A stretch of 64,000 nt of DNA, taken from positions 62,001 to 126,000 of the IMG/VR virus record IMGVR_UViG_3300042905_003904; one strand, given 5' to 3'. Under the pieces are notes generated by a model that had not been told where the DNA came from, searched no databases, and saw only the letters and a program-made list of their open reading frames with translations. The DNA comes from a virus. Shown here in pieces: positions 1 through 64,000 of the stretch. Position 1 is the stretch's first letter. The number at the start of each line of letters is the position of its first letter. Made by a program: the position numbers and the translations under genes.

Positions 1-13
1 TTAAGATAGACAT

Positions 14-694
14 ATGAGTAACAATCGCGGAGAAGTAATTGCGGCTGCTTCCTTAGCCAAACTAATGGCTGGGGAATTGCATCAAGTAGATCAAATGTCC
101 ATAGATGGAAACCCAAGCAGACGGGCTAATCAAATTGATATGAATCGCTTTGTTGCGCCTTTAATTGGAAATCAGAGTAACCAACAGCCGCGGAATTTTG
201 CCTATGTAGATGAAGCCTTGGTCCAGTCTATGGTTCCTGATAGCACGATAGGATCAAGACCAGCACCACCGGATTTGATTCCAATGCCATCTGGATACGA
301 GAGTAAACCACAATTACCTCAAAGTGTTTTACAAGTTCCTTCCGAACATCCACTAGGACATACAAGGCAACTTCCACCTCAGCCAGCAAATCCAATTGCT
401 TTGGGGGTTGGAATGGATGACGTCACTAAGGGTAACATTGCTAGTATTGCGAATAACCTAGTATTACTGCGAAAGGACTTTGCTAAGGTATTGGGTCCAT
501 TGCTTTCGTTCCTGAAACAACATGAACCGACCATGTTAAATGAAACTAAGAGGGTAGATATCTCTAGTTTAACTCCACTGGTAGGAATGATAGATTCCTT
601 TACAAGGGAGACTGTTCCTGATGGTAAAGGTGGATCTGCGGTAGTGGATTCTTATAAAGAACCCCAACAAGTTTCTAAAAAAAAAGGAAAGTAA
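14..694 (+). CDS. hypothetical protein
   Basis: A 226-aa protein of no recognised family. The middle (about residues 75-130) is rich in proline and reads like a linker. The last 100 residues look helical and end in a lysine-rich tail (QVSKKKGK). Its stop codon lies 3 nt before the sliding-clamp gene, so the two are probably co-transcribed. It could be a structural or clamp-associated protein; I cannot assign a function. Confidence 0.7.
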   Translation: MSNNRGEVIAAASLAKLMAGELHQVDQMSIDGNPSRRANQIDMNRFVAPLIGNQSNQQPRNFAYVDEALVQSMVPDSTIGSRPAPPDLIPMPSGYESKPQLPQSVLQVPSEHPLGHTRQLPPQPANPIALGVGMDDVTKGNIASIANNLVLLRKDFAKVLGPLLSFLKQHEPTMLNETKRVDISSLTPLVGMIDSFTRETVPDGKGGSAVVDSYKEPQQVSKKKGK

Positions 695-697
695 CAC

Positions 698-1453
698 ATG
701 GCTCAACAAATTATCCCAGTTCCTAAGTCGATTTTGGAGAAAATCCTGACTCCTATCAATCGAATTACTGAAGGATGCGTTCTTAAATTAGACAAAACTC
801 AAATTTATTCGATTTGCTCGTCTGCTGACAACACAGTGCTGCTCTATGCTCGCGCGGAATTACCAGCTACCATTGAGCCGTCCTTGCGTTTGAATCTAAA
901 TTCCACTAAGAAGCTCCTTCTTGGGTTAGAATGCTTGGGATCTGATGGTATTTTCACTTTAAAATATGATGTAAATCATATCAAATGTGAAATGAAGCAG
1001 GAGGAAACCAACGAAAAGTCGCATTTTAAGTATCATTTGGTGGATGATTCCGTGTTAAGAGAGGCTCAAATTAACCTGGGAAAAATTGCCAAATTGGAAT
1101 TTCATACGGAATTTGTGCTCACTCCCGCGAAATTAAGACAGTTGGTGGCTGGATATTCCTTCGTTTCAGACCTAACTAAGATTTATTTTAGGACGGAAAG
1201 TGGGAAAGTCTATGCTGAAGTAGATGATAAAACTCTACAAAATGTGGACAATATTACCTTAGTGGCTTCCTCAGCTTATAAGGGGCAAGAATTAACCACG
1301 CCCCTTCCAGTGAATATGGAGGTTTTTAAGATTCTAACCTCCAGTAAAACGGATGTGACTGTAAAAATCAATAAAGATGTAAAGGTCTTAATTTTCCAGA
1401 GCAATGAAGATGGCGTGGAATTAAAATATATCATTTCAGCTTTGGTAAGATAA
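698..1453 (+). CDS. sliding clamp, T4 gp45-like
   Basis: A 251-aa protein with the pattern of T4-type DNA polymerase sliding clamps (T4 gp45 is 228 aa). It opens with IPVPKSILEKIL and has repeated beta-strand blocks (LRLNLNSTKKLLLGLE, LTPAKLRQLVAGYS, ELKYIISALVR) typical of the two-domain clamp fold. The family forms a trimeric ring that tethers the polymerase to DNA. In T4 the clamp also activates late transcription from TATAAATA promoters, and promoters of that type are abundant here. AGGAAAG lies just upstream of the ATG. Family assignment rests on fold pattern and length. Confidence 0.75.
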   Translation: MAQQIIPVPKSILEKILTPINRITEGCVLKLDKTQIYSICSSADNTVLLYARAELPATIEPSLRLNLNSTKKLLLGLECLGSDGIFTLKYDVNHIKCEMKQEETNEKSHFKYHLVDDSVLREAQINLGKIAKLEFHTEFVLTPAKLRQLVAGYSFVSDLTKIYFRTESGKVYAEVDDKTLQNVDNITLVASSAYKGQELTTPLPVNMEVFKILTSSKTDVTVKINKDVKVLIFQSNEDGVELKYIISALVR

Positions 1454-1462
1454 ATAATCCAT

Positions 1463-1774
1463 ATGGGCTCTAATAAAGTTACCACTTGTAGTTATTGCAT
1501 TAAAAGACTCAGAGATTGCGGTTATGTGGTGGACAGGCTGTTTGATCGATACCACGAATCTGATCCCCGGGCATGGACTATTATTCTAGACCCAGGAGTT
1601 GCTTCTGTTATTATTACTTTGGTGTCGGATCCCGAAGATGAATATTTTGAACTGAGTGATAGTGGTCGCTATATCCCAAACGGGTTCAAAATTAAAACCA
1701 GCTCTATTGAAGTGTTGGTGGAGTATCTGGTGAAATTTGGGATTAACAATAAATCAGCCACCTATCATGCCTAA
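1463..1774 (+). CDS. hypothetical protein
   Basis: A 103-aa protein of no recognised family. It has a CSYC pair near the N-terminus, an acidic middle (DPEDEYFELSDSG) and a helical C-terminus (SIEVLVEYLVKFG). It starts 9 nt after the clamp gene, and its last 8 nt overlap the next gene, consistent with a clamp operon. It may be an accessory replication or late-transcription protein, but nothing in the sequence shows this. Confidence 0.65.
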   Translation: MGSNKVTTCSYCIKRLRDCGYVVDRLFDRYHESDPRAWTIILDPGVASVIITLVSDPEDEYFELSDSGRYIPNGFKIKTSSIEVLVEYLVKFGINNKSATYHA

Positions 1775-2186
1775 AAAGAAGCCAGCTAAAACTACGATGC
1801 CTCAGGCGTCTGCTTTGTCTTTAAATGATATTCAGAAGAAACTACCATTTACCAAACCAGAAAAGACTCTTAAACTATCCGCCGAGGAATTTAATGATCT
1901 GATTACTCAACAGGTTCAACTGCATTTAAATAAGGCCAAGCAAGAAGAAACCATTCAGCGGAATATTGAGTCCACGAAAGATTTAGAGAATTTGCACAAT
2001 TTACTGAAGGAGTATATGTGTAGCTTTATCGTGGTAGGATATTCAATGAACGACGAACGAGTTTTAATTCAAAATTCTAGCACCCAGAAGGACAAAGACG
2101 CCTTAATGGAATTATTGAAGAATATATTCTTAACCCTGCAGCAAAATAATGGTGAAATGCCAACTGCTAATGAGGAGGAAAATTAA
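1767..2186 (+). CDS. hypothetical protein
   Basis: A 139-aa protein taken from the ATG that starts MPKKKPAK. An ATG 30 nt further upstream is in frame but would overlap the previous gene more. The N-terminus is basic and rich in Lys and Pro. The rest is charged and helical (EEFNDLITQQVQLHLNKAKQ), probably with coiled-coil segments. It ends in an acidic tail (TANEEEN) that overlaps the next start by one base. Function unknown. Confidence 0.65.
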   Translation: MPKKKPAKTTMPQASALSLNDIQKKLPFTKPEKTLKLSAEEFNDLITQQVQLHLNKAKQEETIQRNIESTKDLENLHNLLKEYMCSFIVVGYSMNDERVLIQNSSTQKDKDALMELLKNIFLTLQQNNGEMPTANEEEN

Positions 2187-2887
2187 TGGCAATTCCAGAT
2201 CAGTGTCCTCCACAAAATACCTTATTTAACACCCACCCAAGTCTTTCTAGTTTTGCGTGTGATATTCTAAAGCTATTAGGACTACCTAATGTTAACCCGG
2301 TAATTCAACAACCCGGGGTATTTGATTATAGTAAGTATACCACCGTTTTAGAACAATTATCCAGCCACGGAGATCCTCGATGGAGTATGGGGACAATGTT
2401 TACCGATCTATTAGATAATGTATTCCCCCATATAGCAGTTCAAACCGAACTATTACAGGCTGGAGGATGTCAGATTATTGATCAATTTATTTGTGATAGT
2501 AACGGACGGCCTATTAAAACTACTTCTAGTAGCTGTTCGGGAGTGCCATTAACTATTGATAATGCCTATATCCAGAATTATATTCAAACGCAATTTCAGG
2601 CAGCTAAGACATCAGCAGCCGATCAGTTTATTGAATATATCAGAAGCACCTATATCAACCAACAATGGACTGTGGGAGCTTATATGTTATCCATACAAGG
2701 AATTGCTGGAAATATATTTTATTTGGCGGCAGTTAAAGACGGCAAAACGGAATATATAAAGTATTATCCAGATCAAGCAGTTTATGTTGCTGCTCAACTA
2801 AACATATATCTCACCAATATTGATAGTGCTGAAGTAAAGGATAATAACCTATATAAGGTTTTATCTCGGCCTATTATCAAATATTAG
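2186..2887 (+). CDS. hypothetical protein
   Basis: A 233-aa protein of no recognised family. GAGGAGG lies 9 nt before the ATG, an unusually good Shine-Dalgarno sequence for this genome. It contains four or five cysteines (CPP, FACDIL, GGCQ, FICD, SSCSG) and long aromatic-rich helical stretches. It converges on the spike gene and overlaps its end by 4 nt. The position suggests a virion role, but this is not proven. Confidence 0.65.
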   Translation: MAIPDQCPPQNTLFNTHPSLSSFACDILKLLGLPNVNPVIQQPGVFDYSKYTTVLEQLSSHGDPRWSMGTMFTDLLDNVFPHIAVQTELLQAGGCQIIDQFICDSNGRPIKTTSSSCSGVPLTIDNAYIQNYIQTQFQAAKTSAADQFIEYIRSTYINQQWTVGAYMLSIQGIAGNIFYLAAVKDGKTEYIKYYPDQAVYVAAQLNIYLTNIDSAEVKDNNLYKVLSRPIIKY

Positions 2888-5800
2888 CAATTAGATCCAA
2901 CAGACGGGGTTAGTATTGGTTTCCCTGTGTTGTCTGTGGTTCCTGTGGTATTGGAAGTCGTGGTCGAGAACGTATTGATGATTCCACCACCATCAGATCC
3001 ACAAAGCCCGCAGCTTCCGTGGCTCCTAGGTCCCGGAGTAGATGAATCTCCAATATGTCTTGCGGGCGTTGGTATAATATTATTCTGACAACGCTCTTGA
3101 GCCCAAGAGCCTAAATCATTAGTATAGGATCCTTTGGGTATAGTTGATTCATGAGTATGATCTTGTGGACTTAGCCCGTGGGTGTGAACATAGTTAAAGA
3201 CAGTTCCAATCCCGGCATCTGTTATACAAATACCTGTTGGTATTATTTCTAATATTGTAGATAGAACGGATTGATTATAGGTAGCTAGGGCCAGGTGTGT
3301 GGCTCCTGAAATAGTAGCTAAATACCCAACTTCAGCGTAGTGGGTAACTTGGTTGGTAGCTAAATTATTACCATAAGCAGACGATGCGGCTGCTGACCAT
3401 TGAGCGGCATTAGTAACACTATCAGGGCCTGATGATACTGTTGTTTTTGTTCTCATGCTCGGCATTGCAAGAAAGGGAACAGATAATTCGCCGTCTAGGG
3501 TTAGTCCTCCTTTAACAGCCATATCAGCATCCACACTTAAAGAACCAGCCACTCGGCTACGTTTTGCATTAATCAAAAAACCACCAGTTCCATCAGAATC
3601 ATCTACATCTATATGAACACCTTTGCCTTTAACTACTGTAGTATATTTGGAGGCCAGAATTAAATCACTGTGACAGGCTGTAATTTCTAGATCCCCCGCA
3701 TTAATCTTTATTTTACCCCCCGTATTAAACTCCATTCCAGGGGTTCCAGCTATAAACTGAATTTTATTCACAGCTTTATACACTAGATTACCACCAGGAA
3801 TCATAGGCACATCATTATGGGCAACGGCATCAAATCCATCAGCCTTATTAATTAATACAGTTGGTGTTTTATCAGCAGGGGCTGAATGATATGAATTGGA
3901 ATTTTTTCCAATATAGGCATAAGGATTCGCAGAATTGACGGCGCCGATACCAGCCCCAAAATACATGTCTTTAGGGGTTTGGATTATATGAGTTCCACCC
4001 ATTCCCAATTTACTTTCCAGTTCTTGGATGTCGCTTTGTTGATCTTGGTATTGTTGGGCTGCTATTTTATTAGCTTCTGCAATAGCTCTGGATGGTTCTG
4101 GAATCTGACCGTTATGACACAGGGGATTACCACAGGTTCCTCCGTTTAAAACATAAGCACTGTGAGTGCTTGGTAGGATCACTTCAGCAGCGGTTCCAAT
4201 GAAATCAAGAACATCAAGAGCAAACGAGAAATATGGAGGAATAATCTTACGAACAAATCCTAAAATAGAAGAGACACAGCTATCTTGCGACAGATAGTTA
4301 GCATTACACACAGGACAGCAGATGGTATCGCCATGAACAGCATGTTTAGAGATATAGTCAATCTTGTCTTGATGAATTTTATTCAGTCTACCTTGTAATT
4401 GATTCGTTGCTTCGATTTCAGGGGTGCCTTGTTCGCCAATAAAACTATAGTGGTCCCCCATATTAACCGTATTAGACGTGCCATTAACAAAGTTCTCAGA
4501 ATTTCCGCGAACGGTAGTATAACTATTACCACCTATTTTACGAGTTTCGTTTCCTGGGTTGTTATGATATTGGCCGTCAGAAGTAAAGGATATTCTATTT
4601 CCGTTTTTGTCATACATTGATGTATGACCCCAATCACTAGCAATCTTAGAAAACTTTTGTTTGACCAATTGCATTACCATACGCAATCCCCCTTGCTTAG
4701 AATCTATGGTATTATTTTGGGCTATCTGAGTATCCGTGTCTTCATTTAGGTTAGATGGACTATTAATTTCCTGAATATTTTGATAGGATACTGGATCTGG
4801 TTGCTGAGCAAAATAAACCGGCTGCTGGGCGTCGCCGCCATGAAAAAATACCCAAACTTTGGCACCTGGTTTAGGCACAGATACCATTCCAGTGCCTCCC
4901 GAGAACATAGGTGCCGATAACATACTACCAGCAGACGGATTAATATTGCGAACTAGTTTAGGGTCTTCTGAAGATGTTTGCACCCCCGAAAGTGGTGGTA
5001 GTTCTGAGAGTGTGGTTTCTGTTCCTAGTTTGGGTAGGGGGGCTGATACCTGCCCTGTGCTGGTGGTTTGTCCGATGTCAGCTACAGATACAGCCTGAGA
5101 ACTGCCACCTAATGTAGATGGGGAACTTACAACATTAACATCCAAGGATTGGCCTAATTTTACCCTAATGGATGGCGGATAATTTCCAGACCATATTTGG
5201 CGAAAAACCTCTCCATCAGATGTATTAAGTTTACCACTTAATCCCACACCGCGAGCCACACTACCTTTCCATATGCTTTTCGAATTCGCAGCAGCCTCAA
5301 ATCTGCCCGCCAATATATTATTTAAAAACTCTTTATACGGACCGTTTTGTCCTGACTTTAAAATATATTCATAAACAGCCTTTGTCTGCATATGAATATC
5401 ATATTTGCCCCCAGAACCACCGCCATTTAATGCTTGAGCTAATTGGGGATCCATCCCATAATCAATAGCACGTTGAACATCCGCTCCGTTAGTCTGATAA
5501 TAACCATAATCCCCGAACAAGGACCTAGCTTCTGCTAATGTCATGGGGTTTATTCTTTTATTATTACGTGGATCAATACCTCGCATCGCAGATGCGACGT
5601 TATCATTATTGGTTTTACTATTGCCGGTTGCTGAATTATATACTTCAGAATAGGCCTCTTTACTCGAAAATCCGGTTTCCTCATAACCAATACTAATAAC
5701 AAACCGCAACAAGTTTTCTTGGGGTGAATTTTTGGATTGATTATTAAGAGGTTCTGTGTTTCTAGTATTAGACGCCAATGCAGACTGGGGATCAGTATTA

Positions 5801-6108
5801 ACTACTTTGCTGGCTGGATTATAAACTGCAGATGTTCCACCGCCCCAAATAGGCATAGCGCCTTCTGCCCACGGTAATATCCTTTTAAGACGCTCTAAGA
5901 TGACATCAGGCAAGCCACCCTGTTCTTCCCCCATACCCTTAATTATAGGGTCTTTAATCTTTTCGTTATCTTGGGAGTATACCTCATTCCAACCCTGAAA
6001 CAAAGTAGTGGAGATATGTGGAATAAATACTTGCACTCTGCCTCTGTTTTCGGGATCATTGTCATTAATAACAAGTCCTAAATGATTTCCGTAATATTTT
6101 TCAGTCAT
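2884..6108 (-). CDS. baseplate central spike, gp5-like, with inserted lytic domain
   Basis: A 1074-aa protein resembling the cell-puncturing spike of contractile tails. Residues 1-100 form the first half of a gp5-type OB domain (NDNDPENRGRVQVFIP). Residues about 136-310 look like a lytic glycosidase inserted in it (ISIGYEETGFSS, LFGDYGYYQTNGADVQ). The OB domain resumes near residue 416 (KPGAKVWVFFHGGD). Residues about 595-660 hold a cysteine cluster (CCPVC, C, CGNPLC), likely metal binding. The region after 720 is rich in short Gly/Asp/Val repeats as in a beta-helix spike, and another Cys pair (CGLCGSDGGG) lies near the end. It acts at the tail tip. The lytic domain type is inferred from position and pattern. 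Confidence 0.75.
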   Translation of the reverse strand: MTEKYYGNHLGLVINDNDPENRGRVQVFIPHISTTLFQGWNEVYSQDNEKIKDPIIKGMGEEQGGLPDVILERLKRILPWAEGAMPIWGGGTSAVYNPASKVVNTDPQSALASNTRNTEPLNNQSKNSPQENLLRFVISIGYEETGFSSKEAYSEVYNSATGNSKTNNDNVASAMRGIDPRNNKRINPMTLAEARSLFGDYGYYQTNGADVQRAIDYGMDPQLAQALNGGGSGGKYDIHMQTKAVYEYILKSGQNGPYKEFLNNILAGRFEAAANSKSIWKGSVARGVGLSGKLNTSDGEVFRQIWSGNYPPSIRVKLGQSLDVNVVSSPSTLGGSSQAVSVADIGQTTSTGQVSAPLPKLGTETTLSELPPLSGVQTSSEDPKLVRNINPSAGSMLSAPMFSGGTGMVSVPKPGAKVWVFFHGGDAQQPVYFAQQPDPVSYQNIQEINSPSNLNEDTDTQIAQNNTIDSKQGGLRMVMQLVKQKFSKIASDWGHTSMYDKNGNRISFTSDGQYHNNPGNETRKIGGNSYTTVRGNSENFVNGTSNTVNMGDHYSFIGEQGTPEIEATNQLQGRLNKIHQDKIDYISKHAVHGDTICCPVCNANYLSQDSCVSSILGFVRKIIPPYFSFALDVLDFIGTAAEVILPSTHSAYVLNGGTCGNPLCHNGQIPEPSRAIAEANKIAAQQYQDQQSDIQELESKLGMGGTHIIQTPKDMYFGAGIGAVNSANPYAYIGKNSNSYHSAPADKTPTVLINKADGFDAVAHNDVPMIPGGNLVYKAVNKIQFIAGTPGMEFNTGGKIKINAGDLEITACHSDLILASKYTTVVKGKGVHIDVDDSDGTGGFLINAKRSRVAGSLSVDADMAVKGGLTLDGELSVPFLAMPSMRTKTTVSSGPDSVTNAAQWSAAASSAYGNNLATNQVTHYAEVGYLATISGATHLALATYNQSVLSTILEIIPTGICITDAGIGTVFNYVHTHGLSPQDHTHESTIPKGSYTNDLGSWAQERCQNNIIPTPARHIGDSSTPGPRSHGSCGLCGSDGGGIINTFSTTTSNTTGTTDNTGKPILTPSVGSNC

Positions 6109-6123
6109 AAATTAAACAATAGA

Positions 6124-7365
6124 TCAGACTTCGTAATTACTAGTAGATACTACACCTTCTAGCTTTTCTCCATAAGCATTAGTTGACACTGGATCCCCGG
6201 TGCCTGATTGGTAGTATTCGCCTGGGTCACTCTGCTTTACAACCATGGACATTTCTCTTAATAAATCTGCATTAGCCACCATATTATAGGCGCCCACATA
6301 AGATGCATTATTAGCATAGTTAAGTTTTACTTGACCTATAAATTTACCCTGCAAATTTTGCATAACATAATTAGACGCCATATTCCTTATGGAATTACCC
6401 AAGAATGCTTTAGGATTAGATACAAATTGCTGAGTTAATTCTAATATATTTCGCACATCAACAGGCAATAAGGACCATAAATCAGGAACCGCCAGCACAG
6501 AGGAGTATTTGCCAATATGCTGATTCAACATTCCCTGTATATTGGTAATGGAAAGGATTTGTGAAAATGTTGAAGTATAAGAAGCAATGTCTTTAACGAA
6601 GAATTGTAATACCTGTAAGAACAGACACATTAAATCTGGTGGAATGATTTGTTCTATAAGATTATTGATATACTGTTGAAGCCTACTCATTAATCCATTA
6701 ATATATGCTATAAAAAGTCTCACTGCTTCTATAGCGCCCCTGTAGATATCCATTAACAAGTTCTCTAATGCACCGCATAAAGCATTTACATCACTTAACA
6801 ACAGCGCAATTTTTTCTACGCTTCCGAAGGAGGTCTTCGGAGCAGCCAAATAAGCATCCGTTTTAATTTTCTTGAGATATTTGTTAACATCTTCAAAGTA
6901 ATTGTGTTTTACTTTCTGCAAGGCATTGCGTATAAGTGGTGGAATATGTTCCATTTCCCCGGACATCGGATTAGCTGCCTGGTTTTGCGGAGTCAATCCA
7001 GAGGAACCACCAACCCCATCACCAGCCTGCTTAAAAAATCCATTTTTTCCTGCGGGCGTCTCAATTTGCAGATTTTGAAGGCCTGGACTGGTGGATGGTA
7101 ACAAATGGATCTTTTTAATAAATTCCTGATCTATTAAAACATCAGAACACTTTTTAAACCCATCTGGCAAAACAATATGAATATTGGTTCCTAATGATTG
7201 TGCACCATAAACCAAAACATATAAGGCAGCAGTATAATAACTAAAAACTCGTTCCCCCATTTGTTGTCTCAATAAAGTCAATTCGTTATTGGTTAAATTA
7301 GATTGGTTTTCTAATTCTAACATGTTAACAGTAACTGTAGAAATTTGTTGAGAATTATTTGTCAT
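6124..7365 (-). CDS. putative baseplate or tail protein
   Basis: A 413-aa protein of no recognised family, encoded 15 nt upstream of the spike gene on the same strand. Its middle is very hydrophobic and helical (residues about 195-260: LLMDIYRGAIEAVRLF, LFLQVLQFFVKD). The C-terminus is rich in Asn, Tyr and Gly. The neighbourhood (spike, hub, tube) suggests a baseplate or tail-tip component. A CATAAATA late-promoter-like site lies 24 nt before the ATG. Confidence 0.6.
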   Translation of the reverse strand: MTNNSQQISTVTVNMLELENQSNLTNNELTLLRQQMGERVFSYYTAALYVLVYGAQSLGTNIHIVLPDGFKKCSDVLIDQEFIKKIHLLPSTSPGLQNLQIETPAGKNGFFKQAGDGVGGSSGLTPQNQAANPMSGEMEHIPPLIRNALQKVKHNYFEDVNKYLKKIKTDAYLAAPKTSFGSVEKIALLLSDVNALCGALENLLMDIYRGAIEAVRLFIAYINGLMSRLQQYINNLIEQIIPPDLMCLFLQVLQFFVKDIASYTSTFSQILSITNIQGMLNQHIGKYSSVLAVPDLWSLLPVDVRNILELTQQFVSNPKAFLGNSIRNMASNYVMQNLQGKFIGQVKLNYANNASYVGAYNMVANADLLREMSMVVKQSDPGEYYQSGTGDPVSTNAYGEKLEGVVSTSNYEV

Positions 7366-7389
7366 GATTTAAAATTAGTAGACTTAAAC

Positions 7390-7397
7390 TATTTATG
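7390..7397 (-). promoter_or_regulatory. late-promoter-like site
   Basis: CATAAATA on the minus strand, 24 nt upstream of the start at 7365. The spacing is longer than at most other sites here, so this is weaker. It overlaps the start codon of the divergent kinase gene. Confidence 0.3.
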
Positions 7398-8003
7398 GAA
7401 CGAACTCTTGATATCCCGAGAACTATTGGCATTTGCGGCGCAGCCGGCTGTGGTAAGGACACTCTTTGCAATGCATTAATAACGATTATCGGCAGCCAAC
7501 TAGCCAAAAGATTCTCTATTGCGGGGGATAAAATCCGAGAAGATTTAAGACCTTTAATACACCAATCTATGTTCTGGGATATCACCGAACTAGACAGACA
7601 TCAAAAGGAAACCGTAAGACCTTTAATGGTAGAATATGGACGAATGATGCGTAATACTACTTTAGGACGATATTTTATAACCCACCTTGAAAATAACCCC
7701 ACATTTCAAGATACTTCTATTCGCATTATACCGGATATCCGCTATGATGAATTCCAATATGACGAAAGACATTGGTTAAAGGAAGAACAAAAGGGATTTT
7801 TGATCTATGTGGATAGAAAGAATACCCCTCCAGCCAACAAATACGAAGAAAAAAACCTGCAAAACTTACGGTTATGGGCTGACCATGTAGTTTACTGGGA
7901 TACTCTGGAAAATATCGAACAAGATGCTTTACTGGTGGCTAACCAGATTATTAATAACCACTTTACCACAAACCGTTCGGACACCGCTCTGCCTGCAAGG
8001 TAA
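7395..8003 (+). CDS. deoxynucleoside monophosphate kinase, T4 gp1-like
   Basis: A 202-aa protein with an N-terminal P-loop (GICGAAGCGKDTL, residues about 12-24). The GKDT form and the size match phage dNMP kinases such as T4 gp1, which phosphorylate dNMPs to dNDPs. A later Arg-rich block (RIIPDIRYDEFQYDERHW) fits the lid and substrate region of this family. It lies alone on the plus strand inside the tail cluster, and its 3' end overlaps the next minus-strand gene by 41 nt. It would feed the reductase, deaminase and other nucleotide genes encoded elsewhere in the window. Confidence 0.8.
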   Translation: MERTLDIPRTIGICGAAGCGKDTLCNALITIIGSQLAKRFSIAGDKIREDLRPLIHQSMFWDITELDRHQKETVRPLMVEYGRMMRNTTLGRYFITHLENNPTFQDTSIRIIPDIRYDEFQYDERHWLKEEQKGFLIYVDRKNTPPANKYEEKNLQNLRLWADHVVYWDTLENIEQDALLVANQIINNHFTTNRSDTALPAR

Positions 8004-8256
8004 CTTTAACCTTTAAATAACAGCCGCATATAGAGCACCGACTTTTATCAGCAATATATAACGGACATGCTTTACAAATAGACAAACGCCTGATGGTTTC
8101 TTCAGATTCGCACCGCAGATTTCCACCAGCCATTACTTGTTTGATATTATTAATCACAGACTGCCCCACATTTTTAATTTGAGTGGATACTGGGGGTAAT
8201 GACGGACCTGTATTTTGATTTTCTAGTATTCTAGATTTAAGGTAGTCTCGATTCAT
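7963..8256 (-). CDS. small zinc-binding protein
   Basis: A 97-aa protein whose C-terminal half is a cysteine array: CKACPLY, then CSICGCYLKVKVTLQ, then CPNG, consistent with one or two structural zinc sites. The start ATG follows the stop of the upstream hub gene in the TAATATG arrangement, so the two are translationally coupled. Short phage proteins with this C-terminal pattern are common near tail genes; the role is unknown. Confidence 0.65.
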   Translation of the reverse strand: MNRDYLKSRILENQNTGPSLPPVSTQIKNVGQSVINNIKQVMAGGNLRCESEETIRRLSICKACPLYIADKSRCSICGCYLKVKVTLQAERCPNGLW

Positions 8257-8257
8257 A

Positions 8258-9919
8258 TTAGAACTTAGGATCTGTTTCTGGCCAAAGCTTGATAAAGTTG
8301 TCTATTTTGGTGGCAATTACATCATTGAGGTATGCATTTTGACTTGGGTTAATATAATGAACAACTTTCACCACCATCCACTGACCTAAAAACTTATCAT
8401 CAAACGGGTGATTGGCATTACTAGCGGTAGCCGCAACCCTGTCCACAAATAAAAACCTACCAGGATGTCTTATAGTCAATCCATTGGCTTGAAAATATAG
8501 AGAATTACTCAAAATTACCGAATCCAATATCATTTGATTTACTGGTAGGTTTGCATTATAGTAATTAAGTGGTAAAAATTCATTAGTAGTTGATCGCCCA
8601 GTTCCTTTGGTTTGATTAAAGTGTTGAGATAGTTGGCCTCTCTTTTGTTGAAAGCTATAGAGTCCGTCCTTGCTGCAATTATACAATCCAGTCATTGCCT
8701 TATTGGCGGTATTATTCTTGATCTTAATTGTAAAGGCCCCAGAGGCAAAATCATAAGAATGCAGTGGTCTATTAGTTAATCTATGACTATCCGTAGATAC
8801 CATTGGAACATATTGATAAGAGGATATTATCGATGCCCCGCCAGACATAAAATTTTGAATATTATTAGCAGCACTGGTGTTAAAAGAATCTACAGGGGCT
8901 CTTGATTTATAGATGGATATTTGGTCCATACCATCAGCCAATAGGATTCGTTCTACTTGAGACTGCTGTGCATCTGCAAAATATTTGGATAACGGCATCA
9001 ACGACCATTTCTTAGTATCACTAGAACGACCATACTCTAAAAGGACAGGTCCTCCACTAGCAGATTCCAAATGAGGCGTTAGATAATTGATATCATCCAA
9101 AATATTTGAGTTGGCTGGAGAAGTGTAAAATACGCGATTAGAATCTATAGGACCTGCGTCCCAACTGTTTGAATCTGTAGTCCCCGCATCCAATGGAATA
9201 TTTGGTTTATCTATGGTTGACGATGAATCATAGCCAATATTAACTTTGGTGGTTTGAAAAGCTGCTGCTGTTTGTAGTAAATTGCTCAGTGCTAAATTAG
9301 CAGGCATGATTCTATTCACATCTTGGGCACTCGCACCACCCTTTGAGGTGCTGAATTCCACATTATTTTCCAGACAATACTGATATATTTCAGAGTGGAA
9401 ATATAGTTTTTTTCGTTTTTTGATATTATCCGATGGAAGATCTTCCATATCATATATTACGAAATCATAATTCATCTCCCAAGAACTTTTAGGAAAGTCT
9501 CCCTTCTCTTTATCGGATTGGATCGGACAAAATAAAATACTCAGACGATTCCGCCCATCCGTTCTAAATACATAGGGAGCCTTTGCTCCTGCTAGATTCC
9601 CTTGAATACCAGCAGCGGCGACACCGGCAGCAAATGGATTAGTAGCCATTAGAGTCACATTTAAAGCAACGCCAGCCATTTGCTGAATATTTAATTCATA
9701 TAGATTCCCTCGCTCAAATATTTCTAAATCATTATTCAGAACCATCCATCCACTCACTTTCCAATCTTGGAAGAGTTCTTCTATACAGATAGAATCTATA
9801 AAAAAGGGAGAAACTAAAACTGGTTTATAGTCATCTAATTGATTCCACAGCCAAACCGTTAATTGATAGGTTTGACCCCCGATAATAACATTAAAATCCG
9901 TATTTGAAGAAGCACTCAT
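8258..9919 (-). CDS. putative baseplate hub protein
   Basis: A 553-aa protein, with the start taken at the ATG that overlaps the upstream stop (TAATG). The N-terminal 220 residues are rich in beta strand and aromatic residues (WLWNQLDDYKPVLVSPFF, KVSGWMVLNNDLEIFERG). The C-terminal part includes FLFVDRVAATASNANHPFDD. Size, position between a tube-like gene and the spike, and beta-rich character fit a hub ring protein of the T4 gp27 type. I infer the role from context more than from clear homology. Confidence 0.55.
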   Translation of the reverse strand: MSASSNTDFNVIIGGQTYQLTVWLWNQLDDYKPVLVSPFFIDSICIEELFQDWKVSGWMVLNNDLEIFERGNLYELNIQQMAGVALNVTLMATNPFAAGVAAAGIQGNLAGAKAPYVFRTDGRNRLSILFCPIQSDKEKGDFPKSSWEMNYDFVIYDMEDLPSDNIKKRKKLYFHSEIYQYCLENNVEFSTSKGGASAQDVNRIMPANLALSNLLQTAAAFQTTKVNIGYDSSSTIDKPNIPLDAGTTDSNSWDAGPIDSNRVFYTSPANSNILDDINYLTPHLESASGGPVLLEYGRSSDTKKWSLMPLSKYFADAQQSQVERILLADGMDQISIYKSRAPVDSFNTSAANNIQNFMSGGASIISSYQYVPMVSTDSHRLTNRPLHSYDFASGAFTIKIKNNTANKAMTGLYNCSKDGLYSFQQKRGQLSQHFNQTKGTGRSTTNEFLPLNYYNANLPVNQMILDSVILSNSLYFQANGLTIRHPGRFLFVDRVAATASNANHPFDDKFLGQWMVVKVVHYINPSQNAYLNDVIATKIDNFIKLWPETDPKF

Positions 9920-10503
9920 TAGCAATGATCGATATCAGACAGTAGTTTGGCATTGAATTGATTAAAATCAAACATCGCCTGGCACGTAATTTCATTAGCA
10001 TCTTGGTGGGAATATGAAATCTCACTCAAACTAACGATGCGAGCCCCATAATAAACAAAGGACATAATATTACGATTATATTCTTCTGCTGCAAAAGTGG
10101 TAAACGTAGTCAGATAATCCGTAACGGGATGGACTGGTTTACTGCCATTTAATACCACAGAAGTTATTTCTGAAGTAGATTTTAAACTTTGATTAAACAA
10201 ATCCAACCAGCGCCACAAGATCCACCAATTTTTATAACCATTATCCACCTTAAAACTCAGTCTTAATGGCCTATAAGCCGGCCTAGAATGGGAGGACACC
10301 TTCAATGTTTGTCCGCCGAAGGGGGTATCAATAGAAGGAACCTCAATACTGGGCGTTGGGGAACCAAAACAAGTAAATTGAATGGTATTGGCATTCGGTA
10401 ATGTTTCTAAAATCGGATCAGCCGTTCGTTTTAGGGCTAGGGGCAGATCTAATACCAATGTAAATTTATCTAGCCTGGCTCTATTTAATACACTTTGATG
10501 CAT
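9919..10503 (-). CDS. tail tube-like protein
   Basis: A 194-aa protein resembling the gp19 tail-tube fold. It has a strand-rich core (TIQFTCFGSPTPSIEVPSID, then YRPLRLSFKVDNGYKNWW), where tube proteins place the peptide-backbone match and the fixed aromatic. It is probably not the main tube protein, which is better matched by the gene at 18590. It may be a tube initiator or terminator. It is coupled by TAATG to the hub gene downstream. Confidence 0.6.
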   Translation of the reverse strand: MHQSVLNRARLDKFTLVLDLPLALKRTADPILETLPNANTIQFTCFGSPTPSIEVPSIDTPFGGQTLKVSSHSRPAYRPLRLSFKVDNGYKNWWILWRWLDLFNQSLKSTSEITSVVLNGSKPVHPVTDYLTTFTTFAAEEYNRNIMSFVYYGARIVSLSEISYSHQDANEITCQAMFDFNQFNAKLLSDIDHC

Positions 10504-10524
10504 AATGTTACTTAGAAGGACGGT

Positions 10525-12375
10525 TCAGAAGATCATCGCAGGAAAGTGATTAATGACCTCTGAAGTATCATCCAATAATCCCACGTCTTTAATTTCTGGA
10601 ACCTCTTCTTTGAATGCTCCGTCCTGATGTAGCCACATAAACAATTGCTGTTCGTCTGATAGATGAGCAGTTTCTTGACTGCCTACATAACAAGAGGATA
10701 CATTTGTCCTGGCATTTCCTTTGGGTCCTACAGATATTTTACCTTGTAGCAACGGACTATTCTTAATAGATTCATTACTATATAAGTGTTTTATTTTTAA
10801 TGGCCTACCCTGAGCATCTGCTTCTTCGATTAAGAAGTGTTTAACTGCTAAACTAGGATCCAATATAAAGAGGCCCCAAACTGTGGCTAATACTCTATCA
10901 TCTAAATCATCTGTTTTCCGTTTACCAAAGGTATAATTTGGCAACTTAACTACATTATACATTTCGAGTAAAGTATCTAAATCATAAAACCTTACAGCCT
11001 TTAAACTATTGGTCCAATAACGAAAATTGGCAATACCCTTATATTTGGTATTAGAGTGACTATGAATACCATATCGTCCAGCATTATTATAATGTTTACT
11101 CATACCATCCAACTGATAGGTGACTAAATTTTCATAGTTGTGCGTATGAATTAGCACATCAATAACTTGTTTGCCGTCATTATTATTCTCAATCAGACAA
11201 GGAGGACGACCCCAATCATTCATAATCCCCATTACCTTAGTTCCAAAGTGGTAGGGGCTAACGTTATTATTCGCATAAACAGCCACCTGAATAATAGCCG
11301 TTGGATCTGTAACATCATATACTTGAGCAACGGAATTAGTCCGCCCAATACCTTCTCCCACGTCTACTCCCACGACATAGAGATGACCTTCCTGAGGCAG
11401 TTCATAGACGCGATAAGAACCATTGTCATCTACTAATAAAGGATCTTTACACTGAGCTTTTAGTTCCTCAAGATAGGAATCGTCTACTACAGAGGAGCCC
11501 TCATGGAACTCGAGTTCAAATTCTTGCCTCCAGTCAGCCTCCGAACCCAAAGTAGCCATCGTGCTGGCCTTCCATTTAGCGTCTCTGCCTGGTATTTCAT
11601 CCCACTTAATAGTTTCTGAGTGCCATTCAGAATCTGGTTTTTGAGATTCCATGATCAGTTCATAAAATTTATTATCCTTTCCATTCGGTGTGCTGATAAC
11701 AAACAACTGGGCGGTCTTAGATGATGAAATAACTGGAATAGCGCTTTTCCAGAGTTCCTTCATGATTTCCTTAGAGATGTGGGCCGCTTCGTCGATGATT
11801 ACCACATTGCTCGAAGAACCACGAGGACCAGCTGAAGAGGTGGAACTCACTTGGATTTTCGAACCATTGCTTAAAATCATTCCGTTCTTGGTCCAATTCT
11901 TAACACCAGGCTTTAAATACACTGGTAATTGTTCATAGGCCATCTGAATTCGGCTGAATAATTCTGTTGCGGTTGATTCTTTATTAGCAATAACTGTAAT
12001 ACTCTTGTCCGCTTGGAAACAAACAAACCACAAAGCATAAATGGAAACCATCGTGCTCTTACCTACCTGACGAGATGCTAATACTAAGTTAAACCGATTG
12101 GCCTTAAATGCTTTTAGGACCCTTTTCTGACACTTATAAAGACTAATTTTTTGTTTACCTTCATCCAATGAGCGAATGAAAAAGTGATTCTCTGCGAAGT
12201 GTAGTAGACTTTTAGTGCAAAGTTTGAGCTCATCCACCATGGCCGGCGTCCATTTAATGACAGCCTCCTTGCGCATTATGTTCTCATTACCCTGGAATAA
12301 TTTCCCGGAAACGAGGTAATCCTGGGTGTCCTCTGGCAACAAATCTAAGTCCTCTTCTGGTTCTTCGTTTGGCAT
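10525..12375 (-). CDS. terL: terminase large subunit, T4 gp17-like
   Basis: A 616-aa DNA-packaging motor (T4 gp17 is 610 aa). The ATPase domain has Walker A ASRQVGKST (residues about 100-108), Walker B VVIIDEAAH (about 190-198) and a coupling motif near VISTPNG. The nuclease domain begins around residue 337 with the acidic GVDVGEG. The protein docks at the portal, pumps DNA into the head and cuts concatemers. No small terminase was recognised beside it. A CTAAATA site lies 20 nt upstream of the ATG. Confidence 0.93.
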   Translation of the reverse strand: MPNEEPEEDLDLLPEDTQDYLVSGKLFQGNENIMRKEAVIKWTPAMVDELKLCTKSLLHFAENHFFIRSLDEGKQKISLYKCQKRVLKAFKANRFNLVLASRQVGKSTMVSIYALWFVCFQADKSITVIANKESTATELFSRIQMAYEQLPVYLKPGVKNWTKNGMILSNGSKIQVSSTSSAGPRGSSSNVVIIDEAAHISKEIMKELWKSAIPVISSSKTAQLFVISTPNGKDNKFYELIMESQKPDSEWHSETIKWDEIPGRDAKWKASTMATLGSEADWRQEFELEFHEGSSVVDDSYLEELKAQCKDPLLVDDNGSYRVYELPQEGHLYVVGVDVGEGIGRTNSVAQVYDVTDPTAIIQVAVYANNNVSPYHFGTKVMGIMNDWGRPPCLIENNNDGKQVIDVLIHTHNYENLVTYQLDGMSKHYNNAGRYGIHSHSNTKYKGIANFRYWTNSLKAVRFYDLDTLLEMYNVVKLPNYTFGKRKTDDLDDRVLATVWGLFILDPSLAVKHFLIEEADAQGRPLKIKHLYSNESIKNSPLLQGKISVGPKGNARTNVSSCYVGSQETAHLSDEQQLFMWLHQDGAFKEEVPEIKDVGLLDDTSEVINHFPAMIF

Positions 12376-12395
12376 TTTAATTTAAGTATCCTAAG

Positions 12396-12402
12396 TATTT
12401 AG
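12396..12402 (-). promoter_or_regulatory. late-promoter-like site
   Basis: CTAAATA on the minus strand, 20 nt before the terminase start. It lies in the short intergenic region between two divergent genes and inside the near-palindrome CCTAAGTATTTAGG. Confidence 0.4.
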
Positions 12403-12405
12403 GAG

Positions 12406-12870
12406 ATGGCTAAGAAGAAACCCACTAAAGCAGTAGCACCCATAGAATTTATAGAATGGGGGGCCATCACTTACGAGAGTCATTGGGCTCCAAATAAAGG
12501 CTTGGGTCCAACCGATGGAATTTATGGGGTAGACAAAATCTGGCCAATCTATTGTTTAGATATTGCTAATCCTTTATGTTTGTATCACCGGTTTCAAGAG
12601 CAATTAATGAGGGTCCAGAAAAAAACGGATAAAATAGACACTAGAGACATGGCTATGTTTCTCCATCAAAACCCGCATATTTATATGGAATTATTGGTAT
12701 TTGAAGACCTACTAAAGGAGTCTATGTATTTCAAACTTCGTGGAAAAATATATTGTTATTGTGTAGAAACAATGAAGCCACTAATTACAGAATTCGGACA
12801 AAAAATCGGCGTTCGATTTCTATTTGATCCCTTTAAGGTTTTAGGATTGCCTTATAACATAGAAGGTTAG
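12406..12870 (+). CDS. hypothetical protein
   Basis: A 154-aa protein of no recognised family, divergent from the terminase gene. The N-terminus is basic (MAKKKPTKA). The body is rich in aromatics and Cys (YCLDIANPLCLYHRF, YCYCVETM). A small terminase would be expected near here, but no helix-turn-helix pattern is visible and the strand is opposite. AGGAG touches the ATG. The 3' end overlaps the next gene by 4 nt. Confidence 0.65.
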   Translation: MAKKKPTKAVAPIEFIEWGAITYESHWAPNKGLGPTDGIYGVDKIWPIYCLDIANPLCLYHRFQEQLMRVQKKTDKIDTRDMAMFLHQNPHIYMELLVFEDLLKESMYFKLRGKIYCYCVETMKPLITEFGQKIGVRFLFDPFKVLGLPYNIEG

Positions 12871-13223
12871 ATATTCACTTGCTGCTGTAGTGCAGTTATC
12901 ACAGCAGAAACATACTGTGGCTTTAATATCTTCAAGACGGTTCCTGGTAGTGGAAAATTGCCGGGTTCTATAATTTGATTATATGCACAAATCAACCACC
13001 AAAGCTCAATGGTCTTATAGTGTTTATACGCAATATAAACCCAGGTTTCGTTGATGCCTACTGTATAGGAATCGTGTATATCATCTGAATTGGGTGGGAT
13101 GATACTAATAGATTGTAGCAAGTTATAAAAATACTGTCCGTCTACATCTTGATAGACATTTAGAAAATTTTCATAACGAAAATCTGATAAAACCGGAACA
13201 GAATCTAAGTCGGATTGTTTCAT
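12867..13223 (-). CDS. putative baseplate wedge protein, gp53-like
   Basis: A 118-aa protein. The central block ETWVYIAYKHYKTIELWW followed by LICAYNQIIEPG and a Pro-Gly step before LKIL resembles the conserved part of small baseplate wedge proteins of the T4 gp53 type, which end in a LysM-like motif. It overlaps the upstream gene by 4 nt (ATGA). Confidence is moderate because the protein is shorter than T4 gp53. Confidence 0.5.
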   Translation of the reverse strand: MKQSDLDSVPVLSDFRYENFLNVYQDVDGQYFYNLLQSISIIPPNSDDIHDSYTVGINETWVYIAYKHYKTIELWWLICAYNQIIEPGNFPLPGTVLKILKPQYVSAVITALQQQVNI

Positions 13224-14275
13224 GGTTTTGGTTTAAAAATTGAATTAACAATGGTATTAAGTGGGGTTATTTTCGCCTCCTTAAGAGGCATAATTACATT
13301 AACACTTCCCACGTTGCCGTTGGCTTCTGCTAATAGTTGAGTGCTGGCTGGTAATAAATCATTTAATGTAAATGTAACCTTATATGCTTCGGGAATTATT
13401 ATGGACTCAGATATATGACCAAATTCTGAAGCAGGCAGCAGTCTAGTTGTGCCTATATTAGTAATATTTAAATTGCTAATATAGGCCGCTGCCATATAAA
13501 TTCCGCCGACGCCCGTTCTTACTTCATAAATTTTAGGTGGAATATGGGTAACCAAACTCGTCCTGGTCATGGTATTTTGGAATGTTAGCAGCAAAACAAA
13601 ATTATAGTTTTCAAAGGCGCTTTTGTGGTCTAATGTATTATAGAGGGGGAACGAAACGCTAATAGATTTCTTATCTGACGCCTCAAAATAAGAAACAGTA
13701 TCCAACCCATTAACACCAGCAACGGAACCTTTAGCAAAATCCCCAGCAAGCTTACCAATATAGGAGCCAACCTTAGAAGCGCTAGACGGCTCCTGGCCTG
13801 GCTTGGGAGGTTTTGATCCCATTAAGCTGGATATCATGCCCCCTGCTCCAGAAAATGGATTAGTATCATGCCCATCCGACCACTTATTATTGGACGACAT
13901 TAACGAGGATCCCTGATTTAACAGCCACGGTAATTTGTAAACAAAATTAGTAGGATCCGCCACATATAGTTTTTTGTAAATGTCTTTGAAGCCGTGGGAT
14001 TCCTTTCCGAAAAGGTCGGTATATAATGTATTTAAATTAGATAACATTCCGGATAATTTTATCTCAAATTCGGTTAACATTATATACGGAATTTCTAACT
14101 CGGCGGGATCTGGACCGGTTTGGGACCGCCATGGCAATTTAGAATAGACATCCACAATGCCAGCCCCTCGAGGCTCGAGTTTTAACTGACCTCCCATAGT
14201 GGTTTTCCCTGCTGTGAAAAACGGAGAATTCTTAAAAACCTCATTGAACCCCGATGCTGTAGAAGTATTGGCCAT
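13220..14275 (-). CDS. putative tube-end or baseplate protein
   Basis: A 351-aa protein, with the start taken at MANTSTASGF because the ATG follows the upstream stop as TAATATG. Residues about 150-200 are a Gly/Ser/Pro-rich insert. The C-terminal 150 residues are strand-rich (SISVSFPLYNTLD, YKVTFTLNDLLPAS), as in proteins capping the tube at the baseplate (T4 gp48/gp54 type). Location between a gp53-like and a tape-measure-like gene supports this. The assignment is inferred. Confidence 0.5.
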   Translation of the reverse strand: MANTSTASGFNEVFKNSPFFTAGKTTMGGQLKLEPRGAGIVDVYSKLPWRSQTGPDPAELEIPYIMLTEFEIKLSGMLSNLNTLYTDLFGKESHGFKDIYKKLYVADPTNFVYKLPWLLNQGSSLMSSNNKWSDGHDTNPFSGAGGMISSLMGSKPPKPGQEPSSASKVGSYIGKLAGDFAKGSVAGVNGLDTVSYFEASDKKSISVSFPLYNTLDHKSAFENYNFVLLLTFQNTMTRTSLVTHIPPKIYEVRTGVGGIYMAAAYISNLNITNIGTTRLLPASEFGHISESIIIPEAYKVTFTLNDLLPASTQLLAEANGNVGSVNVIMPLKEAKITPLNTIVNSIFKPKP

Positions 14276-14276
14276 A

Positions 14277-16106
14277 TTAAGAGGTATAACGAGTAGATGA
14301 AGAAGAGTCTCTCCAATAATTAGCACGGAAATCTGCAATAGGATCTCGCCCGCTTTGCATTGGCCCTGAATTACCCGAAGATGAATTGTCTGTGGAACTG
14401 ATGTTATTAACTATATTGTTGCCAGAACCAGTTGTATTGTCATTAATAGAAGTTAGAATATCATACATTCTACCAAACATGGGAGATAACACTTTGCTGA
14501 ACTGTTTCGACATATCTTCGAAGTCCATTTTGCCAAAGACCCTATCAGATTCTATATCATCTAGTTGTGGAGGGACTACCTTATAACCGTTTATGTTTAT
14601 TTGAGCTTGTGGATTAACAGAATGATCTTCAGGAAGTCGATCTTCTCCGCTTCCGCCCTGAATCGGAGGTTCGATGGGATTTATTCTATAGGTACGAGAG
14701 CGATCCGATGGAAATTCTTCTCTTGTTCCAGGAACCACACCCGGGTTCGGATTGCTAACTGGGGGTGTAGGTTTAGAAGCGTTTAGTTCATTCCGCGCAG
14801 CCATTAAAATTTCTTTCCGCTCATCCCACGCGATAGCATCTTCTGTGTGACGTTTATGTTCATTCACACTAGTCCATTTATCCATGTCTTCATGAGCCTG
14901 TTGTGCAAGACGTCCAAAAAGGGCAATTTCTTCGTCTAAACTATTAAGGATTTTTTCTTTGGATTTTTCTATGGTAATAATTTTACCATCAGCGGTGGGC
15001 AACTCAGTTGGTTTTTTTATAGCTTCGTATCTTTTATCAGCCCATTCTTTATTTTCATCTAACACTTCTCCCTTCTCCATCCGCTCAAACCTTTCTTTCA
15101 TCAGCTGTTCGGCGGATTTTAAATCATCTTCCCATTCTTCAGCCTTCTCCATAGCCTTCATTATGGCTTCGTAACCAACATACACAATGCCACCAAGGCG
15201 TAATAGTTTTTTACCAGCAACGGCAGCAGCTAATAAAGCATCAGTAAGCGAAAACCCAGAATCTCCCGCCCCGGTTTGAGGAACATTTTCAGGAGAATTC
15301 TTGGGATTTTTGTGTGCAAACAATTTAGCAGATTCTTCTCCGCGAATGATCAATTCCTTTAAATCCTTTAGGCTCTTCTCGGATAAAGTAACCTCAATAG
15401 CCTCTGCTTCTAAATTGGCTTGTTGTTTCTCTTTGACTGGTTTTTCTAAGAGATTATTAGCAGCCCCGATAGACCAACTATTATTGGCATTTAGGTCTGC
15501 TTGTTGTTTTTCTGCCGGAATGTTCTCTAAACTGGAATTTACTATAGGATTCTTCGCAACAGGAACGACGTCCTTCGCATTTTTACCTAAAGATACAGTA
15601 TCTGCCTCACTTTGGACAGAATCCTTTGGAATCTCGATGGTTGTATTCAGCCCATCCAACTGTTTATCGAAGACTGCTTTGGCCTTCTTTTGATACAATC
15701 CAGACAATTCCACCAAATTTAAAGGATCAGCCAATATTTTAGAAACAATTGGAGACGGAGCGGGATACTTTAAGGTTTTAAGATTCTGGTCTAAAACCTT
15801 AGCCACTTGCTGCTGATATTTTTGAAAATCTGAAGATTTAAGCGGATCCATCAGCTGATAAATCTGCGAATCTTTAGATTGGTGTCTTTTTTCTAGGTCT
15901 TGAAAGATATCCTCTAATTTAGAAAAACACGGTTCAATAACCCGATTTCTAAAGCCGGCTCGTAAATCCTCCAATAAATCTTGTTCTCCGGGCTTAGTGG
16001 GGGACAGTATCTTTAATAGGAAATCAGAAGCATCCACATAATCTCCGATTTTAATCTCGTGGATTTTATGTAGTATTTCTTCTAAGATGACATTTTCGCC
16101 TTCCAT
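14277..16106 (-). CDS. putative tape measure protein
   Basis: A 609-aa mostly helical protein; T4 gp29 is 590 aa. Residues 1-230 have heptad-like helices (LEDIFQDLEKRHQSK). Residues about 285-315 are an Ala/Gly-rich hydrophobic stretch (LLAAAVAGKKLLRLGG) that could span a membrane. A highly charged coiled coil follows (KAMEKAEEWEDDLKSAEQL), then a Pro/Asn-rich, disordered C-terminus. This pattern and the position fit a length-determining protein of the tail tube. Its start codon lies in one arm of an 8-bp hairpin. Confidence 0.5.
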   Translation of the reverse strand: MEGENVILEEILHKIHEIKIGDYVDASDFLLKILSPTKPGEQDLLEDLRAGFRNRVIEPCFSKLEDIFQDLEKRHQSKDSQIYQLMDPLKSSDFQKYQQQVAKVLDQNLKTLKYPAPSPIVSKILADPLNLVELSGLYQKKAKAVFDKQLDGLNTTIEIPKDSVQSEADTVSLGKNAKDVVPVAKNPIVNSSLENIPAEKQQADLNANNSWSIGAANNLLEKPVKEKQQANLEAEAIEVTLSEKSLKDLKELIIRGEESAKLFAHKNPKNSPENVPQTGAGDSGFSLTDALLAAAVAGKKLLRLGGIVYVGYEAIMKAMEKAEEWEDDLKSAEQLMKERFERMEKGEVLDENKEWADKRYEAIKKPTELPTADGKIITIEKSKEKILNSLDEEIALFGRLAQQAHEDMDKWTSVNEHKRHTEDAIAWDERKEILMAARNELNASKPTPPVSNPNPGVVPGTREEFPSDRSRTYRINPIEPPIQGGSGEDRLPEDHSVNPQAQININGYKVVPPQLDDIESDRVFGKMDFEDMSKQFSKVLSPMFGRMYDILTSINDNTTGSGNNIVNNISSTDNSSSGNSGPMQSGRDPIADFRANYWRDSSSSTRYTS

Positions 16107-16127
16107 AAGTGCTTCTTTTACTTATGG
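16103..16127 (-). promoter_or_regulatory. start-codon hairpin
   Basis: On the minus strand CCATAAGT and ACTTATGG form a perfect 8-bp stem with a 9-nt loop. The 3' arm contains the ATG of the tape-measure-like gene, so the fold would hide its start codon and could throttle translation. Confidence 0.5.
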
Positions 16128-16137
16128 CACCAGATCC

Positions 16138-16812
16138 TTAGGTCTTATTGAATAACCACGGACCAAAGTGACGAGGGAATATGGTCTTTAACGTTATCTG
16201 CCATTCTTTAATTTGGGCAAATATAGATTCAAACAAATTAGCGGGTAGAGATTGAATTAGCTGAACGGCCTTATCTAAAGAAATATCAGCCAAGTTAATA
16301 ATACTGTCTTCCATAGTTATGACAGATAGATATTTCGAAAACTCTAATAAGATTGATTTGGTTAAATGAATGTCTACCAATTTTACAATCTCCGGCTCAC
16401 TAATGTCATTAATATTTTCAAATAACCACCGCTCGACCTCCAAATACCTATTAATAGTGGGGATAGATATTTGTAACTTAATGTTTTTATATGTAAATGT
16501 TACTGGTTCGGGTATAACAATTTCAGCCAAGGTGGTCTCTGGAAAATAGATACTATTATAGTAAGACCATGCGATATACTCAAAGTCCCAAACAGTTAGA
16601 GTCGATAAATCAATACCACCAGCATTTTGTTTTATAACATCCAATACCACACTATAAAACGAGGGATCCAATAGGTCTTCTATTTTATGGGCAGATTTTT
16701 GGAGATGCAATAGTTGAGTGGTATTGATAGAAGAGAAATATTCTATCTTCTGTAGAGACGGGATAAAAATCGGAATCTTTATTTCTTTGAATATGCTTTC
16801 TATGTCTATCAT
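16138..16812 (-). CDS. baseplate hub/assembly protein, gp26/gp51-like
   Basis: A 224-aa protein. The opening IKIPIFIPSLQKIEYFSSINTTQ... followed by a helix and then a Cys-less 'SVVLDVIKQN' block matches the N-terminal layout of the T4 gp26/gp51 family of hub proteins and chaperones. T4 gp26 is 208 aa. It overlaps the upstream gene by 4 nt (ATGA), and that gene has the same layout, so the two may be divergent paralogs. Confidence 0.55.
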   Translation of the reverse strand: MIDIESIFKEIKIPIFIPSLQKIEYFSSINTTQLLHLQKSAHKIEDLLDPSFYSVVLDVIKQNAGGIDLSTLTVWDFEYIAWSYYNSIYFPETTLAEIVIPEPVTFTYKNIKLQISIPTINRYLEVERWLFENINDISEPEIVKLVDIHLTKSILLEFSKYLSVITMEDSIINLADISLDKAVQLIQSLPANLFESIFAQIKEWQITLKTIFPRHFGPWLFNKT

Positions 16813-17738
16813 TGGTTAAATTCTTGGGCTAATTGTTGAACTTCGGCAGACTGACTATTAGTGTTCTTCTTAGGGAAGAAGTTTAAATACATCCGCCGCT
16901 CTTGGCTGGAGAGATTTAAGATATACTCTGCATCTAATTGTCCAGACAACACAAAGATTTCTTGGTGTATCTCTGCCAAATCAAACAAAAACGGCAATTT
17001 GAATACTTGTAAAATAGAAGAGTCAAATAAATCTAAGTGCCATTGATTGAAATTTTTAAGCTGAAACAAGTCAATATTCTTCAAGAGGTCTATATTACTC
17101 AGTAATTGCTTTACCAAGCGGTGTTGGATTGGGGCCGGAATCTTATTAACATCAAAGGGGATTCCAGAATCGGCAGACCATGTTATTATATTTTCGGCCT
17201 GATTGACAATAATTTCTCTAATGAATAGGGGGAGAATGCTGTTAGAAATTTCTTGTGGATTGGACGAAGAATTTAATATAGTCAATAACTGGGGTAACTG
17301 TTTCCAGGTTAACCATCCTAATTTTATATTGATGCTGGTGTTTTCATTGGCAACATAAGTCAATCCCCAATGAGATTCGTTTAACTCATTTAATCCCAAA
17401 AACACATTTTTAAGAAACAAATCACAATCCAATTCTATAATCGTTTGTTTGTCTTCTCGTATGGCCTGCAATTTACAGATAGGCCCCATGGAAATTGAAC
17501 GAATCTTCAATCCCAATAAGAGAACCTCTATTACAGATAAGTCCTGAATAGAAACATTGAGGGTGCTTCTTTGCAGTAATTCGGCAAAAGTGTTTATAAA
17601 ATATAAGTCCCCATCCAATCCTTCTGGAGATACTAACATGGATTTAGCTAAAAATAGTTGGTCCTTGGTAGAAATTTCCTTAAAAGAAACGGCTTTCTTA
17701 GAAAACGGCAATTCTACTGAATATAAAAAATCAGACAT
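16809..17738 (-). CDS. baseplate hub/assembly protein, gp26/gp51-like
   Basis: A 309-aa protein. The N-terminus VELPFSKKAVSFKEISTKDQ then LFLAKSML has the 'interface-first' pattern of the T4 gp26/gp51 family. The rest is helical and rich in Leu and Ile. Longer than T4 homologs. It is coupled by ATGA to the next gene of the same type. It probably acts in assembly of the central hub around the tape measure. Confidence 0.55.
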   Translation of the reverse strand: MSDFLYSVELPFSKKAVSFKEISTKDQLFLAKSMLVSPEGLDGDLYFINTFAELLQRSTLNVSIQDLSVIEVLLLGLKIRSISMGPICKLQAIREDKQTIIELDCDLFLKNVFLGLNELNESHWGLTYVANENTSINIKLGWLTWKQLPQLLTILNSSSNPQEISNSILPLFIREIIVNQAENIITWSADSGIPFDVNKIPAPIQHRLVKQLLSNIDLLKNIDLFQLKNFNQWHLDLFDSSILQVFKLPFLFDLAEIHQEIFVLSGQLDAEYILNLSSQERRMYLNFFPKKNTNSQSAEVQQLAQEFNQ

Positions 17739-17774
17739 GATTTATATTACCACTAATTTAAAATTAATCCCTTA

Positions 17775-18566
17775 TTATCTATCCTTTACAGCAAAAAATG
17801 ATGATTCCGGAATAACCTTACTTGATGCGGGAGCAACAGACGGTGCGGGCCCACCAGTTGCGGACCCACCAGTCGCAGAACCTCCAACATAATTACCAGC
17901 CCGTTCTGAACTAATAAAGTAATGATCATAAACGAATTCTACTTTGGTATATTTTATGCCTTCTTGTTCATAAGAATTCACAAAATTACCCACAGAAACC
18001 GGAGCAGCATTGATAAAGTTGATAGATTTCCGAACTTCAAATTGTTTACCTTCGCCCACCTTAGCTAATAGATAAATTTTAATTAGAGGACACCTGATGT
18101 TTTTATTAGAGCCAGAAGCACGAGCTATTAGTCCATGTTGTCCCACCAGAATCGTCCACGGTCGTAACACAAAATCTACAAAAGAAGCATTAGTCTCTAA
18201 TACCGTAATGGAGAATTTATTATATACTTCCCGCCCAGAAGTCGTCGGAGGCGCCATAATACCAGCGGCATTTAAGCTTTCATAACCCACACTAATAGAT
18301 TCGCCCGGATAATCTACTTCTCGGGCGAAAATACATCCAATCAATTCCTGTGGATTATCCTGAAACTGTGGAGTCATTAGATGGCTAGACACAGACGGAT
18401 CGATGGCCCATTTTGGTTCTAGTTTATTGAGATTGGATTTTAATACAGCCCCCTTCAAGGCTGGAACACTATTAATATCCAGAATAACAAACCACTGACT
18501 AGCGAATGCTAAACCAGAAGGCCAAGTGCCTAACTTATCGAGGAAATATAAAAGTGGGTCCGCCAT
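17775..18566 (-). CDS. putative tail tube-associated protein
   Basis: A 263-aa protein, taken from the ATG giving MADPLLYFLDK. A longer frame to 18698 exists but would overlap the tube gene. The core is strand-rich (FASQWFVILDIN, YNKFSITVLETNASFVDFVLRPW), as in tube-related proteins that cap or initiate the tube. The C-terminus has the tandem repeat GGSATGGSATGG and then a Pro/Ser-rich tail. It sits directly after the tube gene in the same direction. Confidence 0.55.
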   Translation of the reverse strand: MADPLLYFLDKLGTWPSGLAFASQWFVILDINSVPALKGAVLKSNLNKLEPKWAIDPSVSSHLMTPQFQDNPQELIGCIFAREVDYPGESISVGYESLNAAGIMAPPTTSGREVYNKFSITVLETNASFVDFVLRPWTILVGQHGLIARASGSNKNIRCPLIKIYLLAKVGEGKQFEVRKSINFINAAPVSVGNFVNSYEQEGIKYTKVEFVYDHYFISSERAGNYVGGSATGGSATGGPAPSVAPASSKVIPESSFFAVKDR

Positions 18567-18589
18567 ACCCTTACTTAGGCGAGCAACAA

Positions 18590-19129
18590 TTAAACGTTGC
18601 CGTCTCTCCAGAATTGATAGGCGATAGTAGCTTCCTGTTCCACTATTTCGCCCTTGGATGCAACGGTTACACTCACATTTCCGATGGTCTTTAACCAAGA
18701 ACCGAAAAGGGTCATGAACTTAACAACGCCGCCCTGTTTATCTAAAAGAGCCAAGATGATTTTATTAGCTGCAGATGCATTGGGGATCTGATAATTTCCA
18801 GAAGAAGAAGCATCATCAAAAATTTGCAAAGAAGATATTTCTAGGAGATTGCGTAAATTATAGATGGAGTCCATGCGGAACTTGACTGACCAGGATTCTG
18901 ATCCGGGATACGAAACGTTTCCGGGAACGTTAAACGATAGTCCCATAAAAGGAACTACTACATTATTAATATCCTTTCCGGGCATGATAGTAGATTCCAG
19001 ATAGATTAAGTTATCTGGAGCCAGATTTCCTAGCTGGATTACCCGGAACAAATTAGTTCGAGCAAAGTCCAGCCGGGAAGCTGTATCATAAAAGTTCGCG
19101 ATTCCGTATTGGTCAAGAAGTCCTGGCAT
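18590..19129 (-). CDS. tail tube protein, gp19-like
   Basis: A 179-aa protein (T4 gp19 is 163 aa) encoded directly downstream of the sheath gene, the usual sheath-tube order. It starts MPGLLDQYGIANFYDTAS and then has RTNLFRVIQLGNL, the first tube strand, and later SWSVKFRMDSIYNLRN. The family stacks as hexamers to make the inner tube. A CTAAATA late promoter ends 9 nt before the ATG. Confidence 0.8.
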   Translation of the reverse strand: MPGLLDQYGIANFYDTASRLDFARTNLFRVIQLGNLAPDNLIYLESTIMPGKDINNVVVPFMGLSFNVPGNVSYPGSESWSVKFRMDSIYNLRNLLEISSLQIFDDASSSGNYQIPNASAANKIILALLDKQGGVVKFMTLFGSWLKTIGNVSVTVASKGEIVEQEATIAYQFWRDGNV

Positions 19130-19138
19130 AAGTGTTAA

Positions 19139-19145
19139 TATTTAG
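19139..19145 (-). promoter_or_regulatory. late promoter
   Basis: CTAAATA on the minus strand, 9 nt before the start of the tail tube gene, matching the T4 late -10 element. Confidence 0.6.
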
Positions 19146-19147
19146 GG

Positions 19148-21415
19148 TTAGGCAGTGAATTCAGCGAGATTTACTCCAGTGGGTTCAGCAATGAAATTAG
19201 CCAAGATGAATTCGGCTGTGCGGGTAGGTTGCACATAGATAGAAACAATTAACTGATTCTGATCAATGACAGAAGCCGTATTGTTATTTTCATTGCAAAC
19301 GATTTTGTAATCATACATACCACCATTAGTCACTGCCTGGTCATAAATCGGAGACAGGGAGGCTACGACGCGAGCCCTGGTGCTGATGTTATTAGGTTCG
19401 AATACAAAGAATTTAAGCACCGATTGGGTGGATTTTTCTAAGTATAAGAACAGGCGACGGACATTGATACGATCAAATGCGCTTGGAGTAGTAAGAGCGG
19501 TTTTTTGACCCCAGATTACATATCCACCAGAATTTGGGAATGCACAAATTGGATTGATACCAATACGATACAACAGATCCCGTTGTTTCTGGATAGGATT
19601 GACTGCAAGATCAGAAACCCCATTAATAACCCCATAGTTCAGACCAGCAGGGGCTGTCCATGGGAAATGGGCCTGATTTACATCAGCCATGATTTGAGCG
19701 GCATATCCACTGAACGGCAACCAAACATTCTGTCCGGAGTAAACGTCATTACGCTTCACCCAGTTACCATATAGAGCCACATAACTGGTGAAGATATTAC
19801 CCCAGAGGTTGGAAAGTCCCCAGAAAATATCTCTAGAAAACACGAATCCTGGTGTAGTGGACTGTTTAGTGTTAGCTCCATTCACGAAAATATAACGCAA
19901 GGCATCCGGAATAAACATGTGATCCAACCGGGAAGTAGCTACGGTGATAAACTGATCTGCAATAGCACTATAATTTACTTTGGTATTGGAGGAAGAACCT
20001 GTGGTCTGATTCAGCAAGTCTGAAATGTCTGGCGCAAAGGAATCATCAAAAGCGCTAACATATCCGGATTGGGTGCCACTAAGAGCAGCGGCTCGAGCTA
20101 CTGTTCCAGCCCAAACGGTGCCCAATCCTGCTTCCAGGGTAAGGTCCAACTGGTTGGTATCAAGATTCTGTAGTAATGCCAAAGAATTGGAAACTTTCAG
20201 CGGGAGATTGCCGATATCTTGAGTGGAATTGTTGTTTACGGTATAAACTCCATCCGCATAAAGGTTCTTTGCGGCGGGTGAAACCCGGATAGAGAAATTC
20301 GGCGTATCTCCAGAGAACCAATTAGTTAAGGATGAAATATTTGGATTAACTTTAACAGATATATCTCTGGAGTTATCATTCACCACATGTTCTAAGTCAA
20401 ATGGTTTAGATCCACCAGTCTGACTTAGAATGGTGCGAGATCCATACAAGGAACCAGCATAAGACTCTGTATTCACATAATCCAGCAACAGACTGTTGTT
20501 GGTGTAAATGGAATTGCGAATCTTGAAGGCCACCAAGCTTAAACAATCATTATAAGACGATGAGGCGAAATTAATGTCAGCAGGAACGCTTTCAACGACC
20601 TGCGAAATGCTCTCATTACCCTGATCTAAATAGGTAGCAGTAAGCGCAAAATCTAACCGGGACGATGGGATAGAAGCAAACACTTGAGTATTTCCGCTAA
20701 AACCAGTTATGGTTTTTACTCCTGTGATATTGTCGAAATTGGTCGACGGGTTGTTGTTAGAATTATCCGCAAATCCAATATAATACCCTTGGTAGAAATT
20801 ATCTACAGAATATTTATTGTTATTCAACACTAATAATCCGGCTTTGTTTAAGTCATTAAATCCAGTAATGCTAGTAGTATAGTTACTATTGGTAGCAGTG
20901 GTTTGGTAGAAGTTATTAAATCCAGTCACCCCGTTGGTGATTAAGGTTTGGTACTGAGCATCTGTCAATACCACACTGGTTGGTGGTAATAATAGAAACG
21001 CAGAGGCATTCTGATAAAGAACACCAGAAACCCCAGTGACGCTTGTGGTTCCATTAATAGCCGTTACGGCTGTTACACTACCATTAGCAGAAATGGGATA
21101 GGCCAAGACGCTGTAATTATTAGAATAACCAGTTCCAGCGGCTGGGCCATACGGAAGACGGGAAACTATTAAGTTTCCGTCGCTATTTAAGATGTTCTGC
21201 GACGTATAGTAAAAATACCGCTCGGCGGCGTTGGTTGGACTACCGAAGATGGATTGAAACTCTGCAACAGAACCGACATTAATCAGTTCTTCTGTGGGTC
21301 CTTGTGGCGCGAATCCGGCAACAAATATATTTAAAGCTCCGGGGGTCTTAGCCACGGCGCTTCGGTCAGTTTCAGAAATTTGTACGCCAGGAGACGCTAA
21401 AGTTATGGTGGACAT
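19148..21415 (-). CDS. tail sheath protein, gp18-like
   Basis: A 755-aa contractile sheath protein (T4 gp18 is 659 aa). The N-terminus LASPGVQISETDRS and the phrase VAGFAPQGPTEELINVGS are typical of the family. The conserved C-terminal domain includes VINGVSDLAVNPIQKQRDLL, INPICAFPNSGGYVIWGQKT and INVRRLFLYLEKS. The start is taken at MSTITLASPG. A possible ATG 27 nt upstream is rejected because the late promoter TATAAATA would then lie inside the coding sequence. Confidence 0.95.
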   Translation of the reverse strand: MSTITLASPGVQISETDRSAVAKTPGALNIFVAGFAPQGPTEELINVGSVAEFQSIFGSPTNAAERYFYYTSQNILNSDGNLIVSRLPYGPAAGTGYSNNYSVLAYPISANGSVTAVTAINGTTSVTGVSGVLYQNASAFLLLPPTSVVLTDAQYQTLITNGVTGFNNFYQTTATNSNYTTSITGFNDLNKAGLLVLNNNKYSVDNFYQGYYIGFADNSNNNPSTNFDNITGVKTITGFSGNTQVFASIPSSRLDFALTATYLDQGNESISQVVESVPADINFASSSYNDCLSLVAFKIRNSIYTNNSLLLDYVNTESYAGSLYGSRTILSQTGGSKPFDLEHVVNDNSRDISVKVNPNISSLTNWFSGDTPNFSIRVSPAAKNLYADGVYTVNNNSTQDIGNLPLKVSNSLALLQNLDTNQLDLTLEAGLGTVWAGTVARAAALSGTQSGYVSAFDDSFAPDISDLLNQTTGSSSNTKVNYSAIADQFITVATSRLDHMFIPDALRYIFVNGANTKQSTTPGFVFSRDIFWGLSNLWGNIFTSYVALYGNWVKRNDVYSGQNVWLPFSGYAAQIMADVNQAHFPWTAPAGLNYGVINGVSDLAVNPIQKQRDLLYRIGINPICAFPNSGGYVIWGQKTALTTPSAFDRINVRRLFLYLEKSTQSVLKFFVFEPNNISTRARVVASLSPIYDQAVTNGGMYDYKIVCNENNNTASVIDQNQLIVSIYVQPTRTAEFILANFIAEPTGVNLAEFTA

Positions 21416-21426
21416 AGTTGTACTAA

Positions 21427-21434
21427 TATTTATA
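21427..21434 (-). promoter_or_regulatory. late promoter
   Basis: TATAAATA on the minus strand, an exact match to the T4 late -10 consensus, 11 nt before the sheath start codon. Confidence 0.75.
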
Positions 21435-21481
21435 GTTGCCAAGGGTCAACATAGTTAAAAATGGAATTAAGACCTTGGCAG

Positions 21482-21489
21482 TATAAATA
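21482..21489 (+). promoter_or_regulatory. late promoter
   Basis: TATAAATA on the plus strand, 8 nt before the ATG at 21498. It is divergent from the sheath promoter about 50 nt away. Confidence 0.7.
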
Positions 21490-21497
21490 TAGACACT

Positions 21498-21788
21498 ATG
21501 CATCAATTCGATAACTACTGCGAGAGTGTAATTTTAGAATTAGATTCTACGATGGCTCCTCCAGTTAGCGGACAGCAAGTAACTCCTACGGCCAACCCAG
21601 CGCCAGTGGACCCGTCTTTAACCCCAGCAACTCCGAATGTTGCTAATATGAATATTAATGATCCTAACCACCCGGTTCAGGCCTTCGCAAAGACTTTAAC
21701 AACGCTTCCCCCAGAAAAACAACAAGAATACTTGCAAAAATTGGGAGCTATGTTAAAAATTGGTAACACCAGCACTGCAACGCGTTAA
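21498..21788 (+). CDS. hypothetical protein
   Basis: A 96-aa protein of no recognised family. The middle is Pro/Thr/Ala-rich and looks disordered (residues 20-50). The C-terminus is a short helix (PEKQQEYLQKLGAMLK). It follows an exact TATAAATA late promoter, so it is probably expressed with virion genes. Confidence 0.65.
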   Translation: MHQFDNYCESVILELDSTMAPPVSGQQVTPTANPAPVDPSLTPATPNVANMNINDPNHPVQAFAKTLTTLPPEKQQEYLQKLGAMLKIGNTSTATR

Positions 21789-21799
21789 TATAACACATC

Positions 21800-22624
21800 G
21801 TGGGAAAACAAAAAGGCCAGAAAACCAAGGTTCCTCATAAACAAGGAAGTAACATCAATAATGAACAGGGAAGTGGTGGCGACGCGTCTCCATATGTATT
21901 CCAACGGGATAAGATAGACTTTGATCTTCCTGTAAGAGAACTACCGTGGACATTGAAGCAGAAGGGATTTATCTCTCAAATTATGGATAAACAGACCAAA
22001 TGTGTGTTTATCGAAGGGCCTGCAGGGGCCTCGAAAACTAGTTTGGCTGTATACTGTGGGCTGCAATTATTAAAGGCACGGAAAGTATCTGATTTGTTTT
22101 TTGTCCGTTCTGCAGTAGAGTCAGCCGATAGTAAAATAGGATATCTGCCGGGCGATGTCGATGAAAAATTCGGCGTTTATATGGCTCCATTCCTGGATAA
22201 ACTACAAGAGTTTCTGGATGCCGGAAGCATCAAAAGATTGCAGGCAGATGAAAGGTTTCATGCGATGCCCGTCAATTATGTCCGCGGATTACACTGGGCA
22301 GCAAAGTGTATTATAGTAGATGAATGTCAATCTTTGACCAAAAGGGAATTGATTACCATTATTACTAGGTTGGGAGAATTTTCCAAAATTATATTCTTAG
22401 GAGACCCATTTCAATCCGATCTTCCTGAAAATAAATCAGGCGGCTTCGTTCAAATTGCGCGGTTGTTTAGCGACGAAGAAAGTCTCCAACACGGAATTTG
22501 CCATCTGAAATTTACGGTCGATGATATTGTTCGATCTGAATTTGTTAAATTCGTCACCAAAAAACTAGAAGCAGAACACAAAGAAGGAACTTGGAGTCCT
22601 TCTCCCAACGGAAGCCATAAATAA
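21800..22624 (+). CDS. phoH: PhoH-like ATPase
   Basis: A 274-aa protein starting at GTG. Walker A is IEGPAGASKTSLA (about residues 73-85), Walker B CIIVDECQSL (about 170-179), and the sensor block IFLGDPFQSDLPENKSGGF follows. These identify the PhoH family, the P-loop half of helicase-like proteins, common in large T4-related phages. A role in RNA or phosphate stress is often proposed but unproven. The N-terminus is Lys/Gln-rich. Confidence 0.9.
   Translation: MGKQKGQKTKVPHKQGSNINNEQGSGGDASPYVFQRDKIDFDLPVRELPWTLKQKGFISQIMDKQTKCVFIEGPAGASKTSLAVYCGLQLLKARKVSDLFFVRSAVESADSKIGYLPGDVDEKFGVYMAPFLDKLQEFLDAGSIKRLQADERFHAMPVNYVRGLHWAAKCIIVDECQSLTKRELITIITRLGEFSKIIFLGDPFQSDLPENKSGGFVQIARLFSDEESLQHGICHLKFTVDDIVRSEFVKFVTKKLEAEHKEGTWSPSPNGSHK
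22616..22623 (+). promoter_or_regulatory. late promoter
   Basis: CATAAATA overlapping the phoH stop codon, 5 nt before the ATG at 22629. Confidence 0.5.
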
Positions 22625-22628
22625 CTAT

Positions 22629-22808
22629 ATGAAAAACACATCTTCTTATACGCAAGTTACTAATCGTCCTATTGGTTGTTCCTTTTGCGATGCCCAAATT
22701 CAAGGCCGAGTAACCCCTAAAAAGGACGGTTCAGGAAAGGTGTATAATGAATGTCGTTGGGTCTGCTCTCGTTGTTCTAATTTAGTTAAAGTGGGCGTTG
22801 TTAAATAA
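22629..22808 (+). CDS. small zinc-ribbon protein
   Basis: A 59-aa protein. CSFC near residue 17 and CRWVCSRC near residue 44 give two Cys pairs typical of a zinc ribbon. It lies between phoH and the next gene with a late promoter just upstream, and its stop forms TAATATG with the next start. Confidence 0.6.
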   Translation: MKNTSSYTQVTNRPIGCSFCDAQIQGRVTPKKDGSGKVYNECRWVCSRCSNLVKVGVVK

Positions 22809-22809
22809 T

Positions 22810-23262
22810 ATGCACGATGCAGATTTAGTGGAAATTATTTCTGAAACAACGTATTCAGGAACGTCCGAAGCCCCTCGAAAGGACTTTGTTCCGCTTTCTT
22901 CTAAAAACGATTACAGCGCCCAATATCAGAGTGGCGGAGCTGTTTGGCCGCCAATAGACAAGCCAGTCGTTGGGCAAGGATCTCTTCCGTGGCCCTTGCA
23001 ACTAGCCCCTATAGATTTGGGGGATAGTTATGTATATTTGTTCGCTGCTCTTAATAAGATTAAAACGGCTGTTTTGGAGAACAGAGCCATGACCGCAGAC
23101 CAAATCGTCTGTCTCAAGAAGATATATACTCATGGGAAGAAGGCTCTGAAAATTATTAAAGAGGTTGGGTTGGTGTTTGAGACGGTAGCAAATATGGGGG
23201 TTAATGTCAAAGAACCCAAACAACACGGGCCGAAAATCGTTCCACCTGGTTCGTTGTTTTAA
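22810..23262 (+). CDS. hypothetical protein
   Basis: A 150-aa protein starting MHDADLVEI after TAATATG; an upstream in-frame ATG at 22798 would overlap the previous gene. The first 75 residues are Ser/Pro/Gly-rich. The second half is helical (LFAALNKIKTAVLENRAM). No family recognised. Confidence 0.65.
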   Translation: MHDADLVEIISETTYSGTSEAPRKDFVPLSSKNDYSAQYQSGGAVWPPIDKPVVGQGSLPWPLQLAPIDLGDSYVYLFAALNKIKTAVLENRAMTADQIVCLKKIYTHGKKALKIIKEVGLVFETVANMGVNVKEPKQHGPKIVPPGSLF

Positions 23263-23306
23263 ACAATTTAATTGATATTCCCTATTAAAATAATTAATAT
23301 GGGAAC

Positions 23307-23732
23307 ATGAAATTAAATATTCAACAAACAACAGTTCGCGTCATTTTCTTCGGAGGTCTACCCGTTTTAGTGGGGTTGGCCGGATACGTAAGCAAAATTG
23401 GATTCTTAGCTCCATATTTAGTGTGTCTCTTTTTGGAATTGATCGGTTTATATTTTCTAGGAGCGGTGTATAGAACCAGGGTGCTAGAGAGAATCAAATT
23501 CGCCGAACTAGATAAAATTGGTAATTTATCTTCCATTTTATCATGTGCTGCTTGCAATGCCTCTAATATAATCACATTCATCCCAGACAATCAAGAACGG
23601 GTAGAATTCGAATGCGAAAAATGCCACAAGTCAAACGTAGTGACTATCCAATTTTCCGTCGCTGTAATGACTTCTCCTATGGATAGCCTTTCGGCACCAG
23701 CAATTAATACTACTTCTGGAGACATTATTTAA
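23307..23732 (+). CDS. membrane protein with zinc ribbon
   Basis: A 141-aa protein. Two adjacent hydrophobic segments (about residues 10-28 and 33-53) should span the inner membrane as a hairpin. The cytoplasmic or periplasmic tail has CAAC (about residue 80) and CEKC (about residue 105), a four-Cys zinc ribbon. The function is unknown. The next gene begins 2 nt after its stop. Confidence 0.65.
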   Translation: MKLNIQQTTVRVIFFGGLPVLVGLAGYVSKIGFLAPYLVCLFLELIGLYFLGAVYRTRVLERIKFAELDKIGNLSSILSCAACNASNIITFIPDNQERVEFECEKCHKSNVVTIQFSVAVMTSPMDSLSAPAINTTSGDII

Positions 23733-23734
23733 AT

Positions 23735-24055
23735 ATGAAAACACACGTAAGAAATAGCCCCGCACAACCAACACTAAACCAGACCCTGAATTGGTGGGAA
23801 AATACCAGCCAAAAAGCATCAGAATTGGCTCGCTGGATTCTACTATATGAAGCTGTGAATCTCATTGCCGACAAAGCAGAAGAAAGGCGCATCCCACTAG
23901 ATAAGGTTGAATTTAAGCCGCTGTCTATTCTCCACTATATTGAAACCTCGGAGAATCAAATGACCAGAAAGGTTCTTGCTCAAGAACATAATATTGATAT
24001 TACCCCCAACGACACTACGTATGAAAACCGAAATCGCACGGAAGAAGCTTTGTAA
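23735..24055 (+). CDS. hypothetical protein
   Basis: A 106-aa, mainly helical, charged protein (ASELARWILLYEAVNLIADK). It follows the membrane protein by 2 nt, and its 3' end overlaps the next gene by 35 nt. No family recognised. Confidence 0.6.
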   Translation: MKTHVRNSPAQPTLNQTLNWWENTSQKASELARWILLYEAVNLIADKAEERRIPLDKVEFKPLSILHYIETSENQMTRKVLAQEHNIDITPNDTTYENRNRTEEAL

Positions 24056-24311
24056 AATTCCAGAAAAGGTCTTAGCGGATATCAATGAAAATTGGGATCA
24101 TAATTGGGATATTGTCGGTGTCGTTTTACGAGATAATGACACGGCTAATGTGGTCATTGTTTCTCATGAAACCCTGTCTGAAAATAGCAAGGTGCAAACA
24201 AGGCATCTGATTGTTCCTGAATTTGATGAATTAATGGAACCTACCAAACCGTGCATGCAGCTGAATATCCAGCAAGCGGTTATGGCTGGGCGTAATAATC
24301 CAACCCACTAG
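24021..24311 (+). CDS. hypothetical protein
   Basis: A 96-aa protein starting MKTEIARKKL. It has a strand-rich centre (DIVGVVLRDNDTANVVIVS). It overlaps the previous gene by 35 nt and converges on the next gene with a 32-nt overlap. No family recognised. Confidence 0.55.
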   Translation: MKTEIARKKLCKIPEKVLADINENWDHNWDIVGVVLRDNDTANVVIVSHETLSENSKVQTRHLIVPEFDELMEPTKPCMQLNIQQAVMAGRNNPTH

Positions 24312-25038
24312 GTTCTAGAAACAAGTCTCCGTCACTATCAACATAAGCATCTGTGGGTGCTGGTGGTAATGGAGCAGGGGCCATACCATAATCCCCGTAT
24401 ACCGAAGTAGAAATACATGGTATATCATTGTAATCAAAATTAGCCTGTGCTAGAGCGCTTAGGATGTCGTTATCGTTTAGAGGAGTATTTCCAACACCAG
24501 GACCAGGGGAACCGGGCTCATTGCTGTAATCTGATCGTTTTCCTTTGAAGAACCAAACATAGTGTCCTCCTAGGGGATTATTAACGAATTCGTCAATGAC
24601 TTCGGTTAATTCAAAAATAACACCTTGTCGCTTTGGAAAATTAAGCCGATCAGAACCATATTCTTGAAGCCATATTACGTCTCCAGCTTTAGGTTCTGCT
24701 GAAAGTATCCCAGTAACGGTGCTCAATGCTTGATTGAACATCAGCGGGTGGATGACTCCATTGATATCCGAGTCAGCTATAATACCAAACTTGGATAACA
24801 GATAGGAATCATTATTAAGGTTTAGGAGAACTATTAAATTCTGTCCGGATAGGAACCCCGCCATTGGTTGTTCTCCGTAAAGGGGATTGGAACCAGAGAT
24901 AGAGGTTTGATTGGAATAGAATACGATTTGTTGGCCATAAATCCCAATCTGCTCCTGCCACCAACCATCAAAATTGGCCCGTTCTTCAGTATTAACTGAT
25001 TTATTTAAGAAACGAAGATCTTCTACGAAATATGGCAT
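24280..25038 (-). CDS. putative neck protein, gp14-like
   Basis: A 252-aa protein close in size to T4 gp14 (256 aa). The block EPKAGDVIWLQEYGSDRLNF and then VIFELTEVID resembles the gp14-type stretch in which a Gly-Asp step precedes two strands. The C-terminus is Pro/Asp-rich. In T4 gp13 and gp14 form the neck joining head and tail. Assignment is tentative. Confidence 0.45.
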   Translation of the reverse strand: MPYFVEDLRFLNKSVNTEERANFDGWWQEQIGIYGQQIVFYSNQTSISGSNPLYGEQPMAGFLSGQNLIVLLNLNNDSYLLSKFGIIADSDINGVIHPLMFNQALSTVTGILSAEPKAGDVIWLQEYGSDRLNFPKRQGVIFELTEVIDEFVNNPLGGHYVWFFKGKRSDYSNEPGSPGPGVGNTPLNDNDILSALAQANFDYNDIPCISTSVYGDYGMAPAPLPPAPTDAYVDSDGDLFLEPSGLDYYAQP

Positions 25039-25042
25039 ATGT

Positions 25043-25396
25043 TTAATGTCTGGAGAGACGATAGTCCTTCCCGTTTTTATCTAAAGAGATACTAATGCCT
25101 GTTTTGTTGATAGCTTTTGAGGACCCTGCTGTTGGAAAATTGGTAATTCCGTAGGTTTTCATGATACGGTGGGCTATTGGTTTGGATATAACAACAGATC
25201 CTCGAATCTTCCGCTTCACCCAACGATCGATCAAAGGGTCTTCCTTTTGCTGACTATGGCAAGCAGCCACCATATTTAAATGTTTTCTTTTATGGTTGTT
25301 AGTTCCCATGACCCTTTCCGTGGTCTGGTGATGAACACTCGTATTGGGTGTTTTCGATGCAGGTCGATTATAAAAACTTTTAAAGGTGGAATCCAC
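25043..25396 (-). CDS. hypothetical protein
   Basis: A 117-aa basic protein, start GTG. It is rich in His, Lys and Arg (NNHKRKHLNMVAACH). The GTG lies exactly 5 nt after a CTAAATA late promoter, the commonest spacing in this window, which supports this start. Function unknown. Confidence 0.55.
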   Translation of the reverse strand: MDSTFKSFYNRPASKTPNTSVHHQTTERVMGTNNHKRKHLNMVAACHSQQKEDPLIDRWVKRKIRGSVVISKPIAHRIMKTYGITNFPTAGSSKAINKTGISISLDKNGKDYRLSRH

Positions 25397-25401
25397 AATA
25401 G

Positions 25402-25408
25402 TATTTAG
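25402..25408 (-). promoter_or_regulatory. late promoter
   Basis: CTAAATA on the minus strand, 5 nt before the GTG start at 25396. It lies just after a terminator for the upstream gene. Confidence 0.55.
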
Positions 25409-25411
25409 CCA

Positions 25412-25446
25412 AAAAGAAAGCCGAACCCATTATAGGTTCGGCTTTC
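25412..25446 (-). terminator. rho-independent terminator
   Basis: An 11-bp perfect stem (AAAGCCGAACC with GGTTCGGCTTT) and 7-nt loop. On the minus strand it is followed by CTTTTT, so it ends transcripts of the acidic scaffold-like gene. Confidence 0.85.
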
Positions 25447-25469
25447 TAAACATTTGCCAGTGATGGTGA

Positions 25470-26321
25470 TTACTGATCGAACAGGAACTTACCAGTCTTA
25501 ACACCCTTAGTGTCTTGGGACTTAGTAGCACCTTGGAAGGCGTCCTTCTTATCGGGAGCCTTTTCTAACTTGCCGTCATTTCCTTTACCGGTAGAGGGGG
25601 TGGATGCTTTGCCTTTCTTCTTGGGCACTGCGCCGGTTACGACTTGGGACTTAGTAGCACCTTGGAAGGCGTCCTTCTTATCAGGGGCCTTGGTCAATTC
25701 GACGGATTCTCCAGCCACTGGCTCTTCGTCGTCACCGTCATCTTCTACGTCCCACGAAAATTCATCGTCTTCTCCTTCTTCTGATTCGTCGCCAAGTTCT
25801 TCTCCGTCGCCTTCACTGTCTCCACCAGCGATACCCTTTAAAGCAGCTAGTGCTTGTTCGAGGGCTTTAATGGCAGCAGGAATGCCACCTTCTGGTTCTT
25901 CTTCGGATTCATCTTCATCAATGTTTTCATCCGTAATAGGCAACTCATCGGATTGAATGTCTGTGCCAACCTCTCCACCCAGATCTCCACTATTGCTTCC
26001 CATGTCAGGGGTGCTAGGAGCAAAATTATCCCCGAAATCTTCGGCGAGATATTGATTAAACAGCTTATCAAAGGGATTGGAAGATTCCTTAGACATCTTC
26101 ATCTTTTCGGGTTTGCCCTTAGAACCATCAGCATTGCTGTGCTCTTTGTCTTCTTTAGGCTTTTCTAAATCCTTTTTAACGTTCTCTTCAGCATCGTTTC
26201 CTTTTGGGAATTTCCCAAATGCTTCGGAGTTCTTTTTGAGGGTGGACCCTTTAACTTCTGGAGAATTAACTCCTTCGTTAAGAGTGGACATATAAAGGTC
26301 GATCAGAGGATTATTGCTCAT
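25470..26321 (-). CDS. acidic scaffold-like protein
   Basis: A 283-aa protein starting MSNNPLIDLYM; the frame extends to 26360, but a GATAAATA promoter lies inside that extension. It is extremely acidic between residues 115 and 215 (DEDESEEEPEGG, DDGDDEEPVAGE). The motif APDKKDAFQGATKSQ occurs twice near the C-terminus. Charge and low complexity suggest a head scaffold or core protein. This is inference, as no capsid gene is nearby. Confidence 0.6.
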   Translation of the reverse strand: MSNNPLIDLYMSTLNEGVNSPEVKGSTLKKNSEAFGKFPKGNDAEENVKKDLEKPKEDKEHSNADGSKGKPEKMKMSKESSNPFDKLFNQYLAEDFGDNFAPSTPDMGSNSGDLGGEVGTDIQSDELPITDENIDEDESEEEPEGGIPAAIKALEQALAALKGIAGGDSEGDGEELGDESEEGEDDEFSWDVEDDGDDEEPVAGESVELTKAPDKKDAFQGATKSQVVTGAVPKKKGKASTPSTGKGNDGKLEKAPDKKDAFQGATKSQDTKGVKTGKFLFDQ

Positions 26322-26331
26322 GTTGGTATGA

Positions 26332-26754
26332 CTATTTATCACCCAACAATCCCAAATCAAAGGAATTTCGTCCTAATTCTTGTTTGGAGAACATTCGTAT
26401 TTTAGAAGATTGTAATTGTTCTCTGATACTATCCTTAATAATGGTCTTGGGTTTCTTATTTCGAATAGGTGGTTGCTTCCCAGGAGCTAAAACTTTCTTA
26501 TCTAGAACCAAAAATAACACAGTCGGAGCCTCTTCTATGATGGAGAAATCTGTATTATTTAATACATCATTAAAATGATGAAGACTATCCAAGATTTCCA
26601 GGGCTGCTTCTAAGAAGTCTGGGTCAGAACTTTCATCAATTAGTTTTTGAACTAACTCAATGTCTGTTTGATAAATTGTTTTAAAATCCGGAGTGGTTAC
26701 TGTATATTCAGAGGATTCTTCCAATTGATTAGTGTAGGTGAATGTGTGTTTCAT
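26332..26754 (-). CDS. hypothetical protein
   Basis: A 140-aa protein of no recognised family. The N-terminal 90 residues are acidic and helical (TDIELVQKLIDESSD). The last 40 residues are basic. It is coupled to the upstream nuclease gene by a 4-nt ATGA overlap, which hints at a related role. Its 3' end contains the promoter of the next gene. Confidence 0.65.
   Translation of the reverse strand: MKHTFTYTNQLEESSEYTVTTPDFKTIYQTDIELVQKLIDESSDPDFLEAALEILDSLHHFNDVLNNTDFSIIEEAPTVLFLVLDKKVLAPGKQPPIRNKKPKTIIKDSIREQLQSSKIRMFSKQELGRNSFDLGLLGDK
26333..26340 (-). promoter_or_regulatory. late promoter
   Basis: GATAAATA on the minus strand, 11 nt before the start at 26321. Confidence 0.6.
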
Positions 26755-27587
26755 AGTTTTTCTTGGTCTAAAATAAATTCTGCTTCTTTTTGTAAATCCA
26801 GAACTTCAATTACTTCAGGACCTTCTGGTTTACCCACCCAAATAATCTGGGAGTTCTTTAATTTAAAGGGAGTATTTTTCTCCAACATAATTCGATACAA
26901 CCAAAGCTGGAGGCTATATTTCACTTGTTCTGACTGGGCTAAATGGCTAAGCGGGCCAATAAATTTAGTATTATATTTGGACTTTTCCTCCATCGCCTTA
27001 TTGGTTTTCCAGTCCAAGATAATTAATTGTTGGGAAGGAACATGCAGAGAAAGGTTGTCGATACAACCACAAATTCCTGTTTCGCGGTCGCCTATAATAA
27101 ATTCAGGACGAATCAAAATGTGGTCCTTTTTCCACTCTTTATAGAATTCCAGGAAATTCTTAATCAGTCCAGCCACCTTTTCATAATAGTCTGGAATGGC
27201 TTCAGGGGTTCGATAATCTGCCCATTTCTTAAAGAATAGGCTGATGGCTTCTTGGTCAATCCCAATTTGTCTTCTCTGAAGAAAGTGTTCTACAAAGCTA
27301 TGAAATTCAGAACCCACATGAGAAGCATATTCTCCTCCAAATTCCCATTTATTTAAAACATCAGAAACTTCTACTCCCTGCTTTCTAGCCACGAAGAAGG
27401 CGACCTTCTCAGCATCAAACGGCGTCTCATATTTATGGATGAGCTTGGTGACCGACATCTTGGCTGGTTTACCGTCAATAGAATAGGTATGATTTTTCTC
27501 CACAAATCTTATGTGGGCGAAACTCTCATCTAAAGTTTGAAATGCTGACCAGCTTAATTTTGGCATAATTGATTTTCGTCTAGGCAT
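26751..27587 (-). CDS. RecB-like PD-(D/E)XK nuclease
   Basis: A 278-aa protein. The nuclease core is seen as GSEFHSFVEHFL (about residue 90), then a Glu/Asp before GICGCIDNLSL (about 172) and LIILDWKTNK (about 190), the order of the RecB/Cas4-type PD-(D/E)XK family. It probably acts as an exonuclease in recombination or host DNA breakdown. Two starts are possible (27587 or MPKLSWSAF at 27566). Confidence 0.75.
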   Translation of the reverse strand: MPRRKSIMPKLSWSAFQTLDESFAHIRFVEKNHTYSIDGKPAKMSVTKLIHKYETPFDAEKVAFFVARKQGVEVSDVLNKWEFGGEYASHVGSEFHSFVEHFLQRRQIGIDQEAISLFFKKWADYRTPEAIPDYYEKVAGLIKNFLEFYKEWKKDHILIRPEFIIGDRETGICGCIDNLSLHVPSQQLIILDWKTNKAMEEKSKYNTKFIGPLSHLAQSEQVKYSLQLWLYRIMLEKNTPFKLKNSQIIWVGKPEGPEVIEVLDLQKEAEFILDQEKL

Positions 27588-27615
27588 TCCTGGAAATCTA
27601 CGGTATTATTAAAAC

Positions 27616-27843
27616 ATGAAAGCATATAAAGTAGAACTTCTTATTATTGATTTTGATGAATTAGGTAAAGAACAAATCGTCGAAGAATTGGTTAATGCCA
27701 ATTTCCCAAATGATTGTATTACCATAAACGTTAAAAATATTGTTGAAAAGGACATTGGGGAATGGCATGATGATCATCCATTGAACATTCGCATTTATGC
27801 TGATGCGGAATACCAGAAAATCTTCGGTATTATTAAAACATGA
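27616..27843 (+). CDS. hypothetical protein
   Basis: A 75-aa protein with an alternating strand/helix pattern (KVELLIIDFDELGKEQIVEE). It is the first gene of a run of small plus-strand genes, divergent from the nuclease. It overlaps the next gene by 4 nt. Confidence 0.6.
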   Translation: MKAYKVELLIIDFDELGKEQIVEELVNANFPNDCITINVKNIVEKDIGEWHDDHPLNIRIYADAEYQKIFGIIKT

Positions 27844-28022
27844 AACGCTCCAAGTGCATAACCACTCGCAAATCAGACATCTCCGAGATAGATTCTCAGA
27901 TCAAAACATGGGAGGAACTCTGTAAATATTGGCCGAACTGGCAGGAAGGCAGAAAATCCCTTAATGACCTCAAGGATATCCGGGTAGCTATAGCTTCTCG
28001 AATCGGTCAAGTTACCGTTTAA
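27840..28022 (+). CDS. hypothetical protein
   Basis: A 60-aa basic, helical protein. It is joined by ATGA to the previous gene and by TAATATG to the next. No family recognised. Confidence 0.5.
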   Translation: MKRSKCITTRKSDISEIDSQIKTWEELCKYWPNWQEGRKSLNDLKDIRVAIASRIGQVTV

Positions 28023-28023
28023 T

Positions 28024-28200
28024 ATGAACAACAAAACCACTAACGATTATCCAGATGAACCCATCTGCGAACTGTCTCTGTGTGAAACGGTTCATCTTGT
28101 TTTAAAACCAAACCAAATTTACATTTTCCGCGTTGATCCTACGTGTCCAACCTGTGTAAAATTAAATTCAGATCCAACATACACAGGAACCACTAAATGA
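28024..28200 (+). CDS. hypothetical small protein
   Basis: A 58-aa protein with Cys residues at the ends (ICELSLCET and TCPTC), possibly a small zinc site. It starts one base after the previous stop (TAATATG), and its stop overlaps the next ATG (ATGA). Confidence 0.5.
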   Translation: MNNKTTNDYPDEPICELSLCETVHLVLKPNQIYIFRVDPTCPTCVKLNSDPTYTGTTK

Positions 28201-28418
28201 TCACTTGCCGCGACTGTAAACATTGGATGTGTCCTCACCCAGAATGGTTAGAGAATTACTCCCGAGAAACTCCACCAAAAGAAGGTTGGATGGATGGAGT
28301 ATGTAAAACTCTTCAACATGGTATTACTATTGAAGTTTCTGGTGGTTGGGAGGGTGCTACAGTAGATTCCGTAGAAACTGATGCCAATTTCGGATGCATA
28401 TACGCCGAAGCAAAATAA
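28197..28418 (+). CDS. small Cys-rich protein
   Basis: A 73-aa protein opening MITCRDCKHWMCPHP, a CxxC plus Cys/His arrangement seen in many small phage proteins, with later single Cys residues (VCKT, GCIY). Probable structural zinc site. Function unknown. Confidence 0.6.
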   Translation: MITCRDCKHWMCPHPEWLENYSRETPPKEGWMDGVCKTLQHGITIEVSGGWEGATVDSVETDANFGCIYAEAK

Positions 28419-28419
28419 T

Positions 28420-28761
28420 ATGGCTGAAACTCTCGAACAAGTTATTAAAGAACGGGATGCTCTGCGAATTTGCTTTGCAGAAGCCTCCCACAGCGATTGT
28501 GCTAATGGCCGAGAACGATATCTGAAGGATGGGTGGCTGTTTCCAGAGAAAGTCGAAGAACTCGTAAAAGCCGTTTGGAACGCTGCTTTTAGAATTGGTT
28601 ATAATAATGGTTCCTCCAATGCCACTTCCTGGGAATGGGGATGTGGTGGAACTGAACCCAAAGAAGCAGAAAAGGCATGGAAAGAAGATGTTCAATGGAT
28701 GATAGATACAGAATTTGATCCCATAGACATTAAGGACCCAAAACATTGGGAGCGGGTTTAG
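28420..28761 (+). CDS. hypothetical protein
   Basis: A 113-aa protein taken from the TAATATG-coupled ATG (MAETLEQVI). The N-terminal helix resembles short coiled-coil phage proteins that recur in accessory regions (EQVIKERDALRICF). The middle is Trp/Gly-rich. Confidence 0.55.
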   Translation: MAETLEQVIKERDALRICFAEASHSDCANGRERYLKDGWLFPEKVEELVKAVWNAAFRIGYNNGSSNATSWEWGCGGTEPKEAEKAWKEDVQWMIDTEFDPIDIKDPKHWERV

Positions 28762-28798
28762 AATAGACATTCCCGGCAATTTATCAGAATATCTTTAT

Positions 28799-29056
28799 AT
28801 GAAACACATCAAACAAATCGAAGTAGAAGCATTTACTGATGGCGCTGGTCGTCCCACCTGTGCTACTAATTTTCAGACTGGTGAAGTTTGTAAATTTTAC
28901 AGGACCCAACGATTTGGTTGCCATGAAACTTGTGTATTTGCTGAGGATAATGGAAAATATTCCGATGGAATGCAACGCCGAACCTCGCTTACTGGTGTGG
29001 CTGGTGATGGCACACTAATCCCTTTGAAAACGTGTCCTATTTGGAATAAAGTTTAA
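28799..29056 (+). CDS. hypothetical Cys-containing protein
   Basis: An 85-aa protein with six scattered Cys residues (TCATNF, VCKFYR, CHETCVF, TCPIW), probably metal binding. No family recognised. TAATATG joins it to the next gene. Confidence 0.6.
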   Translation: MKHIKQIEVEAFTDGAGRPTCATNFQTGEVCKFYRTQRFGCHETCVFAEDNGKYSDGMQRRTSLTGVAGDGTLIPLKTCPIWNKV

Positions 29057-29057
29057 T

Positions 29058-29255
29058 ATGAAACCAGAAATCAAAGTTAAAATAGACAATCTACGACAGA
29101 AGGATCCTCATGATCTAGATGGCTGGATTCATGGGTGGTTGCGTTATGAAGCCTTGCGAAAATTGAATGTCATGGAATTTGCTGGCCTATTTGAACGCAA
29201 CATTCGCGGCGAAAACTTTGATGAAATGATCGATGAGTTAATTTTGTTACATTAA
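29058..29255 (+). CDS. hypothetical protein
   Basis: A 65-aa charged helical protein (DDxDD-free, rich in Asp, Leu and Arg). It is coupled on both sides by TAATATG. Function unknown. Confidence 0.5.
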   Translation: MKPEIKVKIDNLRQKDPHDLDGWIHGWLRYEALRKLNVMEFAGLFERNIRGENFDEMIDELILLH

Positions 29256-29256
29256 T

Positions 29257-29418
29257 ATGATAATCACAGTTGCTTACCATAATTGGATAAAAACATTAGA
29301 TTGGACGCCAAATATACCCCTGTGCGAATATACGGGGTTTATACGGCTGGACGGAGATCTAAAAGAAATTCGCGAAATTCATAGAACCAAAAACGGAATT
29401 CAAATAGAACTAATATGA
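29257..29418 (+). CDS. hypothetical small protein
   Basis: A 53-aa frame starting one base after the previous stop and ending with TGA inside the next ATG (ATGA). The coupling on both sides supports its being translated. The product has no recognisable domain. Confidence 0.45.
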   Translation: MIITVAYHNWIKTLDWTPNIPLCEYTGFIRLDGDLKEIREIHRTKNGIQIELI

Positions 29419-29873
29419 ACCGAGAAATTAAATTTCGAGCGTGGTTTAACGAAATGCAAGCACCCCAAATGATTTATCCTCATTTGGATGATTTTATTTA
29501 TTGGGATGGTTTAGTAGCAGCCCAATTGGATATATGTGTTTATAAAAATATGGAGATTTCATATATTCCAGTAAATGGCACTAGATATCCAGATCAGCTA
29601 GGAGAACTCTCAGATACTTTGTGGGATGCTCCTAATAGCACATTAATGCAATTTACTGGAATGAAAGACAGGGCTGGAAATGATGTATACGAAGGGGACA
29701 TCATTTCACATCAACGTGAAAGTTATAAACCTTATGTGGTAGAATATAACGAACGAACAGGATCATTTACGGCTAGTGGCTATGGAATTAATACTAATGT
29801 TGGACAATGTGTTAGCATGTGTAGTTTAACTGTTGTTGGAAATATCTTTGAAAATCCTGAATTGTTAAAGTAA
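29415..29873 (+). CDS. YopX-family protein
   Basis: A 152-aa protein. REIKFRAWFNEM at the start, QFTGMKDRAGNDVYEGDII in the middle and VVGNIFENPELLK at the end are the signature of the YopX family of small phage proteins of unknown function. Two further copies occur in this window. Confidence 0.85.
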   Translation: MNREIKFRAWFNEMQAPQMIYPHLDDFIYWDGLVAAQLDICVYKNMEISYIPVNGTRYPDQLGELSDTLWDAPNSTLMQFTGMKDRAGNDVYEGDIISHQRESYKPYVVEYNERTGSFTASGYGINTNVGQCVSMCSLTVVGNIFENPELLK

Positions 29874-29882
29874 ACTCTTATT

Positions 29883-30197
29883 ATGAAGAAGTGCCCCAAA
29901 CAATTCGAAGATAATGACTTCCGTCGAACCCAGATTTGCCGCGAAGGAAACGTTGCCATCTATAAACAGGAACCCGTAAAACTTTCTTACGGCCCTTACT
30001 ATGAAGTAGTGGTCATCGAATGGAAGAAACGATGCGAAATTAAAGGACCCAAAGGACAAATCAATGTCATTGAGGCAGGAGAACATTACCCCGGAAATAG
30101 TTTGTGGGGACAAAAAGGATGGACCTATACTAATCTACCCGAAGCTCAAATTAAATTTGCTAAAGTGGTAAAACAAGAAATTAAGAAACTGTCATGA
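29883..30197 (+). CDS. hypothetical protein
   Basis: A 104-aa basic protein with a strand-rich middle (YEVVVIEWKKRCEI) and a Trp/Gly stretch. It lies between two YopX genes and overlaps the second by 4 nt. Function unknown. Confidence 0.6.
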   Translation: MKKCPKQFEDNDFRRTQICREGNVAIYKQEPVKLSYGPYYEVVVIEWKKRCEIKGPKGQINVIEAGEHYPGNSLWGQKGWTYTNLPEAQIKFAKVVKQEIKKLS

Positions 30198-30592
30198 AGC
30201 CAATTAAATTTAGAACGTGGGATATTAAGAAGAAAAAATGGGTTCTTTCTATTCCACCAGAGGAATACATGTTGGATGAAGATTGTTGGGATCAACCACA
30301 AGATCCCGAAGACGCATGGTTTATTTGTCCTGCTAACCCCTTGCCAACATTTAAGGGTCGTTTAATACACCAACAGTTTATTGGTTTAAAAGATTCTAAA
30401 GGAACCGAAATCTATGAAGGGGATATCGTGAAAGGAAATTTGTCTTCTTTTGGGGAATCCTATTTTGCGGAGGTTAAATGGAGTGCGTTTATGTGGAACG
30501 CCTTGACCTTCGGTGGGAATAATGTTTGGTTGTCAGACGTTTTGGAGGTGATGGGAAATATCTTTGAAAATAGTGATTTATTAAAAGATTAA
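30194..30592 (+). CDS. YopX-family protein
   Basis: A 132-aa protein. KPIKFRTWDIKKKKWV, then QQFIGLKDSKGTEIYEGDI and VMGNIFENSDLLK, the same signature as the gene at 29415. The first part differs strongly, so the copies are old paralogs. Confidence 0.85.
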   Translation: MKPIKFRTWDIKKKKWVLSIPPEEYMLDEDCWDQPQDPEDAWFICPANPLPTFKGRLIHQQFIGLKDSKGTEIYEGDIVKGNLSSFGESYFAEVKWSAFMWNALTFGGNNVWLSDVLEVMGNIFENSDLLKD

Positions 30593-30605
30593 CTTAAAAT
30601 GGAGA

Positions 30606-31040
30606 ATGGCTTCCGAATTAACCCTCTTAAATCAGAAACAAATAGGAAGTTTGATGCGCCGCTGCATTCGGTTGGCCCAAAAGGCTCCTGTGGATTTCTT
30701 TTATATTAAGAAATTAAAGGGGTGTCAGGGTTTGTGGTATCCAGAGAGAACAGAGAACGATCCGGTGGATTCTGGGCGGTTTCATGATAAGAAACATATC
30801 ATTTTAGATCCCCGGCGTGGGTTTATTGGCACTTTAATTCACGAATTAATTCATGAACTCGAACCAGATTGGACGGAGCGACAGGTTTTATATGCTGATT
30901 CTCGCTGCATAAACTGCGCGTCCTTGCATTTGATTTTAAAACTCCTGAAGGTCGTCGTTGACAAGGTTTATAAAAGGGAAGCGCAGAAAATAAAAAAGAA
31001 ATTTCCCAAAAGAAACACAGAGATTAAAGCATCAAACTGA
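30606..31040 (+). CDS. putative zinc metallopeptidase-like protein
   Basis: A 144-aa protein with the zincin motif HELIHELEP (about residues 77-85; HExxH). The size and the downstream Cys pair (CINC) are reminiscent of SprT-like proteins. The substrate is unknown. The C-terminus is Lys-rich. Confidence 0.6.
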   Translation: MASELTLLNQKQIGSLMRRCIRLAQKAPVDFFYIKKLKGCQGLWYPERTENDPVDSGRFHDKKHIILDPRRGFIGTLIHELIHELEPDWTERQVLYADSRCINCASLHLILKLLKVVVDKVYKREAQKIKKKFPKRNTEIKASN

Positions 31041-31046
31041 TAAATA
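31039..31046 (+). promoter_or_regulatory. late promoter
   Basis: GATAAATA spanning the stop codon of the previous gene, 8 nt before the reductase start. Confidence 0.55.
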
Positions 31047-31054
31047 ATGATCCT

Positions 31055-33082
31055 ATGTTAACTACTGAAGCAGTTGGAAATACTGCACCTCGAATTGTGG
31101 AATCTTATGAGTCGGATTTATTGCCTAAAGAATTTTTAGAACCCTATCAAACTAAGAAAGTTCCGTGGGGGTTTAATGGGCTGGGATATATTGTCTATAA
31201 AAGAACATATGCCCGCAAATTGAATGATTCCGATCAAACCGAAGAATGGTGGCAAACAGTGGCTCGTGCGGTAAATGGGGCACAAAAAATTGGCGCAAAA
31301 TATACCCAGGAAGAAGCCCAACAACTTTATGATTTGGTATTTAATCTAAAATGTAATTTTTCTGGTAGGGCTCTTTGGCAACTAGGAACATCTACGGTAG
31401 ATCGGTTTGGTGGGAACAGTCTGTTGAATTGTTGGTTTGTGGCAATGAACGAACCCAAAGCATTCACTTTCCTATTTGAAAATTTGATGCTCGGCGGCGG
31501 AGTTGGATTTTCTATTCGTCGAGAAGATATTCACGAACTCCCCAAGATTAAACGAGGGGTTAAAACAGAACATCAAAATGTTAAGGATGCTGATTTTATT
31601 GTTCCAGATTCCCGACAGGGATGGGTTCAACTGTTGGTAAAAGTTTTAGAAGCCTTTTATGTTACTGGAAAATCTTTCACGTATTCTACGATTTTAGTTC
31701 GTGGGGCTAATGAGAAAATTCATGGATTTGGAGGCACCGCCTCTGGCCCGGGCATTCTGATTGATGGTATCGAAAAGATCGGCAAAATTTTTCAACAAAG
31801 AGAAGGAAAGAAGCTTCGTTCTTTGGATGTATTGGATATCAACAATATTATTGGCAGTATTGTAGTGGCTGGTAATGTCCGAAGATCTGCCCAAATTGCT
31901 TTAGGAGATCCAGATGATTATCTCTTTTTAAGGGCCAAGAATTGGTCTCTGGGAAACATTCCAAATACTCGGGCTATGTCCAATAATACCATCTATGCGG
32001 ATGATTACGAACATATCAGTCCAGAAATTTGGGATAACGGGTATATCAAAGATTCTAAAACGGGAATGGCAAAAGGAGAAGCTTATGGGTTTTTCAATCT
32101 TCCACTCTCTCAGAAGTTTGGCCGTCTTAAAGACGGGTTAATGAAAGGATGCCGAATGTATCCTGCAGAATATGATAATGTTACAGGAACAAATCCGTGT
32201 GGGGAAATTTCATTAGCTTCTTGGGAATGTTGCAATCTGGCGGAAATTTATTTGAACAATATTACCAGCAAAGAAGAATTGTTTTTGGCTGCCCGCCTCC
32301 AATACAAAACCCAAAAAGCAATTGCAGCCCTTCAATTCTTGCACGAAGAAACCAATAAAATCGTGCATAAGAATATGCGTCTTGGTCAGGGAGTTACTGG
32401 CGTATGCCAATCCTTAGATAAATTAGAATGGTTGGATGAATGCTATGTCAAGCTTCGTAAATTTGACAAGGAATGGAGTAAGCAAAATAATTGGCCTGAA
32501 AGTATTAAGTTGACCACTATTAAACCATCAGGCACTTTATCTCTATTGGCCGGATCTACTCCAGGTGGACACGGTGCTATTTATCCGTTTTATATTCGAA
32601 ACATCAGAATGTCTTCCCAAGACGCTTTGGTTCCGTTCTGTCGGAATATTGGGTGTGCTGTGGAATATGCCAGAAACTTCGACAAGTCTAAAAACTATGA
32701 TACTGTGGTGGTTAGCTTTCCGTGTCAATCCAACGGGGCTGTGTTGGCTAGTGAATTAGGAGCCATCAAACAATTAGAATTGGTAAAGACCCTACAAACG
32801 GTTTGGTCAGACAATGCTGTGTCTGTAACCGTTTATTACCGCCCAGAAGAACTTGACGACATCAAAGTTTGGCTTAAAGAAAATTACGAAACCGGAATTA
32901 AGTCAGTTAGTTTCTTGCTTCATGATGACCACGGATTCGATCAAGCACCATACATTGAAGTTTCTGAAGAAGAATATGGTAAACTGGTGGCTGGAATGAA
33001 GCCCATTACCAACATCCAGAATCTGGGGGATGGTGATTTGGAAACTATGGAATGTGCTGGTGGGGCATGTCCTATTAAATAA
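31055..33082 (+). CDS. nrdJ: adenosylcobalamin-dependent ribonucleotide reductase (class II)
   Basis: A 675-aa protein of the monomeric class II reductase type, which makes deoxyribonucleotides with vitamin B12 and needs no oxygen or second subunit. Visible features are LLNCWFVAM (redox Cys), GGGVGFSIR, VAGNVRRSAQI, the radical site NPCGEIS (N379, C381, E383), a partner Cys in ECCNLAEIY, IKPSGTLSLLAGSTPGGH, and a C-terminal Cys pair (ECAGGACPIK) for re-reduction. The family's representative (Lactobacillus RTPR) is 739 aa. Its cofactor must come from the host. Confidence 0.9.
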   Translation: MLTTEAVGNTAPRIVESYESDLLPKEFLEPYQTKKVPWGFNGLGYIVYKRTYARKLNDSDQTEEWWQTVARAVNGAQKIGAKYTQEEAQQLYDLVFNLKCNFSGRALWQLGTSTVDRFGGNSLLNCWFVAMNEPKAFTFLFENLMLGGGVGFSIRREDIHELPKIKRGVKTEHQNVKDADFIVPDSRQGWVQLLVKVLEAFYVTGKSFTYSTILVRGANEKIHGFGGTASGPGILIDGIEKIGKIFQQREGKKLRSLDVLDINNIIGSIVVAGNVRRSAQIALGDPDDYLFLRAKNWSLGNIPNTRAMSNNTIYADDYEHISPEIWDNGYIKDSKTGMAKGEAYGFFNLPLSQKFGRLKDGLMKGCRMYPAEYDNVTGTNPCGEISLASWECCNLAEIYLNNITSKEELFLAARLQYKTQKAIAALQFLHEETNKIVHKNMRLGQGVTGVCQSLDKLEWLDECYVKLRKFDKEWSKQNNWPESIKLTTIKPSGTLSLLAGSTPGGHGAIYPFYIRNIRMSSQDALVPFCRNIGCAVEYARNFDKSKNYDTVVVSFPCQSNGAVLASELGAIKQLELVKTLQTVWSDNAVSVTVYYRPEELDDIKVWLKENYETGIKSVSFLLHDDHGFDQAPYIEVSEEEYGKLVAGMKPITNIQNLGDGDLETMECAGGACPIK

Positions 33083-33121
33083 GCGGTCCATTCCAACTTT
33101 GAAGTTGTATTCTATTTTAAC

Positions 33122-33128
33122 CTAAATA
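33122..33128 (+). promoter_or_regulatory. late promoter
   Basis: CTAAATA on the plus strand, 10 nt before the start of the CCA enzyme gene. Confidence 0.5.
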
Positions 33129-33138
33129 GAATATCGAT

Positions 33139-34560
33139 ATGACGTTTAAAGAATTTTACACAGAAGCCACCAAAGTGCCTTTGACTAATTGGGCCGACTT
33201 GCAACAAAAGTCTCCCATGTTAAAGGCTGCCGTTGGGCTTTTAGCTGCCATTGAAGAAGTAAATAGTTCTGCGGAAGCCTTGATTGTGGGTGGCGCCGTT
33301 CGAGACATTCTTCTTCAAAAGGACCCGAAGGATGTTGATATTGCTACTAATTTACCCACAGACGAATTGACCCGTCATTTCAAAACGCATGACGTGGGGG
33401 CCAGTAAAGATTTTGGTATTCATACCGTAACCTGGGAGGGATATCAATTTGAGGTGGCCGCATTTCGTTCTGAAACGGGAAGCGCAGATAATCGTCGCCC
33501 AGACTCCGTGTCCAAAGTCGATTCTTTCGAAGAAGACTCGAAACGTCGTGATATCACTTTCAACGCGCTTGGACTCAGTAGAGATGGCGTTATTATTGAC
33601 TATCACAACGGCATCGAGGATTTGAATAACAAGATTGTTCGCACTGTAGGCAATGCTCGGGAGAGATTTAAGGAAGATGGCTTGCGGATTTGTCGGGTAA
33701 TGCGTTTTGCCTCAAAGATGGGATTTAAAATTGAACCAGACACCAAGAAGGCCATCATTGAACTCAAACATTTGGTAGAAACAATGCCGGGTGAAAGGGT
33801 GCGGGATGAAATGCTTAAAGCTGCAACGAGTGGTAATTCCTTAGCAGATTACTTCATCCATTTAAATGATGTGGGTCTTTTAGAAAAGATTCTGCCAGAG
33901 TTTAAGGCTATGGAAGGTAAGCCACATACCAAAGAAACCCACCCAGAAGGGGGCGTTTTTGAGCACGTTATATCTGCGATGCGACAGTCTAGGTCTACAG
34001 ACCCAATTACCAACTTGGCTATTGCCTTTCATGATTTGGGTAAGGCCATTACCTTGACCTTTACACCTGAAGGGAAGCCTCAATATAAAGGCCATGAATA
34101 TGATGGTTTACCTTTAATTGACGCCATTGCCAACCGATTGAAATTCTCCACCGAAGATAAACAAGCCATTAAATTTGCAATGGAACACCACATGCACGGA
34201 CATCGCATTAAGGAAATGTCTCCGTCTAAGCTCATTGGAATGAGGCATTCTCCTCACTGGGAACATTTGAAGCAAACCTTTAGGGCTGACGATGCTTCGA
34301 GGCTTCATTTATTCGATGAAAAGGAATATGATTCCAAGATGGAGCACATCGAAAACCTTTACAATACCTTTGGTAAGAAGCAGGAATTTGAAAGGAAGAT
34401 GAGCGAACTGATCAACGGACAAATGATTATGAAGATCGTGCCTGGAGTTAAAGGTCCTGCAATCGGCAAAATTAAAGACGCCGTTCGTCAATGGATCGTG
34501 GATGCCCAATTCCAAGTCACCCAAGATCAGGTAATTGCGAAGATTAAGGAATTAGCTTAA
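33139..34560 (+). CDS. cca: CCA-adding tRNA nucleotidyltransferase with HD domain
   Basis: A 473-aa class II CCA enzyme. The catalytic head is IVGGAVRDILLQKDPKDVD (residues about 48-66) with the Asp pair, then FEVAAFRSE and KRRDITFNALG. The body contains GNARERFKEDGLRICRVMRF, the nucleotide-selecting region. A C-terminal HD domain follows (FEHVISAM, AIAFHDLGK), as in enzymes that also remove 2',3'-phosphates. It adds or repairs the 3' CCA of tRNAs. About 11 of the phage tRNAs do not encode CCA, so they need such an enzyme. Confidence 0.92.
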   Translation: MTFKEFYTEATKVPLTNWADLQQKSPMLKAAVGLLAAIEEVNSSAEALIVGGAVRDILLQKDPKDVDIATNLPTDELTRHFKTHDVGASKDFGIHTVTWEGYQFEVAAFRSETGSADNRRPDSVSKVDSFEEDSKRRDITFNALGLSRDGVIIDYHNGIEDLNNKIVRTVGNARERFKEDGLRICRVMRFASKMGFKIEPDTKKAIIELKHLVETMPGERVRDEMLKAATSGNSLADYFIHLNDVGLLEKILPEFKAMEGKPHTKETHPEGGVFEHVISAMRQSRSTDPITNLAIAFHDLGKAITLTFTPEGKPQYKGHEYDGLPLIDAIANRLKFSTEDKQAIKFAMEHHMHGHRIKEMSPSKLIGMRHSPHWEHLKQTFRADDASRLHLFDEKEYDSKMEHIENLYNTFGKKQEFERKMSELINGQMIMKIVPGVKGPAIGKIKDAVRQWIVDAQFQVTQDQVIAKIKELA

Positions 34561-34841
34561 ACTTCAGGTCCACCCAAAGAAGGCAATCCGTCATCGCTAT
34601 GAGGACTCTCGTGCCGTTGTTTAGGTTCTCCCAATACATTAGTATTGGTCCGCAGATATTCCATACAGGCATTCCAACCAGCCACAAAATCTATTTCACT
34701 AACCTTTTGGGCTGAATATGGATTATCATTAGCATTGGCCAATTTATAAGTCTGAAATGCTGTCTTTGCTTCTGGGGAAAAATGGCGATAAACCCCGCCT
34801 TCGTTTAAGGCTTCTGCAATAACTCGGTCGTAACTACTCAT
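34557..34841 (-). CDS. hypothetical protein
   Basis: A 94-aa protein, rich in Glu, Ser and aromatic residues. Its 3' end overlaps the CCA gene by 4 nt on the opposite strand. It overlaps the next upstream gene by 8 nt. No family recognised. Confidence 0.6.
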   Translation of the reverse strand: MSSYDRVIAEALNEGGVYRHFSPEAKTAFQTYKLANANDNPYSAQKVSEIDFVAGWNACMEYLRTNTNVLGEPKQRHESPHSDDGLPSLGGPEV

Positions 34842-35151
34842 GGCTGGCAGATCCTAAAATTTGCTTATGGGCTGGCGGGCGTTGTCCTCCGTGCATTTCA
34901 GTCCGCCACACATCTTGGTCTGACATTTTGGAACCCGAACCGACTAATGCTTCGATTTTAGCAATTAGTGGACGAAGAGCAGAGTCCCTATCACTGTCTC
35001 CAAATGCGGTCAATTCTTGTAAAAACGGCAAAGCTAGTTTGAGCAATGCAATCGGCGTTTCTTCATTAGGATCGCCCATATCCTCGTTTAATGATTGCAA
35101 AGGTGTTTTACCTTCTTTTAAGATCTGCAGATAGTAAGGGACGAAACTCAT
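34834..35151 (-). CDS. hypothetical protein
   Basis: A 105-aa protein starting MSFVPYYLQ, chosen because GATAAATA lies 5 nt upstream of this ATG. It is acidic and helical in the centre (ALLKLALPFLQELTAF). Function unknown. Confidence 0.6.
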   Translation of the reverse strand: MSFVPYYLQILKEGKTPLQSLNEDMGDPNEETPIALLKLALPFLQELTAFGDSDRDSALRPLIAKIEALVGSGSKMSDQDVWRTEMHGGQRPPAHKQILGSASHE

Positions 35152-35156
35152 GGGAC

Positions 35157-35164
35157 TATTTATC
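35157..35164 (-). promoter_or_regulatory. late promoter
   Basis: GATAAATA on the minus strand, 5 nt before the ATG at 35151. Confidence 0.55.
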
Positions 35165-35177
35165 TCCATGATGGCAA

Positions 35178-35717
35178 CTATAACCAGAATCTAGGAGTTC
35201 GAGTCAGTGCTAAACTCAAAAGTCTTGCTGACTGTCTTGCGTCCTTCAGTGGATTGTGAATAGGTAGTTCATCTGGAAGACGATCGTATTTTGCTAAAGG
35301 ATTCATGCCAGCCGCTAACAAAACGGTGGCAATATCATGCAAAGGATAAGGGGCTTGGTCTTTCCTAGTCCGATAATCATCTTTTACACAAGCACCCAAA
35401 AATCGCGCCTCAACAGGATAACAACAATCAGCAGCAACTAAAATATTTGGATATTTCTTTTTGGCTGCAGTTAATGCGACCCAGAATGCCCCACGCACGC
35501 CAACTGGGGTTTTATGGGTAACCTCTAGGTCTTTAACATTCTCTTCAATCCACTTTCGGTCTTCTGCAGTTCCTAGAGCAACCCCAGGATCACAAGCAAA
35601 TTCAAACTCTGATTCCGAGTGTCCATTGGCATAATATAACCCACCACCCACAGCATAACCCTCTCCATACAGGCCAATAGACTCTACGTCGAAAACAAAA
35701 AAGACCGGATCTTTCAT
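35178..35717 (-). CDS. DnaQ-like 3'-5' exonuclease
   Basis: A 179-aa protein of the RNase-H-like DEDD exonuclease superfamily. FVFDVESIGLYG gives the first D-x-E pair (about residues 9-11), AADCC may hold the second acidic residue, and HNPLKDARQSARLL near the C-terminus gives the last His-x4-Asp. It may degrade or proofread nucleic acid. CTAAATA lies 5 nt before the ATG. Confidence 0.7.
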   Translation of the reverse strand: MKDPVFFVFDVESIGLYGEGYAVGGGLYYANGHSESEFEFACDPGVALGTAEDRKWIEENVKDLEVTHKTPVGVRGAFWVALTAAKKKYPNILVAADCCYPVEARFLGACVKDDYRTRKDQAPYPLHDIATVLLAAGMNPLAKYDRLPDELPIHNPLKDARQSARLLSLALTRTPRFWL

Positions 35718-35721
35718 AAGT

Positions 35722-35895
35722 CTATTTAGCAGCGTCTCTTAATCCCATCAGTCGAAATCGTTCATCCAGAGATTCGTTGATCCTAGACATATATTCCTCT
35801 TTCTCCTTACCAGCAGGAGCTTTCTCCCATTGCTTTCGAATCAAGGACAATGTTTTATCCATAGTAGCAATTAACTTTTCGTATTCGGTTTTCAT
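35722..35895 (-). CDS. hypothetical small protein
   Basis: A 57-aa highly charged, probably helical protein (QWEKAPAGKEKEEYM). The start overlaps the QueD stop codon (ATGA) and the stop lies within the next promoter, so it is well embedded in the operon. Function unknown. Confidence 0.5.
   Translation of the reverse strand: MKTEYEKLIATMDKTLSLIRKQWEKAPAGKEKEEYMSRINESLDERFRLMGLRDAAK
35723..35729 (-). promoter_or_regulatory. late promoter
   Basis: CTAAATA on the minus strand, 5 nt before the exonuclease start and overlapping the stop codon of the upstream gene. Confidence 0.55.
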
Positions 35896-36284
35896 ATAAT
35901 AGAGAAGGAGGCGCGAGACTTACGGGTTTCAGAAACAGTTACTTTAGAAACAAACCAACCAACATTTAGACACCAACGATAAAATGCATATGCCATATTT
36001 TCTGAAGTGGTTTGTTTGATCAGTTCTCCAGTTCCTGTTACATCATTGAGTAATTCTGCCGTAATAAATTGATGATCAAATTTGGATTTGATAAGTTCGG
36101 CAAAAGGTTCTAACTCCCGAAAATCCTTCACCCACTGGTTTGGGAGTAGGTCGTTGGAATTTGTAAATAGTTCAATATCAACAAGATACGAATGGCCATG
36201 TAGCTGGGAACATGGATGCGGTGCCTCTACATTGGTTAATTGATGGGCTGCTTCAAATTCAAATTGCTTGCTGATTGTATACAT
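35892..36284 (-). CDS. queD: QueD / 6-carboxytetrahydropterin synthase-like
   Basis: A 130-aa protein. FEFEAAHQL, then the zinc motif QLHGHSY (His pair), and HQFITAELL are typical of the 6-pyruvoyl-tetrahydropterin synthase / QueD family. QueD makes the second intermediate of 7-deazaguanine synthesis, which feeds queuosine in tRNA or modified guanine in phage DNA. The usual catalytic Cys may be that in HPCSQLHGH. A start at 36305 is also possible. No QueC, QueE or DpdA gene is visible in the window. Confidence 0.8.
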   Translation of the reverse strand: MYTISKQFEFEAAHQLTNVEAPHPCSQLHGHSYLVDIELFTNSNDLLPNQWVKDFRELEPFAELIKSKFDHQFITAELLNDVTGTGELIKQTTSENMAYAFYRWCLNVGWFVSKVTVSETRKSRASFSII

Positions 36285-36337
36285 ACTCAAGTATTTTACT
36301 AGCATTTAAGAGGAATGCCCAATACAATTATTGAAAG

Positions 36338-36598
36338 TTAACAGCGGTATGTAGTTGGGAATGGCCAATTAGCCAACCCGTCTGATGGCTTAAATGGTTG
36401 GCCGCCATCATGGATATTTAGCATTACTCCAGTAGGATCTGGCATACTTGGATCAATCTCGTGCTTGAATACCAAATTCAAATGATTCCTAATCATATCT
36501 ACTTGGGGAACAGTTAATGATTGTTTATCATTTTCTATATTGGTGCTGCGAAGTTCAAAATAACCTTGCAACCAATAGCAGAAGTCTCGTGATGTCAT
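36338..36598 (-). CDS. hypothetical phage protein
   Basis: An 86-aa protein with DFCYWLQGYFEL at the N-terminus and LNLVFKHEIDPS in the middle, the layout of a small family of unknown function often found in T4-type accessory regions. It overlaps the deaminase gene by 4 nt. Confidence 0.65.
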   Translation of the reverse strand: MTSRDFCYWLQGYFELRSTNIENDKQSLTVPQVDMIRNHLNLVFKHEIDPSMPDPTGVMLNIHDGGQPFKPSDGLANWPFPTTYRC

Positions 36599-37002
36599 AT
36601 TTGTTTTAATTCTATATTATGAAACTTAAAAATCTCTAGGGCACTTTGATCTTTGTCGTAAAGCTCCCGATAGACCACTTTAGGAATATTGTGGGCAGCA
36701 ATAGCATTAGCACAAGCCGTGCAGGGTAAAAGAGTGCAAGCCAGCAATTTACATTCCCCTCGCTTGATTAGCGAAAGTAAATTGGTTTCAGCATGGATCA
36801 TGAACTTTCTGCGTTGATCTCTATTCACCCAAAATTCCGGACCTACATTTTTGCCGTGGGATAAACCATTATATGCTACGCCGATGACCCGATTTTCGTG
36901 GTCTAGGGCTACTGCTCCTACTTTTTGATAAATATCTTCACTTCTTTTTGCGGCCACCTCAGCCAACTGCAAAGCATATTCTTCCCAGGTTGGTCTGGTC
37001 AC
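36595..37002 (-). CDS. dCMP deaminase-like protein
   Basis: A 135-aa member of the cytidine deaminase superfamily. The zinc site is HAET (about residue 72) with LPCTACANAI (about residue 92), and there is a VGAVALDHENRVIG strand typical of dCMP deaminases. It converts dCMP to dUMP for dTTP synthesis. It overlaps the HD gene by 4 nt, forming a small nucleotide operon. Confidence 0.85.
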   Translation of the reverse strand: MTRPTWEEYALQLAEVAAKRSEDIYQKVGAVALDHENRVIGVAYNGLSHGKNVGPEFWVNRDQRRKFMIHAETNLLSLIKRGECKLLACTLLPCTACANAIAAHNIPKVVYRELYDKDQSALEIFKFHNIELKQI

Positions 37003-37442
37003 TTCGACCCCTCAACTAGAAAACTTAATCCCTGGGTGTATTTTAGAATCTGCTTTGGTGTTGGAGAGTCTGCTAAATTAGCCTTCATATCAGCAATTTT
37101 AACCGCCTTGGCCATTACATTTTCTTTAACCCCCTTAAGATATTCTCCATAAGGTTGGTTCTTTTTCTTGGTAAGAATTTCAACGGCTTCAATGACATCC
37201 GCCGGAACCCCATAAACCATCAAATCATATTTAGAAACAACAGTATCTTCTAAAACATCATGCAACCAGGCCACTGCCTTATAACGAATATTCTCCAAAG
37301 AATCAGCCACTGCTTTAGGATGGACAATATAAGGAGTAATGCCATCATGCCTAAATTGTCCGGCATGGGCGGCTTTGGCAATTACTTCGGCTAAATCCAC
37401 CAAAGGCAAATTCTTTAGAGCGTTGACATTCATAATTTTCAT
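36999..37442 (-). CDS. HD-domain hydrolase, SpoT/MESH1-like
   Basis: A 147-aa protein. KAAHAGQFRHDGITPYIVHP, then AVAWLHDVLEDT and a late KIADMKANL are the metal and (p)ppGpp-binding motifs of RelA/SpoT-type HD hydrolases without a synthetase part. It may degrade ppGpp or a related nucleotide and so relax the host stringent response. The start MKIMNV overlaps the upstream stop (ATGA). The substrate is inferred. Confidence 0.75.
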   Translation of the reverse strand: MKIMNVNALKNLPLVDLAEVIAKAAHAGQFRHDGITPYIVHPKAVADSLENIRYKAVAWLHDVLEDTVVSKYDLMVYGVPADVIEAVEILTKKKNQPYGEYLKGVKENVMAKAVKIADMKANLADSPTPKQILKYTQGLSFLVEGSK

Positions 37443-37579
37443 CGGCCGCATTTAGGACAAACGGCTCGCCCCACTTGCGTGTAATTGACAGTGGATTTGC
37501 ATTTTGGGCAAAATCCGCAAAAGTGGCAAAATTTTCGCCAGTAGTATCTCAAATAATTGCAAAATCGTTGGAATTTCAT
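37439..37579 (-). CDS. small zinc-finger protein
   Basis: A 46-aa protein with FCHFCGFCPKCKS and VCPKCGR, at least six Cys in CxxC pairs, so a rubredoxin- or ribbon-type zinc fold. It is linked by ATGA to the HD gene. Confidence 0.5.
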   Translation of the reverse strand: MKFQRFCNYLRYYWRKFCHFCGFCPKCKSTVNYTQVGRAVCPKCGR

Positions 37580-37611
37580 AACACCAATATATCAGAAATT
37601 AGTAGGAAATA

Positions 37612-37842
37612 CTAGTTCCAAATATCAAATTGACAAACTTCCAACAACCGTTCTCGGAAGTCTTCGTCATGTAGATCATTGTCCAGTGTATTTAAAAAAT
37701 TAACTGCAGCATCTAGATACCCTCGAGCATAAGGTTGCCAAACAGAATCTAAGATAGGAACATACCAATCATCCTGTTGAATATCAGCAGCCATAATAGC
37801 TAGTATGGTTTTCTTTTGGATGGTATCAGTTAGTTCTTCCAT
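37612..37842 (-). CDS. hypothetical protein
   Basis: A 76-aa acidic helical protein (DAAVNFLNTLDNDLHDEDF). It overlaps the upstream gene by 13 nt. Function unknown. Confidence 0.6.
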   Translation of the reverse strand: MEELTDTIQKKTILAIMAADIQQDDWYVPILDSVWQPYARGYLDAAVNFLNTLDNDLHDEDFRERLLEVCQFDIWN

Positions 37843-38006
37843 ATGAGATGGGGATTGGCTTTAATTATATCACACACCAAACGAACAATCTCTGCTGGTT
37901 CAAAATGAGTTTTCCAATCCAAATCCTCTGCAATAGTATCAATCTTTTTAAGATATAGTTCAGTTACCTTTTCAATATCGATATCTACGTTTATTTGTCT
38001 GGACAT
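37830..38006 (-). CDS. hypothetical protein
   Basis: A 58-aa protein starting MSRQINVDI after TAATATG. It is amphipathic and helical. Function unknown. Confidence 0.55.
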   Translation of the reverse strand: MSRQINVDIDIEKVTELYLKKIDTIAEDLDWKTHFEPAEIVRLVCDIIKANPHLIWKN

Positions 38007-38007
38007 A

Positions 38008-38601
38008 TTAATTCTTCTTATGGATGAAGGGCTCCCACTCAGGGATACCATAATGGTTCTGGATGAAATGGGACGCTGGCAGGGCTTTGGGCTCCTGAGG
38101 AATGCGAGCCAGGTTCATTCCTGCTTCTTTTGGAGTGCGATCTCGCTTCATCGAGTTGCACGGAATGCAGGAGCAAACCAGATTCTTCCAGGAACTTGCA
38201 CCCCCTTGTGCCCTAGGAACCACATGATCCAGATTCATCTTTCGCTTAGAGGAGCCCTTGCCGCAATATTGGCAGGTGTCTTTGTCTCTTTTGCGGATAG
38301 CCGCAGAAGTAAGACGCGGCTTCCGAATAGGAACCTTGTCATACTTAGCGAGAATGATTACTCGAGGAACCTTGATTTTAGCATGGACAGTATTGACGAA
38401 AATGTCATCCTCCTTTAATTCCAGCTTCTGCCATTCCTCCCACTTCATAGGAATCATCACATCTTCTCCTTGAATATCCAGTGCCGTTGCCACCCCAGCA
38501 TAAATCATGCTAAGGGCCTTGGCTGGAGACATAGCATGGATAGCTTGCCATCCTTTGTTTAGGACTAAGACTGTGTTATTATTGAGTTCAGTGGGATTCA
38601 T
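38008..38601 (-). CDS. HNH endonuclease
   Basis: A 197-aa protein. The HNH core is DTCQYCGKGSSKRKMN followed by LDHVVPRAQGG, SWKNLVCSC and PCNSMKRDRTP, with the zinc CxxC pairs. The N-terminal 100 residues are the usual partner domain of this family (VLVLNKGWQAIHAMSPAKAL). It could be a free-standing nuclease or a homing-type element. No intron is seen nearby. Confidence 0.88.
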   Translation of the reverse strand: MNPTELNNNTVLVLNKGWQAIHAMSPAKALSMIYAGVATALDIQGEDVMIPMKWEEWQKLELKEDDIFVNTVHAKIKVPRVIILAKYDKVPIRKPRLTSAAIRKRDKDTCQYCGKGSSKRKMNLDHVVPRAQGGASSWKNLVCSCIPCNSMKRDRTPKEAGMNLARIPQEPKALPASHFIQNHYGIPEWEPFIHKKN

Positions 38602-38678
38602 TGCCTATAATTTAGTCTGAATTACGTGGAAAGGAAATATTATTCTGGTTCGCCCGAAGAATCGTGACTCTTTTCATA

Positions 38679-39185
38679 TTACGGATAATGATTATTGTCC
38701 TTATTTTCCCAATACAGGTCTCGCTCAAACACAACTCCCTCGATTGGAGTATCAGAACAAGTTACTACTAGGAGAGCATCTGGCCTGAAATAGAAACGCT
38801 GTAGGATCTTCACAGTAGATCCGTAACCAAAGGGAACATCATAATGCCGAACAGCAATAACAGCCAATTCTCCATACTTTTCCGAAAGAGGAACATATGG
38901 ATTATATGGAACCCACTTCCTTTCAAATTCCCAGAAATCTGACAAATCATACATTGTGGCGTGCATTTCGTCGCCAGACATCCAAATCCTCGGATCTCCA
39001 TAATCCCGGATTACTTGCCTGTAGCGGCTGGTGGCAGGTTCTGAAGTTTTCGTGATACCAGTGCCTCCATTAGTCCAATGTTCAGGCCACCCGGGGCATA
39101 GGCCGCCTACCAAGGCCGCCACGGACCTGCATGTGCGATGTTTGCTGGCGCCGTGCTCTTTAATTAGTTGATCGATGATATTCAT
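38679..39185 (-). CDS. hypothetical protein
   Basis: A 168-aa protein rich in Trp, Tyr and Pro (WPEHWTNGG, FWEFERKWVPYNPYVP). It lies 5 nt after the phosphoribosyltransferase gene. No family recognised. Confidence 0.6.
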   Translation of the reverse strand: MNIIDQLIKEHGASKHRTCRSVAALVGGLCPGWPEHWTNGGTGITKTSEPATSRYRQVIRDYGDPRIWMSGDEMHATMYDLSDFWEFERKWVPYNPYVPLSEKYGELAVIAVRHYDVPFGYGSTVKILQRFYFRPDALLVVTCSDTPIEGVVFERDLYWENKDNNHYP

Positions 39186-39189
39186 ATTT

Positions 39190-39726
39190 TTATTCTAGTG
39201 TTGTGATGTATTTAAGATTACGATATTTTTCTTGGAAATCCAAGCCAAATCCAACAACAAACAAATCAGGAATCTTAAAACCAACCCAATCTATTTGCGC
39301 TTCGGCTTTTCTTGGGACGTCCTTTTCCAGAAGAACCACGGTTTTAACTTCCGCTGCTTTACCCTTCAGATCATTTTGGATAGCAGAAAGCGTTTGTCCT
39401 GTGTCGTGAATGTCATCGATTAACAGCACCCGCCGATTTTTACATTTGTGGAGAACCATCGAATCATAATGAATTGCTCCACTACTATACCTTTCTCCAT
39501 TATAACTAGAAACATTAAACGGACAAATCTCCAAATCTTGAGGAATCCAAAGAGTCAATTCAGAGGCAAAATACATAGCCCCCTTCATTAAGATTAGGGC
39601 CAAGATAGCGGAATCAGACGGATTGGTTCGGTAGTAGGTGTCAATCTCATGAGCTAATTCCCCAATACGGGAATGAATCCGACTGTGTGGATATAGGGGT
39701 GGTAAAACTAAATCAGTGTTATTCAT
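39190..39726 (-). CDS. hypoxanthine phosphoribosyltransferase-like
   Basis: A 178-aa protein with the PRPP-binding loop RRVLLIDDIHDTGQTL (about residues 103-118), the hallmark of purine phosphoribosyltransferases. The size and the C-terminal DWVGFKIPDLFVVGFGLDF, which fits the base-binding strand, match hypoxanthine/guanine enzymes (E. coli Hpt is about 180 aa). It salvages purine bases to IMP/GMP and complements the GMP reductase encoded later. The start overlaps the upstream stop. Confidence 0.85.
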   Translation of the reverse strand: MNNTDLVLPPLYPHSRIHSRIGELAHEIDTYYRTNPSDSAILALILMKGAMYFASELTLWIPQDLEICPFNVSSYNGERYSSGAIHYDSMVLHKCKNRRVLLIDDIHDTGQTLSAIQNDLKGKAAEVKTVVLLEKDVPRKAEAQIDWVGFKIPDLFVVGFGLDFQEKYRNLKYITTLE

Positions 39727-40093
39727 AATAAACCCCACGAACGACTGTAGACGGCGGCCAAACTACTCCACTATAAGGACCATATTCTTCGTTTTTCATC
39801 CCCTTCTCCAATTCCTTAAACAAGGCTTCTTCTGTTTCTTCTTGAGAACCAAACCCCTGACTATAGGACAGAGAGTGTCCATATTTATCAAACAAATGAT
39901 AACACCACGGACCAACGCTAATGGTTCTTATTGCAGAAACTTTTTGTTGTTCTGGAATCCTCGGTTCACCTTTCCAACCACAACTTTCCTCCCAATCATC
40001 CTCAGAGTTACAATGTTGTTGCAATTTGCGGCCATTGGTCCAGCAATCTACAAGATCCTCAGAACCGCATTTTGGACATTTTTCAAATTTCAT
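39719..40093 (-). CDS. zinc-ribbon protein
   Basis: A 124-aa protein starting MKFEKCPKCGSED after TAAATATG. The N-terminus has CPKC and later single Cys residues (HC, SCGW) forming a ribbon. The C-terminus is Gly/Ser/Glu-rich. Function unknown. Confidence 0.6.
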   Translation of the reverse strand: MKFEKCPKCGSEDLVDCWTNGRKLQQHCNSEDDWEESCGWKGEPRIPEQQKVSAIRTISVGPWCYHLFDKYGHSLSYSQGFGSQEETEEALFKELEKGMKNEEYGPYSGVVWPPSTVVRGVYYE

Positions 40094-40095
40094 AT

Positions 40096-40383
40096 TTAAA
40101 TCCGCGCAAAGACGTGCCAAACCAACGGATTATTTGGGTCTTGAGCTGTGGAAATATAATAACGATCTGAGTTTAGTGTCAATTCGGGAATTGGATTTCC
40201 TGTTCCTAAAATTTCAATATCCACAGTTCGGGTAAACTCTCCAGGTTCTACCAACATCCACAAAACCAATTGTCCATTTTGAAATTGGGCGGATAATAGT
40301 TCTGCATGACCCTTTTCTTGAGCAGGGTATGATATAGTTTGAAGATCTGTAATTCTGAGTGGAAACTTATAAATGGTTTGCAT
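40096..40383 (-). CDS. small phage protein, DUF7352-like
   Basis: A 95-aa protein. The opening IYKFPLRITDLQTISYP and the strand LVLWMLVEP resemble the small phage family that begins 'IYKYPLxxTDxQ'. The function is unknown. It is followed 2 nt later by the zinc-ribbon gene. Confidence 0.65.
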   Translation of the reverse strand: MQTIYKFPLRITDLQTISYPAQEKGHAELLSAQFQNGQLVLWMLVEPGEFTRTVDIEILGTGNPIPELTLNSDRYYISTAQDPNNPLVWHVFARI

Positions 40384-40412
40384 GGTGATATAGTAGTCAA
40401 AAATTGCAGGAA

Positions 40413-40592
40413 TTACCAGAAAGGAAAATTAGTCAACCTTTGTATAGAAAGTAGCTGCACCTTTCTTCCGACATCATTCCTTACTACGTCTGGGCGATGT
40501 TTCAGCCAATTCGGGAAATTAGGTTTCTGCGGAGTCAGTAGATATTCTCGACTAAAAGAGGCTCCAGCAACTGGATTTACACCAATATTCAT
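40413..40592 (-). CDS. hypothetical protein
   Basis: A 59-aa protein starting MNIGVNPVAGASFSREY. The body is plausible as protein (LLTPQKPNFPNW, HRPDVVRNDVG). It has no visible Shine-Dalgarno sequence. It lies at the end of a non-coding stretch. Confidence 0.45.
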   Translation of the reverse strand: MNIGVNPVAGASFSREYLLTPQKPNFPNWLKHRPDVVRNDVGRKVQLLSIQRLTNFPFW

Positions 40593-40595
40593 CAA

Positions 40596-41101
40596 AACAT
40601 AGCCACTTTAAAGAGTTCTTGGAGTATCTCGCATTTAAGTCCAATCTTCTCTGTGGTTATTTTGATTACTTTCTCGGAGGAAGTCCTGCGATGGACTATC
40701 TGAGCGCGCCTATTTTTCGCTATGCTGGGATTTGAAATTATTAAAACAGCTGTAAGATTGGCCGAACATGCCAAGTTCGGAATACCTCGTTAAGTTCATC
40801 TATTCGGCCACATTCGAAATATTCTGATCAGGAATACTTCTTTCCTTTCGGAAGAATGAGAGGACTGGTTACCTCCAAGGGTTCATCTACTGGTCATGTT
40901 TGAGCTACCAAACCCACAGCGCTTATTCCGCAACCTAGATTGTCTACGGAACTCCTTCTGCCTTGATGTCACTTATTGATGTATACCACAGAGTCTAGAT
41001 CTGTGTGCGTTACCTCCGTAAGAACGAGGACCTTCCGCCACCAATTTTACAAATGTCTTAAAGAACTATAAACATCTTATATTATGTTTTCGGGAAAGCC
41101 A
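40596..41101 (-). other. 500-nt stretch without clear gene; structured RNA likely
   Basis: No convincing protein gene; a TTG-initiated 60-aa frame at 40592-40774 is possible but weak. Hairpins occur on the minus strand: CCGAAC/GTTCGG with a 7-nt loop near 40,770, a GAAA tetraloop at about 40,845-40,855, TTCCG/CGGAA near 40,927-40,952, and CACAGA/TCTGTG near 40,987-41,005. GGAGGTAAC occurs twice. The array spacer TTTGAAATTATT occurs at about 40,731, so this may be an outlier of the RNA array. Confidence 0.4.
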
Positions 41102-41713
41102 CTAGGGAAGTTTTCCGCCACCAAATTTATCTCGCATGTCCCCGTCTGCAGAGGACATATATGGTTTCTTAACCATCGTATCTGCTACCCCTTTTACGAT
41201 TTCTGTATAATTTGGAACCACCCCAAAAGGACTTCCTGGGAATAGGGACTGCCATAAACGCTTACATCCTTCTATGGACCACGTTGGTTCTTCTTTATCC
41301 CCGGTAAATTGTTCTTCTAATTTCAAATTCCAAGGATGAGAAGGTTCGCCTCGTTTCTGGTGGGAAGGACGCCAACCAGCTTCTTCCCGCACATAATGGT
41401 CTACAAAACATTGATACGAACTACCCCGAACACAATACGGATATGTTTCCAAACAAACCACATCTTTATCTGCCGCCGATTTAAATTCAATACAACCCAC
41501 ATCTCTTTTATGAATAAACAATTGATTGGATTCTATGTCACCTGAAAGATTATTGTCTCTTTTTAATATCTCCAAAGTCTTATTTGCCAATATTTGGGTG
41601 GAACGAGAATTATGTCCAATGACAAATACGTTCCAACCATCTAAAGCAGCTCCAATGGCTTGTTTCAACATTCGAGTGGTTCTACCTGTTTGGCGATTAG
41701 TATCGTAGTGCAT
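41102..41713 (-). CDS. putative P-loop phage protein
   Basis: A 203-aa protein. RQTGRTTRML (about residues 7-16) resembles the truncated Walker A of small phage ATPase-like proteins, and NVFVIGHNSRST the following strand. The C-terminus is Pro/Gly-rich. Function unknown. Confidence 0.6.
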   Translation of the reverse strand: MHYDTNRQTGRTTRMLKQAIGAALDGWNVFVIGHNSRSTQILANKTLEILKRDNNLSGDIESNQLFIHKRDVGCIEFKSAADKDVVCLETYPYCVRGSSYQCFVDHYVREEAGWRPSHQKRGEPSHPWNLKLEEQFTGDKEEPTWSIEGCKRLWQSLFPGSPFGVVPNYTEIVKGVADTMVKKPYMSSADGDMRDKFGGGKLP

Positions 41714-41744
41714 GATTAAATGATATAGGGGTTTGCAAAAAGTT

Positions 41745-41966
41745 CTACGGATTGTTTGAAATTAAATTCAAAGTTCGATCTTCCCAACCATAATAACTGC
41801 ACCATTGCCCTGGTTTGTCTTCTGGATCTAAAATGATCTGAAAGAGATTACTCCTTTGAACGATGCTGTGAACCACTTGAGGAACAGCGGGTTCCTTTTC
41901 CAGTTTTTTCAAGAGAAGGGTGTCTCCGGGTTTAACTTGGTCATACCTAATAGGGGTAGTGTTCAT
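41745..41966 (-). CDS. hypothetical protein
   Basis: A 73-aa protein. RYDQVKPGDTLLLKKLEKEP then a Trp/Tyr-rich strand end suggests a small beta-barrel. It lies just downstream of tRNA-Ser(UGA). Function unknown. Confidence 0.55.
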   Translation of the reverse strand: MNTTPIRYDQVKPGDTLLLKKLEKEPAVPQVVHSIVQRSNLFQIILDPEDKPGQWCSYYGWEDRTLNLISNNP

Positions 41967-41986
41967 GTGATGTAGTAGTTGTAAAG

Positions 41987-42080
41987 TGGCGACCAGCTAA
42001 GGTGTCGATCCCTAACCCAAGTCTTAGTTGGGTCCACCTCGCTTCAAACGAGAGGTCATCGCCGGATGACTTAACTGGCC
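41987..42080 (-). tRNA. tRNA-Ser (UGA)
   Basis: A 94-nt class II tRNA. Acceptor GGCCAGT/GCTGGTC with G73 and encoded CCA. D-loop TCCGGCGA keeps GG. Anticodon loop TTTGAAG. Long variable arm with CCCAAGTCTTAGTTGG on the plus strand. T-loop ATCGACA keeps T55-C56. One of four near-normal elbows. Its 5' end overlaps the stop codon of the gene at 42071. Confidence 0.85.
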
Positions 42081-42391
42081 TTTAAAAGTTCTGGATTTTC
42101 GTTAATGTTGCCAATTATATCCATAGGACGAATAAACCCGCAATGATCTGTTAGTAAAATTCGAGCACGATGGTTAATGCCGAAGCTACCTTGCATGTAG
42201 ACCACTAACCCCACAACATCAAATCCTATATCTTTAGTAGCTACAATATCACCTTCGAATATTTCATTTTTGGTTAAATCAAAAATTGCAGTGCCTTCCT
42301 CGAACACCAAAGTAGGATCCTCAAAAGAATATATTCCTTTCAATGGAATATACTTCTTTAAAATTTTGTCATAGACTCGAATATTTCTCAT
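42071..42391 (-). CDS. YopX-family protein, shortened
   Basis: A 106-aa protein starting MRNIRVYDKIL after TAATATG. It has the YopX end (FEGDIVATKDIG, IIGNINENPELLK) but a reduced first half. Its stop overlaps the first bases of tRNA-Ser(UGA). Third YopX copy in the window. Confidence 0.7.
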   Translation of the reverse strand: MRNIRVYDKILKKYIPLKGIYSFEDPTLVFEEGTAIFDLTKNEIFEGDIVATKDIGFDVVGLVVYMQGSFGINHRARILLTDHCGFIRPMDIIGNINENPELLKAS

Positions 42392-42392
42392 A

Positions 42393-42587
42393 TTACCACC
42401 CAATAGATTTACTGGCACTGACCCATGCAGCAGAATCAGCATCTCGTTTAGCATACATTACTTTGGCATAATAGTCACCCACCTCTCCTTGAAACATTTC
42501 ATCCCCAACTACAGCATGTCTCCATTTGGAAAGCAGTTCATATAGGCTCATATTATCAATGATTGGTTTCGCGGTTTCTAATGTCAT
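42393..42587 (-). CDS. hypothetical protein
   Basis: A 64-aa helical protein (YELLSKWRHAVVGDEMF). The C-terminal AAWVSASKSIGW is slightly hydrophobic. It is coupled to the YopX gene by TAATATG. Confidence 0.6.
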   Translation of the reverse strand: MTLETAKPIIDNMSLYELLSKWRHAVVGDEMFQGEVGDYYAKVMYAKRDADSAAWVSASKSIGW

Positions 42588-42611
42588 AAAAGAAGTTTCC
42601 TGTATTTTATG

Positions 42612-42665
42612 AGGAAAAACAAGTCCGGATTACTGATGCTCCAAATGGTAGGATCAGTAATCCGG
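42612..42665 (-). terminator. rho-independent terminator
   Basis: A 13-bp perfect stem (CCGGATTACTGAT with its complement) with a 15-nt loop. On the minus strand it is followed by TTGTTTTT. It ends transcripts of the metallopeptidase-like gene. Confidence 0.8.
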
Positions 42666-42670
42666 TTGTG

Positions 42671-42731
42671 GTAAGGCTTGACCCTTCCCAGAGTTCTCGA
42701 GCTGATGGGGTCTTTTAACGAGAATCCTTAC
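42671..42731 (-). ncRNA. possible pseudoknotted RNA
   Basis: An outer stem GTAAGG/CCTTAC encloses two interleaved helices, TTCTCG/CGAGAA and GACCC/GGGTC, which would form an H-type pseudoknot of about 60 nt. It starts at the stop codon of the gene upstream and precedes the terminator. Confidence 0.4.
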
Positions 42732-43441
42732 GACAAATTACTTAGTTCGCTCCAGACCTGAAAGAGCCGACTTTTTAAAAGTTTTAGGTGCTTCGGCGAT
42801 TCTAAACAAGCCACCAAGAAATTTTTATCATCTATAATCCATTTTGGCAAAGATTTGATGGTTCTCTTTAAAGGGGTTCGAATGAACTGTTCCAAGTCCT
42901 TTAGAAACAGTGTTTTTTGCTTGGACCATTGCGCGTCCGAGCGTTGAACCTCTAAAGTGGACGTTCTGACGCGTTTAAGATGGTTAATAAGATGGAAACG
43001 AAGAGTTCCTAAATGAGCCTCAAACTCTGCTGGTTCTAAGAAGTAATCTTTACGATAGGCTAAACCCCCAGCCTTAATAGTGGTAATTGCATCATCATAA
43101 GTTGCTGAGGTGTCCTTATAATGCTGAACTCCATGCCAAACTTCATGCACTAGAAACTTTTCTAGATTAGCCGCATTTAAATTTTGAATCCCTTTCCAGT
43201 AAAGGACAATTTGTTTTCCGGTCCATTCCCCAACAGCCGAAATGTCTTCAGGACTAAGAACTAGGGGGATATTTTTAACTCGGTTGGTTTCCCTATTAAC
43301 CACTGAAATAGAACCCAAAGAAGTTTTCTTGGTGGGTGGTTCTTGAATTTGAGACAGCTTACGACTAAACTGATGAATTTGAGAAAGAGTCTCTTCTGGA
43401 AGATCCTTGAAGGATTCTGAGAAGAAGGTTTGAAAATTCAT
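42728..43441 (-). CDS. zinc metallopeptidase-like protein
   Basis: A 237-aa protein with the zincin motif FLVHEVWHGVQHY (HExxH, about residues 97-101). Downstream acidic residues (EPAEFEAHLG, about residue 140) could supply the third zinc ligand. The N- and C-terminal parts are helical and basic. TATAAATA lies 9 nt before the ATG, so it is late-expressed. It might be a virion-associated or host-directed protease; this is inferred. Confidence 0.65.
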   Translation of the reverse strand: MNFQTFFSESFKDLPEETLSQIHQFSRKLSQIQEPPTKKTSLGSISVVNRETNRVKNIPLVLSPEDISAVGEWTGKQIVLYWKGIQNLNAANLEKFLVHEVWHGVQHYKDTSATYDDAITTIKAGGLAYRKDYFLEPAEFEAHLGTLRFHLINHLKRVRTSTLEVQRSDAQWSKQKTLFLKDLEQFIRTPLKRTIKSLPKWIIDDKNFLVACLESPKHLKLLKSRLFQVWSELSNLS

Positions 43442-43450
43442 ATGATGTAG

Positions 43451-43458
43451 TATTTATA
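43451..43458 (-). promoter_or_regulatory. late promoter
   Basis: TATAAATA on the minus strand, 9 nt before the start of the metallopeptidase-like gene. Confidence 0.7.
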
Positions 43459-43465
43459 GAGAAAA

Positions 43466-43540
43466 TGGTAACCCTACCCAAAATTGCATTGGGACTTAAT
43501 CCTTAGGAGGGAATCGTGATGTCTATTTCACTATAGGGTT
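43466..43540 (-). tRNA. tRNA-Arg (CCU)
   Basis: 75 nt. Acceptor AACCCTA/TAGGGTT, all 7 pairs, A73, encoded CCA. D-arm GTGA/TCAC with loop AATAGACA, no GG. Anticodon loop CTCCTAA. T-stem CCCAA/TTGGG, T-loop TGCAATT (T55 replaced by G). Confidence 0.85.
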
Positions 43541-43549
43541 ATTAAAGAG

Positions 43550-43621
43550 TGTTCCATCCAGGAATTGCACCTGGAATAAGATTTCCGCAAAATCTCGTGA
43601 TGTCTATTTCACTAATGGAAC
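43550..43621 (-). tRNA. tRNA-Arg (GCG)
   Basis: 72 nt. Acceptor GTTCCAT/ATGGAAC perfect, A73, no encoded CCA. D-arm identical to the neighbouring tRNA-Arg(CCU), loop AATAGACA. Anticodon stem AGATT/AATCT, loop TTGCGGA. T-stem CCAGG/CCTGG, loop TGCAATT. Confidence 0.85.
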
Positions 43622-43626
43622 TAAAA

Positions 43627-43707
43627 TGGTATTCGCGATAGGGGTCGAACCTATATATTATCCAGTTAACCTTTTTACTCGTTAGAAGCGAGAGGGTATA
43701 CGCGAAC
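43627..43707 (-). tRNA. tRNA-Arg (UCU), D-arm apparently missing
   Basis: 81 nt. Acceptor GTTCGCG/CGCGAAT, A73, CCA. Anticodon arm CTCG/CGAG with loop CTTCTAA. Only seven bases separate acceptor and anticodon arm, too few for a D-arm. A 22-nt variable region follows. T-arm ATAGG/CCTAT with the normal loop TTCGACC. Confidence 0.65.
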
Positions 43708-43713
43708 ATTAAA

Positions 43714-43789
43714 TGGAAATCCGGGTGATATTTGCAATCACTATTAGCTATTTTGCAGATAGCCACCGATCTACTTTGGCTTCCGGATT
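43714..43789 (-). tRNA. tRNA-Cys (GCA)
   Basis: 76 nt. Acceptor AATCCGG/CCGGATT, U73 (a Cys identity base), CCA. D-loop AAAGTAGATC-like, no GG. Anticodon stem GCTAT/ATAGC, loop CTGCAAA. T-stem GTGAT/ATCAC, loop TGCAAAT. Confidence 0.88.
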
Positions 43790-43794
43790 ATAAA

Positions 43795-43890
43795 TGGCAG
43801 TGAGCAGAGTATTTGCAACCCAACCCAAGTCTTAGTTGGATCCACATACTTTCCAGGTATGGCCGATATCGCTGGTTCGGTTTACTCACT
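43795..43890 (-). tRNA. tRNA-Ser (GGA)
   Basis: 96 nt, class II. Acceptor AGTGAGT/GCTCACT, G73, CCA. Anticodon stem CATAC/GTATG, loop CTGGAAA. The variable arm shares CCAACTAAGACTTGGG with two other Ser tRNAs. T-loop TGCAAAT. Confidence 0.87.
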
Positions 43891-43897
43891 ATTAAAT

Positions 43898-43972
43898 TGG
43901 TCCCAATATCCGGACATGCACCGGCTTCACAGACTTATGAAATCTGGGTTTTACTATATAAACTATACTGGG
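43898..43972 (-). tRNA. tRNA-Met (CAU), elongator type
   Basis: 75 nt. Acceptor CCCAGTA/TATTGGG with a paired C1-G72, A73, CCA. D-arm GTTT/AAAC, loop ATATAGTA. Anticodon stem CAGAT/GTCTG, loop TTCATAA. T-loop TGCATGT. It could instead be tRNA-Ile if C34 is lysidylated. Confidence 0.82.
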
Positions 43973-43983
43973 TCTTAAAATTG

Positions 43984-44451
43984 TCAATCTTGATATTCAA
44001 TGATATAAGTGGAATTTCGGGTGTGAATTAAGGTTTTTTCTTCGTTCGTGCTCATAATACTAGAAGAACAGAAGTGACCGTGATCTAATACGATAGCGCC
44101 ACCAACTTTTAGTGGGGAGGTTAATTTGCCTTTGTGTATACTTTTTACACCCAATTTAATTACTCGAACTCTTTTATCCCAAACTTCTCCCTTCAGATTC
44201 AAAGTGGTAACCATACCACCCATGGAGATATTCCTGCCGTGATAATATTCAATTTCCTCCGGATTCAAATCTCGAGTGGTTGCTTTGGGAAAACGAACAT
44301 CTATAAACCCTATCCCATAAACCCAGGCACCATAAAAGTTTTCTTCGTCCTCTTTATAGACACTGCAAATATCTGGAGTGTCATTACTAATGTCACCAAG
44401 ACCATGAAACGCTTTGGTGGCGAGTTTGTAAATGGATTTGAATTCTTTCAT
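43984..44451 (-). CDS. hypothetical protein
   Basis: A 155-aa protein within the tRNA array. It has a strand-rich centre (VDKRVRVIKLGVKSI-like block 'VWDKRVRVIKLGVKS') and IVLDHGHFCSSS. No family recognised. Short spacers separate it from tRNAs on both sides, so it is probably on the same transcript. Confidence 0.65.
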   Translation of the reverse strand: MKEFKSIYKLATKAFHGLGDISNDTPDICSVYKEDEENFYGAWVYGIGFIDVRFPKATTRDLNPEEIEYYHGRNISMGGMVTTLNLKGEVWDKRVRVIKLGVKSIHKGKLTSPLKVGGAIVLDHGHFCSSSIMSTNEEKTLIHTRNSTYIIEYQD

Positions 44452-44499
44452 GTTTCTATATTAGAATGGATTTGAAGGAAAGACCAGAAAAAGAAAGAG

Positions 44500-44590
44500 A
44501 GGTTCGCTAAGCTGCCGCCGCTTAACCCAAGTCTTAGTTGGATCCAGGAATTTAGCAAATTCCGTTCATCACTGGATGAATTAACGAACC
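44500..44590 (-). tRNA. tRNA-Ser (GCU)
   Basis: 91 nt, class II. Acceptor GGTTCGT/GCGAACC, no encoded CCA; the base at 73 is T, unusual for Ser. D-arm TTCA/TGAA, loop TCCAGTGA. Anticodon stem GGAAT/ATTCC, loop TTGCTAA. The variable arm is shared with Ser(GGA). T-stem TAAGC/GCTTA, loop GGCGGCA. Confidence 0.83.
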
Positions 44591-44597
44591 ATGAAAG

Positions 44598-44671
44598 TGG
44601 GGCCGAGAACCAAAATTGCATTGGTATCATCTATATTACGAGTATAGGGTTTTGCATTAAACTATCTCGGC
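44598..44671 (-). tRNA. tRNA-Thr (CGU)
   Basis: 74 nt. Acceptor GCCGAGA/TCTCGGC, CCA, base 73 is C. D-arm GTTT/AAAC with 6-nt loop AATGCA. Anticodon stem CTATA/TATAG, loop CTCGTAA. T-stem ACCAA/TTGGT, loop TGCAATT. Confidence 0.85.
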
Positions 44672-44675
44672 ATGG

Positions 44676-44780
44676 GAATACTGAATTGTGCGAAGCAGCG
44701 GGACTGCTCTGGGCGTTTATGACTAGTCGTCCAGTCACCGCTATTCACGCGACCGAATTTCTTCGCACAATTCAATACTC
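44676..44780 (-). ncRNA. structured RNA with 20-bp closing helix
   Basis: 105 nt. The ends form a 20-bp helix with two G.U pairs. Inside are AGCGG/CCGCT enclosing TGACT/AGTCA with loop GGACGACT. No tRNA fold or protein frame explains it. It lies between tRNA-Thr(CGU) and tRNA-Ser(CGA). Confidence 0.6.
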
Positions 44781-44830
44781 ATTGTTTAAATATTATCTGT
44801 TAGTTTTAGGGAATTGCAACTAATTTAAAA

Positions 44831-44925
44831 TGGCGGCTAACGGAGTGGATGCTACCCAACCTAGTAGTGAACTAGATCCAACTATTTTCGAAATAGTGTC
44901 AGCTCGCTTGTCTGATTCATTAGCC
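44831..44925 (-). tRNA. tRNA-Ser (CGA)
   Basis: 95 nt, class II. Acceptor GGCTAAT/GTTAGCC, G73, CCA. Anticodon stem ACTAT/ATAGT, loop TTCGAAA. Long variable arm. T-loop AGCATCC. Confidence 0.82.
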
Positions 44926-44931
44926 ATTAAA

Positions 44932-45006
44932 TGGTAGTCGGGGAGAATTTCGCAATCTCAATCTTGGCATTCAGAGTGCCCTGCGTTACTTTTACGCCAC
45001 CCGACA
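44932..45006 (-). tRNA. tRNA-Gln (CUG)
   Basis: 75 nt. Acceptor TGTCGGG/CCCGACT with an open T1-T72, A73, CCA; a weak first pair is typical of Gln. D-arm GCG/CGC, loop TAAAAGTAA. Anticodon stem GGCA/TGCC, loop CTCTGAA. T-loop TGCGAAA. Confidence 0.8.
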
Positions 45007-45013
45007 ATTAAAA

Positions 45014-45099
45014 TGGAGCCTGATGAGGGACTTGCACCCCCGGTGAGATTTCTCTACATGATTACAAATCACGTCCTATCGCTACTAAGGGAATCAGGC
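45014..45099 (-). tRNA. tRNA-Thr (UGU)
   Basis: 86 nt. Acceptor GCCTGAT/ATCAGGC, U73, CCA. D-stem CCT/AGG, loop TAGTAGCGAT. Anticodon stem CGTGA/TCATG, loop TTTGTAA. A short extra hairpin in the variable region (GAGA/TCTC), unusual for Thr. T-loop TGCAAGT. Confidence 0.8.
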
Positions 45100-45119
45100 A
45101 TTTTGAAATTTATTTGAAA

Positions 45120-45197
45120 TGGCATCGTCTGAGGCTCTTGCGGCCTCTAGGTCTACTTTGAGGGAGTAGTTACTCGAGCTACTTTGTATTAGACGAC
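45120..45197 (-). tRNA. tRNA-Glu (CUC), C33
   Basis: 78 nt. Acceptor GTCGTCT/AGACGAT (G1.U72), G73, CCA. Anticodon stem CTACT/AGTAG, loop CCCTCAA with C at 33 instead of U. T-stem GAGGC/GCCTC, loop CGCAAGA. Its 5' end overlaps the end of the gene at 45189. Confidence 0.75.
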
Positions 45198-45383
45198 ATT
45201 GTATTGTGCAGTTACATTCTCGGCAATAATCTTGGCTGCCTTGAGGTGAAGATCTAGGGGAATCAAATTCTTTAAATCCGCAAATAACATTTCTGCTAGA
45301 CCACAAAAATCGTGGTAGTTGGCTCCTTCTGCTTCTTCGGAGGCTTTACGTAAAATTTCATCGATCTTGTTTTGAAGTTTCAT
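45189..45383 (-). CDS. hypothetical protein
   Basis: A 64-aa helical protein (KIDEILRKASEEAEGANY, LHLKAAKIIAENV). Its last 9 nt overlap tRNA-Glu(CUC). No family recognised. Confidence 0.6.
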   Translation of the reverse strand: MKLQNKIDEILRKASEEAEGANYHDFCGLAEMLFADLKNLIPLDLHLKAAKIIAENVTAQYNVV

Positions 45384-45392
45384 GAGATGATT

Positions 45393-45653
45393 TTAACTAC
45401 GAGTTTTCTGGAATTCTCTTAGTTTTTCTAAATCATCCCCTTCATAAAAATCTGGAATACCGCTTGCTGGATATCCGCCGCATCTACCACAAGATAAACA
45501 AGTTCCGGCTCCTCTAATGGTTCCTACTTCACCATTATGATTGATTACTAAATTAGAACGTTCTCCATCACAGTTATCACAAGAGAACATGCTTCTTTCA
45601 GTGATAATAGAAACATAGGCTTCGGAAAGTAGTTGGGTATCTTTGTCGTTCAT
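45393..45653 (-). CDS. zinc-ribbon protein
   Basis: An 86-aa protein starting MNDKDTQLL, chosen because CTAAATA lies 5 nt upstream. CDNC (about residue 24) and CLSCGRCGG (about residue 52) form a probable zinc site. Function unknown. Confidence 0.65.
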   Translation of the reverse strand: MNDKDTQLLSEAYVSIITERSMFSCDNCDGERSNLVINHNGEVGTIRGAGTCLSCGRCGGYPASGIPDFYEGDDLEKLREFQKTRS

Positions 45654-45658
45654 ACGAG

Positions 45659-45665
45659 TATTTAG
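45659..45665 (-). promoter_or_regulatory. late promoter
   Basis: CTAAATA on the minus strand, 5 nt before the ATG at 45653. Confidence 0.55.
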
Positions 45666-45756
45666 GTTAAAGTGGCTGGGAATCCGGCGTTTGCATCCGG
45701 TTTTAAAGTTTTTCAAACTTTCACACTACGTCATGTGTTAATTCCCAATTAAAAAG

Positions 45757-45830
45757 TGCTAGAGGGGTGTGCTGCCCACTCCTTCCTTCGACTTATCAAG
45801 TCGGTGCATATGCTGTTTTGCTTCTCTAGC
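45757..45830 (-). tRNA. tRNA-Ile (GAU)
   Basis: 74 nt. Acceptor GCTAGAG/CTCTAGC perfect, A73, no CCA. D-arm GCA/TGC, loop AAACAGCATA. Anticodon stem CGAC/GTCG, loop TTGATAA. T-loop GGCAGCA. Confidence 0.82.
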
Positions 45831-45841
45831 GTTTGAAAATA

Positions 45842-45913
45842 TTCGCCATGTTCGTGCTGCCCGAACTACTCCCAGTATGTCGAACTAGGTTTCTGCTGTT
45901 GAATTAATGGCGA
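45842..45913 (-). tRNA. tRNA-Val (GAC), C33
   Basis: 72 nt. Acceptor TCGCCAT/ATGGCGA perfect, A73, no CCA. D-arm TTC/GAA, loop AACAGCA. Anticodon stem CTAGT/ACTGG, loop TCGACAT with C33. T-stem GTTCG/CGAAC, loop GGCAGCA. Confidence 0.75.
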
Positions 45914-45983
45914 GTGAAATTGGCCTGCGAATTTTAACACCCCTTGCAGGTCGGGCTACGTGCTGAACGTGTTCTTAAGAAAG

Positions 45984-46057
45984 TGGAGCCCAATCCCGGT
46001 AACTCTCCGGATTTTCACCATTACCAATGGCGTGTATTAATTTTATACGAATCGGGC
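45984..46057 (-). tRNA. tRNA-Thr (GGU)
   Basis: 74 nt. Acceptor GCCCGAT/ATTGGGC, U73 as in Thr(UGU), CCA. D-arm GTAT/ATAC, loop AAAATTA. Anticodon stem CGCCA/TGGTG, loop TTGGTAA. T-stem TCCGG/CCGGG, loop AGAGTTA. Confidence 0.85.
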
Positions 46058-46066
46058 TTTAAAACG

Positions 46067-46138
46067 TAGTCCCGGAAAATTTTGCAATTTCAACCTTCTC
46101 TGTGTAAAAGAGTTGCTCCACTTTTGAGCTACGGGACC
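46067..46138 (-). tRNA. tRNA-Val (UAC)
   Basis: 72 nt. Acceptor GGTCCCG/CGGGACT, A73, no CCA. T8-A9 and D-arm GCTC/GAGC, loop AAAAGTG. Anticodon loop TTTACAC. T-stem GAAA/TTTC, loop TGCAAAA. Confidence 0.8.
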
Positions 46139-46150
46139 ATTAAATTAAAG

Positions 46151-46226
46151 CGCTGCTGGAAAGAATTGCACTCTCATAAATCCTACTTCGAAGGTAGGTG
46201 CCTGGGTCTGTTCGAGCCACAGCAGC
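46151..46226 (-). tRNA. tRNA-Arg (UCG)
   Basis: 76 nt. Acceptor GCTGCTG/CAGCAGC perfect, G73, no CCA. Anticodon stem CCTAC/GTAGG, loop CTTCGAA. T-stem GAGAG/CTTTC, loop TGCAATT. Confidence 0.82.
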
Positions 46227-46241
46227 ATTATTAAAAATTAA

Positions 46242-46348
46242 TTCCACTTTATGAAGCCAGTCTCCCTCGCAGGATAAGCACTCTTCATAAACAAACACCA
46301 AACGTAAACGATTTATAGGGTTTTGACACCAGTGCAAGTGTAGTGGAA
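46242..46348 (-). ncRNA. structured RNA, three-way junction
   Basis: 107 nt. Outer helix TTCCACT/AGTGGAA, an 8-bp arm TTATGAAG/CTTCATAA and a small arm ACAC/GTGT. Lies between tRNA-Arg(UCG) and tRNA-Gly(GCC). It is too long for a tRNA and contains no anticodon arm. Confidence 0.55.
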
Positions 46349-46351
46349 ATA

Positions 46352-46426
46352 TGGAAGGCGTTATCGGTATTGCGCCGATTTATCTAACTTGGCAAGCTAG
46401 TGCATCACTTTTTATGCTTAACACCC
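46352..46426 (-). tRNA. tRNA-Gly (GCC)
   Basis: 75 nt. Acceptor GGGTGTT/AACGCCT, U73 (Gly identity), CCA. D-arm GCAT/ATGC, loop AAAAAGTG. Anticodon stem CTAGC/GTTAG, loop TTGCCAA. T-stem ATCGG/CCGAT, loop CGCAATA. Confidence 0.86.
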
Positions 46427-46435
46427 ATTAAAAAT

Positions 46436-46942
46436 TTATCCCATAGTAGCAAATATATCATTTTGGATACCCTGAAGGTTTACTGCTATGTGCGGATATA
46501 AAGAAATTTCATTTGTTTTAATGTCCTTCAAATAAATATTGGATTTTAAACAATTAGCAGGATCCTGAAACATATTTGTTGTATTTTTTAATGTTAACGG
46601 TTTATCTTTACAAAGCGTCCAGTCATGTTTATAAAAACAATCATGAGTCGGGGCTGGAATCCTAATACTACCACAACTGTTAAAGGTTACTACGGTTTTC
46701 GCTATGTCATCCAATTCTAGGAATTTAACAAAGAACAATTTTCTTGGTAAATTTTGCACATGAATAATATGCCAATCAGAATTGAATTCGGTCTGATAAT
46801 CTTTCAATGTGTCTTTATCCATAGGAAATGTATGGAAACATTCATAATCAAACCGAACGACAGTATCCGTTGATTTACCTTTAATCTTCCACAGATAATC
46901 TTGGCGATTATATATGGTTTCCAATGAATGAATAATTCTCAT
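46436..46942 (-). CDS. hypothetical protein
   Basis: A 168-aa protein encoded inside the tRNA array. Aromatic- and Cys-containing (FDYECFHTFPMD, HDCFYKHDWTLC), strand-rich (KTVVTFNSCGSIRIP). No family recognised. Confidence 0.65.
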   Translation of the reverse strand: MRIIHSLETIYNRQDYLWKIKGKSTDTVVRFDYECFHTFPMDKDTLKDYQTEFNSDWHIIHVQNLPRKLFFVKFLELDDIAKTVVTFNSCGSIRIPAPTHDCFYKHDWTLCKDKPLTLKNTTNMFQDPANCLKSNIYLKDIKTNEISLYPHIAVNLQGIQNDIFATMG

Positions 46943-47237
46943 AAATTGATGTTACTATTATTTGTTCGGAATAGCACTCTCAACTTTAGAAAAACACCTC
47001 CACAAATTAGGCTTAGTAAAAGAGGCCTGCATGGTCTGGCGAAAATATAAGCTCCCATGATTTACAACCTTTGGGTATTAGTATCTGGAACGGTTATGCA
47101 GATCTGCTTAAAGGGTATCATCCTTGGGATTTTTACCCAACCACCATAAGATATCATTAGGTGTTTCTAGCACACATTCCAGGCTCATCTAGACTCATAG
47201 GATTGGATAAGATTTCGGGCTGATGTTATTTTGAAAA
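46943..47237 (-). other. about 295 nt without gene
   Basis: No tRNA or protein gene seen. Minus-strand hairpins include TTGGG/CCCAA with a 7-nt loop (about 47,129-47,145) and the palindrome GCAGATCTGC (about 47,098-47,107). It is either leader of the gene at 46436 or another structured RNA of the array. Confidence 0.35.
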
Positions 47238-47312
47238 TGGCTCCCACCCAACGATTCGAACGTTGCTCACACGAGTTAACAGCTCGGCCGCACACCTAGT
47301 GCGTTGACGGGA
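47238..47312 (-). tRNA. tRNA-Asn (GUU), canonical elbow
   Basis: 75 nt. Acceptor TCCCGTC/GGTGGGA, G73 (Asn identity), CCA. D-arm CGCA/TGCG, loop CTAGGTG keeps GG. Anticodon stem CGAG/CTCG, loop CTGTTAA. T-stem CAACG/CGTTG, loop TTCGAAT, fully canonical. Confidence 0.93.
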
Positions 47313-47320
47313 TTTGAAAT

Positions 47321-47394
47321 TGGCACCCCATTCGGAGCTCTCATCCGATATTCTTGCGTGACAAGCAAGTATGATAATCATTCATCAATGGGGT
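47321..47394 (-). tRNA. tRNA-Asp (GUC)
   Basis: 74 nt. Acceptor ACCCCAT/ATGGGGT perfect, G73 (Asp identity), CCA. D-arm ATGA/TCAT, loop ATGATTA. Anticodon stem CTTGC/GCAAG, loop TTGTCAC. T-stem TCGGA/TCCGA, loop TGAGAGC. Confidence 0.88.
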
Positions 47395-47401
47395 ATTAAA
47401 T

Positions 47402-47478
47402 TGGTCCGAAAGGTAGGCGCTTCCCCTACATATATCCGCACATCAAGCGGGTCCTTTATATTTCTCAGGCACTCTCGG
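47402..47478 (-). tRNA. tRNA, GAU anticodon (Ile?)
   Basis: 77 nt. Acceptor CCGAGAG/CTTTCGG, A73, CCA. D-stem CCT/AGG. Anticodon stem CCGC/GCGG, loop TTGATGT. T-stem GTAGG/CCTAC, loop GGAAGCG. A second GAU tRNA, so the assignment rests on the loop alone. Confidence 0.72.
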
Positions 47479-47487
47479 TTTGTAAAT

Positions 47488-47579
47488 TGGTAGAAGGTGT
47501 CGGTAACGCTCCGACTCGAGGCCCACATCTAGGGCGAAACGGGGTATAAAACCGTCTTGGCTACTTAGCACAACCTTCC
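47488..47579 (-). tRNA. class II-like tRNA, UAU anticodon in best fold
   Basis: 92 nt. Acceptor GGAAGGT/ACCTTCT, A73, CCA. Anticodon stem ACGG/CCGT; a 7-nt loop reads TTTATAC. Extra arm GCCC/GGGC. T-stem GTCGG/CCGAC, loop AGCGTTA. A long variable arm is unexpected for Ile, so identity is uncertain. Confidence 0.65.
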
Positions 47580-47588
47580 ATTGAAATA

Positions 47589-47666
47589 TGGGGTAAACGA
47601 CCGCATCTGCCGCGGCTATAACTCCGGTTCACAGCCGGATCCCTATCTACTTTGGGTTCGTCTACC
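47589..47666 (-). tRNA. tRNA-His (GUG)
   Basis: 78 nt. It encodes the extra G-1 paired with C73, the defining His feature. Acceptor GTAGACG/CGTTTAC, CCA. D-arm CCC/GGG, loop AAAGTAGATA. Anticodon stem CCGG/CCGG, loop CTGTGAA. T-stem GCCGC/GCGGT, loop GGCAGAT. Confidence 0.88.
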
Positions 47667-47675
47667 ATTTGAAAT

Positions 47676-47749
47676 TGGCCGTTTGTGGACTTCAACCACT
47701 TCCCGGATAACGGTTTTAATCCGGTTTCAGTTCTCATAGGTTTGCGGCC
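47676..47749 (-). tRNA. tRNA-like element, identity uncertain
   Basis: 74 nt. Acceptor only 5 bp (GGCCG/CGGCC), no clear D-stem. The best anticodon loop is ATTAAAA (UAA) on a 4-bp stem. T-stem GTGG/CCAC, loop TTGAAGT. It could be a degenerate or divergent tRNA. Confidence 0.4.
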
Positions 47750-47884
47750 CGAAGCTGCCTGAAATTTAAGCCAGTTACTCGAGCTCCCTATTTGCGGCAC
47801 TTAACCGTCAAGTTTAGTGGACTCCGCCATTTGGGGACCTGTTTCGCTGACACCACCAAATTGACGTTCGGTGGAAATTAATTA
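47750..47884 (-). other. unresolved array segment
   Basis: No tRNA fold found. It contains a D-arm-like hairpin ACTT/AAGT with loop GACGGTT, a TTAAG/CTTAA pair and CCACC/GGTGG. It may hold a further structured RNA or a decayed tRNA. Confidence 0.3.
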
Positions 47885-47960
47885 CCAAAGAAACCCCTCA
47901 TTCTGAACTGGAAGCTACGACATCTTCAAGAGACGTTTCCAGTGACACGGGGTTCTTTGG
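47885..47960 (-). ncRNA. long bipartite hairpin RNA
   Basis: 76 nt. Closing helix of 12 bp with one bulge (CCAAAGAA-CCCC), then ACTGGAA/TTCCAGT and ACGTCT/AGATGT stacked inside. One long rod rather than a cloverleaf. Confidence 0.5.
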
Positions 47961-47987
47961 CTTCTATCTATGGATGTCAAATTATAT

Positions 47988-48062
47988 CCGTTTGTGCTTC
48001 CTCTTACACTAAGTCTCCTGATTGATTTCAGAAGCGCCGGTCCTTGAACCCGAACTAAACGG
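47988..48062 (-). ncRNA. tRNA-sized multi-hairpin RNA
   Basis: 75 nt. Ends CCGTTT/AAACGG. Inside TCGG/CCGG with loop GTTCAAGGA, CTTCTGA/TCAGGAG with a 6-nt loop, and CTTA/TAAG. It has the size of a tRNA, but the arms do not match one. Confidence 0.4.
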
Positions 48063-48066
48063 AAAT

Positions 48067-48141
48067 TGGCACGCGCTGATCTGCTTGCAAGATCCCACGA
48101 CCTTTTGGAGAGGTTGTCGCCACTATGGAACATGAGCGCGT
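48067..48141 (-). tRNA. tRNA-Trp (CCA)
   Basis: 75 nt. Acceptor ACGCGCT/AGCGCGT perfect, G73 (Trp identity), CCA. D-arm TGTT/GACA. Anticodon stem ACCT/AGGT, loop CTCCAAA. T-stem GATCT/AGATC, loop TGCAAGC. Confidence 0.88.
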
Positions 48142-48147
48142 ATGAAA

Positions 48148-48222
48148 TGGTAGCCCCACCTGGTAACCCTCCAGGTTCTATGGTTTCAAAGACCACTGCA
48201 TTTAGTTCTATGCTATGGGGCA
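48148..48222 (-). tRNA. tRNA-Gln (UUG)
   Basis: 75 nt. Acceptor TGCCCCA/TGGGGCT with open T1-T72, as in the other Gln tRNA. A73, CCA. D-arm GCAT/ATGC, loop AGAACTAA. Anticodon stem GTGGT/ACCAT, loop CTTTGAA. T-stem CCTGG/CCAGG, loop AGGGTTA. Confidence 0.87.
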
Positions 48223-48231
48223 ATTATAAAA

Positions 48232-48308
48232 TGGTGAGCTCCCAGGGTATCGCGCCCTGCATCTCCAATTTAAAAGATTGGTGCATACTCTATGGCAGCT
48301 TGGAGCCC
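48232..48308 (-). tRNA. tRNA-Lys (UUU)
   Basis: 77 nt. Acceptor GGGCTCC/GGAGCTC, A73, CCA. Anticodon stem CCAAT/ATTGG, loop CTTTTAA. T-stem CAGGG/CCCTG, loop CGCGATA. Confidence 0.88.
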
Positions 48309-48315
48309 ATAAAAT

Positions 48316-48389
48316 TGGTGAGTCGTCCTGGTAATTCTCCAGGTTCTTCTGTTTAAGAGACAGGGGCCTTAATTTTAGGCGAACAACCC
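48316..48389 (-). tRNA. tRNA-Lys (CUU)
   Basis: 74 nt. Acceptor GGGTTGT/ACGACTC, A73, CCA. D-arm GCCT/AGGC, loop AAAATTA. Anticodon stem CTGT/ACAG, loop CTCTTAA. T-stem CCTGG/CCAGG, loop AGAATTA. Confidence 0.88.
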
Positions 48390-48402
48390 ATATTGAAATT
48401 AA

Positions 48403-48486
48403 TCGTATACTCCGGTGTTGCTCCGAGCGTAATCTTTCGATATCTAGATCCCAAATCTAGCGGGGTCTCTGGCTCCCTCGTATACG
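48403..48486 (-). tRNA. tRNA-Pro (UGG)
   Basis: 84 nt. Acceptor CGTATAC/GTATACG perfect, A73, no CCA. D-arm GGG/CCC. Anticodon stem CTAGA/TCTAG, loop TTTGGGA. A short extra hairpin in the variable region (ATC-GAAA-GAT). T-loop AGCAACA. Confidence 0.8.
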
Positions 48487-48496
48487 TTTTATAAAT

Positions 48497-48581
48497 TGGT
48501 AGTCCCGACAGGCATCGAACCTGCAAGCATTTCTGCGTAAGTTTCTAAAACTTATATGTTTGCCAATTTCATCACAGGACC
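48497..48581 (-). tRNA. tRNA-Leu (UAG), canonical elbow
   Basis: 85 nt, class II. Acceptor GGTCCTG/CGGGACT, A73, CCA. D-arm ATG/CAT, loop AAATTGGCAAA keeps GG. Anticodon stem TAAGT/ACTTA, loop TTTAGAA. T-stem GCAGG/CCTGT, loop TTCGATG. Confidence 0.9.
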
Positions 48582-48590
48582 ATTAAATAG

Positions 48591-48673
48591 TGTCGATAGT
48601 TGGAGTTGCACCAACACGCCCTTTCGGACAAAAGTTTTTAAGACTTTCATGGCTTCTGTTACATCATACCGAC
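48591..48673 (-). tRNA. tRNA-Leu (UAA)
   Basis: 83 nt, class II. Acceptor GTCGGTA/TATCGAC, A73, no CCA. D-arm ATG/CAT, loop TAACAGAAGC. Anticodon stem AAAGT/ACTTT, loop CTTAAAA. Variable arm TCC-GAAA-GGG type. T-stem GTTGG/CCAAC, loop TGCAACT. Confidence 0.88.
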
Positions 48674-48681
48674 TTTGAAAT

Positions 48682-48765
48682 TGGTCCTCATAGTAGAAAT
48701 TGCATCTACACTCCCGAAGGAACTTGTTTTTGAGACAAGCGCGGCTGCTGTTACGCCATATGAGG
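48682..48765 (-). tRNA. tRNA-Leu (CAA)
   Basis: 84 nt, class II. Acceptor CCTCATA/TATGAGG perfect, A73, CCA. D-arm GCG/CGC, loop TAACAGCAGC. Anticodon stem CTTGT/ACAAG, loop CTCAAAA. T-stem GTAGA/TCTAC, loop TGCAATT. Confidence 0.9.
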
Positions 48766-48785
48766 TTTATTGAAATTTCTCAAAT

Positions 48786-48938
48786 ACCACCTCATCCGTT
48801 TGCGATCGGATACTACACACTAAACCAGCCCGGTTCGTGCTTCGGCAGTTTTCCCTATTTGGGCTCCTACTAACCCCGGCAGGTAATTAGTAGATCTTTG
48901 AGGTAGACCCCCGCGTCTGTTATTGCGCCAGCAGATGG
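48786..48938 (-). ncRNA. multi-helix RNA or tRNA with very large variable region
   Basis: About 150 nt. A Leu-type D-arm (GCG/CGC) and an arm GGTCT/AGATC with loop ACCTCAA occur near the 5' end. Near the 3' end ATCCG/CGGAT forms a T-arm-like hairpin, and GAGGTGG can pair with CCATCTG or CTACCTC. Between them lie CTACTAA/TTAGTAG, AGCCC/GGGCT and TGC-CGAA-GCA. Confidence 0.4.
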
Positions 48939-48951
48939 CATTTGAAATTAA

Positions 48952-49022
48952 TTCAGTGGTTCGATGCTGCAGGAGTGCCTGGGCTGAATCGATTGACTTC
49001 TAGTTCCTGGCGAAACACTGAA
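48952..49022 (-). ncRNA. tRNA-sized RNA with perfect closing stem
   Basis: 71 nt closed by TTCAGTG/CACTGAA, 7 perfect pairs. No normal anticodon or T-arm found on either strand, so it is not called a tRNA. Strand follows the neighbours. Confidence 0.35.
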
Positions 49023-49024
49023 AT

Positions 49025-49102
49025 TGGTAGCGTATACCGGTGCTGCCCCGGTTCTAAGTTCTCCTTGAAAGGGAGGGAAGCATGCTGTTGCTCATATACG
49101 CC
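49025..49102 (-). tRNA. tRNA-Glu (UUC)
   Basis: 78 nt. Acceptor GGCGTAT/ATACGCT, A73, CCA. D-arm GAGC/GCTT, loop AACAGCAT. Anticodon stem CTCC/GGAG, loop CTTTCAA. T-stem ACCGG/CCGGT, loop GGCAGCA. Confidence 0.84.
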
Positions 49103-49111
49103 ATTTGAAAT

Positions 49112-49208
49112 TGGAGCGATTAGGGGATTTGCACCCACACCTTTAGTCTAGACGACTACTGTTCTATGAATCCCTAAAGAGGAAATTCTCTAATTAAACT
49201 ACCCTCGC
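49112..49208 (-). tRNA. class II tRNA-like element
   Basis: 97 nt. Acceptor pairs partly (GCGA/TCGC plus GGG/CCC with a bulge); CCA encoded. Variable arm TAGTC/GACTA. T-loop TGCAAAT on a short stem. The anticodon is not clear (UUU in one fold). Confidence 0.45.
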
Positions 49209-49214
49209 ATTAAA

Positions 49215-49305
49215 TGGTGGGAGCAAACTGAATCGCACAGTAAGCCTCGACTTCCAATCCTTGGTTAAGGTGCGGTTTTACAGACCGCCGATTGGGGTTA
49301 CTCCC
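49215..49305 (-). tRNA. tRNA-Tyr (GUA), reduced D-arm
   Basis: 91 nt. Acceptor GGGAGTA/TGCTCCC, A73, CCA. Anticodon stem GCGGT/ACCGC, loop CTGTAAA. Only 10 nt lie between acceptor and anticodon arm; CCAATC there can pair with GATTGG in the long variable region. T-loop TGCGATT. Confidence 0.78.
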
Positions 49306-49316
49306 ATTTGAAATTA

Positions 49317-49388
49317 TTGCAGGTATGGGAATTGCACCCATGCATAACGGCTTATGAGACCGTGGACTTACTACTTGTCGAACCCGCG
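49317..49388 (-). tRNA. initiator-like tRNA-fMet (CAU)
   Basis: 72 nt. Acceptor CGCGGGT/ACCTGCA with the open C1.A72 that marks bacterial initiators. A11-T24 in the D-stem (GAC/GTC), also an initiator mark. Anticodon stem ACGGT/GCCGT, loop CTCATAA. T-stem ATGGG/CCCAT, loop TGCAATT. A73, no CCA. Confidence 0.85.
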
Positions 49389-49456
49389 ATTTGAAATCAT
49401 ACCCAAATAGATCTCTCAAGTCTTTTTTAAGGACCATCTATCCAGGTTTTGAAAGT

Positions 49457-49539
49457 TACAGAGGCGGGTATTGATCCACTTTTGGGCATTTGCACCTTCC
49501 AGGTTATGGGCCTGGCGAAACACGTTTTCTCTACTCTGT
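49457..49539 (-). tRNA. tRNA-like, CAU anticodon (Ile2 or Met), C33
   Basis: 83 nt. Acceptor ACAGAG/CTCTGT (6 bp), no CCA. D-arm GAAA/TTTC, loop ACGTG. Anticodon stem CCAGG/CCTGG perfect, loop CCCATAA with C33. Extra arm GGT/GCC. T-arm weak (GTGG/CCGC). Confidence 0.6.
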
Positions 49540-49560
49540 TATTTAAAGACTATCAAGAAG

Positions 49561-49619
49561 GTCCGATGCTATTATCATTGCGATTTTATAGAATGGTGAT
49601 AAAGCCACCCTCATCCGAC
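49561..49619 (-). ncRNA. 59-nt hairpin RNA, possibly mini-tRNA-like
   Basis: Ends pair over 7 of 8 bases (GTCGGATG/CATCGGAC). Inside GGTG/CACC carries a 7-nt loop GCTTTAT, and a T-arm-like hairpin AAAAT/ATAAT carries CGCAATG. No D-arm. Confidence 0.35.
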
Positions 49620-49650
49620 GAAACACTTCCTGAATCTGTATAAATTGAAG

Positions 49651-49724
49651 TGGAATATCTGGGTTACGCTCCCAGTTCTGCGCATTGCAAGTGCACCGTG
49701 TTACCTATTAATCACTAATACCCC
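49651..49724 (-). tRNA. tRNA-Ala (UGC)
   Basis: 74 nt. Acceptor GGGGTAT/ATATTCC contains G3.U70, the alanine identity pair. A73, no CCA. D-arm GTG/CAC, loop ATTAATAGGTAA with GG. Anticodon stem GTGCA/TGCGC, loop CTTGCAA. T-stem CTGGG/CCCAG, loop AGCGTAA. Confidence 0.88.
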
Positions 49725-49742
49725 TTTACTCTATGAAATTTG

Positions 49743-49857
49743 TTTGGTGTGAAATTTTACCCGCGATTATTTTCCAGCTTTGCGATAACCCCTTAGATTA
49801 GACCCTCAGGGAAAGGCGGTTCCTTCAACATCGCAAAGGTCCTTTATAGGCACCAAA
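49743..49857 (-). ncRNA. structured RNA with 9-bp inner helix
   Basis: 115 nt. Outer helix TTTGGTG/CACCAAA, inner CTTTGCGAT/ATCGCAAAG perfect, with small hairpins inside (CCC-TGA-GGG). It lies between tRNA-Ala and another structured RNA. Confidence 0.55.
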
Positions 49858-49861
49858 TTAT

Positions 49862-49981
49862 TTTCCTGAAAGTGTTTGTGGACTGCGGGAAACTGCCTCC
49901 GCCCGACCTTTGATCACCCAAGTGGATGAGAAAGAAATTGCATCTTTCGACTCCCAGCCCCTTTCAGGAAATTGGGCAGGA
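49862..49981 (-). ncRNA. structured RNA with T-arm-like hairpin
   Basis: 120 nt. Outer helix TTTCCTGAAAG/CTTTCAGGAAA, 11 perfect pairs. Inside, GAAAGA/TCTTTC carries loop TGCAATT, identical to the T-loop of many tRNAs here, followed by TCATCC/GGGTGA with an ACTT loop and a GCGG/CCGC arm. Confidence 0.55.
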
Positions 49982-50294
49982 TTTGTTCCCATTACTTCCA
50001 GGGTCAGCTTTTAGCCTGCGGAGCTGTGCTTCTTTCGAAATCGTCTAATTTTAACACGCAGACTAGAAACTGCGAAGTCTTTGGGAGGCTTTCATAATCT
50101 GCCGGTTCACCATTCCGGACTGACGAATTATGTTTTGCTGATTACGCTTTGCGGGCTTCTCTCAGATACAATCTTTTGTTCTGGAGTGATTGAACTCCAG
50201 TATCTTTATGCGCTATTAGAGCACACTATCGAGGAGAGTAATACATTTATCCCCGTTTCTACATCTGCCCGTTTCACAGGCATACTAGAGAAAA
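49982..50294 (-). other. about 310 nt without tRNA; hairpins
   Basis: No protein gene seen. GCAG/CTGC and AGACT/AGTCT interleave near 50,060-50,085 (possible pseudoknot). AGATAC/GTATCT encloses CTGGAG/CTCCAG with loop TTCAATCA at 50,164-50,205. It is probably more structured array RNA. Confidence 0.35.
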
Positions 50295-50369
50295 TGGAGC
50301 GACATGTGGGTAACCCACCCACTTAAACCTGTTTGGAAAACAGGTGCATCAGTTTTCTGCCAATGTCGC
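50295..50369 (-). tRNA. tRNA-Gly (UCC)
   Basis: 75 nt. Acceptor GCGACAT/ATGTCGC perfect, U73 (Gly identity), CCA. D-arm GCA/TGC, loop GAAAACTGA. Anticodon stem CCTGT/ACAGG, loop TTTCCAA. T-stem GTGGG/CCCAC, loop TGGGTTA. Confidence 0.88.
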
Positions 50370-50379
50370 ATTTGAAATT

Positions 50380-50474
50380 TGGTGGCCGGACATGTTCGTC
50401 ATTATGAAGCTTACGGATGCCTGTGGCGGGGCTGGGTTATTCACCAACCCGAATACACTTTTCAGACGCCGACC
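50380..50474 (-). tRNA. class II tRNA-like element (UGA in best fold)
   Basis: 95 nt. Acceptor GGTCGG/CCGGCC, CCA encoded. Anticodon-like stem GGGTT/AACCC with loop GGTGAAT (G at 33). Long variable region. T-arm weak. It could be a divergent tRNA-Ser. Confidence 0.45.
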
Positions 50475-50490
50475 ATTATTTGAAATTCTT

Positions 50491-50545
50491 AGGGAGGAGC
50501 CCGTCTACTGCTGGAATTTTCCACGACAGTTATTTGCTCCTCCCT
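50491..50545 (-). ncRNA. 10-bp hairpin at array head
   Basis: AGGGAGGAGC/GCTCCTCCCT perfect stem enclosing ACTG/CAGT and TGGAA/TTCCA. It is the first strong structure after the upstream terminator. No U-tract, so not a terminator. Confidence 0.5.
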
Positions 50546-50718
50546 TATCATTTTAACCTACTATATTACTTAAACTTCCTCCGCAAATTGAGGTGTGCTT
50601 GCTTACACTACATAGTAGAACTACTACATCACTTACCATTCCGTTCTGGTGCCTACGTGCTGTAGGATCGCTTTTTATGTGGTTTGTAGCACCACTGAAT
50701 GCATTTTTAAATTTGCGA

Positions 50719-50746
50719 ACAAAAAACCCGACCTTTCGATCGGGTT
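50719..50746 (-). terminator. rho-independent terminator upstream of tRNA array
   Basis: On the minus strand AACCCGA/TCGGGTT (7 bp) followed by TTTTTT. Its first arm overlaps the second arm of an 18-bp inverted repeat, so the two folds exclude each other. Confidence 0.8.
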
Positions 50747-50794
50747 CTCTAAAGTCTGACTACTTCTTTACAATTTTCAGACTTTAGAGAACCC
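50742..50794 (-). promoter_or_regulatory. 18-bp inverted repeat, possible antiterminator
   Basis: GGGTTCTCTAAAGTCTGA pairs perfectly with its copy across a 17-nt loop. The first-transcribed arm ends in the TGA of the 44-aa frame. The second arm shares AACCC with the terminator stem. Confidence 0.65.
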
Positions 50795-50911
50795 TTCGGC
50801 TAACGTTGGATTAAAGAGCGCGGGTTGCTTCCCTTCAATCGACCAGCCGCGAGCATCACATCCCACTATATGGGTTTGATAACTTTTTGAACTGGAGACT
50901 ACTGCTTTCAT
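50777..50911 (-). CDS. putative 44-aa leader-type peptide
   Basis: An ATG-started 44-aa frame (MKAVVSSSKSYQ..., ending EGFSKV). Composition looks like protein. The stop codon lies in the first arm of the 18-bp repeat. No strong Shine-Dalgarno sequence. It could be a regulatory leader or a small gene that happens to end at a terminator. Confidence 0.45.
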   Translation of the reverse strand: MKAVVSSSKSYQTHIVGCDARGWSIEGKQPALFNPTLAEGFSKV

Positions 50912-50927
50912 TTACTGTTACTATTAT

Positions 50928-50996
50928 TTACCATTTAATCGGGAATTTCAACAAACTTTCTTTGAATTTGTTTTGTTCTTCAACTACTTGGCTCAT
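50928..50996 (-). CDS. possible 22-aa peptide
   Basis: A 22-aa frame (MSQVVEEQNKFKESLL...) preceded by AGAAGAAG. It lies just upstream of the 44-aa frame on the same strand. Weak evidence. Confidence 0.25.
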   Translation of the reverse strand: MSQVVEEQNKFKESLLKFPIKW

Positions 50997-51051
50997 TTAA
51001 CTTCTTCTAATATCTAGGAGTTTCAGGGAAACTGCAACGGGAATTTTAAAA

Positions 51052-51540
51052 TTAAGTGACTTTTCCACCGATTCGACCTTTTGCTGTTCGGAACCGTCCA
51101 TTTGCCGTCACCTGTTTCAAATTCTTGAAAAGAACCTGCTGCAACTCTGCAACTAGTTGATCTTTGTCTGCAATCGGCATTTTCAATTTTTCCAAGTCCG
51201 TCACTACATTTTGAACAGCGCTATTAATATATGATCGATATTTCGCTTCTTGCGACATCCGAGAAGCGCCTTCTTTTTGGGAAGTTCCTGCTTTTTGTAA
51301 TGATTGTGCTTTTTGTCCCCATTTACTTCTGGATAGATCGTGTCCAACCACTTTTCCGACGCCTGCTGCTGCTTTGTTCAAAACACTCCCAGCCGCTTGT
51401 TTGGCGCTTCCCGCAATTTGGTGCCCTGCTCCTTTTGCTGCTGCGATGGCTTGGGATCCCCGAGCTTTAAGACGGTCCCACAATCCTTCCTGAACTAATT
51501 GATAGGCTTCTTCGAGAGGTTTTTGGTCTGGCTGGATCAT
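51052..51540 (-). CDS. hypothetical Ala/Gly-rich protein
   Basis: A 162-aa protein. Residues 25-75 are Ala/Gly/Lys-rich and amphipathic (AIAAAKGAGHQIAGSAKQ), the rest basic and helical. GATAAATA lies 5 nt before the ATG, so it is late-expressed. Possibly DNA- or membrane-binding; unproven. Confidence 0.65.
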   Translation of the reverse strand: MIQPDQKPLEEAYQLVQEGLWDRLKARGSQAIAAAKGAGHQIAGSAKQAAGSVLNKAAAGVGKVVGHDLSRSKWGQKAQSLQKAGTSQKEGASRMSQEAKYRSYINSAVQNVVTDLEKLKMPIADKDQLVAELQQVLFKNLKQVTANGRFRTAKGRIGGKVT

Positions 51541-51545
51541 AAGAC

Positions 51546-51553
51546 TATTTATC
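51546..51553 (-). promoter_or_regulatory. late promoter
   Basis: GATAAATA on the minus strand, 5 nt before the ATG at 51540. Confidence 0.55.
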
Positions 51554-51564
51554 CAACCAACTAC

Positions 51565-51741
51565 CTATAAATCCAACCAGTCCAAATCAATCACAGTTTC
51601 CCTGGAATGCTTATCAACGCGGATGATCGCTGTGTGGGAATGGTTTAAAATTTCTACAACCTCTACAATCATTCCTACCTGATAAGGAACTGCTTTGTTC
51701 TTTTCATTGATCCGACCCTGCCGAAATGTGGTTTGTTTCAT
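51565..51741 (-). CDS. hypothetical protein
   Basis: A 58-aa protein starting MKQTTFRQG after TAATATG. Strand-rich (VGMIVEVVEILNHSHTAII), a likely small beta-barrel. Coupled to the zinc-ribbon gene upstream. Confidence 0.6.
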   Translation of the reverse strand: MKQTTFRQGRINEKNKAVPYQVGMIVEVVEILNHSHTAIIRVDKHSRETVIDLDWLDL

Positions 51742-51742
51742 A

Positions 51743-52135
51743 TTAACAGTCTTTGCAGAGGCCGTCTCTTGTAACCGGACCATTACCACAATTTTCACAC
51801 GGCTCTCCTATTTGCGGCTTATAGATGTCATCCAATTTGTGATGCAGCATTAAAATATAGTCTTCCACAGAACTTCCACGATTCTTTACAAATGAAGCCA
51901 TTTCTTCTGGATTATTTCGGGCATGAACGCCTTGAGCAATTTCTAAAAGGTGTTCTAAACTTTCCCTGTCTTCCGCTGATTCTTCCACCTGAGAGGCTCT
52001 TTCATCTACTTCACACTTACCACAGAACCCAGATTCATTCGCCTCGGCATCACAATTCTCACACTTTTTCTTCTTTTCTTTGGGCATTGCATCGTCCGTG
52101 GTTTCTTCGATAATATCTAAAATGCTCTTTTTCAT
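51743..52135 (-). CDS. double zinc-ribbon protein
   Basis: A 130-aa acidic protein with two similar four-Cys ribbons: CENCDAEANESGFCGKC (about residues 25-41) and CENCGNGPVTRDGLCKDC at the C-terminus. The middle is helical. It may bind nucleic acid or a protein partner. CTAAATA lies 6 nt before the ATG. Confidence 0.7.
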   Translation of the reverse strand: MKKSILDIIEETTDDAMPKEKKKKCENCDAEANESGFCGKCEVDERASQVEESAEDRESLEHLLEIAQGVHARNNPEEMASFVKNRGSSVEDYILMLHHKLDDIYKPQIGEPCENCGNGPVTRDGLCKDC

Positions 52136-52141
52136 CTATCT

Positions 52142-52148
52142 TATTTAG
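52142..52148 (-). promoter_or_regulatory. late promoter
   Basis: CTAAATA on the minus strand, 6 nt before the ATG at 52135. Divergent from the promoter at 52170. Confidence 0.55.
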
Positions 52149-52169
52149 TTTCATTTCCTGCTAATTTAC

Positions 52170-52177
52170 TATAAATA
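52170..52177 (+). promoter_or_regulatory. late promoter
   Basis: TATAAATA on the plus strand, 11 nt before the start of the ligase-like gene. Confidence 0.65.
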
Positions 52178-52188
52178 TAAGTTATACT

Positions 52189-53865
52189 ATGTATTTTGAC
52201 ACAGAAATTCGGAAACAGCACGTTCTTTTGGAATCGACCAAAAAAGAACCGCGAGCACATTTGTCCCATCTTGAGGACCTTTCTATTGAATCTGGGAAAG
52301 AAGGATTTGAAGAATTTGGGATGCATGTGGGTGAAATTTTGAAGAGGGTCGAGGGGCTGGAATCCGAACAACACATCGGAGAGAAGATTGATGGAAGTAT
52401 GTCTGTGTATTTTGGAATTGATCCTCGCCCCACTTTCAAAGGACAATTTAGTGTGGCCACCAAATCGGCGCTTTCCAAGGAACCCAAATTGATTCATTCC
52501 TTGGACGAAATTGAAGCTCTTTACCCGGATAAAAATGAAACATTCAAAACCCATTTAGCCGAAGTTTTCACCAATCTACAAAAGGCCTATGATTATAGTG
52601 GAAAGATTTATATGGGGGATTTGCTGTTTTCCAGTGGCCGACAGAAAAGAACCACAGAGATTGATGGGGTTCCATATCTTTATTTCAAACCGAATACGCT
52701 GGTTTATGCGGTGGAAGAGGATCCAAAATCTGAATTATATAATCGTCTGAAGGATGCTTCTTTGGGTATTTTTATTCATGATTCATATACCGCAGAATCT
52801 AAAGAAGGGAAATTGTCCCTAACATCTGCTGGGAAAAATATAGACGGCTTGATTCAAAAGGGAAAGGAGAATGGGGTATTTATTGAAGGTTCCCACATTG
52901 AAAATGTAAACCTAAAGGTTCCGAAGAAAACATATAATTTAATTCAACGGCTAATGAAGAAATTGGATAAGGAAAAGAATAGTATTCCCGCTGAATTTGA
53001 TGCGTATTGGGGTAGCTCACCGGCATTAGATCGGATGAAGAAATATATTAATCAGCAGATTCATCTACCAGACGGGGGCATCTTTGGTAATTCTGGCCGT
53101 AGTTTCAATGCCTATAAGATTCTAGAAGAATTCGTTCCATTCATCCGCGGCTCTTATAAAAATCACAAGAATGCAGAACTGGTGGTTTCTACCTTGAAAA
53201 AATTCGAAGAACCCTTTGTCCATCTCTTAAAGAGTTTTTACTGGATGCTACAAATCAAAAACCAACTGCTGGATTTGTTTGACCAGGTGGAATCCAAAAT
53301 TGGTAAGACCTTTATCCAACAAGAAGATGGAAGTTTTGTTCCGACAAGAGGGGAAGGCTTTGTCTTTATGCACCAAGGAAAATATGTGAAACTGGTAGAT
53401 CGGCTAAGCTTCACTAAAAACAATAAAATCTTCGGCAGATTCAACGAATCATTGAAGGTGGTATTAGAATACAACCAGGATAAAAAACTGAAAGGTTCTT
53501 ACTGTTGGATGGATAAGACTGGAAAATTTTATTATTTTGAACAAGGGGAGGAACATCATGGAGATGCTGCAATCCGAATCTTACAAGACCATTTTCCTCA
53601 GATATATAAGTCTCTCAAATTCAATCAGGATTCGGATGCCCCAATTTATGATGCCCTGTTCAATTTAGGGTTTATTCGCATAGCATCCCATGATGATAAA
53701 ACCTATCTAATTCAGTCGCCTAAACCTCCCACACCTCCTCAGCGGCGAAGTGTTATTGATTTTTGTATTGAAGCCGGATTTCAAACTATTGAATGGGATT
53801 CTTATAGTTGGACTGGAAGAGATAGCCGAATCATTTGGCAAAACGAATCTGCTGGAGTTTCCTAA
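52189..53865 (+). CDS. RNA/DNA ligase-like nucleotidyltransferase
   Basis: A 558-aa protein with EKIDGSMSVYFG (about residues 63-74), the KxDG adenylation motif of ATP-dependent ligases. Later blocks KIYMGDLLFSS and GVFIEGSHIENVNLKVPK resemble motifs III and IV/V (Glu-containing strands, then a Lys pair). Longer than T4 Rnl1 and Rnl2, and similar in kind to ligase-like proteins of large T4-type phages. The tRNA array, HAD phosphatase and CCA enzyme suggest an RNA repair role. The substrate is inferred. Confidence 0.65.
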   Translation: MYFDTEIRKQHVLLESTKKEPRAHLSHLEDLSIESGKEGFEEFGMHVGEILKRVEGLESEQHIGEKIDGSMSVYFGIDPRPTFKGQFSVATKSALSKEPKLIHSLDEIEALYPDKNETFKTHLAEVFTNLQKAYDYSGKIYMGDLLFSSGRQKRTTEIDGVPYLYFKPNTLVYAVEEDPKSELYNRLKDASLGIFIHDSYTAESKEGKLSLTSAGKNIDGLIQKGKENGVFIEGSHIENVNLKVPKKTYNLIQRLMKKLDKEKNSIPAEFDAYWGSSPALDRMKKYINQQIHLPDGGIFGNSGRSFNAYKILEEFVPFIRGSYKNHKNAELVVSTLKKFEEPFVHLLKSFYWMLQIKNQLLDLFDQVESKIGKTFIQQEDGSFVPTRGEGFVFMHQGKYVKLVDRLSFTKNNKIFGRFNESLKVVLEYNQDKKLKGSYCWMDKTGKFYYFEQGEEHHGDAAIRILQDHFPQIYKSLKFNQDSDAPIYDALFNLGFIRIASHDDKTYLIQSPKPPTPPQRRSVIDFCIEAGFQTIEWDSYSWTGRDSRIIWQNESAGVS

Positions 53866-53905
53866 GAATTTTCTATATTATTAGTCAAAATAAAACTAAT
53901 AATAT

Positions 53906-54589
53906 ATGGGCGGCAATATTTGGTCCACAGAGACTCGCAGAGTAACTAAACAAGAAGCACTAATCACCATTGAGTGGTTGCAATACCTTGTGGGTATTCC
54001 TCTAAAGGATAATATGCTGGGTTCTACGGGATTGGTAGAGACTTCCGGGGATATTGATTTGGGTGTAGAACTTCGTAATATTTCCAAAGTAGTATTGAGG
54101 GAAAAGTTAGAGAAGTGGATTTATCTAGCACATCCAAAAGCCGATCTTAAACATTGGTTAAAAAATAGTGGTATCAATTTGCATTTTAAAACACCTATTT
54201 GTGGAGCCCGGTGGAATGGTTTTGTCCAGACCGACTTTATGTTTGGGGATGATTTGGAATGGATGAAATTTGCATATCGAGCCAATATTCCAGAAGGTTC
54301 TCCCTATAAAGGATTTCATCGGCATATTCTGATGTCTAGTATTATCAAAGCCATTAACCCTGAATGGAAATGGAATCAGAACATTGGAATAGTTCGCAGG
54401 GCGAAACCAGTTGATACTATCATTACCACCAACCCAGAAGGCATTGCCCTGCTTCTTCTAGGGCCTGGTGCAAAAGTGTCTGATTTGGACAACGTAGAGT
54501 CTATTATGAAGGCGCTTGAAAATGATCCAATCCGAGACCTAAAAGTTAAAGACTTTGTAGATAACATTGCTAAACACCCATTGAAATGA
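53906..54589 (+). CDS. polymerase-beta-type nucleotidyltransferase
   Basis: A 227-aa protein. GSTGLVETSGDIDLGVEL (about residues 39-56) has the GS...D-x-D pattern of the nucleotidyltransferase superfamily, with a third acidic residue probably in FVQTDFMFGDDL. It overlaps the next gene by 4 nt. The substrate is unknown; nucleotide transfer to RNA, protein or a small molecule is possible. Confidence 0.65.
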   Translation: MGGNIWSTETRRVTKQEALITIEWLQYLVGIPLKDNMLGSTGLVETSGDIDLGVELRNISKVVLREKLEKWIYLAHPKADLKHWLKNSGINLHFKTPICGARWNGFVQTDFMFGDDLEWMKFAYRANIPEGSPYKGFHRHILMSSIIKAINPEWKWNQNIGIVRRAKPVDTIITTNPEGIALLLLGPGAKVSDLDNVESIMKALENDPIRDLKVKDFVDNIAKHPLK

Positions 54590-55176
54590 ATACTAAGACT
54601 TTTGGATTATTTCCTGGATCCTTTAAGCCTCCGCACAAGGGACATTTTAATGCCATTAAAGAAGCGGCCTTGTCCATGGATGGTTGGCTGTTTGTAATTA
54701 TTTCCCCCAAGCCTCGTATTGATAGTGTTAGTGGACAATCATCTACTTTAGAAGATGCTTTAACTGTGTGGGAAATCTATCGAGAACATCTCCCCAAAAA
54801 TGTGCAAATTATGACCGCGAAGTATTCTCCGGTTACTACGGTATACCAAACCATTTCCCGTTTGGTAGATGATACATTAAGCATTGAAGAGTCCGCCGAA
54901 CTTATAACCGAACAAATTCGATCCAATTCCAAACAAACAGCAATCGTGTTTGCATCAGACGATGATTTGGAGCGGTTTGGTCGATTGAAATCTACCCCAC
55001 AAATATCAATTGTCGTTAATCCCGTGGAAGCCTTTAATTTTGGTGATGTCAAAATTAGCTCCAGTAATTTGCGGCACTTAATTGCAACCAAGCACGCTCA
55101 TGAGGTTCTTAAATTTATGCCAGAAGAACTTTCTATAAAACAAAGAAAACAAATTCTTAGTATTTGGCTTAACTGA
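54586..55176 (+). CDS. cytidylyltransferase-like (NMNAT-type) protein
   Basis: A 196-aa protein. GLFPGSFKPPHKGHFNAI (residues about 7-24) is the HxGH nucleotide-binding motif, and KISSSNLRHL (about 165) the second ISSSxxR motif. This fold transfers a nucleotide to a phosphate, e.g. making NAD. It is coupled by ATGA to the nucleotidyltransferase upstream. It may serve NAD synthesis or supply a cofactor for ligation. Confidence 0.8.
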   Translation: MNTKTFGLFPGSFKPPHKGHFNAIKEAALSMDGWLFVIISPKPRIDSVSGQSSTLEDALTVWEIYREHLPKNVQIMTAKYSPVTTVYQTISRLVDDTLSIEESAELITEQIRSNSKQTAIVFASDDDLERFGRLKSTPQISIVVNPVEAFNFGDVKISSSNLRHLIATKHAHEVLKFMPEELSIKQRKQILSIWLN

Positions 55177-56425
55177 AATCCGCCATCGCAACTCTTTTAG
55201 TTAAGTCGAAATATTGTTGGACAATTTGTTTATTAGCCATAGCTCCTTCTTGGGTGTTTGGGTCTTTGGTGGGTAATCCTAAATTTCTCAAAGCTAAATA
55301 AACTTTCATAGGATTGACTGCTAGAAGAGGGCCGAAGATATAATTCCAATCAGCAAAAAAAGCTGACAGTCGTCGGACATTTTGTCTTTCTTGTGGTTCT
55401 ATTAGTCGTTCTTGGCCAGATTTGGTATTGTCTAAGATTTGTTTGACTGTGCTCAAAAACACCGGAACAGTAATGCCGTTACGTTTTAATATCTGCAATA
55501 CCTCGATACCACCACCAACTTCACTAGTTAGATGGGTGGGGGTTAAATTATGATCTCTATCGGTTAAAGTTTCTGTAAATTGTTTACCCCTCAATAGCAC
55601 CTCGTAAAGGTTTTGTTTGGCTGGCGTTCGTTGTCTTAATTGTTGTCTTAATTCTTGTGGGGTGTCCTGCCTTAAAACCTTTAGGTATTCTTTAACTGAT
55701 TTGGAGATAGGATTCAAATCGTAAACGGACTTAGAATAACGCTTTAAGTCTACCCAGTAAAACAACCAACGTTCATCATACCCTTTAAATTTATCTAGAA
55801 CGGAATTGGTATTATGCGCCAGATCCACAAAGTGATCCAAAGCTTTATAGAAGGGGGTAAAGATTTTCTGGTTCAGAGCTTTGCCGATTTTTAAGACGGC
55901 TTTGGTGATATCAGCCCATGCCTCGCCGCCATAATCCGGTTGCCAGCTCAGGCGTTCGAATGCAGCGATCATAACCTCCAAAGTTAAATTAGAACCTTGC
56001 TGTTTGAATATTTTTTGAGTGTTGATAAAATTAACAGGTTCCTTTTCTGTCCAAGCATTTACCAAGAAATTGTTCAAGGATCTCCATAAAACTCGCATTG
56101 TCCTGGCGTTTTTAATATGTAGAACAGATAACAATCTATCCATATCATTTTTATCTGAATGAGAATGCCCAAAATCAGCAGTTGTCATAATTTGAAATTC
56201 GTCAGTTTCCATTATATGCAGAAATTCTCGGGTTAAAATGTCTAGAATTTCCGGCCATGCTTCGGTTTGAAACCGCCGCAAAATATCATCCGCCGTAATT
56301 TTTTGCAGTCTTTGCCCGTATTCTTCAGTTGTATTAGGTGCCGAGGCCATCGCATAAATATCATTTAACAAGGTGTGGTTTAGGTCTTCTTGGAGAATGA
56401 AGGTTTGAAGAGAGGGGATTTTCAT
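55169..56425 (-). CDS. hypothetical protein
   Basis: A 418-aa, largely helical protein rich in Leu, Thr and Gln (QELRQQLRQRTPAKQNLYEV). Its 3' end overlaps the cytidylyltransferase gene by 8 nt. No family recognised. Coupled by ATGA to the gene upstream. Confidence 0.6.
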   Translation of the reverse strand: MKIPSLQTFILQEDLNHTLLNDIYAMASAPNTTEEYGQRLQKITADDILRRFQTEAWPEILDILTREFLHIMETDEFQIMTTADFGHSHSDKNDMDRLLSVLHIKNARTMRVLWRSLNNFLVNAWTEKEPVNFINTQKIFKQQGSNLTLEVMIAAFERLSWQPDYGGEAWADITKAVLKIGKALNQKIFTPFYKALDHFVDLAHNTNSVLDKFKGYDERWLFYWVDLKRYSKSVYDLNPISKSVKEYLKVLRQDTPQELRQQLRQRTPAKQNLYEVLLRGKQFTETLTDRDHNLTPTHLTSEVGGGIEVLQILKRNGITVPVFLSTVKQILDNTKSGQERLIEPQERQNVRRLSAFFADWNYIFGPLLAVNPMKVYLALRNLGLPTKDPNTQEGAMANKQIVQQYFDLTKRVAMADFS

Positions 56426-57495
56426 TTTTTAAGTAATTTAAATTCGGTTGGAATTACATATCCTTTAGTATTACGGATTTCGGCCCGAATTTTAGTAGGA
56501 TTGGGTTCATGGATATTTATCGCCATATCTACACTACACTGCTTACTCTTTTCCTTTTCGGTGTGATAATACGGATAGCTAATTTGTGTAACTCCTACAT
56601 TAGGAACATATTCCGTCAATTTGGACAGAGTGGTTAAATCGATAATTTGATACTCAGATTTTCGCTGTTCTCGGATATACCAATAACCATATCCAAAACC
56701 AGACCGCAAATAGGTTAATACTTGTTCTGGGTTAATTTGGGGAAATAGATTTACCTCTTTAGCATAATAGGTCTTTTGTTGATAAGCATTGCATCCATTG
56801 GCTATCTTTTGTTTATCTATTCCAAAGGCATAAAAAATACCGTCTACCGAAGACGGCTGTGGGATAATGAAGTTATTCTCCATTCTAAATGCTTTACCTA
56901 TCCCATTATTGGAGAATGTAGACCCTTCTACGTTTTTCAAACTAAGATAAACCGTTTCTCCATTTAATAATGTTAAAGAAAGATCGGCTATAATAGAGCC
57001 CACATTCTCTAAAGACAAACTAAGATTCCTTTTAGGCGGATATAGGTTGGGTTTCTTTACTTCTATCGGCAGCAGGGGATGATTTAATTCTAAGCTAACC
57101 GCTTGAAATTTGGCTAAACTAATTAAGATGGGATTCGACCCAATGGTTTTAGAAAGAATATCTTGTTTGATATGGTCTTCCGTTTTAAGTTCAAAATGGT
57201 GTCCCGCATTACCACACCCAGCAAACACTAACTTATAATCCCCAAAAGTAGTAATATCCTTTACCCTATAAGTTAGAAATTTAGAAGACGCAGATTCTTG
57301 TTCTTTTGGGGGCAAAACTACTAAGATTTCGCATTGGGCTCTGGAAAGGATATTAAAAATATCCAGCTCCTTATCTTTATAGTTCGTCTTATTAAACCGC
57401 AGTGCTCCTTTTTTAACAGCACCAAATTTAAGTTTTCCTTGAGACCCTTCTATAATCCTTTGAACTATAGCTTGAAACTTGAGAGGAACTCTCAT
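56422..57495 (-). CDS. hypothetical protein
   Basis: A 357-aa protein with a strand-rich C-terminal half (SLSLENVGSIIADLSLTLL). The N-terminus is basic. It overlaps its neighbour by 4 nt, so they may work together. No family recognised. Confidence 0.6.
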   Translation of the reverse strand: MRVPLKFQAIVQRIIEGSQGKLKFGAVKKGALRFNKTNYKDKELDIFNILSRAQCEILVVLPPKEQESASSKFLTYRVKDITTFGDYKLVFAGCGNAGHHFELKTEDHIKQDILSKTIGSNPILISLAKFQAVSLELNHPLLPIEVKKPNLYPPKRNLSLSLENVGSIIADLSLTLLNGETVYLSLKNVEGSTFSNNGIGKAFRMENNFIIPQPSSVDGIFYAFGIDKQKIANGCNAYQQKTYYAKEVNLFPQINPEQVLTYLRSGFGYGYWYIREQRKSEYQIIDLTTLSKLTEYVPNVGVTQISYPYYHTEKEKSKQCSVDMAINIHEPNPTKIRAEIRNTKGYVIPTEFKLLKK

Positions 57496-57507
57496 TCATC
57501 GGAAAAC

Positions 57508-58458
57508 TCAGTTGGACGCAGTTGCTGCAGTCCATTTGACGCTATTAAATGCACTTAGATCAGAGCCACCTGCATAACTAATAGCCGATTGTAAGGATTG
57601 TTTGATTTCCTTGAGCTTTTCTACCAAGGTTAGTGGGTTTAATTCCATTTCGATTTTAGTGCCTTCGACATGGTTTCGTTCCCCCTTTTGAGCAAAGGAA
57701 GCTGACCCCCAATATTCTTTCTTGCCGTGCTTATTGATTGGGGCTGGAGAATCAGAACAATTAGCAAAGATCGAACCAGCCATTACCATGGTTGCTCCTG
57801 CTACTAATGCTTTAGCAATATCCCCGTTGTGCCTAATGCCTCCGTCTGCAATCACCGGAAGCGGAGAAGATTTACACACTTCCAACAAAGTAGAAAACAT
57901 AGGAGTGTGGAATCCGGTTTCTAAAAAACTGGTGCAAACTTTTCCCGGCCCGATGCCGCATTTTATAGCATCTGCTCCCCACTCCGTCAAATTTTCAGCT
58001 GCTTGCACAGTAGCAATATTTCCAGCGATAATAAAAGCTTTAGGACAAGTCTTCCGAACAAACTTAATCATTTGTTTAACCAACAAATGATGCCCATGAG
58101 CGACGTCAATAGTCACATAATCTGGTTTACGTTCTCTACTAAGAAGTTCCAGCCACTCTTGAGATTCATTTCCAACCCCAACACTACAACTAGCATAAGG
58201 TAGCCCCCTACACACATCTCTGGTAAACATGTGGTTACGAACAGAGGAATCCCCAAATCGATGCATGATATAAAAATAGTTATTCTTAGCCAAATAATCC
58301 ACCCATTCATCTCCAATGGTAGTAACCATATTAGCAGGGATTACTGGTAAGGCAAATCTTCGACCACCAAATTCTACAGAAGTATCAGCATAACTTCGAG
58401 TGGCTAGTTCTGAGTAATTGGGGATTAATGAAATGTCCGAATATTCTAAAGCGTTCAT
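57508..58458 (-). CDS. guaC: GMP reductase, IMPDH family
   Basis: A 316-aa TIM-barrel enzyme. VIPANMVTTIG at the N-terminus, DVAHGHH, the catalytic-Cys loop GIGPGKVCTSF (about residue 193) and the phosphate site DGGIRHNGDIAKALVAGAT identify the IMPDH/GMP reductase family. The length and the lack of CBS domains favour GMP reductase, which turns GMP to IMP with NADPH. With the salvage enzyme at 39190 this would control purine pools. Confidence 0.88.
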   Translation of the reverse strand: MNALEYSDISLIPNYSELATRSYADTSVEFGGRRFALPVIPANMVTTIGDEWVDYLAKNNYFYIMHRFGDSSVRNHMFTRDVCRGLPYASCSVGVGNESQEWLELLSRERKPDYVTIDVAHGHHLLVKQMIKFVRKTCPKAFIIAGNIATVQAAENLTEWGADAIKCGIGPGKVCTSFLETGFHTPMFSTLLEVCKSSPLPVIADGGIRHNGDIAKALVAGATMVMAGSIFANCSDSPAPINKHGKKEYWGSASFAQKGERNHVEGTKIEMELNPLTLVEKLKEIKQSLQSAISYAGGSDLSAFNSVKWTAATASN

Positions 58459-58679
58459 CGAACCTCCATTTCTGTGGGGATTACCTTCAGGTGTAAAGAA
58501 GTCTTATTGCGACCCAAAGCAGCTAGGTTGTAGTAAAAATAAATACCCAATGATACTCCACGAACTTTGCACAAAGGACAGTTCTCCGGAATTTTGGCGT
58601 CCTTCTCATCGAAATCCACCCACCACCGATGAGCTGAATTTTTCTTGCATTGATACTTTTGGCACTTGTTGTGTTTCAT
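58455..58679 (-). CDS. small Cys-containing protein
   Basis: A 74-aa protein. CQKYQCKKN near the N-terminus and CPLCK (about residue 35) form a likely zinc site. It overlaps the GMP reductase start by 4 nt (ATGA). Confidence 0.6.
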   Translation of the reverse strand: MKHNKCQKYQCKKNSAHRWWVDFDEKDAKIPENCPLCKVRGVSLGIYFYYNLAALGRNKTSLHLKVIPTEMEVR

Positions 58680-58704
58680 ATTAAATTATCGACGGATGCC
58701 TGCT

Positions 58705-59085
58705 CTATCCTTTGCTGATTGCATATTCTAGGGCTTCTAATTGTTGAATGATTTGGTTTTGAACTTTGAAATCTCCTCGTGCATTGGCCATGTCTTCTGC
58801 TCTAGTATAAATCCTAATCCAATATTGTCTCGTGAGTTGTTTAAATTCTTTTAAGACCTTTTGAGCTTCTCTTTCGTTATCAAATTCCCACGGATCTGTT
58901 ATTTGTAATAAATGAGGCCATGCTGTCGTTGCTATATTTTGATAATCCGTATTTAAGGGGCCACCTTCTCGACCCCAATCCATGGCGATTTGGAGAATAA
59001 ATTTTCCATGATTATTTTTGATTCTAAATTTCTCCAGTGCCATATCCTGAATGTCTAAAGTTTCCCCAAATCCACCCCAACACAC
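58705..59085 (-). CDS. hypothetical protein
   Basis: A 126-aa protein starting at GTG just after the upstream stop; the internal ATG at 59043 (MALEKFRI) is an alternative. Helical C-terminus (DFKVQNQIIQQLEALEYA). No family recognised. Confidence 0.55.
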   Translation of the reverse strand: MCWGGFGETLDIQDMALEKFRIKNNHGKFILQIAMDWGREGGPLNTDYQNIATTAWPHLLQITDPWEFDNEREAQKVLKEFKQLTRQYWIRIYTRAEDMANARGDFKVQNQIIQQLEALEYAISKG

Positions 59086-59087
59086 AA

Positions 59088-59282
59088 CTAAAGCTTCCTA
59101 TGTTCTTTGATGGGAATAATATTTGGATCTTGAATGGTTCTATCCACCTTACCAATATATTGTCCTCCTTGGTAATAAAATCGGACCCGATCTCCGGGCA
59201 TCAATTTAAGTTCTGCGTCCTCTTCGGTTTGATCTATAAAAAAGACCCCGGCTTCTAACGTAATCTTGTCTTCTGGAATCAT
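59088..59282 (-). CDS. small SH3-like protein
   Basis: A 64-aa strand-rich protein (KLMPGDRVRFYYQGGQYIGK), typical of a small beta-barrel. Function unknown. Confidence 0.55.
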   Translation of the reverse strand: MIPEDKITLEAGVFFIDQTEEDAELKLMPGDRVRFYYQGGQYIGKVDRTIQDPNIIPIKEHRKL

Positions 59283-59312
59283 TTCAGTGGTTGGTGGTTT
59301 GCATGCTTTATA

Positions 59313-59720
59313 TTAACGGAAAACTTGTTGGATATCAACGGCTGGAACGATAACTTCGCTTGGGTTAGTGTGAATTTTCTGGTTATTGTGAACATAAATT
59401 TGCAGCTCAAAATGCCTGGCCTCTTTAAGCATGTTCTTTGAACCGGGGGATTTTCCGTCCCATACCAGGATTAAAGCATCGCTGTATTCGGCCATGGCTA
59501 TATTTCGACAAGGGCCTGCTTTGATTCCAAGTTTCTTCCAATCCGCAGGAAAGTATTTTACTGGGATCTTATTCAGTTTAGCCCATTCAGCACCGAACAT
59601 ATCTGGTCCTCTACATTCCCCACAAACCACTTCAGTAATTTTGAATCCTGATCCCTTAATGGCTTCATAGACTACTTTAAAATCTGTAATGGTTCGGCTA
59701 CCAGCAATAATGGTTTTCAT
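59313..59720 (-). CDS. DUF2493 / SLOG-family protein
   Basis: A 135-aa protein starting MKTIIAGSRTITDFK. IIAGSRT at the start, VVCGECRGPDMFGAEWA (about residues 28-44) and ILVWDGKSPGSKNML (about 90) are the nucleotide-binding signature of small DUF2493 proteins. They are thought to bind nucleotide-derived ligands; the ligand is unknown. Confidence 0.85.
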   Translation of the reverse strand: MKTIIAGSRTITDFKVVYEAIKGSGFKITEVVCGECRGPDMFGAEWAKLNKIPVKYFPADWKKLGIKAGPCRNIAMAEYSDALILVWDGKSPGSKNMLKEARHFELQIYVHNNQKIHTNPSEVIVPAVDIQQVFR

Positions 59721-59733
59721 GCTTCCTTCCAAG

Positions 59734-60060
59734 TCATTTCGATACAATTTCTTTATCTCCATTAACCCACCCGTCTTGATAATCTGGCTGTTTGGGTGGT
59801 ATAGTAATAACACGTTGTGCATTAATACACACATCAGACCAGTTCATATTATTAGATGCCCAATCAATTAGTTCATCATCAGAATCCATAGTATAGGCAA
59901 ATTCTTCATTAAAGATTCGTGTATACAATTCGCCACCAATATTTCCTCTAGAATCTAAATTCGCGTAATATCTTGCTCTGGAATTGGCGATCGCAATAGC
60001 AGGAACATCCCACTGACTTTGATCTGGCATTGTAACCCGTAGGTATTTTTCTTTCTTCAT
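59734..60060 (-). CDS. hypothetical protein
   Basis: A 108-aa protein. RVTMPDQSQWDVPAIAIAN and then YANLDSRGNIGGELY resemble a small phage family that carries 'WDVPxxxIA'. Function unknown. Confidence 0.65.
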   Translation of the reverse strand: MKKEKYLRVTMPDQSQWDVPAIAIANSRARYYANLDSRGNIGGELYTRIFNEEFAYTMDSDDELIDWASNNMNWSDVCINAQRVITIPPKQPDYQDGWVNGDKEIVSK

Positions 60061-60062
60061 AT

Positions 60063-60416
60063 TTATTCAGCTGTTCGGCCATTTTTTGTTGCAGCGATGG
60101 CCGTGCGGGTCTGTCCGTGAGTTCCATCGTTCGCCTCAGAATGACACTCTCCCAAGAAAGCATCGAGCGTTGGCTTGTTGTCCTCCATGAACTCGGATTC
60201 AGCCGCTTCCCGCATGATGCGGTAGTAAGCGACGATTCGAGGTCTGTGGAGCGATCCCTGCTTGACCAACTTTCGACATATCCACCTCAAAAGAAGGCGA
60301 ACAAGTCGGTCGAGAGCAACGGGCGGGGCGGTTCGTGGCGTTAAGTGCTTTTCGTTACATCCCATCAGTGGGTGGTGGTCGTGTCCGCAGTTTTCGCAGT
60401 AGGGATGCTTTATCAT
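60063..60416 (-). CDS. hypothetical protein, GC-rich
   Basis: A 117-aa protein starting MIKHPYCENC. A Cys/His cluster (CENCGHDHHPLMGC) is followed by an Arg-rich, helical body (RLLLRWICRKLVKQG). The GC content is far above its neighbours. It is coupled by ATGA to the frame upstream, which has the same bias. Possibly acquired from elsewhere. Confidence 0.6.
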   Translation of the reverse strand: MIKHPYCENCGHDHHPLMGCNEKHLTPRTAPPVALDRLVRLLLRWICRKLVKQGSLHRPRIVAYYRIMREAAESEFMEDNKPTLDAFLGECHSEANDGTHGQTRTAIAATKNGRTAE

Positions 60417-60571
60417 GGCAGTTGCAGAGCTTGCCGTTCCCGATCCAGACGGTCTATCTCCCAGCGATGTGCGCACCCACCATCCCTCCCCTCGCCTGTT
60501 ATCTGCCGCTCTCGCTCGGCTGCAATTTGTGCGGCACCACTCAACGGCTGCTTTGGCTGTTCTTCGATCAT
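60413..60571 (-). CDS. hypothetical small protein, GC-rich
   Basis: A 52-aa highly charged, probably coiled-coil protein (AAERERQITGEGRDGG, DRLDRERQALQLP). Both ends overlap neighbours as ATGA. GC-rich, like the gene downstream. Confidence 0.55.
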   Translation of the reverse strand: MIEEQPKQPLSGAAQIAAERERQITGEGRDGGCAHRWEIDRLDRERQALQLP

Positions 60572-60765
60572 AGTTCACCGCGTTCAAAGGTTTCTCCTGC
60601 CACTTCAAATTCGTCCCCAATAATATACCCGTGCAGGATTTCTCCGTCTGGCAATTCCGCTTCACATTCCCATTCCCACCAAGTATTTTTAATGTGGGTG
60701 TCTTGACGAATCAAGGAGATTTTGACTTCTGTGGGAGTTCCGTTCCAATTAATGTAGGTTTTCAT
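60568..60765 (-). CDS. hypothetical protein
   Basis: A 65-aa strand-rich, acidic protein (WWEWECEAELPDGEIL). It has normal AT-rich codon use up to its last codons, then runs into the GC-rich segment. Confidence 0.6.
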   Translation of the reverse strand: MKTYINWNGTPTEVKISLIRQDTHIKNTWWEWECEAELPDGEILHGYIIGDEFEVAGETFERGEL

Positions 60766-60769
60766 ATTA

Positions 60770-60967
60770 TTAATTTCCTTCTAATTCTCGAAATTCCAAA
60801 TGTTCTGTTTCTGTTCCGTGATTATAAACTACTACTTCAACCCCTTCACCAAAACCACATTCAATGCGCATGCCATTAGGCAATTCGTCTAGAATCTTTT
60901 TAAGGGCTCCGACTGTATTGGCTTTTGGGTGGTTGTCTCCTTTATAAAATTTTTCAGGGATTTTCAT
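60770..60967 (-). CDS. hypothetical protein
   Basis: A 65-aa protein starting MKIPEKFYK after TAATATG. VGALKKILDELPNGMRI is typical of small phage proteins of unknown function. Confidence 0.6.
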   Translation of the reverse strand: MKIPEKFYKGDNHPKANTVGALKKILDELPNGMRIECGFGEGVEVVVYNHGTETEHLEFRELEGN

Positions 60968-60968
60968 A

Positions 60969-61175
60969 TTATTCAATAACTTCTAATACCAGACGATATT
61001 TAGGAACATCCCTTCGCCACAGAATTGGTGGCCAATTTAAGACTAAATTAGGACCACCAACGGGTTGATTTCTCATAGTAATTTCAAAATACTCATCTGG
61101 CTTTATCCCATTAGCCCATGGATAGCCTTCTGCCAAAACCACTCGATTTGGAAATACTGGTGTTTCTGTTTTCAT
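60969..61175 (-). CDS. hypothetical protein
   Basis: A 68-aa Pro/Trp-rich protein (LVLNWPPILWRRDVPKY). Coupled by TAATATG to the next gene. No family recognised. Confidence 0.55.
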   Translation of the reverse strand: MKTETPVFPNRVVLAEGYPWANGIKPDEYFEITMRNQPVGGPNLVLNWPPILWRRDVPKYRLVLEVIE

Positions 61176-61213
61176 ATTCTAAATCTTAAAGGAAATAATC
61201 AGGAATGCCCAGA

Positions 61214-61220
61214 CTAAATA
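61214..61220 (+). promoter_or_regulatory. late promoter
   Basis: CTAAATA on the plus strand, 8 nt before the ATG at 61229. Confidence 0.55.
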
Positions 61221-61228
61221 CAATATAC

Positions 61229-61927
61229 ATGGCTAAGACCTTTCAACTACATCCGAAATTTTGGGATCAAACCCAGCAACTGGATTCGGATATTCGGAAA
61301 CATCTATTATGGGCTGCAGATACTTTTCTGGAATCTATTAAGATTCCGTTCTCTGTAAAGCATTTATACTTAACAGGTTCCTTAGCGTCCTTCATCTGGT
61401 CTGAGCTGTCTGATTGGGATGTTCATATCATTTTGGATCTGGACGTTAAACTGGACACCAAATATGTCGATGAATACCTAGAAGCTAAGAGCACTGAATT
61501 TAATAAGAAGCATCACATTATAGTTAAGGGGTTTCCAGTCGAAGTAAATGCTAAGACCAAAGAATCTAAACACAAAGACAAAGCCATTTACGATTTACAA
61601 AAAGATAGTTGGTTGGTTAAGCCAAAAGTTCCATCCAAAACGGTAGAGGACGAAGGGGTCCAAACCATTGTAAATAAATTCCAAGACTCTATTGAAGACC
61701 TGATTAGAAAAAACGCCACCGAAGAAGAGTTCACCAAAATAAAGGACCAAATCAAAGAACTGAGAGTAAAGGGCTTAAAGTATAACGGAGAGTATTCCAC
61801 CGGAAATTTGGTGTTTAAAGGTTTGCGTTATAATGGTTCCTTAGAGAAATTATATTCCCACAAACTTCAAGCTAAGGACAAAGAACTGTCATTAGAACAA
61901 ATTTATAAAAATATATGTCCGATCTAA
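61229..61927 (+). CDS. nucleotidyltransferase-fold protein
   Basis: A 232-aa protein starting MAKTFQLHP; an in-frame ATG at 61205 is rejected because the late promoter falls between the two. LYLTGSLASFIWSELSDWD followed by VHIILDLD is the GS...D-x-D core of polymerase-beta-type transferases, and FPVEVNA could hold the third acidic residue. The C-terminal half is helical and Lys-rich. Substrate unknown. Confidence 0.7.
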   Translation: MAKTFQLHPKFWDQTQQLDSDIRKHLLWAADTFLESIKIPFSVKHLYLTGSLASFIWSELSDWDVHIILDLDVKLDTKYVDEYLEAKSTEFNKKHHIIVKGFPVEVNAKTKESKHKDKAIYDLQKDSWLVKPKVPSKTVEDEGVQTIVNKFQDSIEDLIRKNATEEEFTKIKDQIKELRVKGLKYNGEYSTGNLVFKGLRYNGSLEKLYSHKLQAKDKELSLEQIYKNICPI

Positions 61928-62352
61928 GCGAGAAAGAATATAAGGTTGCTACTAGCAAGGAAGATTATCCTGTGCTTTTTGGGATTACCTATGGCAACGG
62001 GAAAGTGAAAACCGCGCAGGGCAAACGATCCGATACCCATGGAAGATTATTCCATGGATATGATTGGGTGGGAATTGATGGCACTTGGCGTTATACCTAT
62101 TTAACAGATACGGTTTATTGGTGGCATCGCCCCAGCCCAAGAATGAAACAGGACACTATAGAATATTTAACTAATCTTTTAGGCGACGCCCCTAAACACC
62201 ATGTATGCATAGCCCAAAGCGTGGACGCCGCGAGGGCGTTTGCAATAACCAGTCATCCACGGAAAAATTATAAAGCATTTGCACCAGAGTTCGATGAAGA
62301 TACGCGTTTGCCATCATTTCAAGAATGGTATAAAGCTCACCAAGGAGATTAA
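61915..62352 (+). CDS. tandem paralog A, hypothetical
   Basis: A 145-aa protein. NYPVLFG-type block (DYPVLFGIT), then GTWRYTYLTDTVYWWHRPSP and a C-terminus ending FQEWYKAHQGD. The next gene shows the same three blocks, so the pair is a tandem duplication. No family recognised. It overlaps the previous gene by 13 nt. Confidence 0.65.
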   Translation: MSDLSEKEYKVATSKEDYPVLFGITYGNGKVKTAQGKRSDTHGRLFHGYDWVGIDGTWRYTYLTDTVYWWHRPSPRMKQDTIEYLTNLLGDAPKHHVCIAQSVDAARAFAITSHPRKNYKAFAPEFDEDTRLPSFQEWYKAHQGD

Positions 62353-62355
62353 TTT

Positions 62356-62775
62356 ATGAAAAATTTAACTGAAGCAGTAACTGAAGCAGTTACTGAAGTA
62401 GAATACAATACTTCTCTTTCGGATGAAAACTATCCGGTTCTTTTCGGGGCCATTGCAGAAATAGGCGACCGGATAATCTCAGTTATGGACAAGAGAAACA
62501 GCACCCACGGAAACGTAGGAATCTATGGCGGGGAATGGCTGACTTGGCGATATGTCCCGATGACAGAAACGTTATATTGGTGGTTTCGCCCAAATCCAAG
62601 CCAAAAGGAAATGGTGAAAGATTACATTTTCAAAAAATACCAATTTAAGGTCTTACATAATGCTGTTATGGATAGGGAGGGGATGATTACCAACCACCCC
62701 AAAAAATATTCTAAGGATTATTACGAAAAACCACCCAGTTTTGCAGATTGGTATAAAGCCCACCAAGGGGATTAA
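62356..62775 (+). CDS. tandem paralog B, hypothetical
   Basis: A 139-aa protein. The blocks NYPVLFGAI, TWRYVPMTETLYWWFRPNP and FADWYKAHQGD match the gene before it. The N-terminus has a repeat TEAVTEAVTEV. Its 3' end overlaps the HAD gene by 4 nt. Confidence 0.65.
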   Translation: MKNLTEAVTEAVTEVEYNTSLSDENYPVLFGAIAEIGDRIISVMDKRNSTHGNVGIYGGEWLTWRYVPMTETLYWWFRPNPSQKEMVKDYIFKKYQFKVLHNAVMDREGMITNHPKKYSKDYYEKPPSFADWYKAHQGD

Positions 62776-63332
62776 TCCGCAGTCAACATTTTGATGACTG
62801 CTTCGGTATTTTCAGCATTTAATCCCATAACCCGAACCAGCCGATGAGAAAGGTGGACCATGTCTGCATCGTCGTCGAGGATACATACTTGATTTTGCTT
62901 AACTCCGTGACTTTCCATCCAGGCTTGAATTTCATTACCCCGAACAGGAGCAGTAAACAGAGGTCCTGCTTGCTGGTCTAGAATGGGCGTCATTCCAATA
63001 AAGTTCGGCCTCCATAAGGGACCCAGACCTCTTTCTATTAACATCTCTACGATTTCATCTAAAGTAAACATTCGACGCCAAGTAGAAGAAATAACCACCC
63101 TACAATCCGTGCGCCAGAGGATTTCGTTAAGATGTTTTATGGCTGCAGGGTTTAAATGACGAGGACCAAAAACAGCACAAAATGACTTTCTAGAATCTGG
63201 ATCATCGAAATTAGTCTCCCTAGAAAGTTGGTTTCCTGGATATTTTAATTTGGTTTGTTGGTATTCTTCGGATTTGAACCAATCAAAATCATTCAAAACT
63301 CCATCGAAATCGCAGAATAAAAATTTTTGCAT
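62772..63332 (-). CDS. HAD phosphatase, RNA-repair type
   Basis: A 186-aa protein. FCDFDGVLNDF (residues about 6-16) is motif I (DxDxV), VISSTWRR motif II and ILDDDADMV motif III of HAD phosphatases. This arrangement is found in the HAD modules of multi-domain RNA repair enzymes, and recalls the 3'-phosphatase half of T4 polynucleotide kinase. It could heal cleaved RNA ends before ligation. Confidence 0.78.
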   Translation of the reverse strand: MQKFLFCDFDGVLNDFDWFKSEEYQQTKLKYPGNQLSRETNFDDPDSRKSFCAVFGPRHLNPAAIKHLNEILWRTDCRVVISSTWRRMFTLDEIVEMLIERGLGPLWRPNFIGMTPILDQQAGPLFTAPVRGNEIQAWMESHGVKQNQVCILDDDADMVHLSHRLVRVMGLNAENTEAVIKMLTAD

Positions 63333-63335
63333 GAT

Positions 63336-63455
63336 TTATTTTCGGTTTCCTTTATATCCAGCCATCAGCGTTTTCATCGCCCACACCATTCCTTCTACGG
63401 TAGATTCCGGGGCATTAGCATCCTGGTCCCTTTGGCGTTTACTTTCAGTTTCCAT
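63336..63455 (-). CDS. possible small protein
   Basis: A 39-aa frame starting METESKRQRDQ shortly after the previous gene ends. Charged and plausible, but short. Confidence 0.35.
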   Translation of the reverse strand: METESKRQRDQDANAPESTVEGMVWAMKTLMAGYKGNRK

Positions 63456-63459
63456 CGCA

Positions 63460-63600
63460 TCAGCCACCGTGTTGGGTTTTCTTAATAAGGTATTCCATCT
63501 TGTCCTTTTTGGTTGATGGTTTACTCCAATCAATATTATCCCAATTTTTCAGGAATTTCTTTAGGTTGGTTGGTCTTTTTTTACTTCCTTTGCCGTTCAT
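63460..63600 (-). CDS. hypothetical small protein
   Basis: A 46-aa Lys-rich protein starting MNGKGSKKRPTN after TAATATG. It may bind nucleic acid. Function unknown. Confidence 0.5.
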   Translation of the reverse strand: MNGKGSKKRPTNLKKFLKNWDNIDWSKPSTKKDKMEYLIKKTQHGG

Positions 63601-63601
63601 A

Positions 63602-63778
63602 TTAATATGGTAAAATTTGTTTAATCCATTCGGTGATGTGAGAAAAATGCCAACATGGTTCTTGGCCTGGAATGAAGAATCCTTTGCCGTCTGGACTAAC
63701 CCGAATAACATCATGGCGGCATTCTACTATTACTAGCCACATGGAATTGGGGTGGTTGTAATTTAAAGGGACTGTCAT
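63602..63778 (-). CDS. hypothetical small protein
   Basis: A 58-aa protein (MTVPLNYNHPNSMW..., ending WIKQILPY). Strand-rich. It is coupled by TAATATG to the genes on both sides, which supports its being real. Confidence 0.55.
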   Translation of the reverse strand: MTVPLNYNHPNSMWLVIVECRHDVIRVSPDGKGFFIPGQEPCWHFSHITEWIKQILPY

Positions 63779-63779
63779 A

Positions 63780-64000
63780 TTACCTTTCAGAAGAACTCAT
63801 TACCCGATGCACCCCAGAACCTCGTCCAGTTGCTCGCCCGTATGGATTATAATACTGCCAGTCTTTATGGGTTTCTGGATCGATAGTTTGCATAAAACCG
63901 TTGGTTTTCCCCTCAAACACCATTACGCCACGATTCCTGGGTGGATTAATTATCTTGGCACAACAAGAACAAATTTTAGTTTCTGGAAGAACTTCCAGAC
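63780..64000 (-). CDS. partial protein, 5' end outside window
   Basis: At least 72 C-terminal residues. CSCC near the window edge suggests a zinc site. The tail is Arg/Gly/Ser-rich (YGRATGRGSGVHRVMSS). Stop codon forms TAATATG with the next gene. Confidence 0.55.
   Translation of the reverse strand, partial: LEVLPETKICSCCAKIINPPRNRGVMVFEGKTNGFMQTIDPETHKDWQYYNPYGRATGRGSGVHRVMSSSER

Follow-up and report, generated by a model that had tools for sequence, protein, structure and literature searches.

Whether the elbow of a tRNA has been lost or replaced is the question raised by a phage tRNA array in which most D- and T-loops depart from the usual letters. In the normal elbow, G18 lies between bases 57 and 58 and contacts pseudouridine 55, and G19 pairs with C56; the 18-55/19-56 elbow and pseudouridine 55 rank among the most conserved tRNA features. 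The array lies in a stretch of 64,000 nucleotides (the window) from a 129-kb myovirus-like IMG/VR record (IMGVR_UViG_3300042905_003904). A sequence-only reading had described about 38 minus-strand tRNA folds at 41987-50474, about 34 of them lacking T55-C56 and most lacking the D-loop GG.

The window was searched with a scanner that ignores the letters of the D- and T-loops and scores only the stems, the lengths of the loops, U33, R37 and the presence of an encoded CCA. At threshold 23 it returned 32 units, every one on the minus strand at 41987-50369, and 0 units on the plus strand or in the window outside this interval; 0 units were likewise found in the loci scanned from the remainder of the 129-kb record. 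At thresholds 24-28, the real matches ran from 27 to 2, versus 0 in shuffled arrays, and a looser threshold retained 37 cloverleaf tRNAs. The expected number of folds is thereby borne out as 37 cloverleaf tRNAs plus one D-arm-less tRNA-like unit, and the span holds up to 50369, but 50370-50474 is a doubtful unit with no clear tRNA. On the same window ARAGORN reports 10 tRNAs, and 14 pass the Rfam gathering score. All 37 units have acceptor, anticodon and T stems of 7/5/5 bp and 7-base anticodon and T-loops, with T33 in 35/37, R37 in 37/37 and an encoded CCA in 27/37, and the set serves 20/20 amino acids. The features are as follows.

33139..34560 (+) phage tRNA nucleotidyltransferase (CCA-adding enzyme); fits array units without encoded CCA
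41987..42080 (-) tRNA-Ser(UGA), canonical type; T-loop ATCGACA (T55 C56), D-loop TCCGGCGA (G18 G19)
43466..43540 (-) tRNA-Arg(CCU); T-loop TGCAATT, D-loop AATAGACA
43547..43621 (-) tRNA-Arg(GCG); T-loop TGCAATT, D-loop AATAGACA; CCA not encoded
43627..43707 (-) D-arm-less tRNA-Arg(UCU)-like unit; canonical T-loop TTCGACC; core kept in other phages
43714..43789 (-) tRNA-Cys(GCA); T-loop TGCAAAT, D-loop AAAGTAGATC
43795..43890 (-) tRNA-Ser(GGA); T-loop TGCAAAT, D-loop ACCAGCGATA
43898..43972 (-) tRNA-Met(CAU); T-loop TGCATGT, D-loop ATATAGTA
44497..44590 (-) tRNA-Ser(GCU); T-loop GGCGGCA (54-58 G-G), D-loop TCCAGTGA
44598..44671 (-) tRNA-Thr(CGU); T-loop TGCAATT, D-loop AATGCA; exception, without the A18-G19 dinucleotide
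44831..44925 (-) tRNA-Ser(CGA); T-loop AGCATCC, D-loop ACAAGCGAG
44932..45006 (-) tRNA-Gln(CUG); T-loop TGCGAAA, D-loop AAAAGTA
45014..45099 (-) tRNA-Thr(UGU), long variable arm; T-loop TGCAAGT, D-loop TAGTAGCGAT
45120..45197 (-) tRNA-Glu(CUC); T-loop CGCAAGA (54-58 C-A), D-loop AAAGTAGCTCGA
45673..45747 (-) tRNA-Phe(GAA); T-loop TGCAAAC, D-loop ATGACGTA (possibly C18-G55)
45754..45830 (-) tRNA-Ile(GAU); T-loop GGCAGCA, D region AAACAGCATA; CCA not encoded
45839..45913 (-) tRNA-Val(GAC); T-loop GGCAGCA, D-loop AACAGCA; C33; CCA not encoded
45984..46057 (-) tRNA-Thr(GGU); T-loop AGAGTTA, D-loop AAAATTA: U19-A56
46064..46138 (-) tRNA-Val(UAC); T-loop TGCAAAA, D-loop AAAAGTG; CCA not encoded
46148..46226 (-) tRNA-Arg(UCG); T-loop TGCAATT, D-loop CGAACAGACCCA; CCA not encoded
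46352..46426 (-) tRNA-Gly(GCC); T-loop CGCAATA, D-loop AAAAAGTG
47238..47312 (-) tRNA-Asn(GUU), canonical type; T-loop TTCGAAT, D-loop CTAGGTG (G18 G19)
47321..47394 (-) tRNA-Asp(GUC); T-loop TGAGAGC, D-loop ATGATTA: U19-A56
47402..47478 (-) tRNA-Ile(GAU); T-loop GGAAGCG, D-loop GAGAAATATAA: U19-A56
47488..47579 (-) tRNA-Ile(UAU), long variable region; T-loop AGCGTTA, D region TAAGTAGC
47589..47665 (-) tRNA-His(GUG); T-loop GGCAGAT, D-loop AAAGTAGATA; G-1 and C73
48067..48141 (-) tRNA-Trp(CCA); T-loop TGCAAGC, D-loop CCATAGT
48148..48222 (-) tRNA-Gln(UUG); T-loop AGGGTTA, D-loop AGAACTAA: C19-G56
48232..48308 (-) tRNA-Lys(UUU); T-loop CGCGATA, D region GCCATAGAGTA
48316..48389 (-) tRNA-Lys(CUU); T-loop AGAATTA, D-loop AAAATTA: U19-A56
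48400..48486 (-) tRNA-Pro(UGG); T-loop AGCAACA, D region AGCCAGAGAC; CCA not encoded
48497..48581 (-) tRNA-Leu(UAG), canonical type; T-loop TTCGATG, D-loop AAATTGGCAAA
48588..48673 (-) tRNA-Leu(UAA); T-loop TGCAACT, D-loop TAACAGAAGC
48682..48765 (-) tRNA-Leu(CAA); T-loop TGCAATT, D-loop TAACAGCAGC
49025..49102 (-) tRNA-Glu(UUC); T-loop GGCAGCA (54-58 G-G), D-loop AACAGCAT
49215..49305 (-) tRNA-Tyr(GUA); T-loop TGCGATT; D-arm not resolved
49314..49388 (-) tRNA-Met(CAU), C1-A72 mismatch (initiator-like); T-loop TGCAATT, D-loop AAGTAGTAA; CCA not encoded
49648..49724 (-) tRNA-Ala(UGC); T-loop AGCGTAA (A54, T58), D-loop ATTAATAGGTAA; G3-U70
50295..50369 (-) tRNA-Gly(UCC); T-loop TGGGTTA, D-loop GAAAACTGA: C19-G56

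Position 55 is G in 34/37 window tRNAs and T in 3/37 (Asn, Leu-UAG and Ser-UGA); with its covarying A18/N19, the set departs from the universal combination of G18 G19 and T54-pseudouridine 55-C56. The described loss of T55-C56 stands for T55, but C56 is present in 31/37, the usual loss being U55 alone. Similarly, the D-loop GG is gone, but the partner is exchanged rather than lost: A18 replaces G18, and base 19 is the Watson-Crick complement of base 56 (G19-C56, C19-G56 or U19-A56). The three U55 tRNAs all retain G18G19, as the sequence-only reading had noted.

Joint change of the two loops is supported by a set of 72 tRNAs, comprising the 37 of the window and 35 of a related phage, in which G55 occurs in 68/72 and R57 in 72/72. 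A single D-/T-loop pairing rule is obeyed by 69/72 tRNAs, the U55/G18 ones included, versus a mean of 55.3 and a maximum of 66 in 20,000 permutations (p<5e-5); among T-loops other than GC, 14/15 obey it (permuted mean 6.2). The three exceptions are the window Thr-CGU, the window Tyr and the Arg-UCG of the relative (U19-G56). The 54-58 pair also covaries (T-A 39, A-T 11, G-G 11, C-A 5, A-A 4, T-T 2). Between the two phages, elbow types are swapped with compensation in tRNAs of the same anticodon (Val-GAC, His, Thr-GGT, Asn, Gly-GCC, Ser-UGA and Leu-UAG). This covariation of both loops indicates that the elbow of the array is rewired, not lost. As A18 accompanies G55 and R57, the loop reads G55-N-R57 plus A18, the letters of a composite GNRA tetraloop as made by UGNRA T-loop motifs in other RNAs.

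The discriminator base fits the amino acid in 67/72 tRNAs (permuted mean 35.7, maximum 48), and in the same set G-1 is confined to the two His tRNAs and G3-U70 to the two Ala tRNAs. As these aminoacylation identity elements are intact, the units look like working tRNAs; together with the stems, they are the ground for classing the units as tRNAs with a variant elbow. The predicted three-dimensional fold and use in translation are very probable. RtcB is encoded in the genome of the window phage. EF-Tu and TruB of phage origin were looked for and not found in the phages searched, and host factors must therefore accept the rewired tRNAs. Going by the title of Pan et al. 2006, cited in PMC4810234, 18-55 changes reportedly slow translocation in ordinary tRNAs.

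A search of other phages, also proposed in the sequence-only reading, found the same loops throughout the related phage and singly elsewhere. The CCA-adding enzyme of this relative is about 53% identical to that of the window phage, and 34/35 of its tRNAs have an altered elbow that covaries in the same way, in sequences that have diverged strongly; when tRNAs with the same anticodon are compared between the two phages, identity is mostly about 45-60%, suggesting that the array evolves very fast. A whole array of this kind is thus no longer unique, although other tRNA-rich phages carry the elbow only as single tRNAs (about 5%), and U55-C56 occurs in 225/253 tRNAs of other phages. Relatives with canonical loops, named in the sequence-only reading as a possible sign of error, are represented only by a more distant phage; the nearest array-bearing relative is altered alike, excluding sequencing error. 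Among RNR relatives, a broad sample of large phages, the Rfam tRNA count was at least that of our model in 43, and the model exceeded Rfam in just two phages, that of the window (26 vs 11) and the related one (23 vs 14). Terminase and sheath searches gave few relatives; G005, a relative by its terminase, showed no array. In IMG/VR, a probe for the Thr D-arm matched the record of the related phage, and the other matched stretches carried no scanner tRNAs; a Gly-UCC probe search gave no match. Megablast with the array against GenBank phages also gave no match, and a distant sequence search returned mostly single ordinary tRNAs. A literature search covering few subscription journals and preprints returned no paper on phage elbows of this kind.

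The related phage encodes tmRNA and ThrRS, and is the only one among the phages searched with synthetase family PF00587. Its ThrRS is 74% identical to that of Chthoniobacterales (Verrucomicrobiota), and its best 80 matches are all, judged by title, from that phylum or close to it, making Chthoniobacterales the probable host lineage. In two Chthoniobacterales genomes, 31/31 true tRNAs read have T55 C56, with high Rfam scores.

The array is probably a working, complete phage tRNA set with a rewired elbow. With A18 in place of G18 and G55 in place of pseudouridine 55, G55-N56-R57-A18 would read as a composite GNRA tetraloop, as UGNRA T-loop motifs form elsewhere, and the 19-56 pair capping the elbow would be retained with its letters free. 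TruB, and often TrmA, would be unable to modify these tRNAs because U55, and often U54 too, is gone, and host proteins reading G18/G19/pseudouridine 55/C56 should fail to recognize them. Phage translation could then continue when host tRNAs are attacked or host modification is limiting. Escape from tRNA-cleaving defences or elbow-binding factors, as the sequence-only reading proposed, is plausible; evasion of tRNA-targeting defence may be the benefit, at somewhat less than even chance, and freedom from elbow modification is a weaker candidate, and the two can act together. T54 is kept in 41/72 tRNAs, which means that avoiding TrmA is not the only driver. We know of no elbow-specific host nuclease, and none was found.

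Rewiring might, with no role in defence, simply permit modification-independent folding: a GNRA-type elbow stable without pseudouridine 55/T54 would let fast, late-made tRNAs fold without TruB/TrmA. G55 cannot be pseudouridylated, a TruB homologue is absent from the phages searched, and the same letters are used in riboswitch and RNase P T-loops, for which we know of no pseudouridine 55. However, T54-G55-C56-R57-A58 alone would suffice for this, leaving the diversification of 19-56 and 54-58 unexplained, and other phages mostly retain U55-C56; this explanation is doubtful, though the strongest of the rivals. Neutral drift of a fast-evolving array into an alternative stable elbow, followed by compensation without benefit, is less likely still. 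The low identity of same-anticodon tRNAs and the sporadic altered tRNAs elsewhere suit drift, whereas conversion of nearly all members (34/37 and 34/35 in strongly diverged phages), with a canonical distant relative and host lineage, is not expected from it.

Decoys or non-translational tRNAs, that is, poor EF-Tu substrates soaking up nucleases or donating amino acids, have a precedent for 18-19 changes in staphylococcal non-translational tRNA-Gly (PMC4052509). The set, however, covers 20 amino acids, its anticodon loops are good, its identity elements are correct and a CCA-adding enzyme is encoded, all of which points to decoding. A decoy would gain nothing from having the right G-1/C73 (His) or G3-U70 (Ala), and this reading is quite improbable. 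It is hardly credible that the phage copies elbows of its host: no supporting evidence was found, and in the two genomes read from the Chthoniobacterales lineage indicated by the ThrRS all 31 true tRNAs are canonical at 55-56. Degenerate pseudogenes or an assembly artefact would fit the failure of standard tools to detect most units, yet the stems are intact, the loops covary, the identity elements are in place and a second phage, assembled independently, follows the same rule, which makes this the least likely explanation of all.

If the units are the rewired, working set favoured here, they show that a near-invariant part of the translation system can apparently be rebuilt, and suggest how a virus might conceal its tRNAs from its host. 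Such a natural, apparently complete compensated set would make the universality of the elbow directly testable, and escape through the elbow, if it occurs, would be a new site of phage-host conflict over tRNA. As standard finders miss most members, viral tRNAs of this type are probably undercounted. Tentatively, almost all tRNAs of this phage lineage may have been switched to an orthogonal composite-GNRA elbow, unreadable by host elbow enzymes and defences yet accepted by ribosomes and synthetases, and single copies in many phages, often missed by annotation tools, may reflect a general counter-defence.

The window tRNAs share with the canonical elbow (G18-pseudouridine 55, G19-C56, T54-A58) the cloverleaf, the stems of the L-shape, R57, a Watson-Crick 19-56 pair and, by prediction, an intercalating base 18. 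They differ in A18/G55 for G18/pseudouridine 55, in 19-56 pairs that are also C-G or U-A and in 54-58 pairs that are also A-U, G-G and C-A. In staphylococcal cell-wall tRNA-Gly, the T-loop is altered too. There, GG at 18-19 is likewise replaced, but by UU or CU, in glycine tRNAs diverted from translation (PMC4052509), so this precedent, offered in the sequence-only reading, is only partial. The window set covers 20 amino acids with compensated pairs and A18 with N19, which rules out membership of that type. Mitochondrial type II tRNAs and tRNA-Pyl also lack G18G19/TpsiC, with the D-T contact lost or rearranged (PMC7609411), whereas the window tRNAs keep this contact by covariation of 18-19 with 55-56, ruling out the mitochondrial type. 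Phage tRNA arrays described by van den Berg 2023 (PMC10264068) similarly form a set possibly resisting host tRNA damage with repair genes alongside, but escape tRNA-targeting defences through anticodon-loop changes; T-loop, D-loop and elbow are nowhere mentioned in that text, and it is in the elbow that the window changes sit.

In the UGNRA lonepair triloop or interdigitated T-loop of the TPP riboswitch, T-box, RNase P and 23S rRNA, the triloop G and an outside A complete a composite GNRA tetraloop (PMC2258182), and T-loops of the UGxRA and AGAGA types interdigitate (PMC7583486; PMC4810234). Common to these and the window tRNAs are G at loop position 2, a purine at position 4 and an outside A expected to pair with the loop G. 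The letters N-G-N-R-N plus an outside A are found in the tRNA set (G55 68/72, R57 72/72, rule 69/72), and where the motif has a closing U-A pair of trans Watson-Crick/Hoogsteen geometry, the set has the letters T54-A58 in 39/72, the other combinations covarying. The window version differs in its predicted place: it would form the elbow of tRNAs that take part in decoding, and its outside A is supplied by the D-loop.

Position 55 of the T-loop is G in 34 of the 37 cloverleaf tRNAs that lie, together with one D-arm-less unit, on the minus strand at window 41987-50369. The sequence-only reading had T55-C56 missing in about 34; the replacement of U55 stands, and C56 is in fact retained in 31 of 37. 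The loss of the D-loop GG that it described for most units holds, with the amendment that in G55 tRNAs GG is replaced by A18 and a base 19 complementary to base 56. This is mostly G19 with C56, with C19-G56 in Gly-UCC and Gln-UUG, and U19-A56 in Lys-CUU, Thr-GGU, Ile-GAU (47402) and Asp. As had been noticed, G18 G19 is retained in those three tRNAs that have U55 (Asn, Leu-UAG and Ser-UGA).

That the two loops change together, also proposed from the sequence, is borne out by 72 tRNAs pooled from the window phage and the related phage G001. The required dinucleotide, searched anywhere in the central D region and with "A18" and "N19" assigned by motif rather than by structure, is present in 69/72, against a mean of 55.3 and a maximum of 66 in 20,000 shuffles of T-loops among these tRNAs (p<5e-5). 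T-loops other than GC fit this rule in 14 of 15 cases (shuffled mean, 6.2). Covariation is seen between positions 54 and 58, in the combinations T-A, A-T, G-G and C-A (mutual information 0.92 versus 0.07), and all 72 have a purine at position 57.

The tRNAs were found with a home-made scanner that scores stems, loop lengths, U33, R37 and encoded CCA and disregards D- and T-loop letters. At threshold 23 it gives 32 matches in the array region and none in the rest of the window, other scanned stretches of the record or shuffled sequences; a looser run yields the 37. On the same array ARAGORN reports 10 tRNAs and Rfam 14 passing matches. Among 45 large phage records, matches to a home-made tRNA model outnumber Rfam matches only in the window phage and G001.

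The discriminator base suits the amino acid in 67 of the 72 tRNAs (permuted mean 35.7, maximum 48), G-1 is confined to the two His tRNAs, both with C73, and G3-U70 to the two Ala tRNAs. One tRNA-Met has an initiator-type C1-A72 mismatch, and tRNAs for all 20 amino acids are present. In pseudogenes or decoys, identity elements of this kind are not expected to persist.

The CCA-adding enzyme of G001 is about 53% identical to that of the window phage, and its array has at least 35 tRNAs, 34 with G55. Same-anticodon tRNAs of the two phages are mostly about 45-60% identical, and in several pairs the elbow class is swapped with compensation. When relatives were checked for canonical loops, the more distant phage G041 (CCA enzyme, 41%) had canonical-type ones in 13/13 tRNAs (12 TTC, one TCC). 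Because this distant phage is canonical and the nearer G001 altered, the altered state is probably derived within this phage lineage.

In other phages altered loops occur singly: G55-C56 is found in 14 of 253 tRNAs from 26 tRNA-rich viral contigs located with an unrelated probe, nearly all with A18-G19-type D-loops, and in 20 of 177 from a second sample itself chosen by the model. Ochrobactrum phage OC has an annotated Ala tRNA of this type, and Streptomyces phage Persimmon a probable, unannotated His tRNA (T-loop GGCGGTA, L080:1185-1258). A probable Phe tRNA with loop GTCAGAA in phage OC (L081:7481-7556) is absent from its GenBank annotation.

The array also holds the following unit:

window 43627-43707, minus strand: D-arm-less tRNA-Arg-like unit, nearly invariant core GTATACCCTCTGGCTACGAACCAGTTGAAAGGTTAA...

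Its acceptor and T stems vary around this core, and it recurs in 26 IMG/VR contigs as well as in phages of Streptomyces and Microbacterium (L080:3012; L082:2001; L083-L108), where it is unannotated and has no Rfam match. It looks like a conserved phage RNA not yet described. Within the array, a 570-base stretch without clear tRNAs (window 49725-50294, minus strand) folds better than 100/100 shuffles (z -2.45) and has no Rfam match, and could represent a large structured RNA. G001, too, has a gap, of about 690 bases (L069 13275-13968). Several odd units without a clear cloverleaf share a GTTTCGYCRG-like box (window ~47050, 48990, 49515 and 49610, minus strand), and a 13-bp hairpin, GAATTGTGCGAAG/CTTCGCACAATTC, surrounds a tRNA-like core (window 44682-44770 and flanks, minus strand). 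tRNA-Thr(UGU) (window 45014-45099; L069:14457-14544) has a long, class II-like variable arm and is the second most conserved tRNA between the two phages (77% identity). Three Ser tRNAs (window 41987-42080, 43795-43890 and 44497-44590) have a nearly identical variable arm, GGAYCCAACTAAGACTTGGGT.

The window phage (record length, 129,222 bases, of which the window covers 62001-126000) is myovirus-like, encoding large terminase, tail sheath, RNR, CCA-adding enzyme, and gp32-like and PhoH proteins. The threonyl-tRNA synthetase of G001 (L079:1171-2412) is 74% identical to Spartobacteria/Chthoniobacter enzymes, and its best 80 matches carry titles that place them in Verrucomicrobiota, with a few listed under related names; we infer that the window phage has the same host lineage. 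Of the tRNAs read from two genomes of this lineage, 31/31 true ones are TTC-type with GG; the scanner gave one further match, a weak one with GT. G001 also carries a tmRNA with tag ADNTELALAA (L069:6455-6806).

Phage tRNAs help to evade tRNA-targeting defences (PMC10264068, PMC11555353). An RtcB-type RNA ligase in the window phage's own genome (L016:8642-9859) is a possible tRNA repair enzyme and, with the CCA-adding enzyme, would fit a host that damages tRNA. Proteins that read G18, G19, psi55 or C56 should fail on the altered tRNAs, and the altered elbows may serve escape from such a defence; alternatively, they may free the tRNAs from TruB/TrmA. We know of no nuclease that reads the tRNA elbow. 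The ribosome, RNase P and T-boxes contact the elbow mainly by stacking on the 19-56 pair, for which any Watson-Crick pair can serve.

The elbow of an ordinary tRNA is capped by G19-C56, and its G18 inserts between bases 57 and 58 and touches psi55 (PMC4810234). T-box loops are UGxRA and AGAGA (PMC7583486). In UGNRA T-loop motifs elsewhere, G pairs with an outside A to form a composite GNRA tetraloop (PMC2258182); G55-N56-R57 plus A18 of the array present the same pattern.
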